DNA from: Cladocopium goreaui
Lineage: Eukaryota > Sar > Dinophyceae > Suessiales > Symbiodiniaceae
Direction of reading: 5' to 3'
Assembly (NCBI GenBank): GCA_947184155.2
Contig: CAMXCT020001413.1
Span: forward strand, 600,001 to 664,000
DNA length: 64,000 nt
Shown: piece by piece, positions 1-64,000 of the stretch
Layout of the letters: each line of letters starts with the position of its first letter
How positions within the stretch are numbered: position 1 is the first letter of the stretch
Notes under the pieces: model-generated
The model's database searches: none
The model's input: only the letters and a program-made list of their open reading frames with translations
Told to the model about the DNA's origin: nothing
Program-made: the position numbers and the translations under genes

Positions 1-309
1 TCAGGGATAGTTAGGGATAGGTAGGCGTAAGAGTGTTCACCATTGGTGTCTCTCGTTGTTTCTCAGTGCTTCCTGATATTGTCAAAGCCGTATGTTGCCC
101 TAAGGCAACAGAATTGCAGCATCCCCGAAAGCGACGAAGTCACAGAAGCCAGGGGAATTGGCACCGCCAAGGCCTAAGAGATTTTGACATATCAAGACCC
201 AGCCCAAGATATTCAAGCGTCGCAAAAAAGGAAAGGAAAAATGATGTAAAATGATGTAGATATTGTAGAGCTTCGCGCACCGGCGATGTCATAAGTCATA
301 AGGGTTACG
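1..309. other. Left edge, no gene recognised
   Basis: I see no convincing coding sequence, RNA gene or tandem repeat here. A 73-codon open frame on the plus strand has no recognisable features. The dispersed repeat described next begins near its end. Confidence 0.5.
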
Positions 310-730
310 TATAGTAGTGTGAGCGTTGGTGTTGTTCATGTGCTCGGCGTGTGCGCGCAGGTGCAGAGCACAGTATGCTGATGTGCCTTTCATACCGCAG
401 CTTGTAGCACATCTTTTTGTCGTATGTTTATGCTTCTTGTTGTTGTTGTTCTTCTTCTTCTTCTTCTTGTTCTTGTTATCCTTGGAACACATCTTATTTT
501 CGCATTTTTGCGGGCCCCTCAAAATCGTCACATAGGTGGTGTTTTTGCATTTTCTTGACACTATTTTTTGGCCCGCGCCTAGCAAAAACATTGTTATTTA
601 CGCAGTTTTCAGCATGTGCAAGAATATTTTTTCCCATGCCAAAGGCGCAACACATTGTAAATTATATTGTTTTGGCTCTTCGCGAGCACCAAAAAAATAG
701 CAAGAATCCGCTAAAAAGTGCCCAAAATTG
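310..730 (+). repeat. Dispersed repeat, copy 1 (other copy about 43985-44560)
   Basis: This stretch shares blocks with 43985-44560 in the same orientation. Both contain GAGCGTTGGTG(T/C)TGTTCATG, then a GCGCGCAGGTGCAGAGCACAG block, then a (TTG/TTC)n run, then TGGAACACA(T/G)CTTATTTTCG and similar T-rich text. It is non-coding as far as I can tell. Short open frames on both strands simply read through the TTC/TTG run as Phe/Leu or Lys/Asn polymers. Confidence 0.7.
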
Positions 731-916
731 ACTTCCAAAAAGCGTCTTGTAATTTTATCGTCTTTTTTTTCTTCCCACCCCGGACCCCGAAAAACGTGAA
801 AACACCACCAGAGTGAAGGTTTTTTTGGGGGTCGGCGGCAGGGGCGCGCCCCCAGGTAGCTAAAGCTAGCGGTAGCTGCACCTACCCACGGCGAGGCATT
901 GCCGGATTGTAGATCT

Positions 917-1023
917 GATGCTCATCGTCGGCTCCGCCAGATTACGTGACCCTCGATTTCATCGCAGGGTGGGCTTGAAAGCTATTGAATGAGGACCTGC
1001 TTCAGAAATATATTTCCTTATGT
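917..1023 (+). repeat. Dispersed repeat block, inverted copy at 46262-46368
   Basis: The reverse complement of this block reappears at 46262-46368 with a few differences. Shared text includes GGCTTGAAAGCTATTGAATG, GAGGACCTGCTTCAG and AATATATTTCCTTATG. It is the second half of a larger dispersed unit whose first half (310-730) has its right-hand partner in direct orientation, so the two loci differ by an internal inversion. Confidence 0.75.
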
Positions 1024-1082
1024 TTTTTTCCCGAGAGCGTCTGAGCGCAGGGTTCTTCCAATAGTGGGGGTCTGTAAAACAT

Positions 1083-1530
1083 CTTCTCATCTTCACACCT
1101 TCTCATCTTCACATCTTCTTATCCTCACATCTTCTCCTCATCCCTCATCTTCTCATCTTCACATCTTCTCATCTTCACACCTTCTCATCTTCACATCTTC
1201 TCATCTTCACATCTTCTCATCTTCACATCTTCTCATCCTCACATCTTCTCATCTTCACATCTTCTCATCTTCACATCTTCTCATCTTCACATCTTCACAT
1301 CTTCTCACATCTTCTCACATCTTCTCACATCTTCTCACATCTTCTCACATCTTCTCACATCTTCTCACACCTCCACTCACATCTTCTCACATCTTCTCAC
1401 ATCTTCTCACATCTTCTCATCTTCACATCTTCTCCTCTTGCCCTCTTGCCCTCTTGCCCTCTTGCCCTCTTGTCCTCTTGTCCTCTTGCCCTCTTGCCCT
1501 CTTGCCCTCTTGCCTTCTTCTTTTCTATTT
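1083..1530 (+). repeat. Pyrimidine-rich microsatellite (CATCTTCTCA and CCCTCTTG units)
   Basis: The first 350 bases are imperfect repeats of CATCTTCTCA/CATCTTCACA. They are followed by about ten copies of the 8-mer CCCTCTTG. One strand is almost pure C+T. The open frames crossing it (Ser-His-Leu polymers on plus, Arg-Gly-Gln-Glu polymers on minus) are repeat translations and not genes. Confidence 0.9.
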
Positions 1531-1580
1531 CTCTCTTGAAGGCGGGGGCAGGGGCAGTGGCAACAAGACGGGACGAAACG

Positions 1581-1937
1581 CAACCCTTTCGCACGAAATG
1601 AGGTTCGATCGCCAAAAACTGAGGATAAAATTGCGTTTTCAAGGTGTCCCGCGCAACCCTTTCGCACGAAATGAGGTTCGATCGCCAAAAACTGAAGATA
1701 AAATTACGTTTTCAACTTGTCCGGCGCAACCCTTTCGCACGAAATGAGGTTCGATCGCCAAAAACTGCGGTAAAATTGCGATTTCAAAGTGTCCGGCGCA
1801 ACCCTTTCGCACGAAATGAGGTTCGATCGCCAAAAACTGAGGATAAAAAGCGATTTCAAAGTGTCCGGCGCAACACTTTCGCACGAAATGAGGTTCGATC
1901 GCCAAAAGCTGAGGTAAAATTGCAATTTCTTCTGTGT
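1581..1937 (+). repeat. 72-73 bp tandem repeat, five copies
   Basis: Five units begin with CAACCCTTTCGCACGAAATG at about 1581, 1654, 1727, 1799 and 1871, giving periods of 73, 73, 72 and 72 bp. Each contains GAGGTTCGATCGCCAAAA(A/G)CTG and ends in a TTTCAA(A/G)GTGTCC(G)GCG tail. Three frames stay open across it because the unit has few stops. The uniform divergence is typical of a minisatellite and I do not call a gene. Confidence 0.9.
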
Positions 1938-2034
1938 GTAAAAGCATCTGAGTGTCAAAGCATCTGTGTGTCAAAGCGTCTGTGTGTAAAATCGTCTGTG
2001 TGTAAAAGCGTCTGTGTGTAAAAGCTTCTGTGTT
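1937..2034 (+). repeat. 16-bp satellite (GTAAAAGCGTCTGTGT type), short block
   Basis: About six units of the 16-mer consensus GTAAAAGCGTCTGTGT. This satellite recurs at 4150-4680, 4970-5640, 7765-8110, 19367-20660 and, reverse-complemented, 45695-46240. Because 48 nt equals three units, its complement stays open and reads as a 16-residue repeat rich in His, Thr, Phe and Tyr. Confidence 0.9.
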
Positions 2035-4149
2035 GCCAAGCCCCTGGCTGGCTTAAAACGTTTGGCCAGTTTTTGGTGCTCGGGGGGGGGGGTATTGGTG
2101 CACGACTGGTGCAAACCTGGTGCAAGGGTGGGTCTGGCCGTTTTTTGTGCAACGACTAGCCGGTGCCCGGAACAAGAAATTTGGTGTTGAAAAACCCCTT
2201 TTTTGGTGTCAAATTGCAATTTTTTGGTGAAAACTTGGTGCTGAGAATCCATTTCTTGGGGTTCAGAATGCATTTTTTGGGGTTCGGAAACTTTGATGAA
2301 ACTTCTTGAGGGTTTCCATGAAGTTGCCAGGGAAGCATGGAGGTGGTGAAGTCAACGATGTGTGTTTTATTTTCCCCCTTGCACCAAAAACTGGCCAAAC
2401 CTTTAAAGCCATTCAGGGGATATCTAAACAGATTATTGTTTTTCAGGCCGTCTTCGGCTTCGTGTTATCATCAATATTCACATGACTACAACTTTACACA
2501 CAGGCTCAAGACGAAAAAATGATAGGCACCGTGTAAGTGCCCTCTGCCGTGTTTGACATGGCTTTGAGTGGGCTTTACCAACATGGCAATGCATTTCCAC
2601 TTTTCGAAAAATAAAAAACCATCCCAGTGCTCACCAAAGGCGTCAAATAGCGGTAAAAATCACCAGAAATCATTCCACCCTTCAACATCCCTCCAAACCC
2701 CTCCAAATCTTTCCAAACCCTCCAAATCCCCAAAAATCTTCCCCCATCTTTCCAAATCACCAAAAATCACCAGAAACTTTCCCAAAACCCCAAACCCCCG
2801 CCCCAGCCACCCCAAAACCACCACCGGAACCCCCCCCTGACACACCCCCAAAACTAGCCCCACCCGCCCCAAAAACCACCAAAACACTTCCCAACATAAG
2901 AAATCATCCAATTCGCAAATTTCGGGCCAAAACTTGACACCGCTTTCGGCAAATTCCAACACCACTTTTTGGAAATCGGGAACCAGTCGGGAACCAGTCG
3001 GGAACCAGTCGGGAGCCAGTCGGGAACCAGTCGGGAACCAGTCACCAGTCGGGAAAATCCGTGCACCGCCTCAAAAGGCACAAAAATGCTGGTTTTTGCA
3101 GAGTTTTGGCACTTGTTTGGTCGATTTTTGCCTCTTTTTGCAGGGTTTTTCCCAAAAACGGCCAAAACAATGTGAAAAACCATGCATTTTTAGCATTTGT
3201 CATGCCTTGGGGGGCGGTGCGCGGATTTTCCCGGGTTCCCGACTGGTTCCCGACGGGTTCCCGATTCGCAAAATCCGGTGCCGATTTGAGGAAATTTAGG
3301 TGTCAAATTTCAAGGTTTTGGGTGTCAAAAAAACGCGCTGTTTCGGGCTGAAACCGGCTGAAACCAGACCAAACCCTTCCCAATCTCCTAGGCTTTTTGG
3401 TAATTTTCCCATTGGATTGGCACTTCGAAAGGGGTTAAAAAGCGCGCCCTTTTTGCGCCCAAAAAGGATCCCAAAAACAGAGAAAAAGGGCGCGACCTAA
3501 AATCCCAAACCAAACGGAAAATTACCTGCGCTCTCATCTGTTGAAGATTCCGCTTCCGAGAGTGCGGATTCTGATGATAGTTCTGTGCCATTGAGTCAAC
3601 AGGTTTGTTGGGCCAGTTGGGTCACAGGTTTTGTTTCCAATTTCAAGCTTCCGAAAGCCCGGCAGTTTCACTTGAACAGTTTCACGGTTTCACAGCATCT
3701 TCTGGATCCGGGTAGAATTTGGTCATGTTGGGCCAGAGCGAAAGGGTTGCGGCTGTGTTCCCACAGGGGGGTGTTCCTTGTTGTAAACTGTTAACATATT
3801 GCAGTTCAAGTTGTAGCAATAGAACATTGCAGTAGATAATGGTGGCTGCAATTTGGTTTCTCCTGAGCATTGACTTCCCATATGTTGGGACTGGTTGGTT
3901 TGTTTTTGACATCCTCCACCCCTAAAACCACAATTTTGACACCAAACTTAGCCGTTTTTAACACCACAAAAAGGCGTTTTTAACACCACAAAAGGATGAT
4001 CAAACACCAGGCCCAAACACCAATTTTTTGATTTTGAACACCACATTTTCCCCACATTTTTTTTTTCCAGCACCACTTTTTCATTTTCCAGCACCTTCCG
4101 TGCACCGCCCCCCCCCTCCCAGCCCACGTTTTAAGCCAGCTACGGGCTG
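2035..4149. other. Low-complexity DNA without a recognised gene
   Basis: Mostly T-rich or A/C-rich low-complexity text. Notable parts are an 11-bp tandem CGGGAACCAGT repeat at about 2978-3050, whose reverse complement recurs at about 3230-3265 and could pair with it. A perfect 11-bp inverted repeat (GCGCCCTTTTT / AAAAAGGGCGC) lies at about 3443-3494. Open frames of 60-120 codons cross the region on both strands but have skewed composition and match no family I know. Confidence 0.5.
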
Positions 4150-4680
4150 GCCAACTTCTGTGTGTAAAAGCGTCTGTGTGTAAAAGTGATTGTGCGTAAA
4201 AGGGCTTGTGTGTAAAACCGTCTGTGTAAAAGCGCCTGTGTGTAAAAGTGTTTCTGTGTAAAAGTGTTTGTGTGTAAAACCGTCTGTGTGTAAAAGCGTC
4301 TGTATGTAAAAGCTTCTGTGTGTAAAAGCGTCTGCGTGTAAAAGCTTCTGTGTGTAAAAGCGTCTGTGTGTAAAAGTGTTTGTGTGTAAAAGTGTTTGTG
4401 TGTAAAAGTGTCTGTGTGTAAAACCGTCTGTGTGTAAAACCGTCTGTGTGTAAAAGCTTCTGTGCGTAAAAGCGTCTGCGTGTAAAAGCTTCTGTGTGTA
4501 AAAGCTTCTGTGTGTAAAAGCGTCTGTGTGTAAAAGCTTCTGTGTGTAAAGGCTTCTGTGGCTAAAAGCTTTTGTGTGTAAAAGTGTTTGTGTGTAAAAG
4601 CGTCTGTGCGTAAACGCGTCTGTGTGTAAAAGCATCCGTGTGTACAAGTGTCTGTGTGTAAAAGTGTTTGCGATGCAAAC
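4150..4680 (+). repeat. 16-bp satellite, main forward array
   Basis: Roughly 33 units of GTAAAAG(C/T)(G/T)TCTGTGT with point variation. The 188-codon minus-strand open frame across it is entirely repeat translation. Confidence 0.95.
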
Positions 4681-4969
4681 TATTGTCTTGTACTTGTGCT
4701 ATATTGTCTTGATACTCCTCTTTTCGTATGCCTATAACACATCTTTAATATATTGTTTTGTAATATGGTGTCTCCATATTAACAAGAGAAGACCCTGCTC
4801 CTCTACGCTCTCGGGCCATCCGTCGTCTAGTTGAACATATTCATGGAATCATGGAGTTGGAATTTTGTTGGAAATCGGCAGGTTCTTTCTTGGAGCAAGT
4901 GGGGAAGGCTTGTTCCCGAAAGCTCCTGCGAAGGGTTTTTCCTAAAGAATTGCTGCCAATTTCCATTTT

Positions 4970-5645
4970 CCACTTCGTGTAAAAGCGCCTCTGTGTAAAG
5001 ACTTCTCTGTGTAAAAGCTTCTGTGTGTAAAAGCTTCTGCGTGTAAAGGCTTCTTTGCGTAAAGACTTCTCTATGTAAAAGCGTCTGTTTGTAAAAGCTT
5101 CTGCGAGTGAAAAATTATAAAGATTTCTCTGTGTCAAAACTTCTGTGTGTAAACGCCCTTATGTGTCAAAGCTCCTCTGTGTAAAGGCTTCTCTGTTTAA
5201 AAGCTTCTATGTGAAAAAGCTTCTGCGCGTAAAAGCTTCTCTGTGTCAAGACTTCTCTGTGTAAAAACTTCTGTGTGTGAAAGCTTCCGTGTGTAAAAGC
5301 TCTCTGTGTAAAGACTTCCTTGTATAAAGAAGTCGGTCTTCAAACGCGCCTGTGTGTTCAAGCTCTCTGCGTAAAAGCTTCTTTGTGTAACAGCGTTTGC
5401 GTGTAACAGCTTCTGTGTGTAAACGCCCTTGTGTGTAAAAGCTCCTCTGTGTAAAGGCTTCTCTGTGTAAACGCTTCTGTGTGCAAACGCGTCTGTGTGT
5501 AAAAGCTCTCTGTGTAATCACTTCTCTGTGTAAAAGGTTCTGTGTGTAAAAGCTCTGTGTAAACGCGTTTGTGTGCAAAATCTCCTTAGTGTAAAGACTT
5601 CTCTGTGTAAAAGCCTCTGTGTGTAAAAAGCTTCTGTGTCTAAGA
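4970..5645 (+). repeat. 16-bp satellite, variant array with TTCTCTGTGTAAA units
   Basis: The same family as the preceding array, but many units carry an extra CT (GCTTCTCTGTGTAAA) or lose bases, so the period slips between 15 and 17. The array grades directly into the GC-rich 41-bp satellite at about 5660. Confidence 0.9.
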
Positions 5646-5661
5646 GCCGCTCTGTGTAAAG

Positions 5662-6535
5662 CCACGCAAAACGAAGGTGGATGTCACCAAGTGCTACACC
5701 TGCCGCACAGTGGCGCGGCGCCCTGGGCGACTAACCGCGCCCAAGCGCGCCACCAGCCCAATGCGACAAGTGCCACGCCTGCCACACAAAACGAAGGTGG
5801 ATGTCACCAAGTGCCATGCCTGCCACGCAAAGTGGCGCGGCGCCCCTGGCGACTATCCGCGCCCAAGCGCGCCACCAGAGCCAGCCCAATGCCACAAGTT
5901 CCACGCCTGCCACGCAAAACGAAGGTAGATGTCGCCAAGTGCCACGCCTGCCACGAAGGTGGATGTCGCCAAGTGCCACGCGTGCCACGCGAAGCGAAGG
6001 TGGATGTCACCAAGTGCCACGCCTGCCACGCAAAGTGGCGCGGCGCCCCGGGCGACTATCCGCGCCCAAGCGCGCCACCAGAGCCAAGTCAGTTTTTTCT
6101 TTCCTGAACCGAAATGCTGCCAGTGTTGCGTGTAGTGTAGAGTGTAGCGTGCAATGCCACAAGTGCCACGCCTGCCACGCAAAACGAAGGTGGATGTCGC
6201 CAAGTGCCACGCCTGCCACGAAGCGAAGGTGGATGTCGCCAAGTGCCACGCGTGCCACGCGAAGCAAAGGTGGATGTCGCCAAGTGCCACGCCTGGCACG
6301 CAAAGTACCACGGCGTCACCGGCGAGCAAGCGCGCCCAAGCGCGCCACCAGAGCCAGCCCAGTGCCGCAAGGGCCACGCCTGCCACGCAAAAGGAAGGTA
6401 GAAGTCACCAAGTGCCACGCCTGCCACGCCAAACGCAGGTAGATGTGTCCAAGTGCCACGCCTGCCATGCGAAGCGAAGGTGGATGTCGCCAAGTGCCAC
6501 GCCTGCCACGCAAAGTACGCCTGCCACGTGACAAA
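5662..6535 (+). repeat. GC-rich satellite of about 41 bp with a higher-order unit
   Basis: Repeats of AAGGTGGATGTCGCCAAGTG followed by CCACGCCTGCCACGC(A/G)AA. They are interspersed with a longer block containing GGCGCGGCGCCC and CGCCCAAGCGCGCCACCAG, making a higher-order repeat. A non-satellite interruption lies at about 6088-6150. Translated forward it gives serial Cys-His-x-Cys-His runs that resemble haem or zinc motifs. Several overlapping frames on both strands are equally open, so I treat it as DNA repeat and not as a cytochrome-like protein. Confidence 0.9.
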
Positions 6536-7204
6536 GTTGTGTGTGACAGATGGTGTTAACACATCCGAAGTCTCTAGGATGAAGGTTTTTGAACATATTT
6601 TTTAAATGATTTTGACACGTTTCAGATATGATTTGTTGTTATGATTTGTTTATGGCTGGGTTTTGCTGTTATGATTTTGATATGGTTTCAGTTATGATTT
6701 TGATATGGTTTCAGTTATGATTCTTGATGTGGGTCAAACTTGTGATTTGAAGCCAACCCATCGGAACCATATCCAAAATATTCCAAAATCGTATCAAAAC
6801 CATATCAAAATCGTATCAAAACCGTGTCACAATCGTATCAAAAGCGTATCAAAATCGTATCAAAATCATATCAAAACCACAAAAACCTTCGACAAATCCA
6901 CCAAAAACCTGTCCAAAACCATAAAAATCCTCGAAACATCGACCAAAAACCTATCCCTGTGCTGTTTCTGTTTCTTTTCTTGAAGCCAACTCGCTGGAAC
7001 CATATCAAAACCGTATCAAAATCATATCAAAATCGTATCAAAATCGTATCAAAATCGTATCAAAATCGTATCAAAACCATATCAAAATCATATCGAAATC
7101 ATAACCCCAAATTCAAAGCATATCAAATTCATATCGTCAAACCGTATCCAAAACCATATTAAAATCGTAAAAAAATATTTCCTGAATTCAGCATCCTAGA
7201 GGGA
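6536..7204 (+). repeat. 12-bp tandem repeat (ATCAAAATCGT / CCGTATCAAAA type)
   Basis: The core at about 6770-7160 is imperfect 11-12-bp units of TATCAAAATCG or TATCAAAACCA. It is split by a 100-bp unrelated stretch at 6880-6985 and preceded at 6610-6720 by a related TTTTGATATGGTTTCAGTTATGA repeat on the opposite sense. No gene recognised. Confidence 0.8.
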
Positions 7205-7712
7205 TTCCGGTGTCATAAAGATGGTGTGTGACAAAGTTGTGTGTGACAGATGGTGTGACAATGTGACAAAGTTGGGTGTGAAAGATGGTGTGTGTGACAA
7301 AGTTGGCTGTGAAAGATGGAAAGATGGTGTGTGACAAAGTTGTGTGTGTGTGACAGATGTTGTGTGTGACAGATGGTGTGTGACAAAGTTGTGTGTGACA
7401 AAGGTGGCTGTGAAAGATGGTGTGTGACAAAGTTGTGTGTGACAAAGTTGGCTGTGAAAGATGGAAAGATGATGTGTGACAAAGTTGGCCGTGAAAGATG
7501 GAAAGATGGTGTGTGACAAAGTTGGCTGTGAAAGATGGAAAGATGGTGTGTGACAAAGTTGTGTGTGACAAACTAATGTGACAAAGTTGTGGGTGACAAA
7601 GAGTGGTGTGGGACAAAGTTGTGTGACAAAGCCGTGTGTGACAGAGGGGCGGTGGAGGAGGCGGTGGAGGCGGAGGAGGCGGAGGAGGCGGAGGAGGAGG
7701 AGGAGGAGGAGG
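7205..7712 (+). repeat. GTGTGACAAAGTTG satellite grading into (GGAGGC)n
   Basis: Units of GTGTGACAAAGTTGTGTGTGA alternate with GGCTGTGAAAGATGGAAAGA. From about 7650 the array ends in a (GGAGGC)n / (GGA)n purine run. The 290-codon minus-strand frame across this and the neighbouring satellite is repeat translation. Confidence 0.9.
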
Positions 7713-7764
7713 CGGGATACAGAATCAAAAACAAGAACCCCACACAAAGATGTGGGGGAAAGCT

Positions 7765-8110
7765 TCCTAACTCTGTGTAAAAGCTTGCTGTGTGCAAAGG
7801 CTTCTGTGTGTAAAAGCTCGTCTGTGTAAATGCTTCTCTGTGTTAGGGCTTCTCTCTGTGAAAGCTTGCTGTGTGTAAAGGCTTCTGTGTGCAAAAGTTT
7901 TTCTGTGTAAAAGCTTCTGTGGAAAAGTTTGCTGCGTGTAAAAGCTTCTGTGTAAAAGCTTCTCTGTGTAAGGGCTTCTCTGTGTAAAAGCTTCTGTGTG
8001 TAAAAGCTTCTGTGTGTAAAAGATTCTCTGTGTAAGGGCTTCTCTGTGTGAAAGCTTGCTGTGTGCAAAAGCTTCTGTGTGCAAAAGCTTCTCTGTGTAA
8101 AAGTTTGCTG
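7765..8110 (+). repeat. 16-bp satellite, left flank of element 1
   Basis: The same family as 4150-4680 in its TTCTCTGTGTAA form. It stops exactly where the 5' terminal repeat of element 1 begins and resumes at 19367 beyond the 3' terminal repeat, so element 1 sits inside one former array. Confidence 0.9.
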
Positions 8111-8624
8111 TGTGTGTGGGGCATCTGAAAAGATGTAAAACTTCTAACTCATGCACTGATTGTCATGATTGGCTTCTTTTTTTTATTTTGGACTTTTGCC
8201 GTCGTTACATTTGTTCAGATGCAGGGGGGCACAGAAGGCCCATAGAGCTGTGCCCAACGAAGCTCTCTATGGTGTCCTTAGGATATCCAGGCTGATCACC
8301 TGGACGTACCTGCACTCGTTTTGAATCAATTTGACTGTCATGGGACGTGGCTAACCCAAGAACCACCATGCCGTTTTCAAACAACCTGATTTCCAAGTTC
8401 TCGTTGGCACGGTTTTCGCAATCTGAATCACAAATGTCACTAGAGGATGAACGCGCTGCTTCAGAACAAGTTAATCCTTCGAGCAAGGACGTAGAAAGTT
8501 AATCTTCGCAGAGTATCTCACTTCCAATCATCAAACCACTCCTGTCAGGTTTACTGAGGTGTTTTTTGCACGTACGATGCATTCCACATCAATAATTCGA
8601 TAAGCTATTTCTGAGCAAGTGTGT
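8111..8624 (+). repeat. Element 1, 5' terminal repeat (family A)
   Basis: Starts GTGTGTGTGG and ends GAGCAAGTGTGT, so both edges are GT runs that blend into the target. It is nearly identical to 18851-19366. Its first 260 bases carry four potential hairpins (H1-H4, annotated separately) shared with families B and C and partly D. Its last 200 bases closely match family C (62871-63306), including TCCTTCGAGCAAGGACGTAG and AATTCGATAAG. No integrase-type TG...CA ends or tRNA primer site are evident. Confidence 0.9.
8122..8366 (+). ncRNA. Covarying structured motif in terminal repeat A
   Basis: H1: CATCT-GAAA-AGATG at 8122-8135. Closing stem: GCAGG (8221-8225) with CCTGC (8309-8313). H2: GGGCACAG (8227-8234) pairs with CTGTGCCC (8248-8255) over a 13-nt loop and is followed at once by AACGAAG. 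H3: TCCAGG (8286-8291) pairs with CCTGGA (8299-8304) around loop CTGATCA and is followed by CGTACCTGC. H4: GTGG (8347-8350) pairs with CCAC (8363-8366) around CTAACCCAAGAA. The same order occurs in families B and C, and H1-H3 in D, with different stem bases that still pair, while loops and joining segments stay conserved. That pattern indicates selection on structure. It could be a self-cleaving RNA, an RT-binding signal or a processing signal. It is not a canonical hammerhead, because I cannot find the CTGANGA and GAAA core around one junction. Confidence 0.65.
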
Positions 8625-9147
8625 CCTTCATACCGGTTTTCGTCAAGGTGGGATGAACCCTTCGGGGAAATCCTTTCCAGGCTAACATTTGACAGTAAAA
8701 CGATCTCTGAATTTACACTTTGGAATTAGTAATTCGTCTAAGTAAAGTGAACTGCCGGCCTTGTTTCCTGGTCTCACTTGTCGATGTCGATTTGTGTTGA
8801 ACAGCTGCCCGTTGTACTGGGGACTCAACCTTTTCAAGTGAATTTCAAGATGCCATTAGCCTGAAGCCACGCCAACAATCTTCCTTTTCAGTGGAGCTCA
8901 AGAGACTGCTCGCAGCCATTTACATATGAACAGGCAACAGGACATGCTTTCCAGGTTTGGTCACTTCCTTTTGGTTGTTTGGTGAGGTTCAATTGTGCAC
9001 GTAATTCAGGGGTTGAACACGTCAGCTGTCCAGAGGGTTTTGACTTGAATACCGAGGGCCTTTGAGCCTTATCACGAACCTTGCACGAATTGTGGATGCA
9101 TCTGTTTTGAACTAATTTTTTCACTTAAATAACCTGACAGTGCTGCC
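8625..9147 (+). promoter_or_regulatory. Element 1 leader with segments conserved in element 2
   Basis: Two parts match the leader of element 2. At 8715-8751 the core is ATTAGTAATTCGT(C/T)TAAG followed by TAAAG(T/C)GAA (partner 53523-53559). From 8922 ACATATGAAC is followed by scattered matches up to GGTGAGGTT and TAATTC (partner 53708-53786). Neither element has an obvious shared frame here, so the conservation is probably in RNA or DNA signals. An AG acceptor-like site (CCTGACAG) ends 7 bases before the ORF1 ATG. Confidence 0.5.
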
Positions 9148-11210
9148 ATGTTTCCTGGACGTTTTCCCAACGTCCCCGACACGATGTGGAACTTCGGATG
9201 GAATCCACAACCGATGGGACTTCAAGGTCAATTTTGTGGAGGTGATATGATGAATCAGCAGTCACAAGCTCAGTCTCAAGCTCAGACTCAGGCGCAACTT
9301 GCCTCTCTTAGGGAGCAAAACTCCAATCCTAAACCAGCAACTTGCGTCACAAGCTCAGTCTCATATCCAGCACCTTCAACAACTCATTCCTTTCCATCAA
9401 TCCACTTCGCAGCCTCACACAACTTCCACTCCACCTACTCCACAGCCAACACCTCAAGCGTCAGAACCACCAGTACCAGTGGCACCTCCATCCACACAAA
9501 CTGGATCCAGTGCATCCTTCAACCCTGAAGAGATGATGCAACAGATGAAGCACACAGTCGAATCCAGTATCCAGGCCTTTGTGGACAAGACCCAAGATCG
9601 AAACACGAGCCACCTTCCATCACCTTCACATCTACCAATTCCAGTCTCTCCACACACTATAAGCCATCCCCATCCACCTGATGAAATCCCATCACATCAA
9701 CGATCTCACCGTCGATCCCGGTCCCAACGTCATCGATCTGAATCCAGGAGACCTGACAAACGACCGGTCTCCATTCCTCGCAGCCCTCGCCGTCACACAG
9801 ATCCACACGACGAACCCGTCGTTCGTCACGACCTCGATCTTCCTCCAGAAGAAGACTCTCCACATCAAGACATGCCTCAAGACGACCAAGCAGGGCTAAG
9901 TCGATCACTCTGCGTTCAGCATCCCCACGACGTCGAGAAGTACGACATCGAGTACAAGATGACCATCCACCACAAGAACCAACTCACACACCAGCCACTC
10001 TCCAACCTGCATCGTGGGAACACCACCCACAACAGTCCTACTACACCACCAACACTCAGACACATTCCTACAACTACGACCAATATGCCACCAACAAGTG
10101 GCAATCCAGAGGACAATGGAAAGACTATCCAAAGTCCCCAAATACATCCAACGCTTCAGGTTGGATTGACTACCCAAAACCACCAGCCAGTCATCACAAC
10201 CAATATGACTCTTCCACCAAACCACTCACGGCATTCTCCTCCGACTCCAATACAACATATCATCAACCAAACAGACCATCACACAGGTCAGGTTCAGTCC
10301 AATCCCGTGGCTCAGCCACTGTCCCTCCAGGACATGTTGCCATCAACCTTCAAGATGGTTCCAAGGACGAGTGGGTTCGAAACATCAGATTTGCCTTGAG
10401 TCATCCTGAAAGGATGCGAGCGGCCAATGAAATTCCGGCTGCTGAACGGCCCAAGCCGCCAACGACGATGGACCACCACGACTACGAAAAGGCTTGTGAT
10501 CAGCTCCATCAGGTCGACCAACGCATCCCTCCGGATGTCATAAAAAAGGCGGTCCAACTATTTTTCAGCACCCACCTTCTACCCGACTACGATCTATCAA
10601 CTTGCCACGTCAGAGAACTTCCAGTCACCAACATGCTTGCACTCATCATGCCCTTACCCGACACCAGTCATTTCCAGATGCCATCTCCCTTTGGAAAACG
10701 TCAAAACCACACATGGGCGCTCCTTCATGGGACGTCACTTCATACTTCTCAGCAAATCCTCCTTGAAGGCAAGATCAGACCAGCCAACTGGTCCTATCAT
10801 CGAAACCTTCAACGTTGCGACTTGCCAACCTTCGGGGCATTCTACCTTGGCAGGGAAGTATCCAACAGTGACAAGACCATATCCCAGACTGGGCGGAGAG
10901 AGAGCTACTCGATGCTATCCAAAAGAAAGGAAAAGGACAGCAAGATATCGTCATCGGGGCGATGTATCGAGGATCAACCAACCACACCGCATACAAAGCT
11001 GGAGGCAATGAAATGGCGCAGCTCGGTGTGGTGGAAAAAGGAATCGTCACCACGTCTGAGAAGTACACGATTGCCCACAGCAACCATGTGCGATTGAAGT
11101 TTGTCGCTCTCAAGTGGCAAAACCTGAATATGAAGATCGACGTTGGCGACACATCCTCAGAAGATTATAACTATCGCAGCAATGAGGAACGTCACTCAGG
11201 TCGTCGTTGA
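9148..11210 (+). pseudogene. Element 1 ORF1: Pro/Gln-rich, Arg/Ser-rich protein with C-terminal HGTS domain
   Basis: Starts at ATG 9148 and reads MFPGRFPNVPDTMWNFGW. It needs three frame changes: at about 9310, about 9785 and about 10885. Order: Gln/Ala repeats (SQAQSQAQTQAQ); a Pro/Ser/Thr-rich stretch; an Arg/Ser domain at about 9690-9945 (SHRRSRSQRHRSESRRP, then RRTRRSSRPRSSSRRR); a Tyr/Asn/Gln-rich linker; then a compact domain at about 10380-11150. That domain contains WALLHGTSLHTSQQILLEGK, RCDLPTFGAFYLGREV, LLDAIQKKGKGQQDIVIGAM and KYTIAHSNHVRLKFVALKW. The HGT-S...IL..G and GAFYLG signatures recall ADP-ribosyltransferase-fold proteins (PARP or Tpt1 type), but this is a guess from motif shape. 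Element 2 has no counterpart. The frame breaks are single-base, so sequencing error or decay are both possible. Confidence 0.55.
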
Positions 11211-11469
11211 TGGCAGGACCTCAGCACTGAGCAGCTGTTATCATGTATTATTAGCTTTATTCGGCCTAAGCAGGAATCCGAATCTGACTTTTCTAGGGAC
11301 AACCTGGACACGCTTTTGATCAAAAAAGCACGGTTGCCCCAATCTGATTCTTTCACTGCTTCAGGAATCCAGGTGTGGTCAACTTCATTGCACTGCGTTG
11401 CAATTGCATCTTGCTGGAAGATTTCTTTGATGTTCGGTTTTCTAATTTGACTTCTTGATTGGTCCTACT

Positions 11470-11567
11470 TTTGGTTTCCCTGACTTTGACTGAACCTTTG
11501 TGTATTGCCTTGCAGTTTTGTTTTTGCCCCACAGCCTATTGAGAGAAGAACTGCGTGCCTTGATTCC
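11470..11567 (+). promoter_or_regulatory. Acceptor-like region before ORF2
   Basis: A T-rich stretch contains TTGCCTTGCAG and TTTTTGCCCCACAG, two good AG acceptors, shortly before the ORF2 ATG at 11568. It could be a spliced-leader acceptor or the end of a conventional intron after ORF1. The sequence alone cannot decide. Confidence 0.45.
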
Positions 11568-12975
11568 ATGGCGGACTCGGATCGATCTAGATCCCCAGTG
11601 CCTGGACGCAACCGTGCTGAACCTCGTGGACCAGTTCAACCGGTACGACAAGAACTACCTTTCTTCCCTCGCTGGTGCGGACCTATGCAAGCGGCTGTCT
11701 GGCACTCACAGCAAATGTCACGACCTCAGTTTCGACCTCAGTTCAACATGCAACAGTCGGGAGCTTATTTTTCGAATCAATCCACGAGCCAAACTTCCTC
11801 TATCCTGTCGGGCACATGGCCCAATCCACGCTTTCCACCTGCACCTCCGTCATCACCTCCACCAACTCTTGCATATCCAGTTCCACCTCGCCTTGCCACT
11901 CCACCTTGCTCACCTACCTTGCCTTGTCCACCAACCCAGGCTGCCTCACCCAGCACTCCATCCGTTCTGTCATCTCAGCCTCGTCATGCTGGCACTCCAC
12001 ATATGACCTCACCAGGAGGTCACACAACATTGGACGACAACCGGACTTATGGCTTCGATCTCAATCCTCATTGGCAAGAGGACAAAGACAATTACGACAA
12101 TCAGAAGATCAACGGCTTGACTTTCCCACGAACGATTCGTCAATCCGCCTTCACGCAAAAGCTGGACATCGAAGGATGTGATCCTTTGAAACTGCCAGTC
12201 GCGGCTTTGCTGTATCAGCAAGCCAACAACTTCTGGCTTCGCAAGCTGGCTCATGGACGTGAACTCTATTTGATCCCTACAGGAGACATCGCAGCAGTTG
12301 TTTTCATGACTGAGCTCTTGACGCAGCAAAGGAGTAGACCTGGACAAGGTCTCCTCAAGCCGGGCCAGACAAGACGGAAAGCTCCTGGACAAGACCAACA
12401 ACACCAAGTATGCGGCACAACAAGTGGCTGACCTCATCCACAGCTGTGTTCCGACCCGCACAGCAGATCCAGACACACAGCATGAGCTTACCCAACTCAG
12501 AAGTCAGCTGGCACAGCTGCGTCAGCAACTTGGAGAAGACACGGGTGAACCATCGACACCAGGCAATACGGGCCCCTCCCCTTCCAGCCCTGCTTCAACA
12601 CCCATCCAAGCAGCTCTCATGAGGAATTCTCAAAGTCCAGCACCTCCTGCACCACCGGGCTTTGACCCATCCTCCTTGCTGGTCGGCACTGCCACACTCA
12701 ATCCGTGGTTAGCTCAACATATGCCAACAACTCTTTCAGTGCGAGCTTTCAACAAATGGCTCAAAGATCTTCCACTATCGGATCCCAAAAGGAAAGTCCT
12801 TATGGACAACATTTCAAAAACAGAAGAATGATGGGGGAATCAACCGTCAGAGGCCATTGACACGGTTGAACGAGTCGCCGTGATGATGGGCATCCCTGTC
12901 AGTCTCCTGGGGAAGAACTACGATGCACTCAATCTCCTCAGGGTCATGACAGCGGCCATTAGTCTTACCAATTGA
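11568..12975 (+). pseudogene. Element 1 ORF2: Pro-rich protein with conserved C-terminal segment
   Basis: The start is ATG 11568 (MADSDRSRSPVPGRNRAEP), a short Arg/Ser opening followed by a Pro-rich region, then a folded-looking segment (HWQEDKDNYDNQKINGLTF; KLPVAALLYQQANNFWLRKL; GDIAAVVFMTELL). A one-base shift at about 12320 leads into KGVDLDKVSSSRARQDGKLL and a Pro/Ser-rich linker. An in-frame TGA at 12829-12831 interrupts KTEE/WGNQPSEAIDTVERV. The C-terminus VAVMMGIPVSLLGKN...LLRVMTAAISLTN matches ASVAMGIDACKL...VLKVMTVAMLMN in element 2 (end at 55983), which fixes the true frame. The function is unknown; by position it could be the RNA-binding or coat-like protein of the element. The TGA at 12973-12975 is followed in the same frame by ORF2'. 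Confidence 0.6.
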
Positions 12976-13200
12976 CTAGCACCTCACTTCCGAAGAAAAC
13001 TCAAGCACAAAGTGCTTCAATCCCATTTGCATATCCTTCATTCGATGATTCTCGTCATCTACCTTTTGACTCCCTTCACCATGACTCACAGCATCCACCT
13101 TTTTCAGGGTTTTCGCATCATCCAGACCCGCATGATGGTGTTAGCAATCCTCCATCGTCTTCGACCCAATCCCAAGCTGAAGTCAATTTTGGAAGGGTGT
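12976..13200 (+). CDS. Element 1 ORF2': small hydrophobic reading frame after a conserved TGA
   Basis: The frame stays open beyond the ORF2 TGA. From ATG 13045 it reads MILVIYLLTPFTMTHSIHLF then QGFRIIQTRMMVLAI. Element 2 at 56029-56184 has ILSLALLTPFTVSPSIEVFY then AFRMIQTMLMGQ in the same position and in the same frame relative to its own ORF2 stop. Similarity between the two copies implies a real product, either a separate small protein or a read-through extension of ORF2. Element 1 has TGA-CTAG, a context that favours read-through in eukaryotes. A membrane segment is possible. The downstream end is uncertain because the following GIY-YIG ORF overlaps in another frame. Confidence 0.5.
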
Positions 13201-13234
13201 ACAGATCTCAAACACCTGTGGGGCACCACCCTAC

Positions 13235-15925
13235 ACTCTCACAATCTTTTTTCAAGACCATTTTTCCGAACCTCAGAGTGTCTACATCCGTTTCACCCAT
13301 ATTGTGAATATGCAACCCAAATTTTATGTGGGCTCTGCAATGCATCATACTCTCGACAGAGAGTACAGTCGCTCACGAAAATACCTTCAACTCACCAATG
13401 AGCGACTCTTTCAAGCAGAGCTGGCACTTCGCTATTGGCAGGATCATGACAACCTGTACATTTGGGCCCCAATCCCAATCTACACAGACAGGACGGACTA
13501 TCGTAGCCTTGAAATGGCCCTCATTCAGGAGTGGCAACCCAGACTCAACTATCCCTTCATATGTCAATTCTTCCACCCAAAGAAGGGTATCCTCAAAAAA
13601 CCCCTTCTCAACACCAACGCACAGTTTGGTCTGGCCACTCTTTGGCGTTGAGCCAAACACAAAATCACTCCAAAACTCGTCCGCCAAATCTTGACCTCAT
13701 CACGGTTTCAAAACCGTCTAGAACTCTGGACCATCATCCACGCCTTAGGTTCAAATACCAAGGCAAGGTTCGAACAAACGAAGATGCTCAGATCGAATGA
13801 CGGTGGCCTCGCTCTCTGCTATGCTCTTCGCCGATTGGCAAACAACATCCAGGAGCCTTTCCGCACTCTTTCTCTGAATGCCATCGACGCCTCCATCAAA
13901 TGGTGGCACGGAAAACCGGCCCCACGGGCCTCTGCCCTACGCGCTCCATGGTCTGTCACTCCCAATCTCCAACAACAATTGAGAAAATTCCTACGACAGT
14001 GGCATTTCCAGATGCTCGAACATCAAGTTCCATGCCACACTCCATCCTTCAAGATGGTCTTTATCAAGCATGCTGCGGTCCTTGATCAACTTTGCAATCA
14101 CAAAAAAGCCATCGATGACTGGTCCACTTCCAACCCAGCGATCTGCTGTTGCCAGCACTGGTCATCGTACAAGTCAGCTGCCCTCAATCCTTCAGACTCA
14201 CATTGGGTCCTATCAGGCTCTCTCCTCCACTCCTTGCTACCACCAGAACTCGCGGTGATAGCCGAAGGATCCCTTTCCAACAAAGTTTTTCCTTCCAAAA
14301 AGGAATATCAGAATCAGATGCGACTTGGTATGAAAAACTGGACCAAGAGAAATGGCTTACCGTCCATGCCACACTCGAACATCTCTGACCTTTGCCATCA
14401 CCTCTGGTCAGAACACACTCATCAAATTACGAACCACATCACGAAGTCCTCCATCACTCAACTTCAAACCACCTTTGAAGGTGCCATTTTCCACTGCGAG
14501 GACAAACATTCCTCCTCCCTCCGCATTTACTGCCCATGCCTATATTACCAATCCATCGAACAAACCTTCCAAGATCCTTCGATCTTTGAACAACTTCCGG
14601 ACGAACCCACGTCTATTGTCACGTCACTCGTTGAATCCCTTCAACGACAACATGGAAAAGCCTATCCTTGGGCAGTCGGTTCTGGCAGACAACTCCCATC
14701 AGGCTACATTCTGGCCAAACGAAAGAAAGATTTCCGTAGTGCCCGACCCATCATTTCTTTTGTGGACTCACCATTCCGTCCCATGCTCAACATCCTTGCC
14801 CGTTTGATTTTCCAGCTCATTCCGGTCGCCTGTCCCAATCACTTTGCAACCGGAGATGTCTACACACTACTGTCCATTTTGAAGTCGGCGCCTGTCGACG
14901 CTGATCTCGTATTGGTCAACCAAGACCTCGCGGGCTTCTTCGACCAAGACAGATTTGTTAGATCCTGGTTTATGCTCCTGGACTTTCTACGTCCAAACAT
15001 GAATGTCTCAGATAATGAAGCCTTCTCGGTCTATCCGGGAAAATCCAACAATCCACGGGACATCATCAAAGGACGTACCTTCCGTCGCCTGAATGTCACC
15101 CGGAAAATCATCATCAAAGATGTCCCAGACCTTATCAAATCAGCGCTAAACATGCAGACTTTTGCATTGGGCCAAAAGTGCGTCCGTCAATGCAGAGGCA
15201 GTCCCATGGGCAGCCCCCTCTCGCCTGCCCTATGTCTGATGGTTGTCTCCATCAGTGAACAAATCTGGTCCATCACCTTCAATCAACTTCTTTCCAACCA
15301 CAACTTGTTCATCCGCCACATCCGCTACGTCGACAACCGTCTCATTTTTGGAGACAAACGCCTCACAGAACTTGCACCATATGAAGTCCTTCTCGATGAT
15401 GGCTTCTACGGAAAACCCATCATTCTTGAAACTGAACCTGACCAAGAATTTCTTGGCTTCATGCTTGAAACAAAACCACTGGAGCTGATATATCAAGGAC
15501 CGACGAATACGTCTCAAGTCCTTTCGCCGTTTTCAGCATCTCCTCCCAAAGTTCTGCTCAGTGGTTTCCGCTCACGCTGCCACATTGTCATCAAGGGTGC
15601 CTTCCCTGAATTTCGAGTTCAACAAGGTCTTGACCAATTAATTAATTTGTACACACGTGCTGGATTTCCCAAGGAGGAACTCCGAGCCATTTCCAATCAC
15701 ATTTTGATTCAGCATCAGAACCTTCAGCCGCCAAGTCAAACAAACGCTGCCTGTTTGCCACGTCGCGTTTCTTCTTCTTTTGGTTTTTCCTTTTCTTCCT
15801 CCTTTTTGTTGTTTCTTCCTTCTGTCTTTTCCTTGTCTCTTCCTTCTCCTGTTGTCTTAGGTATCTTCTTGCAGCTACTTGGCTCAATTCCCGCTCCACC
15901 CCGGCTTCTCTTGTTTTTGTATTGA
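13235..15925 (+). CDS. Element 1 GIY-YIG endonuclease-reverse transcriptase (Penelope-like, permuted)
   Basis: The endonuclease runs from about 13277 to 13650: VYIRFTHI, then FYVGSA (Tyr codon 13325), Arg in TLDREYSRSRK (13355), Glu in SLEMALIQEW (13511) and Asn in QPRLN (13547), the full GIY-YIG catalytic set. An in-frame TGA at 13649-13651 (LWR/AKHK) separates it from a 744-codon open RT frame (13691-15925), which is in the same frame. RT motifs, counted from 13691: motif A QDLAGFF with Asp412; motif B RGSPMGSPLSPAL from residue 502; motif C RYVDNR with Asp548 and Asn549 where most RTs have a second Asp; then PDQEFLGFML. The last 60 codons read through a C/T-rich tract and are probably untranslated or a tail. 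No ATG precedes VYI in frame, so the true start is unclear; element 2 has ATG 56285 three codons before its VYV. Endonuclease before RT defines the permuted Penelope-like class. The product would nick target DNA and prime reverse transcription in the nucleus. Confidence 0.8.
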
Positions 15926-15930
15926 ACATC
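15770..15930 (+). promoter_or_regulatory. Polypyrimidine tract and AG acceptors before ORF4
   Basis: About 100 bases are almost pure C/T, followed by GTTGTCTTAG and TTCTTGCAG. The ATG of ORF4 lies at 15931, 5 bases after the RT stop at 15923-15925. In a trans-splicing organism this is what a spliced-leader acceptor inside a polycistronic transcript would look like. Confidence 0.55.
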
Positions 15931-16863
15931 ATGGACCACGCTCAAGGTCGTGCTTTCCATCATCACCTGGCTCGGGCCATTATGCATCTGAACCACTTGG
16001 CTGGTCTTCTTCCTTTCTTCGAACCGTCCATTGAATGGGACGACTCCATGCCTTCGTCACACTTCCGCTTGGAACGTCCAACATCAAGGGGCCTCCACAC
16101 GTTTGTTCCCCTGCTCCTTCATCACATCCACCCACAATGGTGTCACATGGAGGCATCCCTTCACAGATGATTGTGAATCCTGAACCGAACCTACGTCCTT
16201 CCACAACGCAGCGCTTCCCTCATGGGGATGATGACCACATTCCAGGTTCGAACAATGAAGCCCGAAATCCAGTTCCCATAGCAGGACACGCTATGGATCC
16301 ATCTCCAGGCACCTCAATTGTCGCTGAACCTCCTCGGGCTACGACAAGGACCACGGTACCAGTACCTGTTCGGTCCAAACAACGGGCCTCATCAACTGAG
16401 GACCCACAACCGAAGAAGAAACAAAAATCAATGTCGGCTCCAGAATCCACTGCCACTGTAAAGTGTGGCTGCCCTGTTCCTCTTCCCATCATCTCCGAAA
16501 TCCCTCACGAAGGTTTCAACTCTGATGATTCAGATGATGGCGCGGCATCCGGTGCTGCTTCCACACATGATCATCCGGACACGAACCTCAATTACAGCAC
16601 CACCGTGCCACCCAACACCACTTCCACTACACCACCAGACACTTCAACACCACTCACCTTAACACCGAATCCAAATGCAACCATCCGCATCCTTCAACCA
16701 AACCCTGCTGATCCTCCGCGTGATCCACCATATCGTCCTTGGACAAACACAGACGATCAAGAGCTGATCAGCCTCAAACGAGATGGGGAATCTTGAAACA
16801 AACGGACCAACATGGTCGCGTTCACCCGCCTCATGAACCAGAGGCTGAGGACTAAACGGCACT
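15931..16863 (+). pseudogene. Element 1 ORF4: NLS plus Myb/SANT-like protein
   Basis: Starts at ATG 15931 (MDHAQGRAFHHHLARAIMHL). A frame change at about 16035-16060 leads into a long Pro/Thr/Ser-rich linker. It carries a basic cluster QPKKKQKS that looks like a nuclear localisation signal and an acidic NSDDSDDG patch. Near the C-terminus is PWTNTDDQELISLKRDGES, the first helix of a Myb/SANT fold, then an in-frame TGA (16794-16796), then NKRTNMVAFTRLMNQRLRTK to a TGA at about 16863. The element 2 homologue has an intact Myb/SANT domain with Trp close to the TGA position. Role (inference): nuclear DNA-binding protein, perhaps target choice or chromatin access. Similar Myb-type proteins occur in other mobile elements. 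Confidence 0.6.
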
Positions 16864-16889
16864 GACATTCCATCCAAGAAGAAAAAGTG

Positions 16890-17067
16890 TGCACCTGCTG
16901 TTTGCCTGCTTTCTCTTTCTTTTCTCCTTTGTCCTTTCTAGCGTTGACCTTTCTCTTCCTTTCTTTTCTTCTCTTCTCCTCCTTCCTTCCCCTCTTTTCC
17001 TCTCTCCTTCTTTCTTCTTCTCCTTACCGACTGCATGTTGTGTTAGGTTGTTCTTTCTCCATTAAAT
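16890..17067 (+). promoter_or_regulatory. Long polypyrimidine tract before ORF5
   Basis: About 130 bases of C/T-rich DNA (TTTCTCTTTCTTTTCTCC and similar) contain CCTTTCTAG and end with TGTTGTGTTAG. The ORF5 ATG follows at 17068. It has the same arrangement as before ORF4 and ORF6. Confidence 0.6.
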
Positions 17068-17675
17068 ATGGCTCACTCATCCGATTACGTATTGCCCCAG
17101 ATCGCTCCCGCTCACGGGACGAACCCATGTGGCAGACTCGGAACCAGCAACACCGCAGTCAATATCGGGACGCATGGCATGAGGTACCTCCAGTACCTCG
17201 ACTTCGGCAAGTACTTGTCATCGTCAACCTTGAAGCAGTTCGTCCACTCATCCGAAAAGTCCATGGTGATGTCATGGATTTAACAACCTGCGAGGCGCTA
17301 CCCGCTCGTGGCCGAATAGAAGAACTTGCTCTGTTCACCTACCATGTCTTGACCAGCACATATCATTTGGAAACACTCACGGTGAACAACCTGCTGTACT
17401 ACATCAGCCAGCACATCTGGTACACATGGAATCGCTACCTGCCTCCTTCCTCGATGGATCTCCGTTGGCAAGATCAGACTGGGGACACCTTTGCCCTTCG
17501 CAATGAGGACAGCCTGATTGAACTTCTCAATGAATTTCGTCCTCATTGGACTGAAGGCCAAGAATTTGGTATTCTATTTCCGAACAATATTCGACATTTC
17601 ACGTCTCAGAATCAGCCATACATCATGCGCCTGAGTTGCCATGAAGCACTTCCCAACCGCAACCTGCTTCCATAA
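17068..17675 (+). CDS. Element 1 ORF5: unknown protein
   Basis: ATG 17068 starts one frame (MAHSSDYVLPQIAPAHG). The conserved-looking frame is offset by one base and runs open to a TAA at 17675, so a frame shift near 17090-17110 is likely. Visible text includes RIAPDRSRSRDEPMWQTRNQ, then VLVIVNLEAVRPLIRKVHGD, FTYHVLTSTYHLETLTVNNL, YYISQHIWYTWNRYLPPSSM and ELLNEFRPHWTEGQEFGILF. Element 2 has a positional counterpart (59793 onward) with weak similarity over LFxxYxV...Y...VxxIxxxVxxxxxxxW...P. I do not recognise a family. The Trp/Tyr-rich character is shared with ORF6. Confidence 0.5.
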
Positions 17676-17689
17676 AGCGGGAAAAAGTT

Positions 17690-17813
17690 CACCATGCAGC
17701 ATGTGGCAATTTTCTTTTTCTTGGTTTTGTCTCCATTTGTTTGTTGGTGTTGGTTTTACTTTCTTGCCTCTTTCGCCCTGCTTCATCCCTCAGCTCTTGG
17801 CTTCAGCTTTAAT
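17690..17813 (+). promoter_or_regulatory. Polypyrimidine tract and AG acceptors before ORF6
   Basis: A T/C-rich stretch (TTTCTTTTTCTTGG, CTTTCTTGCCTCTTTCGCCC) leads to CATCCCTCAG and GGCTTCAG just before ATG 17814. It fits the acceptor pattern of the other ORFs. Confidence 0.55.
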
Positions 17814-18679
17814 ATGACAAAACGTGATTCCTGTCTCGCCGGTATCAACTCACCGCGGGCACCGACGAGCATGCAACGTCGTCATCTCCAGTTCGAGGGG
17901 CAATCTAGCAGTGGTGCCACATCCTCAGGTCAAAGACCTCAACCAAGCAGCGCCATGGACAATTTGTCCCCACAATCCCATCCGGGGATAGATCATAGCG
18001 GCAGTTCATCGTACTACGGGTATGCGTCAACTACCCCGTCTGTTCCTCTACCTGATGTTCCTGCCCACCATATCCCAATGCAGCCTTTGCGTGAAGAAGC
18101 CTACCCACTCCAGGCGGAGATCGAACAACAGCATCTAATTCTCCATACTCACATCTTCACAGAGGTCATATCTCCTCACCAGACAGGAGCCAGTCGCCTG
18201 ATGGTGACAGAAGTGGATCGTTCCGGTGTGAAACGAAACCGTCAACCGGAGTCCTTCTTCAATGGGATTGTTGGTCACATTCGTGCAGACCGTCACGGAT
18301 GGATAAACTCTTGGGAACAATCTACCCAACTTGCCAACTACTGGCGTCGTCACTTCAATATTCCAGAAGTGCACCATGGGCACGACTCTTGGCAACATCA
18401 CCCACAAACGTCTGACAATGCTGATCAACTGGACGAAAGCCTAGAATCAATACCGACCAGCTGGCCGCAGTTCTCTGGGACATTCTCAACAATGACAGGG
18501 ACTCCAATGCTGCGATCCTTGAGAAGCTTGAAAATCCAGGAGATGACTTGAGCACCAACCCGGTCCAGGTCTTTACGGCAACAGACTTGGCCCACCTTGC
18601 CAGTTATTTGGCTTTGACGACTCATGTCCTTGTCCAACAGGCCCAGAATATGGAAGAATTGTCCGAAATTGATGACTAA
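17814..18679 (+). pseudogene. Element 1 ORF6: unknown protein with conserved Trp-rich core
   Basis: Starts at ATG 17814 (MTKRDSCLAGINSPRAPTSM). A low-complexity N-terminus is followed by a core: LHTHIFTEVISPHQTGASRL, MVTEVDRSGVKRNRQPESFF, GWINSWEQSTQLANYWRRHF. A frame change at about 18445 leads to TDQLAAVLWDILNNDRDSNA ... TATDLAHLASYLALTTHVLV ... NMEELSEIDD and a TAA at 18677-18679. The core is clearly related to a reversed segment of element 2 (minus strand, about 61627-62010), and the C-terminus to element 2 at 62230-62319 (LTPDQLNAFTEALRIW...EELWDVD). Function unknown. Conservation across diverged elements says it is a genuine element protein. Confidence 0.6.
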
Positions 18680-18850
18680 CGACAAGCTGAACTTCCTGCC
18701 GATGTCGTTCTGAGCAGACCGGATAATTCAATTGCAGATTTCCTCCCTGTATTTTGATTTTGCGTCAATCGCTATATCCTGTTTCAGGGACTAGATAAGA
18801 GCTTCGCCAGCTACTATGCAGTCGCCAAAACAGCCTCGCGGCAGCGAGGC
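18680..18850 (+). other. Element 1 3' untranslated segment with terminal hairpin
   Basis: No coding signal. Immediately before the 3' terminal repeat is GCCTCG-CGGCAG-CGAGGC (about 18833-18850), a perfect 6-bp stem. Element 2 has a different hairpin (AGCAG...CTGCT) just before its own 3' repeat at about 62362-62380. It may mark the RNA 3' end or an RT recognition structure. Confidence 0.45.
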
Positions 18851-19366
18851 GTGTGTGTGTGGAACATCTGAAAAGATGTAAAACTTCTAACTCATGCACT
18901 GATTGTCATGATTGGCTTCTTTTTTTATTTTGGACTTTTGCCGTCGTTACATTTGTTTAGATGCAGGGGGGCACAGAAGGCCCATAGAGCTGTGCCCAAC
19001 GAAGCTCTCTATGGTGTCCTTAGGATATCCAGGCTGATCACCTGGACGTACCTGCACTCGTTTTGAATCAATTTGACTGTCATGGGACGTGGCTAACCCA
19101 AGAACCACCATGCCGTTTTCAAACAACCTGATTTCCAAGTTCTCGTTTGCACGGTTTTCGCAATCTGAATCACAAATGTCACTAGAGGATGAACACGCTG
19201 CTTCAGAACAAGTTAATCCTTCGAGCAAGGACGCAGAAAGTTAATCTTCGCAGAGTATCTCACTTCCAATCATCAAACCACTCCTCTCAGGTTTACTGAG
19301 GTGTTTTTTGCACGTACGATGCATTCCACATCAATAATTCGATAAGCTATTTCTGAGCAAGTGTGT
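18851..19366 (+). repeat. Element 1, 3' terminal repeat (family A)
   Basis: Direct copy of 8111-8624 with the H1-H4 structured motif intact. By eye the differences are C/T, G/T, G/A, T/C and G/C substitutions plus short length changes near the start and in a T-run. It ends AGCAAGTGTGTGT, where the 16-bp satellite resumes. Confidence 0.9.
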
Positions 19367-20660
19367 GTAACAGCTTCTCTGTGTAAATGCTTCTCTGTGT
19401 AAGGGCTTCGCTGTGTAAAAGCTTCTCTGTGTAAATGCTTCTCTGTGTAAGGGCTTCTCTGTGTAAAAGCTTCTCTGTGTAAAAGCTGGCTCTGTGTAAA
19501 AGCTTCCGTGCGTAAAAGCTTCTCTGTGTAAGTGCTTCTCTGTGTAAGGGCTTCTCTGTGTAAAAGCTTCTCTGTGTAAAAGCTGGCTCTGTGTAAAAGC
19601 TTCTCTGTGTAAATGATTCTTTGTGTAAATGCTTCTCTGTGTAAAAGTTTGCTGTGTGTAAAAGCTCCTCTGTGTAAATGCTTCTCTGTGTAAGGGCTTC
19701 TCTGTGTGAAAGCTTGCTGTGTGCAAAACCTTCTGTGGGCAAAAGCTTCTCTGTGTAGTGTAAAAGTTTGCTGTGTGTAAAAGCTTCTGTGTGTAACAGC
19801 TTCTCTGTGTAAATGCTTCTCTGTGTAAGGGCGTCGCTGTGCAAAAGCTGGCTGTGTGTAAATGCTTCTGTGTGTAACAGCTTCTCTGTGTAAATGCTTC
19901 TCTGTGTAAGGGCTTCGCTGTGTAAAAGCTTCTCTGTGTAAATGCTTCTCTGTGTAAGGGCTTCTCTGTGTAAAAGCTTCTCTGTGTAAAAGCTGGCTCT
20001 GTGTAAAAGCTTCCGTGCGTAAAAGCTTCTCTGTGTAAGTGCTTCTCTGTGTAAGGGCTTCTCTGTGTAAAAGCTTCCCTGTGTAAAAGCTGGCTCTGTG
20101 TAAAAGCTTCTCTGTGTAAATGATTCTTTGTGTAAATGCTTCTCTGTGTAAAAGTTTGCTGTGTGTAAAAGCTCCTCTGTGTAAATGCTTCTCTGTGTAA
20201 AAGCTTCTCTGTGTAAAAGCTTCTCTGTGTGAAAGCTTGTGTGTGCAAAAGCTTGTCTGTGTAAAAACTTCCCTGTGTGAAAGTTTGCTGTGTGTAAGAA
20301 AATCTGTGTGTAAAAGGTGGCGGTGTGTAAAAGCTTCTGTGTGTAAATGCTTCTCCGTGTAAGGGCTTCTCTGTGTAAAAGTTTGCTCTGTGTAAAAGCT
20401 TTCTGTGAAGAAAAGATTCCCTAACTTTGTGTAAAAGCTTCTCTGTGTAAAAGTTTCTGTGTGTAAAAGCTTCTCTGTGTGAAAGCTTCTCTGTGTAAGA
20501 GCTTGCTCTGTGTAAAAGCTGGCCGTGTGTAAAAGTTTGCTCTGTGTAAAAGCTTCTGTGTGTAAAGGATTCTCCGTGTGAAAGCTTGCTGTGTGTTCAT
20601 GCTTCGCTGTGTAAAAGCCTTTCTGTGTAGGATCTTTTGTGCGTGAAGGCTTGCTGTGTG
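19367..20660 (+). repeat. 16-bp satellite, right flank of element 1
   Basis: The longest array of the GCTTCTCTGTGTAAA family in the window, about 1.3 kb. It shows a higher-order repeat: a block near 19374-19720 recurs almost unchanged near 19873-20200 (about 500 bp period). The 537- and 305-codon minus-strand frames are repeat translations. Confidence 0.95.
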
Positions 20661-22934
20661 CATCCCAATGCACCCACGGGTCAGAGACCGTGCTAACAAT
20701 TACTCTGAACTTTTCGTGTCGTCTGCATGGAAAAAACTGCTGCGGTGTCTTGTTGGGTTTGGGAAAGAGATTGAATTGCAAGTGTAAGAAAAACTGATGA
20801 GAGGTCAGATGTTTTGACATGAGATGAACAACCATGAAATACCACAAGAGAGCAAGTTGATTTCGAAGAAAATGAAAAGACACCAAGTGAGCTGAGATAA
20901 GATGACATGAGGTGCGAAGAGCTGAGATGAGGTGCGAAGAGCTGAGATGAGGTGAAAAAACTCAGAAGACATGAGATGAGTTGAGATGAGATGGGATGAC
21001 ACAGACTGCGGTGACAGTGGGATGCAGTGAGCAATTTCCAAGAGAAGCTGCGATGCGATGAGATCAGATGAAATGAGAAAAGATTCAACATTCGAAAGAC
21101 AGACAAGTCAAGAGCCTGTTGCCACGAAGCACAGGAGGCTTGCCTGTCACCTATACACACAGCCTTTGCTCCGCTCTATAGGCTATACGCGTTTCAAATT
21201 TGAAACTTCCGCCCCCGGCTTGCCCGGGTACTACTTGTATATGTGGATATATGTGGATAATGCTTTCTGAGATTCTCGTGTGCTAACAATTTCATTCGTC
21301 TGAATGAACGTGTTGGACAGCGTGATGATTACCACTGCGTGGTGTACCTGCGTAACTTTCGTGGCTCCAGGCTCTTGTAGCCAAGGTCACCAGGGAGTTG
21401 CAAGGCACCAGCTAATTCCCCCGCCCTCCCATCCCAAATCTGAATTGAAACAGCATGTCGGGCACACTGGGTTTGGGAATACGAGGGGCCCCACTTCACA
21501 GGGTAGTGCCTTGAGGTGCAGGTCGTGGGTCCCACCACATCCGCTTATACATGTTTACATAGTGCCCAAACATATGGGGTTTTAAGCCCAGTACGGCAGA
21601 GAGTGTGCATATTTTTGTTGCATTTCAAGACACGGGTAACTTGTGGTGTGCGAACTTGTCGCTTCATGCAGAGCGCTGCAAGTTTCCAAGTATTGTTCTT
21701 GCAGCAATTGGGGAGCATGCAATCTAGCCTGCCGTGTAGGTTTCGATTTCTTCCCTGTCGCCGTGTGCAAAGTCGACAAGGGTTTCTTTTCCTCCACCCT
21801 TTCGGACAGCGCCCGCTCGTCGTAATCAAACATTTCCCAGGACCTTTGTTCGGAGAAACTGAAATTTCATAGTTTTTTTAGAAGGCTCTGCGTCATTTCG
21901 TGCCTACATACGTCCCTCGAAATTTCGTTCGCTGGTGAAAATAAGTGCTGTCCTTCCGACGTTGCTTCTGATACTTTTTGGACATAAATCGACGCATTGT
22001 TGACATGATTGCCCGCAAAGGAGCTGGTCCTTGGTCCCACAATTTTTTAGACAATGCGAAAGAAATTGATGCAACGCTTTTGTGTCATGCCTGTCTCCAT
22101 GTTTCTTGTTTCCAAAATTGAGCTGCAGAGCTAAGGCTGGATCACCCTGCCGTTGTGTGCAGGGTGTGTGCTTCTCCTTGTTCGAGCGCTTCAAGGATAT
22201 GTGCAGAAACTGTTGCTTGAAGCATCATGCGACTGTTTTAATTCTCTTTCGTCCTTCAGCTTCATTCATCTCTGATTGCGTTCCCTTTAGGAGAGCCGGC
22301 AGCATTTGTTCATCCTCCAAGCACGAGGAGCCTTTTCTACCGCAGTTGCTGTTGCGGCCTGCGATTTGTTGATCTTCTTGTCTTGTGTCTGTTGACATTG
22401 TGATCCTGGGAAGCTTTCCGCCTTAGTGTGGCTTTTCAGCTTATCTCTTATTTGCTTGCACTCTGCTAGGGATCATCTGGGGTTAGCTGCAGATTTCATA
22501 TTTGTTGCCATCAATTGCTGAATTTATGATGCTGCCTGTTGTACGGATCCCCTGTGTCTCTTCTGTCCATCGTACATGTGGCCGGCTGATTCTTCTTCTC
22601 GTTATCTAAAGAATATATATATATATATTGAAAATAGCGAGATAGTATAAACACTCATAATTACTTTTTGGGCCAAACTGACCCAAAACTGTGGCTAAAG
22701 GGATGGTAGAACCACCGGCAGAAGGGCCGACGCAACTCAAGAAACCCGAATCTTGGGTTTTGTGGCCGGCAAACTGAGCGGCAGAACCTGTGGTTAACAC
22801 TGTGGGAACGAAAAGCCATGGCATTTGTGCCGGCAAGTCGTATGGCAGAGCATCCGAAGCAGTGATGGACAAGCAACTTTCTCATAGTATAACCCTAAGG
22901 CAACTTCCGCCCCGCCTCGTGGGGCTACTACTGG
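20661..22934. other. No recognised gene; GAGATGAG repeats and an (AT)n
   Basis: At about 20880-21065 lie imperfect GAGCTGAGATGAGGTGCGAA repeats. A short (AT)n run sits at 22616-22630. The rest looks like unique DNA. Several open frames of 70-155 codons occur on both strands, but none shows a domain I recognise or a convincing coding composition. Confidence 0.5.
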
Positions 22935-23850
22935 TATGTATTGTATGTATTGTATTGTATGAAAGTGTGGTATGTATCGCATGTAATGATTGCAATGTGT
23001 GTAATGTATGTTTGTATGTTTTGTATGTTTTGTATGTTTTGTATCTTTTGTATCTTATGTATGTATGTATGTATGTATGTATGCGTATGCAATGTATGGA
23101 ATGCATTACAGACATGTAATGCATGTAATGCGTGTAGTGCATGTAATGAATGTCATGCATGTAATGAATGTAATGCATGTAGTGCATGTAACGCACATAA
23201 TGCATGTAATGCACGTAATTCATGTGTAATGCATGAAATGGATGTAATGCATGTAATGCAACGCATGTAATGCACGTATTTAATGCATGTAATGTATGAA
23301 ATGGATGTAATGCATGTAATGCATGCAACGCATGTAATGCACGTAATGCATGTAATGCATGAAATGGATGTAATGCATGTAATGCGTGTAATGCATGTAA
23401 TGCAAGCATTGGATGTAGTCCATGTAATGCATGTAGTGTATGTAATGTATGTAATGTATGTAATGTATGTAATGTATGTAATGTATGCACTGTAGTATAT
23501 GTACTGTATGTAATGCATGCAATGCCTGTAATGTATGTATGTAGTGTATGTATTTTGTGTATTGTATTTTTGTATTGTATGTAAATACGGTATTGTATGT
23601 ATTGTCTTGTATGTTTTGGATTGTATTTGTTCTTGTTTTTGTATTGTATGTATTGTTTTGTATGTATTGTAATGTATGTATTGCATTGTATGTATTGCAT
23701 TGTATGTATTGCATTGTATGTATTGTATTGTATTTGTTTTTGAATTTGTATTGTATTGTATTGTATGTATGTGTGTGGGTATGTCTGTGTGTGTATGTAA
23801 GTGTATGTGTCTGTACGTGTATGTATGTTAATGTGTATGTGTTGGAGTGA
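22935..23850 (+). repeat. TGTAATGCA / TGTATTGTA repeat tract
   Basis: ATGTAATGC and GTATGTATT units about 9-10 bp long run for 900 bases, changing gradually from TGTAATGCATG to TATTGTATG. All long open frames here (Met-His-Val or Tyr-Ile-Thr-His polymers) are repeat translations. Confidence 0.9.
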
Positions 23851-24109
23851 CCCCCCCCACTAACAGTGGAATAATGGATTTTAATTGTAACTTCCCAGAC
23901 AAAATTGCACAACAACCCAGGGACCAAAACCACAAACAATTTGAGAGGCCCAATCTTCTCAATCCAAATTTTTCTGATGTTGAACCGAAGTATGAAATCA
24001 CTCTGGGGGCAGCCTACTTGGAACCAGATCAAATCTATTCAGTTGGAGCTTGCAGAGATTTTGTTGGATAAAATCCCTTTTGGGCAAAGGGAAAGGCAGC
24101 AGTGCAGGG

Positions 24110-24690
24110 ACGAGTTTGCTAAGGGACAAATTTTGCTAAGGGACTAATTTTGCTCAGGGACAAGTTTTGCTAAGGGACAAATTTGGCTAAGGGACAAGTT
24201 TTGCTAAGGGACAAATTTTGCTAAAGGGAAAATTTTGCTAAGGGACAAATTTTTCAGTGACAAGTTTTGCTAAGGGACAAATTGTGCTAAGGGGCAATTT
24301 TTGCTAAGGGACAAATTTTGATAAAGAGAAAATTTGGCTAAGGGACAAATTTTTGAGTGACAAGGTTTGCTAAGGAACAAATTTTGCTAAGGGACACGTT
24401 TTGCTAAGGGACAAATTTTGCTAAGGGGCAAATTTTGCTCAGGGACAAATTTTGCTAAGGGACAAATTTTGCTCAGGGACAAGTTTTGCTAAGGGACAAA
24501 TTTTGCTAAGGGACAAATTTTGCTAAGGGGCAAATTTTGCTCAGGAGCAAGTTTTGCTAAGGGACAAATTTTGCTAAGGGACAAGTTTTGCTAAGGGACA
24601 AATTGTGCTGCTAAGGGGCAAATTTTTCAGTGACAAGTTTTGCTAAGGGACAAATTTTGCTAAGGGACAAATTTTGCTAAGGGAAAACCC
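24110..24690 (+). repeat. 17-bp tandem repeat (AAGGGACAAATTTTGCT)
   Basis: More than thirty units of AAGGGACAA(A/G)TTTTGCT with indels, some with TTCAGTGACAAG in place of the core. The array is preceded at 24060-24110 by the same words in non-repeated form. Confidence 0.9.
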
Positions 24691-24784
24691 TTGCTTGATG
24701 TTGTGTTTTTTTTTGTGCCCTCGGCCGTGCTTTTGGAAAAGGTAGAAAATATCAAAAGCACAACTTCCCATGCAAAAAGAGCAC

Positions 24785-25125
24785 AAAAAGTGCACAACTT
24801 CCCTGATGATTTGATCACAAAAATTAGCACAACAAACAGCACAACTAACCACAAGAAAAAGCACAACAAAACCCACAACGTTTAGGCTTAAAGAGTACAA
24901 CTTCCCTGATCATTTTTGCACAACAACAAGCCAAGGAAAAAGAAACATCTAATTGATTTTATTCTTGGCACCGACCACAACTTCATCAACAAAAAAACAC
25001 AAAAAGTGCACAACTTCCCTGATGATTTGACCACAAAAATTAGCACAACAAACAGCACAACTAACCACAAGAAAAAGCACAAAAAATACCACAGCGTTTA
25101 GGCTTAAAAAGCACAACTTCCCAGC
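24785..25125 (+). repeat. Direct duplication of about 115 bp, offset 215 bp
   Basis: AAAAAGTGCACAACTTCCCT, GATGATTTGA(T/C)CACAAAAAT and CACAACTAACCACAAGAAAA occur at about 24787-24900 and again at about 25002-25115. The text is built from CACAAC words with no coding signal. Confidence 0.8.
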
Positions 25126-25905
25126 CCAAAAGTTTACAACCGCAGCCCCCCCCAAATCCCCAGGTTGTCCTGAACCTGCAGTCGGCTAGGGCCTGCCAGC
25201 CCAGCCTGAGCCTAGATCCTGCTTGAGGGCCGTGCCACCCGTTAGTGTGGCCAGTTCTGGCACCCGTTAGTGTGGCCAGCTCTGTTAGTGTGGCCATCTC
25301 TGGCACCTGTTAGTGTGAAGCCCCAGGTTAGCTTGAACACCAGGCAGCCAAGTCAATGAAATGATTCGTGTGATTCATATGATTCGATATGAAAAACCTT
25401 CGGCCAATGATACTTTTAAACTGAGAAGCAAAGCTTTTCAAAGTAAAGACTAGGGTGTGTCAGAGTATCAGCACACATGATTCTGTCGCATGCGTCATAT
25501 GTAATGAGATATGATTGTTTTTTTCTGTGATAAGTCATATTAGTCATGAAGAAATTTTATCCAACAAAATCACTCTGGGGGCAGCCTACAAAGCATAAAC
25601 CCATTTATTTGGTGGGCCTCCCTTGGTTCGATAGGATGGTGCATAATCAGAGTCCCTGTACTGGATTGCCCAGGATTTTTCAATATACAGACCTAAGCTC
25701 TCATTGGCCTTTTCCGGTCAAAGTATATACAAACCCAACTTCTTTATGAACTATTGGGTTCATGCAGTGAAAAACCCAACTTCTTTGTGGGTTGGTAGAC
25801 TGACAAAATGTGCCAACCCAACTTCTCAATGGCAGGGTCCATCGTGCTTGTGCTTTTTTTTGTGGTCTGGATTGTGGTGACTGTTAGTGTAAGGGGGGAC
25901 AGTCC
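25126..25905. other. No recognised gene
   Basis: AATCACTCTGGGGGCAGCCTAC at about 25568 is a second copy of text at about 23996. GTTAGTGTGGCCAG(C/T)TCTG(G) occurs three times at about 25240-25300, and CCCAACTTCTTTATGAAC-like repeats at about 25730-25830. Nothing protein-like. Confidence 0.5.
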
Positions 25906-25911
25906 AATGTA

Positions 25912-25972
<61 letters not shown>

Positions 25973-25991
25973 GTATGTGTATGTGTCTGTA

Positions 25992-26032
<41 letters not shown>

Positions 26033-26033
26033 A

Positions 26034-26074
<41 letters not shown>

Positions 26075-26075
26075 A

Positions 26076-26124
<49 letters not shown>

Positions 26125-26143
26125 GTATGTGTATGTGTCTGTA

Positions 26144-26212
<69 letters not shown>

Positions 26213-26237
26213 GTATGTGTATGTGTATGTGTGTATA

Positions 26238-26270
<33 letters not shown>

Positions 26271-26271
26271 A

Positions 26272-26332
<61 letters not shown>

Positions 26333-26351
26333 GTATGTGTATGTGTCTGTA

Positions 26352-26392
<41 letters not shown>

Positions 26393-26393
26393 A

Positions 26394-26434
<41 letters not shown>

Positions 26435-27312
26435 ATGTGTATTGTGTATGTTGTATGTGTAGGGGTATGTGGTATGTGTATGTGTATGTATGTGTATGTG
26501 GTTGTGTTGTATGTGTATGTTGTTATGTGGATGTGATGTGTATGGGTATGTGGTGTATGTGTATGTGTATGTGTTATTGTGGGTATGTGATGTGTATGGG
26601 GTATATGTATGTGTATGTGTATGTGTATGTGTATAGGTATGTGTATGTGTATGTGTATTGTGTATGTGTATATGTATGTATATGTTTGTATATGTATGTA
26701 TATGTATGTATATGTATGTATATGTATGTATATGTATGTATATGTATGTATATGTATGTATATGTATGTATATGTATGTATATGTATGTATATGTATGTA
26801 TATGTATGTAATATGTACTAGTATATGTATGTATATGTATGTTTATGTATGCGTATGTATGTGTATGTATGTGTATGTATGTGTATGTATGTGTATGTAT
26901 GTGTATGTATGTGTATGTATGTGTATGTATGTGTATGTATGTGTATGTATGTGGATGTATGTGTATGTATGTGTATGTATGTGTATGTATGTGTATGTAT
27001 GTGTATGTATGTGTATGTATGTGTATGTATGTGTATGTATGTGTATGTATGTGTATGTATGTGTATGTATGTGTATGTATGTGTATGTATGTGCATGTAA
27101 AATTAGGTATTGTTATATGTATGTATATGTATGTATATGTATGTATATGTATATGTATGTATGTATGTCTGTGTATGTATGTCTGTGTATGTATGTACGC
27201 ATGTTTGTTTGTATGTTTGTATGTGTATGTATGTGTATGTATGTGTATGTATGTGTATATGTATGCATGTATGCATGTTTGCATGCATGCATATATGTAT
27301 GTATGTGTGTAT
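25906..27312 (+). repeat. (TATGTG)n and (TATGTATG)n microsatellites
   Basis: TATGTG hexamers to about 26450, a degenerate segment to 26640, then TATATGTATG and TGTATGTA units to 27310. Alternating purine-pyrimidine DNA of this length can adopt Z-like or slipped structures. All the Met-Cys-Val-Tyr and Ile-His-Thr-Tyr open frames come from it. Confidence 0.95.
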
Positions 27313-29425
27313 CAATATTTAGTGCTTTTGAACACGCGCAGTCCTATTGAACACGCCCAGTCCCGCAGAAAACTTGACCAGCCCAGATGATGGTTCCATG
27401 TCTTGCCAATGCTTCCTGTTAGAATGAAGGCGGTTCATCAAAGCAGGTAACAACTTGGCGTCTTGGTTTGGTACTTTCTCTAGCAGAATCATTGAAATAG
27501 AGGACGGACACCAGAGTGGAAGGTCATGCAGGCAACGCAAAGCAACCCTAATTTGCTACTATAAATGGTGCTAATGGGGCAAGAATCAGAAAGTTCTGAT
27601 AGTGCCGCCAGTGCCGAAAGTGCCATCGTTTCACAGCATTATCATTTGCTGAGTTTGCTGCCTGTTTGCTGCGTTGAGGCTTCACCGGACTGCTAGAGGA
27701 GCAGAAGGTGATGAAAGTGCTGAGTCCCTCAGGCGTCGGGCCAGGGAGTGACCAGGTAGTAATCTTCAGGTGAGGTGGCAAGTGGACTCAAATTGAGCGA
27801 ATTGCAGGTGAACAGATTCTGTCAGTGTTGTTGTAGACTCCTTCCATTTTGTTCTCTGATGTGAGTCTTCTGTGCAGAAGTACGGCAATAGCCATTGCAA
27901 TTTGTCGCATTTCTCATTGGCAAAGGGCACGTTCTTCCCTTGGGCTTTCACATTTGATGTTCGTCTCTGTTTTTCCAGGACGGTTGTTTGTTGCTATGAA
28001 GTGCAACATATACCCAAAACCTGCCTGGCTGGTGTAGAGATATTTGCGAGTGATGCTTTAAGCTACTTCAAAGATAGTTTCTGCTTCCGAATCAGTGCTG
28101 TAGCTGCAGCCTTAGCGCACTTCAGGGCGCGGGTTGCGCAACTGGAGATGAAATTGGCCGAAAAGCTTTTGACACCGGATGACGTGCCAGAGGAGCCTTT
28201 TCGGGGTCGGTTTTCAGTCCACTTGCAGTGACGTTGCCGTGTTTCGATGTTCTCTAGTGAGGGGCCGGGTTAGATTTGTTTATTTCCCTTGCATATCGCG
28301 CTGTGTTGAGTTCATACTTTCAGTCGTCTTGTGCCAGTAGTACCTGCATGAGGCGGGGCGGAAGTTGCCTTGGGGTTCTGCAACAAGACTTTTCTCATCT
28401 ATAGAACTTGCATGCGCCGGACGAACCTGTTGCGGTGTTGTTGTCCAAGAACATGCCCTGCGCGCGACCTCGGTGCAATGCAACTCCAAGCGAACACTTT
28501 CTTTACACTTCACACTGCGCTCTTCACAGCCCACACTTCACACTTCACACTTGCACTTCGCACTCCACACTTCATCTCATCTCAAATCATGTGAGCTCTT
28601 CTCACCTCATCTCACCTCATCTCAGCTCTTCTCATCTCACCCCATCTCTTCTCACATGTCACCTAAGTAAGTTCTTCTCAACTGTTTTCATCTCATCCGG
28701 GCACTGATCAACCTTTCTCATCTCCTCAAAGGTCTTCTCAACTCATCGCAGCTGTTCCTTGTATGCTTCCAGCAATGTTTCTGTCGATGTAATTGGTGCC
28801 ACCGCAAATCGATCCAACAGCCACTGTAGTCCTAAGTAGTTTAGCTTGCTTGATATTTTGGCTTCCATTTTTTGAAGGAAGAGCGCGCCCCGTCTGTGCT
28901 GCAACCACTGACCCTTGGCTGACGGTGATTGTGGAGGAATATCTTGATTAGTTATTTCGCTCAATTAAATTAATTATGTTTTTTTTGTTTTCGCTGAGGG
29001 CTGCCCATTCCTCATTTCGTCCAAATCAATCCATTTGCTAAGGGTAGATGCTGCAGTGAAGGAGGTCCCTGAGTTACAAGCCGTGGAAGACGCGAGGATG
29101 GGCATGACTGAGGACAAGATGTCGCTTCGGACGGCATTATGATTGTTGACGGCAGTTTATGTTCAGTAAAGTTGTGCGCTTTGTCCACTCACCTTGCCAT
29201 GCAAGACGAGACGAAAGTTGAAAGCAAGAACTATATAGAACTATACAGATTAATTATACCTGTCGGGTTTGAAACGTCAAAAAGCCGTTTACAATGTGCA
29301 AGGGGCAACAAGATGGCATGGCGAAGGTCAGGAACATCCTGCTGTTTGGTGCGTATAAGAATGCCCTTGGCGTTCAATCCTCTAGCGCTGAGCTCCATTA
29401 AGGTCTCTCTTGCGAAGGCGCGCGG
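27313..29425. other. Mostly unrecognised DNA
   Basis: Unique-looking sequence with one possible exon (next entry). A CTTCTCATCTCACCTCAT-type repeat occurs at about 28480-28760, related in style to 1083-1437. No domain recognised. Confidence 0.45.
28050..28231 (+). CDS. Possible exon or short ORF, unrecognised
   Basis: The last 60 codons of an open frame ending in TGA at 28229-28231 have balanced, protein-like composition: AVAAALAHFRARVAQLEMKL and AEKLLTPDDVPEEPFRGRF, suggesting an amphipathic helix with an acidic linker. There is no homologue I know. An intron acceptor may lie upstream, but I cannot place it with confidence. Confidence 0.2.
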
Positions 29426-29429
29426 GCAC

Positions 29430-29998
29430 ACACACACACACACACACACCCACACCCACACCCACACGCACACGCACACGCACACGCACACGCACACGCA
29501 CACGCACACGCACACGCACACGCACACGCACACGCACACGCACACGCACACGCACACGCACACGCACACGCACACACACGCACACGCACACACACACGCA
29601 CTCACACATTCGTCTGTCCGTCTGTCTGTTTGTCTGTTTGTCTGTTTGTCGGTCTGTCATTCCGTCCGTCTGTCTCTCTGTCTCTCTGTCTCTCTGCCTC
29701 TTTGTCGCTCTGTCGCTCTGTCGCTCTGTCGCTCTGTCGGTCTGGCGGTCTGTCGGTCGGTCTGTCGGTCTGTCGGTCTGTCGGTCTGTCGGTCTGGCGG
29801 TCTGGCGGTCTGTCGGTCTGTCGGTCTGTCGGTCTGTCGGTCTGTCGGTCTGTCGGTCGGTCTGCCTGTCTGCCTGTCTGCCTGTCTGCCTGTCTGCCTG
29901 TCTGCCTGTCTGCCTGTCTGCCTGTCTGCCTGCCTGCCTGCCTGCCTGCCTGGCTGTCTGTCTGTCTGTCTGTCTGCCTGCCTGTGTGTATGATTTTT
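29430..29998 (+). repeat. (CACACG)n followed by (CTGT)n
   Basis: 29430-29610 is (CACACG)n with CACACA and CACACC edges. 29610-29990 is an imperfect (CTGT)n, (CTGTCGGT)n and (CTGCCTGT)n array. The 284-codon frame through it (Thr-His, then Ser-Val-Cys-Leu) is repeat translation. Confidence 0.95.
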
Positions 29999-30095
29999 TG
30001 ACTCTTTGATTCTTTGATTTGTTGCTCGTTTGCTTGTTGATTGTTTGGTTGTTTCTTTATTCGTTCGGTCGTTCGTTCATTCGTTTTTTTTGGTC

Positions 30096-31054
30096 CGTGT
30101 GTGTGTGTGACAAACCCTGAAACAAAGGGTCAACAGCAAGGGGGTCACCCACGACCTTGACTGGTGACCCAACGAAGAGGGTCCAGGCTCGTGCTAATAC
30201 TGCAAAACTGTTGTGATCGCCAGGTACTAATTTGATCCCGCTTGTTTCTGAATGCCAACTGGGCAAGGCCAAAAACCCAGCACGCGGAACCATGAATTTT
30301 TATGTCATCTCATTTCATCCTCTCCCTTCGGGGTGTTTTCAAGTGTGTATTTCACGCGCCTGGATCTCTGATAAAGTGACGGGGAAGCTGGGCGGTGCGT
30401 TGATCGGGGGTACCATAAAATCTTCAGAATTCGCCAGACTTTATGTTGCCAAGCAGTACTTGCACAAGCATCCAGAGTTCGTTTCAGATTTTGCCAGCGG
30501 AAGCAGCTTGAATGTCTGATTTCATTTTCAGACTTCGCCAGATGGTGAACTCCAGACTTTTCATCTCAGATTTCGACGTGTCATCCATGCATCATGTTCA
30601 CTTAACAACTTACCTTGCAGTCATGACCATGCAACCTTGTCATGTTCATGGGGGCAGTTCACCGCAGTTTGCAGATGCCTTTTAATGCCTAAGTTAGCCT
30701 AAGTTTCACTGTGCAGCTGAGGCGGGATTCCTCGACAACACCACCGAGGACAGCCTTTCTCGTTGTAAAAACTGCGCCCGTGCAGCTTGTTGTGTGCGAG
30801 AAACCCTGAAACAAAGGGTCAACAGCAAGGGTCACCCACGACCTTGACTGGTGACCCAACGAAGAGGGCCAAGGTTCGTGCTGATGCCTGGCCTGCTCAG
30901 CCAGACGTACCTGCAAAACTGTTGTGATCGCCAGGTACTAATTTCTTGTTTTTGAATGGCAACTGGGCAAGGCCAAAAACCCAGCACGCGGAACCATGAA
31001 TTTTCATTTCATCTCATTTCATCCTCTCCCTTCGGGGTGTTTCCAAATGTGTGT
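30096..31054 (+). mobile_element. Non-autonomous element with family D terminal repeats
   Basis: Two direct repeats (30096-30348 and about 30789-31054) flank about 440 bases without coding capacity. Each repeat begins in a GT run, carries H1 (ACCCT...AGGGT) and the H2-AACGAAG motif of families A-C, and ends in TTC(G)GGGTGTTT(T/C)CAA(G/A)TGTGT. The shared text ends with GCAAGGCCAAAAACCCAGCA and CATCTCATTTCATCC. The second copy has H3; the first has lost about 29 bases covering it. It is likely a short derivative (a TRIM or retrozyme-like form) mobilised by a relative of elements 1 and 2. Confidence 0.65.
30803..30914 (+). ncRNA. Covarying structured motif in terminal repeat D
   Basis: H1 ACCCT/AGGGT at 30803-30819. 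H2 GGGTCACC (30829-30836) with GGTGACCC (30850-30857), then AACGAAG. H3 CTGGC (30888-30892) with GCCAG (30900-30904) around CTGCTCA, then ACGTACCTGC. The stem bases differ from A, B and C but remain complementary. Confidence 0.6.
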
Positions 31055-34000
31055 CTGTGTGTCTGTACTGTGTCTGTTTGTGAAATGCATTGCCACAACC
31101 GTTTGCTCTCTATGTTTGGGGTTCTGTTCCCGGCTAAATCCGCCTGTGCGAAGGGCAGCGATGCCTGTTTGCAGACGCGTCGTTGCTCCCGCTCAGAAAG
31201 GCAAAGTATTCAACCGGCTGTTCCTGCCCAAACAGTGCTCAGCATAGGCACAGCAGTCTCCCAATATGGCTCATGCATTGCCCCAACATTATAGCCTTAG
31301 CATCCGGTAGCCGGTAGCCCAGCATGGCTCAACCTTGACCCAACATGTGCCCAACATGGCCCAACATAGCCCTAACGTGCCCGAGCATGGCCCCATGGCG
31401 TAAGATTGAGCCGTACATGGTTCAAAATCATCAGGTGCTTTGCGGTGTGGGTTGTTTTTTAAATATAGGTTGTATGTGCTTTCGTTTTTTTTCGCGGAAA
31501 GTATTGAGACATGCCGCACCTGCAAACTAAAGCGTGGCAAGAGAATGATCCATGGGGCAGGCCATTTTGCGGTTTGGTGTTGGTACACATTCTCCGGAAC
31601 AGTCTCCCGTTCCAGGGCGCTATCATGCTTTCAAGACTCGTGTGATGCAAACATATTGTACTTTGAGCAACGCAAATTCGAATGTACGGAGCACCGCAAA
31701 TCTTGCGTTGAATGACTGTCATTGTATGTTGTGTATGGTGTGTGGCAAGGAAAGGGTAAAGGATACCAATCGTGTTTTACTTGTGCTGAAGGTTGGGGTA
31801 GCAGAAAGAGGGAAGTCAGGGGCCCCCTTGCACAGAAAACTCTAGAATCAGGACTTGCTTGAACTGAATTCAACACAGTTGGAGGTACTGACACGAGGGC
31901 AAACTTGCCTGCTGAACTGCTTGTTTTTGGGTGCAACAGTTTTCTTGGAGACGTTTGCAGAAATATGATATGTTGAAGGAGGTCAGGGAAACTTGGTTCT
32001 AAAACCTGCCAGGCAGTGTGTTAGAACAGAGCAAAAACGGTTGGTAAGCCAGCACGCTCTGATTTGGAAAAGTTGGAACAATTTGTTTGTCTTGCCAAAC
32101 AACATGTTTGCGTAGTTTTTTTTTTGCGGATTCCTGCTTATAGTTCGTTAAACTGAAACCCAGTTTATTGAGTCTAAATTGCAGTTTGCCAAGATGGCCC
32201 GAGTTCATTTGTCCATACAGTGCAGTATTTGGTCCATTTTGTTGATCCTGTATCCCTATGCTGTCCTGTCTACCCCGTTGGATCTGATCCGGTCCAACCT
32301 ATTTTTGATCTGAATTATATAATCCTTTGTTTGTTTATCCTTCCATCCATCTGTCTAGCTGCAATTGTAGAGACTATGTCAATGTGCGCACTGGAAGGAC
32401 AGGCGAAAGTTGTTGAGCGCAGAGTCCTTCGATTGAGTGATGCTTCAAGCTTGCATTCCAGCAGAGTACGCGATAAGGTATGTCTTCCAAATGGGAAATG
32501 CTTCTGGGAAGCAGGCTATCTACAGACGCAAGTATGAGGCGTGGGGATTGTCAACAGTTGAGGGCCTTAGGTTGGGCTTAGAGCTGCCCCTGCAAAGGCA
32601 GAGGCTGATTGAATCAACGTCAGAGCTTGTGCAGTTTAAAGCTCACAAGCTTCCTCAGACTGGATTCAAAGCTGCCAGGTCATGGGTATGGTCCTCACGC
32701 AACAGGAAGAATTCTTGAAGGCGCCTGATATTTGCCCGTCTGCACCGTTTGCACCATTTAGCACACAGAGCTTTCGGCTCCTTTGGCTCTGGCTGGTCTC
32801 TGACAACTGAAGGCAAGCCGCAAGGCAGTCAAAAGTGCCAAGTCCTCTCCGGCTATCAAGGCCGTCAACATCCGTCAATAGTAAACAGTGGTGAAAAAGT
32901 GATGAAGTGTCCAAGTGATGGTCGGCAGTGGTCAAAAGTCCAAGTCGCAGAGACCAGTAGTCCGCTCTTTGCAAGCAGAGAATCTTACGCGGCGCAGCTG
33001 TGCAATTCATTTTGCAGGAACTGATGGAGCTAAAGAAGAACGGTGGTTCCTAAACTTAATTCAGTTGGGGCAAATGTAGAATGCTTACTTGCTTACCTGC
33101 TTGCCGTGTCATTGTTGTGCCCAAGGACTGGGAATGACCAAGAAAGGGATTGCCAAAGAGATTTCCAGAATTGAAGCAACTTGGATGATTCAATTGTTGC
33201 ACCCAGGTGACTCTTTCTTGAGCAGACCTACAGGCAATGTTCCTGAGGCAAATGACAACATGGCTGCTATCATTTTCAGGGATGTGATTCCCAAACTGGA
33301 GGCTGGCTGCTTTGAAATCTTGGTACAAACTATTGCTCACTGCCTGTTGCTGCAAACTAATTCTTGTCATTTCTTGCCTCCTTTCCGATTTGGCTTGAAG
33401 AGGAGAACCCGCTGGGAGATGCCCTTGGCTATCTCAGTGCAACCTTTCTTTTGATTCTGGTGCCTTGTTATGCAATGCGGCATGCAAGTAGGAGGCCGCA
33501 CAGCCAAATTGACAAATCCACTTTTATTTTGAGATGCATCTAAACTTGAACGTTTGTGCATATTCTGCCAATTCTGCCCCTGTATCTCAAGGTGCTGGCA
33601 CTCTTCTCTCTTTGCTTGGTGCCTCCTGTCATCAATCCAGATGAGTAGACGCGTGCCCTTTCACACTTCTTACGCTTACACCTGTTCAAAAAGAATCAGC
33701 TTGAGATGTAATCCATGCCTGCGCCACGCATTTCCTATTCTGACTTGCAACTTGCCCATACTGTGGGACGCATCGAGCTTCTCCAAAGATGCTTTTGTCA
33801 TCTTTTGTCCGTGAATTTGGCTACAGACAATTTGACAGTCTGCACATGCAACAGGCGCTTGATGCTGTAGTGATGTTGAGGGCACGCAGGAGAAGCGCTG
33901 CCATTTCCGCACTTTTTCTTCACCTATCCCGCACATTGAAAGATTAGCCACAAGGAAACGCAACACTTAAAGATTTGCAACATCTTCGCCTCTGACTTTG

Positions 34001-35416
34001 AGGGTCCAAGCACTTAGGGCCTCTTCCATACTGTGATACGGTCACGCGAACGGAAGGCAGCCAAGAAGATACTGCCAGGACAGTACTGTAGGGATCCACT
34101 TGAAATGCATTCAGATGATTCTAGATCAGCTCTGGGCCAACTTAGATCGACTTGGATCAACCTTGATTTTGAAGAAAGTTTCTTAGGTGCTTTCAGATCG
34201 TATCCATTGAACTCCATTGCTGTCCATCGTCTTCTCCCTTCTGTTCCCGTGAAGTACCAATGCTTGCTGTCTCTGGCCTTGGGCCGCAGCATCGTAGCTA
34301 TGGCTTGGCATTCCGAGAGCATTGGCAGCTTGGCCCAGCTTGGCCACTGTGGGTCGACATAGGTCGCTTCTGTCAATGACTATGAGACTTTGTGAGATTG
34401 CAATTCTCCTTCTAAGAATTCTTCTATATCCTTCGGTTCAAAGCTTTACTGAAGTATAGCGGAACATTTGTGGACGCTCAATCAACAGTTTTTTTTGTTT
34501 CCAAGTCGATTTTTTTCTCAGGCAGCCACAACAAGGCGGGGAAACGATTTGAATCAGAGTTGCCCCGACCAGACACTGCCAAACTTGCCAACAGTTTGGG
34601 CAAACTGTATCCGGGTCTGGTCCAACGCACAAGATGGGGGTGCCTAAGGTGGAGGAATCAAAGGGACCCGGATGATAAAGGCTATGGCTATGCTGGGACT
34701 GGGTCACAGATTGATTGATTGCGAAATGGGTTTCCTGCTGGCTTTCGTTTCTCCCTTCTCGGGTTAGGCTGTGCCATGTGCAGAACCAAAGCAAGCTTGC
34801 AGGATGCGCATGACTTGACCACTAAATTTAAATGTATATACATGGCAAACATGGAAAGACACCTGTAGTCTTCCAAAACTAGGCCGTTTCTTCGTAGTTT
34901 GTTTGGACACTCGCTAACTGAAGTGCTGCAGTTATTCTTGTGCCGTTGGTCAATCTAGGGGATTCGAATCGTTCTGCTGTGAGTGGTTGCATTCGCCCAC
35001 ATGAAGGATCAATATCCACCAACTCACCAGACATACGCAAACAGACAAATAGAAAACACATTGTATAATAAAGGAGACGCAAGTAAACACACCTATCCTG
35101 ACGCGTCACTATGCTTGACTTGCATGTATTTGTGTGTGTGTGAGAGGTAGACAGACTCAACCACATGTCTGGCTGACTGCAAGGTGGGCAATCGGAATTG
35201 CAACATGTGCAAAACACAAACTCATGGCTCTCAGCCTTGCAAAGGAATTCCTTTGGGCCAAGGAAGGAACTGATGTGCAGGCCAGCTCACGGTCTGAAGT
35301 TTGAGAAACTACGTCAAATTGTTGCGTCCACTGCTCAGGACAAGACGCCGTTACAACACTGACATTGAAAATGAATGGATAGGATGACCTGAACAAATGT
35401 TGTAGAGGCGTTTATT
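31055..35416. other. Unique-looking DNA without a recognised gene
   Basis: 4.3 kb of mostly non-repetitive sequence at ordinary composition. Candidate exon-like pieces on the plus strand are 32437-32718 (RRKYEAWGLSTVEGLRLGLE) and 33089-33454 (GNVPEANDNMAAIIFRDVIP). Each is open, balanced in composition and flanked by possible AG/GT sites, but I recognise no family and cannot join them. If a host gene exists in the window, this is the most likely place. Confidence 0.4.
33137..33330 (+). CDS. Possible exon, unrecognised
   Basis: An open frame with protein-like composition (MTKKGIAKEISRIEATWMIQ; NMAAIIFRDVIPKLEAGCFE). It includes internal CAG/GTGA-like sites, so real boundaries are uncertain. 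No domain recognised. Listed only because composition stands out from the repeats. Confidence 0.2.
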
Positions 35417-35850
35417 TCCCCAAACAGTGTACTGTTAGGGGTTCTTAAATCTTATATAATGCTTTCTTAAGGTGTCCGCCTTGGTGTTGGATGGTCTGTC
35501 CACCTTCCCCTTGTCTCCCATAGTCTCCCTTCTTGTTTCCCTTTGTTCGATGGTGTGTCCACTTTCCCGAGGTCTTGTTTCCCCTTCTCTCCCTTCTTGC
35601 TTCCCTTTGTTGGATGGCGTGTCCGCTTTCCCGAGGTCTTGTCTCCCCTCTTGTTTCCCTTTGTTGGATGGTGTGTCCGCTTTCCCAAGGTCTTGTCTCC
35701 TTGTCTCCCCTTGTCTCCCTTCTTGTTTCCCTTTTGTATGGTGTGGCCGCCTTCCTGAGGTCTTGTCTCTCCCCTTGTCTCCCTTCTTGTTTCCCCTTGT
35801 TGGATGGTGTGTCCACCTTCCCGAGGTCTTGTCTCCCCTTGTCTGGAAGC
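35417..35850 (+). repeat. Minisatellite of about 57 bp, left block
   Basis: Units contain TTTGTTGGATGGTGTGTCC, GC(T/C)TTCCC(G/A)AGGTCTTGT and CTCCCTTCTTGTTTCC. The block opens with CAAACAGTGTACTGTTAGGG and TGCTTTCTTAAGGTGTCCGC, text that recurs at 39687-39755 just past the right block. All three frames on both strands are open through it, which marks it as repeat and not gene. Confidence 0.9.
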
Positions 35851-36108
35851 ACAACATGTGCGTAGGAACAAAGAAGAGCAGTGCACATGTTCATACCGTG
35901 TGAAGTTTGGCACAAGGGCTACTTTCAATCAAGGAGGTAAATGTGATCGCTGCCATGGCCGCTGCGATCTGGCTGACCAACCTCCTGCTTGATGCGCAGA
36001 CTGCTCGGAATTCCGTATTCCCCGAAGGGGCCGACAGCCCTGTCATCGCAGTGGGCTTCCTGGCCATGAGCGCGGCGCTGGACCATCCTTCTTTATGAAG
36101 GCTGCCCG

Positions 36109-36405
36109 TTGAGAGGCCTGTGTCCATGCCTGGTGTCCCTAGCTGTCGCTCTTGGCCCAGCCCTTTGTGATGCTTGTGGAGGTTTAAAGGAGGGGCATGC
36201 AACGTGGATCCCCGGGCAAGAATATCCCACCCAGGCTGAGCTCGATCGTGAGTTGGAGCTGATGCGGATGGAGTTGGCACAGGCCACTACACCAATGGTC
36301 CAGTGGCGATTGTCGCTAGCCCGGGCTGAGGGAATCCGCTTCGACGTGTTCAAAACAGTGGCGATGAATGAATCTTCACAGTCGTGGTTGTCCAGTCTCC
36401 TCTGT
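36109..36405 (+). pseudogene. Coding-like fragment upstream of the methyltransferase
   Basis: The open frame reads CDACGGLKEGHATWIPGQEY and PTQAELDRELELMRMELAQ, with a clear charged helical segment, then loses coding character after about 36405. It may be the N-terminal part of the same retroelement polyprotein. No family recognised. Confidence 0.35.
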
Positions 36406-36782
36406 CGACGCATCTCTCCCACTCTATCCTTTTTCGTAAGGGTATGCAGGGCCCATCGCCCCAATGATTTCATAGTGGCTGGTCTGGGGCTTCACTCATT
36501 TTGTCAGTTTGATTTCTTCCAAGTTTCAACTCACATTCATACATGACCACGCTTCATTTGCACAAGCCTTGGAGAGTTGTGGGGCTCTCTTCGTAAGGCC
36601 GGGTTGCAATCCCTAGCGCCGAACTTGGTGCATCATGGCATCACCAGCGTAAACCAGCTGGTACTCCGTTTTGAGGAGTTGCACGAAGCTGGCCAACAAC
36701 CAGAAGGCTGAGGGCAAGAACGCATGGAACAAGGAGGCATGGACCTCCGATTGGAAAACCCAACAGAAATAGGGACAGCATC

Positions 36783-37980
36783 ATGGCCACAGGAGTGGTG
36801 GATCCAGTGACACCCGACAATATTGATCAACCACCAACAGTCCTTGCAGCACAGCCCCCGCAAGGGAAACAATTCAGTCGAATTCATGAGAAAGTGATCC
36901 TCCTCAGCTTCAGCTGCTTTGACGGCATCGACACCCCTGCGATGATCTTGTGGGGGCTGGTCGTGGGCATTGCCCTCCACTTGTCATAGGAAGTGGACCC
37001 CGACTGCCTAGCGGTGCTGCAACGCCATCACCTAGGTGCTCAGTGTCGAGGCAATTTCATGGAAGATGATCCACAAGCCGTGGCTGACATCATCAAGACG
37101 TATGTCCCGACCAGTTCCATGCTTGTCTTGTTCGTGGCTGCCTCACCATGCCAAGACTTTCCCGCATCAAAGAAGATGCACCGGGTTCAGCTATGGTGCG
37201 GAGGGGCAGAAGTTCACAGCCTTCTGTGGGCTTGCCAGCCATATCGAGATGAACATACCCCACCGACGAGTGGGACACCTTGTGGAGAATGTCGTCATGG
37301 AACGAGGTGAGGCAGAATACTTCGCGTCCCGCCTCGACTGCAGCATGATCGTGGTCGATGCGCAGCACCTGGGCATCATCAGTCGTCCTCGCCTGTGGTG
37401 GATGCGCATCGACTGGAGCAAGATGCGCACCAGTCCCCTGGCTGGAATGAGAATGAAGTGGACCAAGACGCAGAAGTTTCACCGTCTTCATCAGGACGGT
37501 CCTCTTTAAGATGGAACGCAGATGGACTTGGGCGACCTGAAGCTGCACCCAAAGGGTGATATCACACGAGCTTCGAATCCCTTGCCTGACCACGCCATCT
37601 CCTTCGGAAGCCGGAAGGCCGCCACGGAAACGTATGAAGGGCAAGGTTCATCCAGAGCAGAAGGCCCGTAGGCTCGTGACAACAGGACCTTCGCCCCCTG
37701 GCAACATGCAGAAGAAGCTCTACTTCACGGAGCAGATGGTCAGATGCATGTGCCGCCGGCCAGGGTCAAGGAGCAGCTCCGTCAACTGGCCCCTGACTAC
37801 TTTTTCAGGTGTCTCTGAACGTGTCAGGCACCGACTGCTAGCCAATGGGTGGCACTTTGGGACAGCTCGCTCGGTGATGATGATGGTCCTGCATGTCCAT
37901 TGCCGCCGCAGAACCGGTTCCAACACCTCGCACGTCTGCAGTCCAGACAATGCTGCAGATTCTCAGCCGCTTCCCCGGTG
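36783..37980 (+). pseudogene. C5-cytosine DNA methyltransferase remnant
   Basis: Motif I-like VILLSFSCFDGIDTPAMIL (about 36894-36950). Then an in-frame TAG (36987-36989) and the motif II-like EVDPDCLAVLQRHHLGAQC. Motif IV VAASPCQDFPASK has the catalytic Cys codon at 37149. A shift at about 37180 leads to GFSYGAEGQKFTAFCGLASH, motif VI HLVENVVMERGEAEYFASRL (ENV codons 37285-37293) and motif VIII-like IISRPRLWWMRIDW. Further shifts lead to motif X-like VRHRLLANGWHFGTARSVMM (about 37823-37885). All landmark motifs are present in the correct order, so it was a complete catalytic domain. At least two frameshifts and one stop mean it is dead. When intact it would have transferred methyl groups from S-adenosylmethionine to cytosine C5 in DNA. 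Confidence 0.75.
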
Positions 37981-38559
37981 GACGGCAGACCCAGTATGCG
38001 TTCCACAGGCAGATTTCTGTGGAATCACTGGTCTTTGGCATGCGCAGCGGAGCATCCACGCAGCTGACTCCAACAATGCCTAGACATACAACGTGCAGAT
38101 GCTGGGCGTCAGCCTTGGTCATCTCCGCAGAGATGATGGCCCAAGACCACAGTGAGGACACAATGGTGTGGTGGCGCGACTCGCACCAGCGCACTACAAC
38201 CAGCAACATCAGCAGATTTCACAGATTCCTCTCCTCCTAGGGTTGTTGAAGATGACGGGAATGTCCAGCTTGGACGACCTTGCAACCGACCTTCAACAGG
38301 GTTTCCAGGTCATGGGGACACTGAACCCAGGCGCCGGATGGTTGCCAAGGGCTGATCAGAAGCATGAATTCCCCGCCACGTCGGAGCATTCCAGAAGCAC
38401 AATCGCCGCTACACCTTGGCCAAATTGAAAAGCGGCCGGGTCGACCCAGAATGGCAGACCATGCTGTGTGAGCTACGCGAAGAAATTCACAAAGGCCGCA
38501 TGTCTGGTCCTTATGCAGCCCCTTCCTGGTGACCAGCCAACAGCATTGGCTTAGAAGGC

Positions 38560-38935
38560 TACGATCAGAAGGAGCTCCCGGCGGAGGACATCACCTTCAG
38601 CTTCTGCTTCAGTGTCAATAACAAACAAACAGACAAGATCAGACGCTGTGAGGACTTCCGCACGTCCGGAGACAACTCGACAGTGGTCGCTCACGATATC
38701 CGTATGACATCAGGTCCTTCACCGAACTGGCCCTGGCACACCCGTTGGAGCATGGACATTCCAAGGTATGGGCTCAAGACCTCAATAGGGAGCCCAACGA
38801 TTGCTTTTGCGTCCTGCTGACACCAAAAGGCCCTTTGTTGCTTAGGCACCATCCCTGATGTTCGGAGCAGCCAGCCGAATTCAACCGCACCACCGGTTGC
38901 CTGATGTTCCTGAGCCGCCGTCCCTTGGCCACAGC
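38560..38935 (+). pseudogene. Reverse transcriptase remnant, truncated
   Basis: Frame 1: DKIRRCEDFRTSGDNSTVVA, like the K-R-x-C-x-D-x-R..N segment before RT motif A. After a shift: SFTELALAHPLEHGHSKVWA, QDLN, then directly REPNDCFCVLLTPKGPLLLRHH. The usual residues between the motif A Asp (QDL) and the following strand are missing, so about ten codons were deleted. A stop follows HHP. Then FLSRRPLATACW runs into the minisatellite. It lies downstream of the methyltransferase, as expected for one polyprotein. Confidence 0.6.
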
Positions 38936-39755
38936 GTGTTGGATGGTGCGTTCGCCTTCCCGAGGTCTTGTCCCCCCTGGTCTCCCATTGTGTTTCTTGC
39001 TGTTTCCTTTGTTGCATGGATGGCATGTCCGCCTTCCCGAAGCCTTGTCTCCCCTTGTCTCCTTCCTTGTGTGCCTTGTTGGATGGTTTGTCCTCCCTCC
39101 CGAGGCCTTGTCTCCCCTTGTCTCCCATTGTCCCCCTTCTTCTTTCCTTTGTTGGATGGTGTGTCCGCCTTCCCTTGTTTCCCAGCTTGTCTCCCAGCCT
39201 GTCGTCCTTCTTGTCTCCCTTTGTTGGATTGTTTGTCCACCTTCCCGAGGCCTTGTGACCCTTGTCTCCCAGCTTGTCTTCCTTGTTTCCCTTTGTTGCA
39301 TGGTGTGTCCGCCTTCCCGAGGCCTTGTCTCCCTTGTCCCCCATGCAGCGTGAATCCCAGCTTTTGTTTCCCAGCCTGTGTGTGCCTTCTTGATTTCCTT
39401 CGCTGGATGGTGTGTCTCCCAGCTTGTTTCCCAGCTTGTTTCCCAGCTTGTCTCCCAGCTTGACTTCCTTCTTGTATCCCTTTGTTGGATGGCGTGTCCG
39501 CCTTCCCGAGGCCTTGTCTCCGTTGTCTCCCAGCTTGTCTCCCAGCTTGTCTCCCAGCTTGTCTTCATTCCCAAGGCCTTGTTTGCCTTGTCCCCCTTGT
39601 CTCCCAGCTTGTCTCCTAGCTTGTCTCGCAGCTTGTCTCCTAGCTTGTCTCGGTGCTTGTCTCCCAGCTTGTCTCCCAGCTTGTTCTCCAAACAGTGTGC
39701 TGTTGGGGGTTCTCAATGCTTTCTTAAGGTGTCCGCCTTGGTGTTGGATGGCGTG
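38936..39755 (+). repeat. Minisatellite of about 57 bp, right block
   Basis: The same family as 35417-35850 (TTGTTGGATGGTGTGTCCGC, CTTCCCGAGGCCTTGTCTCC) with added CCCAGCTTGTCT 12-mers from 39400. It ends with a CAAACAGTGTGCTGTTGGGG and GCTTTCTTAAGGTGTCCGCC segment that matches the start of the left block. The 341-codon minus frame is repeat translation. Confidence 0.9.
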
Positions 39756-41030
39756 TCCTTGTTGCGGACAGTTTCACGATTCTTGTCGCTTCTATTTCAT
39801 GTGTTTGACCCTGTTCCTAGAAACGCTTCTTGAATCCACCCGGTGTTTGGGGTCTACGGTGGTGTAATTTTGATTTCCAAATCCCACCAGGCTGGGACCC
39901 ATGGGCAGTTGGTACTTCGGAGCATCCTATGCAGCGGCCCTGTGCTTCGCAGACTTCACCTCAGTTCCCATAAAGAGTTTTTGTTTCCCGTGGGGCGGTG
40001 CTGGATTCCTTAGCCCAGCCTTCTTGGTTTCAGATATATCCTGGACCTTCCAAATCCGGAAAAAATCAACGAACTTTAAATTAGATTAGATTATTTTTGG
40101 GCGCAAACGATGGATAATGGATGCAAATGCTGAAGTTTATATACTGAATCTGTTGAAAGTGGGCAATCTGGAGGCACAAAAAGCCTAAACATCGTCAAGG
40201 AAATCCACGAATTCCTGCAACAATTGGCAAGATAGGCAAAATTTAAAGAGTCGTAGCTCTTAGCTTTGATGTTCCAGGCCTCCGTGGGTAGGCCGCGAAA
40301 CGCCAAAATCGATTGAATTTCCCAAACACGGAAGCCACTGAACATTTTGAGAATTTGGAAGGTCCAGGATGATTCCTTCCCAGTCAATGTTGCAGGATGG
40401 CACACGCTACCAAAGTTGCAAAGTGTCAGTTGGGCTTTGTTGTACAAAGCTGCTGCAGGCAGAACATGAGCATGCATTTGTCAAGGACATTTCTGGGAGT
40501 GGAGAAACGAGACTTCGAGCCCTTTCACTGCTTCAATCATTTTGCCCGTTCCCCTGCATGGTAGCTACACCGAGGTCCCAGCAACACCGCTGACTCTCTC
40601 TGCAGGAGTTTGGGCAAAATTTGCGAAGTAGCAGCAAGCTGATTTTTTTTTGGCTGTGACGGAACAGACTTATCACGAGAGCTAGCTTGTGCTACCTGCT
40701 TAGCAAGGAATGGGCAGGCACCAGGACCGTTGGAAACCCTAAAGCCCCCTGTTCGACCCTCGCCTGGTGCCTTGGACCTCCCGGACCTGCCTGGACCTCT
40801 TAGACGCCTCCTGGACCTGTCGCCCCCTGGACCATGGGTTGTGTTCAAGTGCAGGGTAATCATTTCAACAATTCGTTTTCAGCATTTCACCGTCAGCATC
40901 TGCATCACCATCATCAGGTGGTACGGGGGCAGGCAGGTGCAGGTTTCTACGCCTTTATCTTCGCCTTCTTCATTTTCATCTGTCTTAGGTGCATTGTCAT
41001 CATCATTATTGTGCCGTCGTCATCATGACA
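39756..41030. other. No recognised gene; one inverted repeat
   Basis: TCCTGGACCTTCCAAAT at about 40039-40055 is the exact reverse complement of ATTTGGAAGGTCCAGGA at about 40352-40368, framing about 330 bp, possibly a small inverted-repeat element. The rest is unremarkable. Confidence 0.45.
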
Positions 41031-41180
41031 ATGATCATGATCATGATGATGATCATGATCATCATCATCATCACCACCACCATCATCATCATCACCATCA
41101 TCATCATGATTTTCACCATCATCATCATCATCATCATCATCGGCATTATCGGCATTATCGTCATCATCATTCGTACCCAG
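41028..41180 (+). repeat. (ATC/CAT)n microsatellite
   Basis: CATCATCAT with CACCACCAT interruptions. It yields poly-His, poly-Ile or poly-Asp in different frames. Confidence 0.95.
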
Positions 41181-41790
41181 CATCATTGTCATCAGTTTAC
41201 ACTTGCAACGGAGCAGTCTCCGGTACAACATTAGTAGCGTCCTGCTCGCTTTCGGACCTCCCCCCTGGCTTCAAGTCATGGGGCCTAGAAGTTTGAAGCC
41301 GCAAAACAACGAGCGCGAAATGTTTGGCGACAGTACGTGCTTGCAAGTCTGCGCGGCACTCGGCAGCAGATGTTTCGAAGGGATAGGGAGAGACAGTGAT
41401 CTCTCAGAATGCTCTTAGAGACATCAAAGAGCAACTGCTGGGGGGGGGGCAAATGGCCGCCCACAAACTACGAGCAGCATGAGAGTGCCTATCGAGTGTA
41501 GTTTGAGTATTGGAGATGTTTTTTAGATAATAGATAAATTACTATTGTTTTTTTCCTTGGTTTTGATCTTTCGAGTGTGATTTGAGCGAATTTTCTTTTA
41601 ATTCAATTAAATTTTAAAAACGCCAATCGAGTATTTTTCTGGAAAACATCGTTTTTTAAAGAATTTTATTTTTGTTTGTTTGTGATTTCAAAAACAGAAA
41701 TTGATGGTAAAGCACATTGAAATCATAGATCAAAAGACGCTGAAATGCATTTGAGCGAATCTTCTTTCAACCACATCAAATTTAAAATAA
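41181..41790. other. No recognised gene
   Basis: AT-rich from about 41500. It contains GGCAAATGGCCGCCCACAAA at about 41448, whose reverse complement is echoed at about 43836-43855, marking an inverted relation around the AT-rich block. Confidence 0.4.
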
Positions 41791-42330
41791 TAGAAAAATG
41801 AACAATAAAGAAAAACATGACAAATATTGACAAAATATTGAAACAAATAATGAAAAAACAATGAAAAAAATGAACAACATGAAAACTAAAGAAGACAATG
41901 AAACACAATCATGAAAAGTAAAGAAACAAACATGAAAAAATAATGACAGATGAAGAAAACACAATGGAACAAATAATGAAACATAAAGAAAACCATTGAA
42001 AAACTGAAAAAAAAGAAAACATGAAAAATATAGAGAACATATTTAAAACACAATGAAGCAAATTAAAATAAAGATAACCATGAAAAAATTAAGAAAAACA
42101 TGACAAAAGTAGTGAATAATACAGAAAAACAATGAAACAAGTAATGAAAATTAAAGAAACAACAATGAAAAAATAATGGAAAATCAAGAAAAATAATGAA
42201 CAAAATGAAAAATTAAGAAAAATAACGAAAAAACAATGAAACAAATAACGACAAATAATGAAAAAACAATGAGACATACAGAAAAAATGAAGAATAATGA
42301 AACAAATGACAGATCATATAAGAAAAATGT
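41791..42330 (+). repeat. A-rich AATGAAAAAACAATGAAAC repeats
   Basis: Imperfect 9-20-bp units such as AACAATGAAACAAATAATGA and AAAGAAAACATGAAAAA. The minus-strand Phe-Ile-Val-Cys polymers are repeat translations. Confidence 0.85.
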
Positions 42331-43830
42331 GTATTTTTGGAACATTGAGTGGGATTTAAATGAATTAAATGTTTTTTCTGGAAAATTACGTTGTTGCAAA
42401 AAAAACACGGATCGAGTGATTTCTCTCTATTTAGTAGTTTTTTTTAACCATCGAGCAAATTTTCTTATTAGTGGTTTTTCAAATAAAAAACATCTCAATA
42501 TGCACTCGAACCAAACTCAAACCCTTAAAAAAAACTTACTCGATGGCTGAATTCCAGTTTTAGGAGGAAACGAGCTCATCCCGAGTGTTTTTCGAGCATG
42601 TTTCGAGCATGGTTTGAGAGCGAGTGTGATCAGAGAAATTTGCAAAATCCTGGGCGTAGAAAAATCACTCGATCCTTGTTTTTTTTGCAACAACGTAATT
42701 TTCCAGAAAAAAAACACTCAAATCCCACTCAATGTTCGAAAAATACCCATTTTGGTAACAAATACTCAAACATCACTCGAAATGAACTCAATGCTATTAA
42801 CAACCTTTTGAGATCACTCATACGGGACTCACACAGGCCTCAAACCAAACTCAATATCAATCGATAGATAGTGACTAGAGTTCATTTCGAGTTATGTTTG
42901 AGTATTTGTTACCAAAATGTGTATTTTTCGAACATTGAGTGGGATTTGAGTGTTTTTTCTGGAAAATTACGTTGTTGCAAAAAAACCAAGGATCGAGTGA
43001 TTTTTCTGCATTTAGTAGTTTTTTTTGACCATCGAGCAAATTTTCTTATTAGTGGTTTTTCAAATAAAAAACATCTCAATATGCACTCGAACCAAACTCA
43101 AACCCTTAAAAAAAACTTACTCGATGGCTGAATTCCAGTTTTAGGAGGAAACCTGCTCATCCCGAGTGTTTTTCGAGCATGTTTCGAGCATGGTTTGAGA
43201 GCGAGTGTGATCAGAGAAATTTGCAAAATCCTGGGCGTAGAAAAATCACTCGATCCTTGGTTTTTTTGCAACAACGTAAATTTCCAGAAAAAAAAACACT
43301 CAAATCCCACTCAATGTTCGAAAAATACCCATTTTGGTAACAAATACTTAAACATAACTCGAAATGAACTCTAGTCACTATCTATCAATTGATATTGAGT
43401 TGGGTTTGAGGCCTGTGTGAGTCCCGTATGAGTGATCTCAAAAGAAGGTTGTTAATAGCATTGAGTTCATTTCGAGTTATGTTTGAGTATTTGTTACCAA
43501 AATGTGTATTTTTTGAACATTGAGTGAGATTTAAGTGATTTTTCTGGAAAATAGCGTTGTTGTAAAAAAACAAGGATCGAGTGATTTTTCTGTATTTAAT
43601 AGTTTTTGTTACCATCGAGCAAATTTTCTTATCAGTGATTTTTCCAATAAAAAATGCTCAACATACACTCGAACCAACCTTAATTCCGTAAAAAAAATTA
43701 CTCGATGGCTGAATTTCAGTTTTAGGAGGAAACGAGTTGATCCCGATAGTGTTTCGAGCATGGTTCGAGCATGGTTCGAGCATGGTTTGAGAGCGAGTGT
43801 TCTCAGAGAGAATTGCAAAATCCTTCGTTT
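42328..43830. repeat. Tandem long palindromic units (about 430 bp) with alternating spacers
   Basis: Two full units (about 42328-42752 and 42917-43332) and a third partial unit (43500-43830). In each, a left arm (AACATTGAGTGGGATTT, TCTGGAAAATTACGTTGTTG, GATCGAGTGATTT) is repeated reverse-complemented at the right end, around about 230 bp containing GGCTGAATTCCAGTTTTAGG. The intervening spacers, 42753-42916 and 43333-43499, are reverse complements of each other and start and end with TTGGTAACAAATAC / GTATTTGTTACCAA. No transposase is present, so this looks like a non-autonomous inverted-repeat family in a nested arrangement. Whole units could extrude as cruciforms. Confidence 0.75.
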
Positions 43831-43984
43831 TTGTGGGCGGCCATTTGCCCCCCCCCCCCACCGGTTGTTCTTTGATGTGAGCGACCCGGATTCCGTCCAA
43901 AAAGCTTTCCCCCATCCACTTGAAAGATTTTTGATGTTTTTCCGGGCCCGGGGTCGGAGGGCCGGCGCCAGCTTCGCACACCGG

Positions 43985-44560
43985 CAATGCCCAAAGGGTT
44001 ATGTATTGAGCGTTGGTGCTGTTCATGTGCTCTGCGCGTGCGCGCAGGTGCAGAGCACAGTGTGATGTTCTTGTCATGGCGCAGCTGTAACCATTTTACC
44101 ACACATCATTTTGTCGCATTTTTGTGTTTGTGCTTGTGCTTGTGCTTGTTCTTGTTGTTCTTGTTCTTGTTGTTCTTGTTGTTGTTGTTGTTGTTGTTGT
44201 TGTTGCTGCTGCTGCTGCTGCTGTTGGAACACAGCTTATTTTCGCATTTTCGTGGACCCCTAAAGATCGTCAAATAGGCGATGTCTTCGCATATTTTTGC
44301 AAGCCTCGGAGCAAAAAAACACAGTAAATACCGATGTTTTTTGCACCTCGGAAATCCAAAACCATGGTATTTACGATGTTTTTTGCCTCGGGTAGCAAAA
44401 ACTACAGTCTTTACGGTTGTTGTGCCAGTGCCTAGCAAAAAGCATTGGTATTTACGCAGTTTTAATACGACAAGGACAAAAACAATGTATTTTACAATGT
44501 TTTTGCTTCCCGAGCGCAGCAAGAAATCGTGAAAAATTGTTCAAAAACGGTCCAAAATTA
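43985..44560 (+). repeat. Dispersed repeat, copy 2 (partner 310-730)
   Basis: Starts GAGCGTTGGTGCTGTTCATG and passes through a (TTG)n/(CTG)n tract at 44130-44225, then TTGGAACACAGCTTATTTTC and CCTAAAGATCGTCAAATAGG. It shares the block order with 310-730. Confidence 0.7.
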
Positions 44561-45694
44561 ATTTGCAAAAGCACCTTATAATTTTGGCATTTCTTTTCCC
44601 GGCCCCGGACTTCCGGGGGTCGCAGGCTAGGGCGTAAATTGCGGGACGTCTGATAGGTCGGCGCATCGGCTTGGAGGGTCGGCGGTAGGTCCGACTGGAG
44701 GGTAAAGGATCATAAATTCGGTTCCGCCGGCTCCACACGAGTGGCTTGCCCCACGAGCGTCCCAGAGCGACTATATAGAGCTCTGTGTGCGAAGCTGGCG
44801 CCGACCCTCCGACGCCGGGCCCCGAAAAACACAAAAAATCTTTCATTCTGCTGGGGGCGCTTAATCCGGGTCGCTGAAAAGCGTCTCCAAGAGCATAATC
44901 CCGCCCACCCCATTTTGAGGGGATCTAAAATCGGAAAAAAGCGCCGTTTTGACACATTTTTCAGACGATTTTTAGCTTTTCGAAATTAACAAAATGCTGT
45001 AAATTATAGCGTTTTAACGTCTTTTGCGGGAGCAATGCAAAAACGCAGAAAATGCTGTAAATACCATTACATTTTAAACAAGAGATGCACAAAACACTGC
45101 AAATACCAGTGTTTTTGAAAGCAAAGCAAAAAAACACTATAACAGCATTTTTGGCCGGTTGATTGCCAAAAATGCTGACCGCCAAAAATGCTGGTATTTA
45201 CACATTTTTTGCAATTTCAAGAAAACGTGGAAGGCACGAAACACTGTAAATAGCAGTGTTTTGGCAACTTTTGAATGCCGAAACGCTGGTATTTACGTAG
45301 TTTTTTGCCCGTGACAATTACAGCATTTTTTGCACTTTCTGAACCGATTTTTGCCTTGATGAATGCAAAAAATGTTGGTATTTACGCGTTTTTCAAAAAT
45401 CGAAGATCGTGACGTGACTGAAATAACAGTGTTTTAGCCACTTTCGGGGACTAAAACTGTGGTATTCACGCGGGTTCTTACCATCTGACAGAGTAAAATG
45501 TTGTAAATTACAGCACTTTGTGCACTGTTTATGTTCAATTTTGGAACGAGCGATGCTTTCACATATTCTTGGCATTCTTCAACAAGAAGCGACGTTACGG
45601 ATTGAAACTAGACGGCAGTGTGGCCCGAAAGAAAGCTGGAGGGAGGAGACGAGAAGATAGCACACAAGAAAATATGATGATGAATGCTGCTGGT
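44561..45694. other. Dispersed GGTATTTACG / TGCTGTAAAT words, no gene
   Basis: AAATACCAGTGTTTTTG and AATGCTGGTATTTACGC words recur loosely in both orientations from 44330 to 45520, suggesting a decayed repeat with inverted members. No coding sequence recognised. Confidence 0.5.
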
Positions 45695-46245
45695 GAGGAG
45701 CTTTTACACAGACGCGTTTACACACAGAGGCTTTTACGCACAGAAGCTTTTACACAGAGAAGTCTTTATACAGACTGGCTTGTACACGCAGAAGCTTTCA
45801 CACAGAGAGAAACCTTTACAGAGAGGAGCTTTTACGCACGGAAGCTTTTACACAGAGAAGTCTTTATTTTACACTGAGGAGATTTTGCACACAAACGCGT
45901 TTACACAGAGGAGCTTTTACACACAGAAGCTTTTACACAGAGAAGTGATTATACACACAGACGCGTTTGCACACAGAAGCGTTTACACAGAGAAGCCTTT
46001 ACACAGGAGCTTTTACACACAAGGGCGTTTACACACAGACGCTGTTACTGTGACACAAAGAAGCCTTTACACAGAGAGCTTTAACCCACAGGCGCGTTTA
46101 CAGACAGAAACTTTTACGCAAAGAAGTCTTTACACAGAGAGCTTTCACACACGGAAGCTTTCACACACAGAAGTTTTTACACAGAGAAGTCTTTACACAG
46201 AGAAGCTTTTACACGCAGAAGCTTTTTCACACAGAAGTTTATCCA
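45695..46245 (-). repeat. 16-bp satellite, reverse-complement array
   Basis: TTTACACAGAGAAG(C/T) units are the complement of the forward arrays. The plus-strand 194-codon frame here is the same His/Thr/Phe-rich peptide repeat that appears on minus elsewhere. Confidence 0.95.
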
Positions 46246-46261
46246 TGAATGTGCTCAAAAA

Positions 46262-46368
46262 AGCATAAGGAATATATTTCTGAAGCAGCAGGTCCTCATT
46301 CAATAGCTTTCAAGCCCACCCTGCGATGACACCGAGGGTCAAATACTCCGGCGGAGCCGACGATGAGT
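46262..46368 (-). repeat. Inverted copy of 917-1023
   Basis: CATAAGGAATATATTTCTGA, AGCAG(CA)GGTCCTCATTC and GCCCACCCTGCGATG match the complement of the left locus. As on the left, it lies next to the 16-bp satellite. Confidence 0.75.
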
Positions 46369-47943
46369 GTCAGCTCTAAAATAAATCTTAAAGAAGAATT
46401 GAGGCTAAAGGATGACACATGCATCAAAAATAGGGGCGCATGGGAAAGCGAAAAAAACCCCGTAAATTGCGGGGTGTTTGTAGGATCTGCGGTTTTTACA
46501 CCCCGCGGGCGAGTCACAGACAACTTAGCTACAAGAACAATGCATGTGTGAACTACTGACTGTCCTATACACTCTCAGGATTCATTCCGCGGACAACATC
46601 TCTCCGCGGACAACTGACTCCTGCTGTCGGCGCCGCGGATAAACGCGGACAAAGGTTTCAAAACGCGGACCACTTATTCTAACTTAAAACGCGACCTTCC
46701 GAAGCAGCCTGCTGCAGACTGTGGTCTTACAGAGCTTCTTCAATAAAGTTTCAACTTTTTCCCTTGCTTCTGCAACAGATGCAGCGCCGCGCTGTTCCCA
46801 AAATTTCTGCGCTGCTCGAGCTTTCTTGTCAACAGGTGCAGCCATGGCAACACACTTTGCCACTGACGAGAGGGGAAAAATAAAATAGAAACATCAAAAT
46901 TGCGCAGTATGAACGCATCTATGAAAGCATGCAAATATAGCTGGGAATATATATATAACCTAGACTCTCACCCAACTTGTTTTGCTAAAAAAAGCAACTT
47001 TCTAACTTCTTCCTAACTTTCTCCTAACTTTCAACTTTGGCATGCTCACAAAGTTATAACTTCCTAACTTACTTTCAGATGGAGGAAGAACAACGTACTT
47101 TAAGATGGAGGAAAAACATAAAGTTAGCACGAAATTGTGAGGTTACATCCCAGGTTACCTGGTTATAACCCAGGTTTTAAATTTAATAGAAAGGTTGCTA
47201 TTACCTATGTTATACCCTCTTAACTTTCCGGCGGTTCCAAAAAAGCTTTCCCCCCAGCAATAAAGTCTGAAGCCGGTAAACAAAAACTTGAACGTGAACC
47301 TTAGAACCCGTGGCAGCCCGTTTTTTCCGTAACATGCCGGTTGCCGCAAAGTGGAGCTGGACAGATTGAAACTGCTGAAATTGCGTGACCCTGGGTACAA
47401 CACTTGCTTCTTGAGCCTCCGAAAAAAGTAGCTGCGTGGCTGGCTTTCCATTGCAGATAATATCTCAGAGAATGACGGTCGGACTTTGCCAGGATGCGCG
47501 CAAAAAGACAGGCCAAGTAAGTGTATAATTTCTGCGCTTCTCAAGAAAGACCGCCTGGCATAACCAAGTTCTCTTAAAAGCATTCGCACTGTTGCAGCAA
47601 CTTGCAAATTTCCATGCTAATAGGCGCTGGAACGCCCACCTGGAAGCAATTATGAAGAAGACCCGCGAAAATTCGCAAAAATCTCGACTTATCTTATTTG
47701 GCAATGTTTTACTAGTGAGTGTTCCGTGGGCCATCAGCAGCCTTAGCCAAGCTTGCTGGCACCAGCATCATTATGGCGGCAGTGCCAGCCTGTCCCTTGA
47801 TACTGGCAAGACCAACAGGCACCAGCATCATTATGGCGCCGGTGCCATCGCCAACCCAACATCAACCATCCCAAAGCACGTATGACGCCGGTGCAGCGTA
47901 TGGTGTCGACCAGCCCGTCCTGGTAATCCGCCAATGAATCCAA
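46369..47943. other. No recognised gene; short repeats
   Basis: Holds an ACCCCG/CGGGGT hairpin at about 46467, CTAACTTTC(T) repeats at 46985-47040, GGTTACCTGGTTATAACCCA at about 47152, and a GGCACCAGCATCATTATGGC repeat (two copies, about 47757 and 47818). A 150-codon minus-strand frame (47155-47607) is open but unrecognised. Confidence 0.45.
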
Positions 47944-49255
47944 GCCCATGAACGTCAGAGGGTTTCTCTACACTTTGTTTGCTTGGATTGGGCTAAAGTT
48001 TTTGATTCCCTGACGCATGCAGCTAGCACACCACTCAGTACCAGAGGCGCTCATTAATGCAGTCCAGTCTCTGTATGAGGATCCATCTTTCCAAGTGCTG
48101 GACTGGGAGGAATTGTCGTCCCACGACAACAGGAAGCGGGACTTAGACAGGGCTGCCCATTATCCCCATACTGTGGAGGCCGAACATGAATCCCGATTTA
48201 GTCTCCTCCCCAGTGTTTTTCCCACGCAACCCCCAAGTTGGGATCTCCAATTTGCCGATGATATAGTGCTAATGACCAATTCCGCTCAACTTTGCTAATC
48301 GCCTTCTCCATGGGGTCCAGCGTCACGGGTACCGATTCGGTCTGGAACTTAACCTGGAAAAATGTGAGCACCTTGCGTTACACAGCTCCGAGCACATCTA
48401 CACCCGCACGGGTAATATAGAGGCAACATACCTAGGTGCGCAATTGACACCAGAGTGTTCTCCTGATCACATTGTCTTGTCACGCATGCGAAAGGCCAGT
48501 GCTGCCACGAAGGCCTTAGCAAGTTTTTTCAGTGCCTCTTTCCTCTCACCGGCTTTTCGCCTTCGAGTGTACCAGCTCATCGTCCAGAGCATTCTCCTTT
48601 ATTCTATTGAATCCATAGTTCCCACCCCTGCGCATCACCAACGTATGGATGCTCTCCACTTTTGCGTGCTACAGCAGATCTTCAAACTCAGATCTTCATT
48701 TTGCCACAGGGTTTTGCAACCTTCTGGCTCCCCGTGCTCAAACAACAATCTCCACACCCTTGCTAACTCCCATGGAAAAATATCTATACACCATCTCAAC
48801 TAGCTGCCACCCGACGACTTCAACTCCTTGGTCATTTGTTGCGCCATGAAAAGCTGCGCTGAACATTTGGTTTCCTTCATGCTTTCACACGCATATCGTT
48901 TTCTCCGAGGAAAAAACATTCGACAGGGCAGACCCCGCCCACCCTGGGCCGAACTAGTTCTGACAGAAGCCGATCGACGCATGCAAACTGCACAAGAAAC
49001 TGTCCCAGCCATCACTGACCTGTCTCATCCTTTCTTTTCTCCCCTCCAACAGCTACAGAAGTATATTTTACCCATGGCCCTACAGTCACAGATTGGCAGG
49101 TTAATGCGCGCATCTACCGACCAGTGCGGGAAGCAGCTAGAAGCAGGGCTCTTTGGCGAAACGTCACGCGACAATACCCCAAACCCGTTCCCCTTAGCCG
49201 AAGGCAACGCCACTACACCATGGATAGCACCACACAATGGAGTTCCAACTGCGCA
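47944..49255 (+). pseudogene. LINE-type (non-LTR) reverse transcriptase fragment
   Basis: Reads, over several frames, LDWAK-like WIGLKFLIP (the motif A region, damaged), HHSVPEALINAVQSLYEDPS, LQFADDIVLMTNSAQL (motif C FADD, 48250-48273), then a shift to LELNLEKCEHLALHSSEHIY and YLGAQLTPECSPDHIVLSRM. The typical C-terminal region follows: FRLRVYQLIVQSILLYSIES, PTPAHHQRMDALHFCVLQQI, RRLQLLGHLLRHEKLR and GRPRPPWAELVLTEADRRM. The start of RT is missing (5' truncation, common for LINEs) and several indels break it. The catalytic FADD pair is retained, but the product is not functional. Confidence 0.75.
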
Positions 49256-50399
49256 ACACACAACCGGATCTCTTTATCCTCCTCATTAATTGGGGATTAC
49301 ACTAATTGGGGATTAAGAATGCGTACGCGAACGATGACCTTCCACATCCCTTTCAGAACCACGTTGTTTAAATCATTTTCTACAACAAACCCTCTATTAG
49401 AACTGGAAAATTTAAAAGGTATTTCGGTCGAGGCTGACAGGGAGAGTGACTTTCCCTTTCGTTAAAAAAACGGTTTTTCTGAGAGCTGATTCCTTTGCAC
49501 AAATGGTATATACTCTTATCTTACAACAAGGAGATCATACCATTTATGGGTACAGAGTTTTGTCTTTTTCAGTGCTGATATATACTCTTTAACAGGGAGA
49601 TAATATCAATCACATTTTTCTCCACATGCTTCCACTGAGCAGATTAACTTTGCTGAGAACGAATTCTATACCAACTCGAATTCTGCCCGTTGTTCACTTG
49701 AATGAGTGACTTTGGAGACCCGAATTTTAATCCATGTATTTCGTGTTTTGGTCAATTGTTTTTCGTCTGACCTGAAATTCAGAATCTTGCATCCAAGTAG
49801 GCACTTTTCACCGATAGAGCATTTTGCCGTGATCGACCGCGCATTGCGCACCATTGTCGAAAATGAATTCGAGAGCATATCTGTAGGATATTTTTGTTGC
49901 AGATGATATATTTCATTAGCGCTCCGTTATTTTTGTCGTTATTTTTGTATAGACTCCACTGCGCACTCTCCGCCATTTTTGTTGATTAGCCAACGTGGAA
50001 TCTAGTTTACCTGCTAGAACTCTTACTCTCAATTGGGTACGACAAAGTGTAGGGCTCAACTCATTGCCTTGGAATTTGTGCCTGTGTTTCTGTTTTGGAC
50101 CGAACCCTATCAGGGCATAGCATGAGTACTGAGCGCAGTTTACATGTGCTGTCAAGGCCCAAGAGAGAGATATAGAGGCACAGCTTGTACACTAGGTGCT
50201 GCGCTGACTGGCTATTGGCCGACAGTGGGAGACTAGTGCTTCAGCCTGGGAAGACGGTTTAGCTGATCCTTGAATACTACTGCCCCTCATCAGCCCTCCT
50301 CCCAATCCCCCCTTCCATTTTTTAAATTTAAGTCCAAGTTTGCATACTTGCAGGTACACTATATACCCTACATGCACATGCATATTTATACCATTTTCA
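49256..50399. other. No recognised gene
   Basis: Possibly the 3' tail of the LINE to about 49480. The text TATACTCTT...AACA(A)GGAGAT(A/C)AT repeats at about 49509 and 49581. No domain or RNA gene seen. Confidence 0.45.
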
Positions 50400-50866
50400 G
50401 AATCATACACACACAGACATATATACATACAAACACACACACATATATATATATACACATACACATAAATTATGTGCTACATATACTCACTACATATATG
50501 TAGATTATGTAGATGTAAACAAATACATATGCATATGCAAATACATGTTCATATACACATATGTATATATATACATATATACATATATTCATTTCTACAT
50601 ACATACATCTTCATATTTTGATGTAAATGCATACATATGTTTATATCCATATATACGTACACATTTGCATACATGCATACATATATACGTACATACATAC
50701 ATACATGCATACATTCATTCATTCATTCATTCATTCATTCATTCAATCAATCATTCATACATACATACATACATACAAACGTACAGATAAACAAACAAAC
50801 ATACATGCATGCGTGCATACGTGCGTGCATACATGCATGCACGCATACATACGTTCATACATACAT

Positions 50867-50897
<31 letters not shown>

Positions 50898-51415
50898 TAC
50901 ATGCACACATACATGCACACATACAGATAGACAGACATACATACATACATACAGATACACAGACATACATACATACAGATAAACAGACATACATACATAC
51001 AGATAAACAGACATACATACATGCATGCATGCATGCATACATAGATACATACATAGATAGATAGATAGATAGATACATCGATACATAGATACATACATAC
51101 ATTCATGCATACATACATACATACATACATATCATTCATACATACATACATGCATACATACATGCATACATACATACATATACATACATACATACATAAT
51201 TACATACATACATACATACATACATACAGATCATACAGATCATGCAGATCATGCAGATCATACATATCATGCATATCATACATATCATACATACATATCA
51301 TACATACCATGAATATGATACATAGCATACATGTGATGCACATCATACATATCATACATATCATACATATTTTACATTTACACAGCCATATACGGTGTAT
51401 ATATATATATAAACA
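50400..51415 (+). repeat. (CATA)n, (ACAG)n, (TTCA)n microsatellite complex
   Basis: Tetranucleotide tracts ATAC, TTCA, ACAG, GATA and CATG follow one another, then CATATCATA units to about 51370. All open frames are repeat translations. Confidence 0.95.
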
Positions 51416-51479
51416 TACTTACTTACTATGCACACATTGTGTCACTAGATAAACCCTAGCCTAACACAAAACAAAATTT

Positions 51480-51805
51480 AAATAGATCCTACGCCTGAAA
51501 CCCACCACAAACAGAACCTAAACCAACCCTAAATGAACCCTAAACCATCGAGACATCGATGAAAACCATCGAACAATCGATTAAAACCATGGAAAAACCG
51601 ACAATCATGGAAAAACCGATGAAAACCATGGACAAATCAATGAGAACCATGGAAAAAACGATGAAACCCATGGAAAAATCGATCAAAACCATCGAGAACT
51701 CGATAAGAACCATGGAAATCGATGAAAGCCATGGAACAAGTAATGAAAACTCTGGAAAAACAATGATAACCGTGGAGAAAAGATGAAAACCATGCAAACA
51801 TTTAA
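51480..51805 (+). repeat. 18-bp repeat (ACCATGGAAAAACCGATGAAA)
   Basis: ACCATGGAAAAA(T/C)CGATGA units repeat about every 18 bp with point changes. The complementary 184-codon frame (Phe-Ser-Met-Val-Leu-Ile) is repeat translation. Confidence 0.85.
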
Positions 51806-52939
51806 TCAACACATAGACAAATAGTTCGGGGAAATTGAATTTGGTCTGAGGGGTTGGTTTGGGTGCACTTGCAGACCAACAATATATTTTTTGATCCCAA
51901 TATTTTTTTTGGGATCCCGTGGGATTTTTTTGATCATAATAATATTTGTTTGATCGTCTTGCCAAATGATGATTGCTCAGTTCTTGATCGTTGTTATATA
52001 ATGTAATCGTGCAGATTGTCCTGACTGGTCCACGACCCCTGTTTTGCATCTTCAGTTGTCCACCAAAATATGTTTCGTCATTTTTTGTCAACACCTGCCA
52101 TCAAACTGTTCGAAGTGCATGTCAGGATACCTGTTTGGTTTTCCTATGGGTTTCTTCATTGCAGTGGTCGCTGGAGGCCAGTTGTTCCTTCAAAACACTG
52201 CTTTGGAGTACTTACAACGGTTGACGAATTGTCAACGTCAGCCCTCCTCAGTTGTACATCCCTGTAATCCCTTGATGCTTCAACTTCGGGATTGATTCTT
52301 CATTTCCTGCCCTAGCGCTGCTGAGCAGGGGTCGCTGGGGCAGTTTGTTTTTTGCTATCAAGGACACTTCTGTGCGAGACCCAAATAGACAATGCAAGAC
52401 AACGCAACACAATATGCAGTGAACGCATACACATTTTTTCAGGTCAAACTTTTTGGCTCTTCTTGAGGCGGCCGTCTTTGATACGACTTGCGGCAAATAA
52501 CAAGGTGGGATTGAGTCATTTGAGTTGTTGAATTGTTGAGCTGTCGCCCAATCTGTTCACAGTCATGTATAGTTATGGGCTGCTGAGATCTTTCAATATC
52601 TTTCAATATCTCTCAATTATTTTTCAATATCTTTCTGAATTTTTGAGCAAGGTTTTTCGCCAAATGAACCGTGCAGTTGAGCTTGAAGGCGCAAGGAATG
52701 GTGGTCACCTCATCTCACAATCATTCACACACACACACAAAATTTCAGATTTTCGAATGACGTTCGGTTCCTAGAAATTCTGTTTGGTCAGAGTTGATTG
52801 ATTTCGATCAGCGCTCCGGAAGGGTATCAGTATCCGTTTAAATCGGAGTAGTTTCAAGGGCAGAATGGGTTTAGAGATGCAGGTTACCCTGCGACTTGTG
52901 CCCATCCCGTGCAAAACTTGCCCAAACACAACTCAGTAT
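51806..52939. other. No recognised gene
   Basis: Mixed unique sequence with a T-rich TTTTTTTGAT(C) run at 51885-51960 and a TCTTTCAATATC triplication at about 52590-52640. No coding signal I can support. Confidence 0.45.
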
Positions 52940-53425
52940 GTGTGTGTGGCACATCTGTACAGATGTAAAACGTCAGGGTTCTTGCAGTTGTCAGCAGGGG
53001 GCACAGGTGTGACTCTGGTTCCTGTGCCAACGAAGACGGCCAGAAGTCACAGTGATATCAAAGGGAGACGTCCCTTTGACGTACCTGCTTCAATTTCATT
53101 TCATGTCATGTTTCTGGGACGGGATGTGGCTAACCCAAGAACCACCGTGCCGTTTCCAAACCATTTTGTTTTCAACTTCTCGTGCTGCACTGTTGTTGCA
53201 ATCTGTATTTATTTATTTTCGACGTCTTGGTCCTGGTCTACGGTTCATTTGATGTGGATTTCGATTTGATGACATTCATGGCAGCGATTGTCTTCTCGGA
53301 GTACCTCATATATTGATCAGCTTAGGATAGCTTAGGTTCCCATTTTTGTTTGTTCCTGACTAATTTGCATGTTGCAGGACTCAGTTCCTGATGGGTCTCT
53401 TCAAAGATCCAATTTTGTCTAGTGT
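52940..53425 (+). repeat. Element 2, 5' terminal repeat (family B)
   Basis: Begins GTGTGTGTGGCACATCTG and ends TTTTGTCTAGTGT. It matches 62392-62874 with scattered substitutions and an 8-base and a 10-base length difference. It carries H1-H4. Its 3' half is unrelated to families A and C, so only the structured front part is shared. Confidence 0.9.
52951..53150 (+). ncRNA. Covarying structured motif in terminal repeat B
   Basis: H1 ACATCT-GTAC-AGATGT (52951-52966). Closing stem GCAGG (52994-52998) with CCTGC (53084-53088). H2 GGCACAGG (53000-53007) with CCTGTGCC (53021-53028), then AACGAAG. H3 TCAAAGGGA (53058-53066) with TCCCTTTGA (53071-53079), then CGTACCTGC. H4 GTGG...CCAC around CTAACCCAAGAA. 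H3 has a longer stem and a different loop than in A, yet the same flanks. Confidence 0.65.
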
Positions 53426-53955
53426 AATATCCATGGTGACTCCGACATGGCGCTATGGAGTCACTTGAGGCAACCCCTTTGCGGGCGACCGTCGACCGTG
53501 GACGAACTTGACATCGGAATTGACACTTTTAAATTAGTAATTCGTTTAAGTAAAGCGAAACAGTTGGCCTTTCCGTTCTGCACCATCTTTGTGATGCCCC
53601 GCTGGTCCTACGGTCCCAGGGAGCCTTGTGGAATGCGTCCCTACTAGCGCAAAGCCTTTCGGAACAGTCAGAAACTCCCTGTTTGCTCACGCAGCTATTT
53701 TGAAGGGACATATGAACTGCAACATGACATGAATGCCAGGCAGGCACATGAATGGTTTCTGGTGAGGTTGAACATTTCGTGCATCTAATTCGTTGGAACC
53801 TGATCAGCTGTTTATGCCACTGCGGCACGACTTGACTACGGTCCTGAAGGGGAGTAACGCACGACTTCTAGTGTAGTTGGAACTGAGTCCTGTTTGATCT
53901 TTTATCATTCAATTCGAGTGCGAGCTTTGATCCCGTGGCACCATCCTTCGGCATC
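53426..53955 (+). promoter_or_regulatory. Element 2 leader with conserved segments
   Basis: ATTAGTAATTCGTTTAAG-TAAAGCGAA (53523-53559) and ACATATGAAC ... GGTGAGGTT ... TAATTC (53708-53786) align with the leader of element 1. No frame is conserved. The ORF ATG lies at 53956. Confidence 0.5.
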
Positions 53956-55983
53956 ATGGCCGACTTCATCGAGCCCATCACCTACAGCACCAACGTGGCC
54001 TCCTTCCGCACCGCCGACTCCTACACCTACATCGTCAACGATGCCTACACCTTTACCTTGGCCAACTCCTTCACCGACATCTACTCCGCCCCCAGTCCAC
54101 CATCATCCTGCTCACCATCCAGATTACCCACAATTTAGCTCCGGCTTCATTTTCGACCTCGACACCCGGCCCCGGTGACCATCTTTTCGGGCAAGCCTCT
54201 ATGTTGCATTCTTCGTGGCCCACTATGACCCCTTCGCCGATGCCGACAAGTTCGCCAACTCCGCCAACAGTCACATCCGTCACCACTCCACCTCAATTAT
54301 CACAGCCGAACATGCCTTTGACCGCACCTTCACATCCGGGCTTTGCAACTTTTGCATCCAGCGGGCGTTTTGAACCTCCAACCTTCCCTACACCAACAGC
54401 ATCTTTTTCGACACATCCGGGGCCTTCTCTTACAACTCCATGCCATTCCAGTCCGACTCTCGACGCCACCATGTCCCATCCAGCTCCACACAGTACGGCA
54501 ACCACACCAACAGCCAATTCCGACAACTCCTGCCACACCAGTACCGCCATCTCCACTACCTCCTGCCGCACCAAAACACACAGCCGTCAAAGCTGCACCA
54601 AAACTACGACCTGACAAACGCCCAGAGAAGACTCGTCGACCTGCTCATCCACCTGCTGTTCCGCCGGTACCAGTTCAATCCCAAGCACCACCCAACACTA
54701 CTCAACAGGAACTCACCACCTTGGGCACCACTGCCAAAGAGCTTGCGGAATCAGCTCACCTCCTACAACAACAACAGCAGATCATCATCGAATCTCAGCG
54801 TCTCCAACAACAACAACAACTTCACCAGAATCCTCCTCCTCCACCTTCAACAACTCCACTACCAACCGCTCCAACTCCAGCATCCAAAGCCAGGCCAACA
54901 GAAACACCTCCACCCGTTCCACTGCCTGCATCTACTTCTGGAACGGCTGCGCCATCTATTCGCATTCCTTCGGCTTCACCTATCGTAGTGGCTTATCACC
55001 TCGACCTCGCCGATCCCGATCTCGCCGACGATCTCCACGCCGATCTCAACATCGCCGACAAGCCCGTCCCCGATCTCCTCTACCACGTCAACGATCCAGC
55101 ACACATAACCCCAAGAGTCGACGAACACCTTCACCATATCGTCGCCGATCTCCAGCACGACGTCCTGCTTCTCGTCAACAACATCGAACACCTGATCCTC
55201 CTCGTCACAGTCGAACGCCATCTCGCAATGCCATTGTGCTGACTCCTGCCCCCAGGAGCTATGATTCAACATTCATCCCGTCTCCCGATGCTGACGACAC
55301 CTGGGGCAATTGGCGCGACAGGCGACCATCTGGTCATCGACCTCGCTCTCCAACTGGTCCTCCACCGACCTCGGCGTCTCTCGCGCCTGTGGGCTCGGTT
55401 TCATTCAGGATTGCCGACGGGGACTCGGACAACAGTGATCAAGAAGATAATTTTTCCATAGGCGACTACGAGGCTGGAGACACCGCTGTGGAAGAGCTGA
55501 AAGCAGCAGCAGTTGACCCCAATCAGGTCCATTGTGTGGCCGAGTTAAGCCCAACCCACTCCGTCCAACTTCGGGAAACCTCCACGCACAAGCTCTTCAA
55601 CAAATTCATCGATGAGATATTTGCCCAACTGGCCAAGCCCCACATCACGGAGTCTAATGAGACGATCTATATACATCAAGGCGGATCGTGCCACAGTCAC
55701 CAACATTGCACGGTGTTATGCAAGAGCAAACCTGTTGGACCTCAGCCTTGCTCGTCAGACCCATGGCTACTTTATCCAGCCGGAGAACTTGCTGACCGTC
55801 ACGGTCCCAACGGGCTTACCACCTAAAGCCACCTTCAAAGGGGAATTCTCACCAGACGAATCCGCCAAAACGATCCAGAGAGCCAGTGTGGCGATGGGGA
55901 TTGATGCCTGCAAACTTAAAAACTCCTCCACGGATGAGATTGTGCTCAAGGTCATGACGGTGGCGATGCTGATGAACTCCTGA
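53956..55983 (+). pseudogene. Element 2 ORF2 homologue: Pro-rich, Arg/Ser-rich protein
   Basis: ATG 53956: MADFIEPITYSTNVASFRTA. Several frame changes follow (about 54060-54140, about 54500, about 54980, about 55640). Order: Thr/Pro-rich stretch; Gln-rich coil (LLQQQQQIIIESQRLQQQQQ); Arg/Ser domain at about 54984-55235 (RPRRSRSRRRSPRRSQHRR, SPYRRRSPARRPASR); acidic DSDNSDQEDN; then a folded C-terminus: KLFNKFIDEIFAQLAKPHIT, RATVTNIARCYARANLLDLS, QRASVAMGIDACKLKNSSTD, VLKVMTVAMLMNS and TGA (55981-55983). The C-terminus matches element 1 ORF2. Arg/Ser domains usually bind RNA or splicing factors, suggesting an RNA-packaging or RNA-processing role (inference). Confidence 0.6.
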
Positions 55984-56028
55984 ATAGCCAGCCACCTGAA
56001 TTCTCGGGACTCAAAAGCAGTCCACATC

Positions 56029-56184
56029 ATGAGAGACCTCACCGTTGTTCATGCAGGTATTTTGTCGCTAGCTCTGCTCACCCCGTTTACTGTGTCTCCT
56101 TCGATTGAAGTTTTTTACGCCTTCCGTATGATTCAAACGATGTTGATGGGTCAGTATATATGTTCTGCTGCACCCAAAAAGTAA
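56029..56184 (+). CDS. Element 2 ORF2': small hydrophobic ORF
   Basis: In the same frame as the ORF2 TGA 45 bases upstream; from ATG 56029 to TAA 56184. It reads HAGILSLALLTPFTVSPSIE then VFYAFRMIQTMLMGQY. LLTPFT...SI..F..FR.IQT.MM is shared with element 1. The product would be 51 residues with one probable membrane-like segment, or an extension of ORF2 if the TGA is read through. Confidence 0.5.
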   Translation: MRDLTVVHAGILSLALLTPFTVSPSIEVFYAFRMIQTMLMGQYICSAAPKK

Positions 56185-56249
56185 TTCGAAGTTGCAAGCT
56201 CCGATCAACGGCACACCTTTTCGGCGATTATTTCATTGCACATCGTGGG

Positions 56250-56284
56250 ATGACCTCGCGTCTTTCCTCAGCTGTTTCAAACAA
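56250..56284 (+). promoter_or_regulatory. Acceptor-like site before the GIY-YIG/RT ORF
   Basis: GCGTCTTTCCTCAG lies 14 bases before ATG 56285, with no other AG in between. The ATG is three codons before the GIY-YIG motif, so this site defines the likely mRNA start of the endonuclease-RT protein. Confidence 0.5.
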
Positions 56285-58709
56285 ATGAACGCTGTGTATG
56301 TCAGGTTTTCTCATATCGCGAATTTCCAACCAAAGTTTTATTTGGGTTCCACCTCGTCGTTTGTCCTTTGTCGCGAACATTCTCGTTACCGAAAGTTCTT
56401 ACAAGTCCAACAAAAACAAATTTTTCTTGGCCGAAGTGGCTTTGAGATTTTGGTGCCGATATGACAACTTTTGGATGTGGTCGGTTTTGCCTATTTACAC
56501 CAACAAATCAAACTTCTGGGCTTTGGAACAAGCCTTAATTCAATTGCGGCAACCTCGGCTGAATACTTCGTTCATTTATCAATTTTTCAGCTGTCGGAAG
56601 GGGCTTATCGCCTGTTCCAAATTTTCCAGCTCGCGACAATTCGGAACCTTCTCGCTGTGGCGCAAACTTCGTTGGGCTTCCACCCCACAACATGTTCGAC
56701 GAGCTCTTCAGTCCCCTTTTCCATCGGCGAGTACACCTTTGGGAAATCATCCCGGATTTGGGCAGCAACTCCGTCAAGCGGCTTCCACATGGAGAAAAAA
56801 ATCAGATCCGACGAAATCGGCACCCAGGGATGCTACTTCATTCGACGTTTGGCCAACAACCTCGGTGAACCTCAGCGCTCCTATGCCATCAACGCCATCG
56901 ACAGGGCCCTGAAGTTTTGGAAGGCAAAACCTGTTCGCAAACCAACTCCACTCCGAGCACCTTGAATCCTTTCACCCACTTGGACCCGAGATCTTCGCAA
57001 ACTTCTCACGTCTCATACCCACAATACCAAACAATGCAATGTTACCCGGCCTTCAACCGCCTTCTACGAGCGTCGTCTTCACCAAGTACCCTTCAGTCAT
57101 GGACAGCCTACTATGCAATCACAAGGACCAAGCCACACGATGGGCCGATGGGGAATCGCCAACATGCACGTGTCCAACCATGCGACCATATATTAATATC
57201 TATCCTGCACCTCCAGAAGATCAACACCTCATCCTTGACGGCGACACTTTGCACTTCCAGGACCAGCCCTTAACCTCCATTGCGACGGGCTCCCTACAGA
57301 ACAAGATCTTCCCACCTCAAAAAGAGATCTTCAAATCCCTCCAAGATGCTATCCCAACGTGGTCCAAAAAGAACTCACTCCCCTCGGTGTCCTGTCGGAA
57401 TATTGAGGACCTCTGGACCAGCTCAAGGCACAACCACAATATTTCACTCCACGACCACATCACCCACAAGGACATCGCTCGTTTTCAACAATTATTCCCC
57501 GATGCCGTGTTCCACAACGAAGACAAACGGGCTACTTCGCTTCGAATAATATTCTGCCCCTTCGTATACTACGAATGCCTCACGAACACCTTTTCTGACC
57601 CTCTGGTCTTTCGGAAACTCGATGCCACTCCAGCTGCCATCATCGACAACACCATCGACGAGATCACCATGCAGTTTGGCAAGATATACCCCTGGGCCTT
57701 GGGCTCTGGGCGAGACCTCCCGAATGCCTTACGTCCTACCGAAGAGGCAAAAACAGTTTCGCTCTGGCAGACCGATCGTCAGTTTCTTCTCGGCACCTTT
57801 TCGACCGATGCTGAATTGCATTGCCAAACTCATCTATCAACTTTTACCCAAAGCTTTCCCACACAACTTGGCAAAGGGCGACGTCTTTGCCCCCTCATCA
57901 AACTCCTCAAGACCACTGACTTTGACGCTATATCTACCCCACAAATCTACAATTAAAATCTTGCAGGCTTCTTCACGAGCATCGACACAGACCGATTCCT
58001 GGACAGCTGGCGCCTCACGCTTCAATACTTGTCATCCACTATGAGCACCAACCCCGATGAAATCATTTCCGTGAAACCCACGACTGGCAACACGACCGGT
58101 GACGTGGTCAAAGGCCGAAGGTGTCGCACCCCCAACGTAACCCGCAAGATCTACATCAGAGACATTGAGGCCATCATCCTCATGTCCTTGAAGATGACCC
58201 AGTTCTCCTCTGTTTACCAACAAATTCGTGGCTCCCCGATGGGATCTCCACTGAGCCCCGCTCTTTGCTTGATGGTCGTCCCACTCTCCGAGGAGATCTG
58301 GCATCGCACCTTTTCCGATACTCTGGCTTCGATGGACCTGACATCCCGCCTTCTTCGCTATGTGGACAACAGACTTTGTTTGGTGGATCCCTCTTGGCAC
58401 TACGAACCAGCTTTCGCCAACTTCCTTCACCCGGAGTTCGACGGCAAGCCTGTTATCCTGGAAACGGAACCAGACCAGGAATTCTTGGGCTTCTGCATTG
58501 AGTTTGAACCCTTCGCTCTACGATATCGTCCACCGAGAGACTTTAACCAGGTCATGGCTCCATTCTCAGCTTCACCGCTGGACGTTCAACTTTATGGCTT
58601 TGTGTCCAGACTGTTTTTGGTCGCTAAATGTGCGTACTTAATCCGAACAGCTACGAGGTTTTGCCGCATTGCATCGCTTGTACAAAGCTGCAGGCTTCCA
58701 GGAACCTGA
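56285..58709 (+). pseudogene. Element 2 GIY-YIG endonuclease-reverse transcriptase, broken
   Basis: Starts MNAVYVRFSHIANFQPKFYL, the GIY-YIG core right at the N-terminus. Arg in LCREHSRYRKF, Glu in ALEQALIQLRQ and Asn in PRLN are kept. A one-base shift in a T-run at about 56425 and another near 56800 break it. TGA 56963-56965 (LRAP/ILSP) replaces a Trp codon of element 1. The RT continues through shifts at about 57735 and about 57900 and a TAA at 57954-57956. Motif A reads NLAGFF, with the catalytic Asp changed to Asn. Motif B IRGSPMGSPLSPALCLMVVP and motif C RYVDNRL are intact, followed by PDQEFLGFCIE. The loss of the motif A Asp makes it catalytically dead even if frames were intact. Confidence 0.75.
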
Positions 58710-58916
58710 CCTCGTGTCGGCTTCCAAACCAATTCGTCGCTACCTACATATAATTCGCGTTGGTAAAACTCTGCATCAAGTTGCTGCATCAGCACCTTCT
58801 CAGACTTGGAACCTTGAGCAACTCAGGTCAATTCTAATTATTTGGTTTTTGCGTGGCCACTATCCCAGTTCACTAGTCATTTATTCCCCACGAATGTGCT
58901 CCTGATTTCGGACGCC

Positions 58917-59550
58917 ATGGCTACGTCTTCGTCTTTGACTACCATTCCCCTTCATGAACCGGTTTTTCAACAATTTCTCCATGATGTTCATCACGCTTAT
59001 ACCTTCTCCTACATCGGGCCATGTCATTACTCCTACGCTGATTCCGAACATCGAACCAACCTCATTGCCTAGCACCAGCGTATGGAACCAGCCTCCTGGC
59101 TTCTTGCCGAACTTGGACTACTCCGATGAAACAAATGCCTTTATCGATGGTGCGCCTTTGCCCTCACCCGACCTCGAAGCGGAAGAGAAATTCATGCAGG
59201 AGCTCGTGGACTACAACCTACCTCCGCCCCACCAACATGTCGATGCACCAGTCCCAGCCTCGGTCCCTACTCCGCCAAAACTCTCTACGGCATCACAACT
59301 TCCATCGAAGAAGCGACTAGCCAAGGCAACCCCGAAAGCCCCTGGAAAACGCCGTCGCAAGGCCTCTTTGTCGCCAGTTCCCTCTCCGAGCTCCCCTCCC
59401 ATCTGGACTGACGAGGACAAGAAGATCCTTCGCACCCTCAAAACCGATGAGAGATCCCGTTTCTCTTGGAAGGTCATCGCCGGCAAGTTGGGCAAACCGG
59501 AGCACGATGTCCGGACTATGTGGAACCACATTAAGAATCGAATGGGATGA
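58917..59550 (+). pseudogene. Element 2 ORF4: NLS plus Myb/SANT protein
   Basis: ATG 58917 (MATSSSLTTIPLHEPVFQQF); a shift near 59020 leads to the long frame ending in TGA 59548-59550. Basic clusters PSKKRLAKATPKAPGKRRRK give a bipartite nuclear signal. The C-terminal 48 residues form a Myb/SANT domain: IWTDEDKKILRTLKTDER, FSWKVIAGKLGKPEHDV, RTMWNHIKNR, with the Trp residues in the usual three positions. Homologue of element 1 ORF4 by position, NLS and domain. Likely a nuclear DNA- or chromatin-binding accessory protein. Confidence 0.7.
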
Positions 59551-59792
59551 CCTCTTCCACCACGTATCACTTCTTTCCAAACTTCGGCGATATTCGACTA
59601 CAGGACGGAAAAAAGGTGCACAACTCGTGAATCATCATTTTTCTCCATAAGGGTTTGCTTTACACTTCCTTGACACTTTGACTTTTTGTGAATCGGGTTG
59701 TTCGATTTTCGTCGCATGTACACCATAGCTCCTTGAGTGTTTTACACATGTCGCTTTGTGCCCACCTCGATCGCTAGTGTATGCAACGAGCC
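59551..59792 (+). other. Spacer before ORF5 of element 2
   Basis: T-rich spacer with TTTGACTTTTTGTGAATCGG and CTTGAGTGTTTTACACATGT. The only AG near the next ATG (59793) is in GCTAGTG and GAGCC, so the acceptor is less convincing than in element 1. Confidence 0.4.
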
Positions 59793-60460
59793 ATGACGAC
59801 CGATTTGCCCTTCTCACCTTCGAGATCTCGCTCGCCTACACGTGTTCCCCCGTCTTCGTCTACTGGCCCGTCACCATTTCATCGACCACCCGGATGGCAA
59901 CCGCCTACCGCTCATCGACCTAGTATTTTGCAAATTGACCTCAAGCCAATGCAACAACTTGCCAATCTAGATCCATACTACAATATCCTGGCCCCGCAAG
60001 TCGCTGGCAACCTTACTACCGATGAATACGACAGCTTGTTCCAAGCCTACAAGGTTATCTATCCAGATTACGCTGCACGACACTATGTTGGTGAGATCAA
60101 AACTATGGTGGTGGACCTAATGGCGCAGCGTTGGTCCATCTTCCCCAACACTACAGACTTCTATCTCTCGGTGGACACCGACAGGGCAACCAAATGCTGG
60201 ATCAACCTCGACATTCGATTTTGGACATCCTCAACTGGCATTATCCTGCTTGGAAAACTCATCAACATCTCTACGATTCTCTACGCCTTTACCAATCCTC
60301 CGGCCTTGCCATATTGCCCCACATCCAGACACCTCGGAAACAGGCTTGGTGGTTCGCATTCAAAGCATTCCTCGAAGGCATCCATTTTTCTCACCGGCCT
60401 TGGTGACAATACCATGATTCATCAGACAGCGCGAGTCCAGAAAGGAAAAAGACCTTGAGT
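59793..60460 (+). pseudogene. Element 2 ORF5: unknown protein
   Basis: ATG 59793 (MTTDLPFSPSRSRSPTRVPP), an Arg/Ser-flavoured start, then a folded-looking region: MQQLANLDPYYNILAPQVAG, EYDSLFQAYKVIYPDYAARH, VVDLMAQRWSIFPNTTDFYL. A shift near 60225 leads to LDILNWHYPAWKTHQHLYDS and HIQTPRKQAWWFAFKAFLEG. It is positionally equivalent to element 1 ORF5 with weak similarity. Function unknown. Confidence 0.5.
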
Positions 60461-60609
60461 GCATGTGTATTGTAGGACAATACTGCTTTCCTGATTTAAG
60501 TCCGGACATGTGGCATCACGTCCTTTGGCCGATTCCTTTCCATAGGATATCTTCCCAGGCTGGTTTAGGCTCTGACATTATTCTACCACACGCGCTTATT
60601 CTCAACCTC

Positions 60610-61297
60610 ATGGCATCGCCTCCCTATTCCTACACCGACATGTATGGAACCCAGCAAGCGCTACCACTATCGGAGAATCTCGAGGAACAATACATCCCTA
60701 GTGGCGACCCTTCGTCGGTATCATACATCCCTCGAGCTGCTCGATCTGTTCCCCACGCCCATACAGTTCATACTATTCACGTGAAGAAGATCACCTACCC
60801 CCTGACGTCTAGACTCCCTGAACTCTGTGTGTTGGAAACCAATCAAGATGGACTGGAAACGTGGCGCTCCATTGAGACCTTCTTGGGCAACCTTCAACTC
60901 TCTCAGGATCCCAGAGTTATACGGGCGATGGCAAACCAGTGGCGCATTCATTACGAAGTTCAACCAATTTCGACATCATCGCCTTCGGAGTCACTCAACC
61001 CAGTGCTTCCACACCCAGAACATTCGAATGTGCAATTTGGACAACCCGTTTCAGTCTTTCCGGACCATACGTTCATTCTCCAATCGTGTTGGGGACGTTC
61101 TGCCTACCATCATTCTCAAGTCCCTCCAACATCGCTATATTGGCCCCCTTCCCGCACTACACCTCCGACATCACCGTCCAGGCTACTTTTGCGACACAGT
61201 GCTCCTACACACGGATCCGGCATCTTCGTTATATCACCCTGGACCTCCTCGATCTGGCCTGAGTAGCCACGCAGATATGTCCGATTCGAGCGTCTAA
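60610..61297 (+). pseudogene. Element 2 ORF6: unknown protein of the Trp-core family
   Basis: ATG 60610 (MASPPYSYTDMYGTQQALPL). The core HTIHVKKITYPLTSRLPELC, VLETNQDGLETWRSIETFLG and DPRVIRAMANQWRIHYEV aligns with the element 1 ORF6 core (HTHIFTEV...MVTEVDRSG...YWRRHF). A shift at about 60955 leads to SFRTIRSFSNRVGDVLPTII. It is a second, more diverged member of the family whose closer member follows in 61465-62319, so element 2 carries a duplicated gene. Confidence 0.5.
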
Positions 61298-61464
61298 CTA
61301 GCTAGCTTGTTCTCAACTTGGCCAAAGGAAAAACAGAGGCTTATTGACGTGCCGACCTTTTCACGATCCCTTCATCACTCTCGATTGTATATGTTCACAT
61401 TTTCTATTTGATTCTAGTCTACTCCGCAGACCTTTTGATTCATCCCGCTCACTTTCTTTTCGCA

Positions 61465-62319
61465 ATGGCTCCCAAAGGGCTTCGGCAGCACCCGTATCGC
61501 GCCATCTCCAATGTCGAGACCTCCGTTGGCACTCAAACATGCTCCTGGTATGCGGGACGTGGAGGTCAACCTGCAGGCACTGACCCACCTCCGGACAGAC
61601 CGGTCCTGATCATCGTTGACATCTCACAGTTGTACACCGAAGAAGTGACGCCAGTAGTCCGCCGTACGCTGGGACCAATCCCAGTCTCCAGTCATTGTGA
61701 AGAAGAAGTGTTCTGGGTCTCTCGTCGATGGGTAGCCCGTTGCCGGGATCTCCATGATCCAAAGTTCCTGAGTGTTGTTGGAATAGGTAAAAATCTTGAA
61801 GTAAATCTGATGCACCAACCGTTCATTGAATCGGCCATGTTGAGGAGGAGTAAGATGATGATGTCCCGAAGTTGGAAATGGAGCCGGAGGTTGGGTTCCT
61901 GGGGTGGCTGAATACATCCCCAAGTTGGTCACGGGATTCTCAGGTGCCGAAGAGGAAGATGCCAAAGTGGTAGTAGCCGGGTAGTAACAGACTCCGGTGG
62001 ATTCAAAGGTGCCGCCGAAGAAGATGCATCTGGTGATCGAGCAGTGCCTTGTGAGGATCGAGGCAATCCGTTCGCTGATTACTATCCACCGGACATGGAA
62101 ACTGCTTTTACACAGACGCCTCAGCCGGCCATCGCCGCCCTTGCAACCCAACTACATGATCGGCTTTTCTCGCCTCCGGTCTCTGGAATGGGATCTGGTC
62201 CCTTGGACGTCGCTAGCGAAATCTTGGACAACCTGACCCCGGATCAACTGAATGCCTTTACCGAAGCTCTGCGCATCTGGTCATCTTCTCGTACTGAGGA
62301 GCTCTGGGATGTTGATTGA
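61465..62319 (+). pseudogene. Element 2 ORF7 (homologue of element 1 ORF6), with inverted middle
   Basis: Begins on plus at ATG 61465 (MAPKGLRQHPYRAISNVETS). From about 61627 to 62010 the homologous text lies on the minus strand: GVCYYPATTTLASSSSAPEN, LVHQIYFKIFTYSNNTQELW, GYPSTRDPEHFFFTMTGDWD, WSQRTADYWRHFFGVQL, matching element 1 SSYYGYASTT...LHTHIFTEV...YWRRHFNI. The plus strand resumes with DLADNLTP-like text (ASEILDNLTPDQLNAFTEAL) and ends EELWDVD, TGA at 62317-62319. A simple internal inversion of about 380 bp explains it and destroys the gene. Confidence 0.65.
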
Positions 62320-62391
62320 AGCTGACCGAATGGTGGTCACACTGATTTCTGTACCATAGCCTAGCAGTTTTCGCTTCTGCTGCGGCCGGGC

Positions 62392-62874
62392 GTGTGTGTG
62401 GCACATCTGTACAGATGTCAAACTTCAGGGTTCTTGCAGTTGTCAGCAGGGGGCACAGGTGTGACTCTGGGTCCTGTGCCAACGAAGACGGCCAGAAGTC
62501 GCAGTGATATCAAAGGGAAACGTCCCTTTGACGTACCTGCTTCAATTTCATTTCATGTCATGTTTCCGGGATGGGATGTGGCTAACCCAAGAACCACCGT
62601 GCCGTTTCCAAACCATTTGTTTTCAACTTCTTGTACTGCACTGTTGTCGCAAGCTGTATTTATTTATTTTCGACGTCTTGGTCCTGGTCTACGGTTCATT
62701 TGATGGTATCTGGTGGATTTCGATTTGATGACATTCATGGCAGCGATTGTCTTCTCGGAGTACCTCATATATTGATCAACTTAGGTTCCCATTTTTGTTT
62801 GTTCCTGACTAATTTGCATGTTACAGGACTCAGTTCCTGATGGATCTCTTCAAAGATCCAATTTTGTCTAGTGT
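62392..62874 (+). repeat. Element 2, 3' terminal repeat (family B)
   Basis: Direct copy of 52940-53425 with H1-H4 preserved. It runs straight into family C through a shared GTGTGTGTG. Confidence 0.9.
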
Positions 62875-63306
62875 GTGTGTGAACCATCTGAATAGATGTA
62901 AAACTTCTACCATGTTTCTGCAGGGGGGCAGTGAATCTCATTCCATCCACTGCCCAACGAAGACGGTGGTTTGAGATTGTGATATCGGGACTGATCATCC
63001 CGACGTACCTGCAATTTCCAATTTTCAGTTTGTCGTCACTGGCCACCGGCTAAGCCCAGAACCGGCATGTCGCTTTTCCAACTGTTTTCGAACCAAACAA
63101 CTGTACGATTTTCGCAATCTGACTGAGCTGCATCAGAACAAGTAAATCCTTCGAGCAAGGACGTAGAAAGTTTTCCTTCGCACAGTTTCTCACCTCTAAT
63201 CATCCAAACCGTTCCTGTCAGGTTTACTGCGGTGTTTTTTGCACGTATGATGCATTCCGAATCAGTATATAATTCGATAAGATATTTCTGAGCAAGTGTG
63301 TGTGTG
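62871..63306 (+). repeat. Solo terminal repeat, family C
   Basis: Starts GTGTGTGTGTGAACCATCTG and ends TTTCTGAGCAAGTGTGTGTG. Its last 200 bases are close to family A (TCCTTCGAGCAAGGACGTAG, GTTTTTTGCACGTATGATGC). No partner or internal region is visible within the window, so it is a solo repeat or the start of an element whose remainder is lost. Confidence 0.8.
62885..63082 (+). ncRNA. Covarying structured motif in terminal repeat C
   Basis: H1 CATCT-GAAT-AGATG (62885-62898). H2 GGGCAGTG (62926-62933) with CACTGCCC (62948-62955), then AACGAAG. H3 TCGGGA (62985-62990) with TCCCGA (62998-63003) around CTGATCA, then CGTACCTGC (63004-63012), which can close with GCAGG at 62920. H4 CCGG with CCGG around CTAAGCCCAGAA, where A and B have GTGG with CCAC. 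Confidence 0.65.
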
Positions 63307-64000
63307 CCAGTGCGTGTGACAGTGTGGAAGTGCGCATTGAGTTTTTGCTCGAAGGCAACAGCTCATATAGCTGTGCCCTCCGGCATTAGGAACCAGACTC
63401 AGAGGATTTCTGCCTCTCCCAGCTTTAAGCTCCCAATCGCCTTTGCCGTTGAGAAGTGCATCTCTTCGTTCCAAAAGCGCCATGATGGCTCGGCTCGCGT
63501 GCCAAAAGATGGCCCACATTTGTGTTTGGGTTTGGCCTGTGTTTGTTTGTCAGTCGGTTTGTCGGTTTGTCGGTTTGTCGGTTTGTCGGTTTGTTTGTTT
63601 GTTTTGTTTTGTTTTGTTTTGTTTGTTTGTTTGTTTGTTTTTTGTTTGTTTGTTTGTTTGTCTGTTTGTTTGTTTGTTTGTTTGGTTTGTTTGGTTTGTT
63701 TGGTTTGTTTGTTTGTTTGTTTGTTTGTTTGTTTCTGTTCGTTTGTCTGTCTACAGTTTGAATGTGTGCCTGCGTGTCTGTGTGCCTGCGTGCCTGCATG
63801 CCTGCGTGCCTGCGTGCGCGTCTGCTGCGTGCAGGAACAAACGAAAGCGTCTGCTGTGAGTCAAAATGTAAAGCCCCGATCCATACCCTGAACCCACACG
63901 CCGGTCCATACCCCCGATCCATACCAAAACGCAGGTGATCCAGACCTTTCCATACGTCTGGATCACCGCGGGCCGATCCATACCCGAATTTTGACGCAAC
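63307..64000. other. (GTTT)n microsatellite and unrecognised right edge
   Basis: 63540-63760 is (GGTTTGTC)n then (GTTT)n. 63765-63830 is GCCTGCGTGC repeats. 63870-64000 has GATCCATACC words in both orientations. No gene recognised. Confidence 0.8.

Follow-up and report, generated by a model that had tools for sequence, protein, structure and literature searches.

A covarying, pseudoknotted RNA domain in the terminal repeats of putative Penelope-like elements of Cladocopium goreaui

An RNA domain of approximately 90 nt, flanked by the hairpins H1 and H4, is encoded in the terminal repeats of retroelements within a 64-kb stretch of the genome of the dinoflagellate Cladocopium goreaui (the window, numbered from its first letter). 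The domain lies in the sense RNA of the repeats, on the same strand as the reverse transcriptase (RT), and it is shared by four families of repeats (A, B, C and D). Covariation was shown for two hairpins of the domain (H2 and H3), for a pseudoknot formed by the H2 loop, and for H4. That one knotted shape is kept while the letters change points, from comparison of the copies, to an unrecognised working part of the retroelement. The chance that the domain is a cis-acting RNA by which the machinery of the element picks its template is put at about even (roughly 0.5). Little is known of how RNA structure contributes to the mobilisation of Penelope-like elements, and a compact, strongly covarying domain offers a direct test object for RT template recognition, or for a new ribozyme, as well as a seed for covariance models with which dinoflagellate genomes can be searched for such elements.

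Distribution of the domain in the window

The core of the domain can be written as AACGAAG followed, after 20 to 50 nt, by ACGTACCTGC. Six full copies of this pattern were found in the window (at 8256, 18998, 30858, 53029, 62481 and 62956), each on the forward strand, compared with none in 100 dinucleotide shuffles. The six belong to the 5' and 3' repeats of element A, the 5' and 3' repeats of element B, and elements C and D (Table 1); the positions given for the four families in the initial annotation all proved correct on direct reading. A descriptor scan added a seventh, damaged copy (D1, at 30171), in which the exact D-type H2 is kept and H3 and GACGTAC are lost.

Element A spans approximately 8109-19366; its terminal repeats measure about 516 bp, the 5' repeat opening with TGTGTGTGTGG and closing with AAGTGTGT, and its two repeats show no difference across 8222 to 8313. 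Element B spans approximately 52940-62874, and the repeats of the two elements range from about 490 to 516 bp. Element C begins inside the GT run that ends the 3' repeat of B, which gives a head-to-tail B-C arrangement. Element D is a short non-autonomous unit, with motif copies 687 bp apart and no open reading frame (ORF) of 150 aa inside it in the ORF list. When approximately 1 kb around each repeat was compared by blastn (E 1e-3), D had no match to A or B; its matches to C were one of 65 bp within the RNA domain and one of 21 bp outside it.

Table 1. Features of the elements and of the RNA domain, in window coordinates.
Feature	Position	Strand	Remarks
Element A, 5' terminal repeat (pseudo-LTR)	8109..8624	+	98.45% identical over 516 columns to 18852-19366
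H1 hairpin of A	8122..8135	+	CATCT-GAAA-AGATG, direct reading
Core RNA domain of A	8221..8313	+	order GCAGG, H2, pseudoknot, AACGAAG, GATATC, H3, GACGTA, CCTGC
H2 hairpin of A	8227..8255	+	8 bp, 13-nt loop 8235-8247
3' pseudoknot strand of A	8265..8279	+	CTCTATGG pairs CCATAGAG, CCTT pairs AAGG of the H2 loop; -16.0 kcal/mol, shuffle p 0.0014
H3 hairpin of A	8286..8304	+	TCCAGG-CTGATCA-CCTGGA
H4 hairpin of A	8339..8370	+	GTGG-12 nt-CCAC, possibly extended by CATG/CATG
Element A, putative GIY-YIG-like domain and RT	13247..15757	+	stop codon between two pieces; 87.6% identical to P0010 (tblastn)
Element A, 3' terminal repeat	18852..19366	+	RNA domain identical to 5' copy
Element D, short unit with two terminal repeats	30103..31053	+	D1 ~30103-30348, D2 ~30792-31053
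D1 motif copy	30142..30203	+	retains H2 and AACGAAG; has lost H3 and GACGTAC
Core RNA domain of D2	30825..30914	+	loop/3' strand pseudoknot -13.7 kcal/mol, p 0.0124
Element B, 5' terminal repeat	52940..53425	+	RNA domain 52994-53088; 93.3% identical to 62392-62874
Element B, putative GIY-YIG-like domain and RT	56156..58637	+	damaged, with a stop and its pieces in several frames; these show 37-53% identity to A-type homologues (tblastn)
Element B, 3' terminal repeat	62392..62874	+	RNA domain differs from 5' copy at three sites
Element C	62872..64000	+	RNA domain 62920-63012; continues beyond window end

Pairing and covariation of the domain

Four different H2 stems had been reported by the initial annotation, each with an exact 8-bp complement, and they were recovered as A GGGCACAG, B GGCACAGG, C GGGCAGTG and D GGGTCACC. 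The loops measure 13, 13, 14 and 13 nt, respectively, with AACGAAG directly after the hairpin, as had been noted. All four stems pair at 8/8 positions with their own partners and at only 3-6 of 8 when the partners are swapped. The description of H3 also stood, with four different stems, ACGTACCTGC after each, and the loop CTGATCA in A and C, CTGCTCA in D and another in B. H1 had been said to vary with its pairing kept; this is the case for D, which has ACCCT/AGGGT (30803-30819) in place of CATCT/AGATG, but H1 is invariant in A-C. The proposed closing stem of GCAGG and CCTGC fared worse, as no covariation was found for it: the stem is invariant in A-C, and D2 is without GCAGG and keeps GCA/TGC with a bulge. 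GCAGG may close onto CCTGC, although this is unproven. A covarying hairpin that had been overlooked, H4, lies approximately 35 nt downstream, with the stems GTGG/CCAC in A, CCGG/CCGG in C and CTGGG/CCCAG in D.

The pseudoknot was likewise absent from the earlier description. The nucleotides directly after AACGAAG are the complement of the H2 loop in each of the four families, and the predicted loop helices are AAGG.C.CCATAGAG with CTCTATGG.TGT.CCTT (A), TGTGACT.CTGG with CCAG.A.AGTCACA (B), AATCTCA..CCATC with GGTGG..TGAGATT (C) and CACGA.CCTTG with CAAGG.T.TCGTG (D). Duplex energies with the native partners were -16.0, -18.5, -15.7 and -13.7 kcal/mol for A, B, C and D (the B value used a loop two letters too long and becomes -18.2 kcal/mol with the correct cut), compared with -2.8 to -12.2 kcal/mol for the 12 swapped pairs; composition shuffles of the duplex energy gave p values of 0.0014, 0.0014, 0.0004 and 0.0124. 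With its loop cut correctly, B scored 11.1 against no more than 7.2 for the others in its row. A separate pairing score ranked the native loop assignment first among the 24 permutations of A-D (shuffle p 0.001, 0.00025, 0.01025 and 0.00275), and first among 720 when the codon-ambiguous families P0217 and P0203 were added.

These two additional families came from translated repeats. P0217 may represent a fifth family, with an H3 of its own (compatible by eye with GATCCA/TGGATC) and a codon-ambiguous loop helix that is supported at p 0.00175, but its score of 6.5 stands against 5.9 for the best swapped partner. P0203 had been read by eye as a sixth pseudoknot family; its own partner was no better than shuffles (p 0.87), and it was not counted.

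Covariation was followed into more copies by means of predicted proteins, drawn with an antisense ORF across the A repeat (83 matches) and a sense ORF across the B repeat (29 matches, one of them the window's own), a sampling that biases the translated matches towards the families of the queries. The H3 motif is held by 66 of the 83 A-type matches (17 were dropped), which yield 12 distinct stem combinations. Nine of the 12 are fully pairable by some codon choice, compared with 5 of 124 swapped combinations, and none of 5000 permutations reached the native sum; the three imperfect combinations are each one residue away from a fully pairing one. For H4, 41 of the 83 matches hold the motif (42 dropped) and give nine combinations scored at two base pairs, seven of them fully pairable against 8 of 62 when swapped, with the native value reached in 6 of 20000 permutations. 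An 8-bp H2 together with both cores is compatible with 63 of the 112 matches (49 being incompatible or cut short), a figure that has no control and is weakened by codon ambiguity. A compensatory change of A-T to G-C in H2 distinguishes P0212 from P0209. The claim of selected RNA structure made in the initial annotation is upheld by the swap comparisons for H2 and H3, and a weaker, codon-ambiguous form of the refuting check proposed there, run on translated stems in place of R-scape, did not overturn it.

The stems are kept in young copies as well, given the identity of the two A repeats in this region and the three substitutions between the B repeats, which spare the H2 and H3 stems. The first substitution falls in the H3 loop, the second turns an A-U pair of the loop helix in B 5' into G-U in B 3', and the third lies in the 3' tail of the H2 loop, outside the Watson-Crick part. 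In the predicted loop duplex of B 3', two terminal G-U pairs are lost, which changes the energy from -18.2 to -16.4 kcal/mol. The loop helix of C contains a U-G pair. The G-U pairs in B 3' and C fit the sense RNA, because the antisense RNA would have A-C mismatches at these places.

It is highly improbable that the pairing is incidental and that the repeats resemble each other through recent homology, through conservation of an antisense peptide, or through palindromes that act in DNA binding. Such an origin would suit the 88% identical stretch of 175 bp that A and C share further on in the repeat (blastn), and the antisense translation is well conserved among the matches, though these were found by its own words. 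However, stems and loops change together and swapped partners fail, the open frame is antisense in A and sense in B, and the interleaved pairing of H2 and its loop cannot form as simple DNA cruciforms.

The first nucleotide of the H2 loop already pairs, so that a complete H2 and a complete loop helix look strained together and may not both be complete; one of them may fray, or both may alternate. In pseudoknot-free minimum free energy (MFE) folds, H2 forms 8/8 pairs in B and C and 0/8 in A and D, and H3 forms 5/6 pairs in A, all in B and C, and 0/6 in D. Barring the 5' strand of H2 costs 2.5 kcal/mol in A, 2.1 in B, 2.6 in C and 7.9 in D, and the loop helix then forms in A-C. As these H2-barred nested folds lie within 2.1-2.6 kcal/mol in A-C, a switch is possible: H2 and the loop helix, both of which covary, would alternate, acting as a two-state switch or as an RNA-stability element with control over translation, packaging or resistance to exonucleases. 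We regard such a function as improbable, given the much higher cost of the same bar in D, the unrestrained MFE folds of A and D, which are without H2 and whose bar costs are therefore not the price of H2 itself, and the tight spacing, which would also be in keeping with a real pseudoknot frayed at one end.

Template recognition and self-cleavage as candidate roles

The template-recognition reading has a precedent in R2Tg, the RT of which binds a pseudoknotted element of its own 3' UTR to start target-primed reverse transcription (PMC12222951). Here too a pseudoknot in the retroelement's own RNA would serve as the handle of the RT, although the fold differs from that of R2Tg, as far as the latter is described there (PMC12222951), and the present domain occurs in both terminal repeats. 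The RT/endonuclease would select and position its template RNA via the pseudoknot domain, and GT-rich RNA ends would anneal to a nicked CA/GT microsatellite and so prime reverse transcription. Element D would carry the same handle and be moved in trans. The domain is common to the RT-carrying units (A and B) and the short non-autonomous one (D), and the blastn comparison of D with A, B and C gives the pattern expected of a handle for trans-mobilisation.

Several observations point the other way. In the single in vitro study of a Penelope-like element that was found, the authors locate the protein-binding motif within the initial 172 nt of the ORF, and the full pLTR is dispensable (PMC11167929); a binding motif at the start of the ORF in that system counts against a template handle in the terminal repeats. 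Within the present data, the same is true of the P0203 result (p 0.87), the margin of 6.5 against 5.9 in P0217, the loss of pairs in B 3', and the MFE folds of A and D without H2. In the same in vitro system, mutants of the hammerhead left insertion unaffected (PMC11167929).

The strongest rival to template recognition, although rather unlikely in our estimation, is a new self-cleaving ribozyme that cuts tandem or read-through transcripts to unit length, a task that falls to hammerheads in retrozymes and in pseudo-LTRs elsewhere among Penelope-like elements. The domain sits in the same kind of place as those hammerheads (PMC11167929; PMC7761336). Its junction with a pseudoknot, its strongly conserved letters and its covariation are marks that were sought in one ribozyme hunt, whereas its length of approximately 90 nt exceeds the 50-80 nt expected there (PMC10085705). 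Sharing between RT-carrying and short non-autonomous units recalls the hammerheads common to Penelope-like elements and retrozymes (PMC7761336). The head-to-tail B-C array also fits self-cleavage, as do the place, complexity and invariant unpaired letters of the domain; on the other side, no cleavage site can be named, no Rfam ribozyme was matched even in permissive mode, and none of the ribozyme topologies compared (HDV, hammerhead, pistol, twister and hatchet) seems to fit.

Searches for known RNA families covered the whole window with Rfam 15, which gave no match at the gathering score, hammerhead included. Permissive Rfam searches of the repeat pieces returned 2 (A), 7 (B), 2 (C) and 4 (D) sub-threshold matches, far below the cut-offs and none of them a ribozyme, and hammerhead models found nothing to E 10 in these pieces. 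The likeness to the hammerheads of Penelope-like pseudo-LTRs consists in a structured RNA, expected in non-autonomous partners too, within the terminal repeat of RT-encoding, tandem-forming elements; the present domain differs in its helices and in its core of AACGAAG/GATATC/GACGTA, and it has no Rfam hammerhead match. A permuted hammerhead was set aside, as the invariant CUGANGA is missing. Element D is, like retrozymes, a short unit with an RNA motif in its repeats, and differs from them in having no hammerhead match.

The pistol family, which belongs to the Rfam library, comes nearer in outline: both folds have two successive hairpins, the loop of the first pairing with a downstream strand. 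It was set aside since the strand order, compared by eye, seems to differ, the possible closing 5' strand here preceding the first hairpin, and since Rfam gave no match. An HDV-like fold was set aside as well: in it the pseudoknot partner would be a strand upstream of GCAGG; here it is the H2 loop. A possible closing stem outside H2 separates the present domain from the topologies of pistol, HDV and twister alike, none of which had an Rfam match.

Relatives of the domain were also sought in other contigs. In viral contigs a loose pattern occurred in at least 120 stretches, and among the matches listed none of 120 had an 8-bp H2 adjoining AACGAAG with a loop of 11-16 nt, while 13 of 120 reached 7 of 8 H2 pairs with G-U allowed. 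By eye, most of these stretches resemble protein-coding families, and they were taken as chance matches. A tighter pattern that included GATATC was found neither in viral nor in genome contigs, and among the top-listed open-licence papers none on the AACGAAG/H2-loop pseudoknot fold was found.

In its fullest form the cleavage reading would hold that a new class of pseudoknotted-junction ribozyme replaces the hammerhead in the pseudo-LTRs of dinoflagellate permuted Penelope-like elements and drives short, retrozyme-like partners, a proposal that we regard as doubtful. The hammerhead of the Penelope-like in vitro system needed protein to cleave (PMC11167929), so a cleavage test without protein could miss a ribozyme.

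The elements and their proteins

Elements A and B are provisionally assigned, from their sequence, to the permuted Penelope-like elements, in which the endonuclease is N-terminal. The features expected of Penelope-like elements were found in the form of an RT domain, pseudo-LTRs (the repeats of A and B), tandem copies (the run of B into C) and microsatellite targets (the GT ends). The family assignment of the A/B protein is weak. The Naiad/Chlamys clade of permuted Penelope-like elements, which Craig et al. reportedly described in 2021, is said to prefer microsatellites and to be without hammerheads. A and B resemble Naiad/Chlamys in their terminal repeats with GT runs at the ends, in the head-to-tail arrangement of copies and in the putative GIY-YIG-like motifs that precede the RT, and differ from them in extra ORFs up- and downstream and in a YVDN in RT motif C.

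Upstream of the RT lies the motif series VYIRF...FYLGS...REYSR...LE-ALI...RLN, conserved also in B, which resembles the motifs of a GIY-YIG endonuclease. The GIY-YIG domain in Pfam had no match in the endonuclease-like piece; the predicted fold of this piece is of low confidence (pLDDT 52.4), and Foldseek returned a best E of 1.2 with no GIY-YIG among the 50 rows listed. The RT of A contains a 611-residue stretch with 312 homologues, of which the best 120 were listed (some from EukProt), and displays the motifs GSPMGSPLSPAL and RYVDN. RVT_1 matched P0010 at E 9.2e-5 and the ORF of the window at 9.5e-4; both matches fall short of the Pfam cut-off, and a group II RT model at E 1.6e-5 likewise stays below its cut-off. 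The homologue P0068 (89% identical) is annotated with PF00078. An RT profile had no match to E 10 among PDB chains, and the full-length AlphaFold model of the RT protein was poor (pLDDT 37.8). Matches to an RT-profile pattern numbered 26 in viral contigs and 79 in genome contigs, none of them a relative by tblastn.

Motif C of the RT reads YVDN instead of YxDD in both RTs of the window (13691-15922 and 57957-58706) and in 9/9 homologues compared, which would make YVDN an unusual catalytic pair conserved in the family. The ORF downstream of the RT (16035-16793 in A; 58939-59547 in B) resembles a Myb-like DNA-binding protein, with a Pfam E of 4.8e-6 in the homologue P0118 and of 0.039, below the cut-off, in the B ORF. 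On the reverse strand at 8205-8498, part of the antisense translation of the repeat has a match in a public proteome, with 87% identity across 32% of the query, to the gene model Skav206905, the prefix of which presumably denotes Symbiodinium (Fugacium) kawagutii, a Symbiodiniaceae dinoflagellate. This gene model is probably an annotation artefact derived from a transposon.

GT runs mark both ends of the terminal repeats (8109-8120, 19358-19370, 52940-52949 and 62868-62882). Together with the start of C in the terminal GT run of B, these runs suggest that the elements may insert into GT/CA microsatellites by primer-template annealing. Arrays of an approximately 16-bp TGTGTAAAAGCTTC-type tandem repeat occupy stretches between about 4100 and 8110, 19330-20395 and 45682-46283 (inverted at 45.7 kb), and element A sits within one of them. 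Elsewhere in the window, 42709-43543 forms a near-perfect inverted repeat, foldback- or MITE-like, with arms of approximately 250 nt each (94-97% complementary) around a centre of 332 nt.
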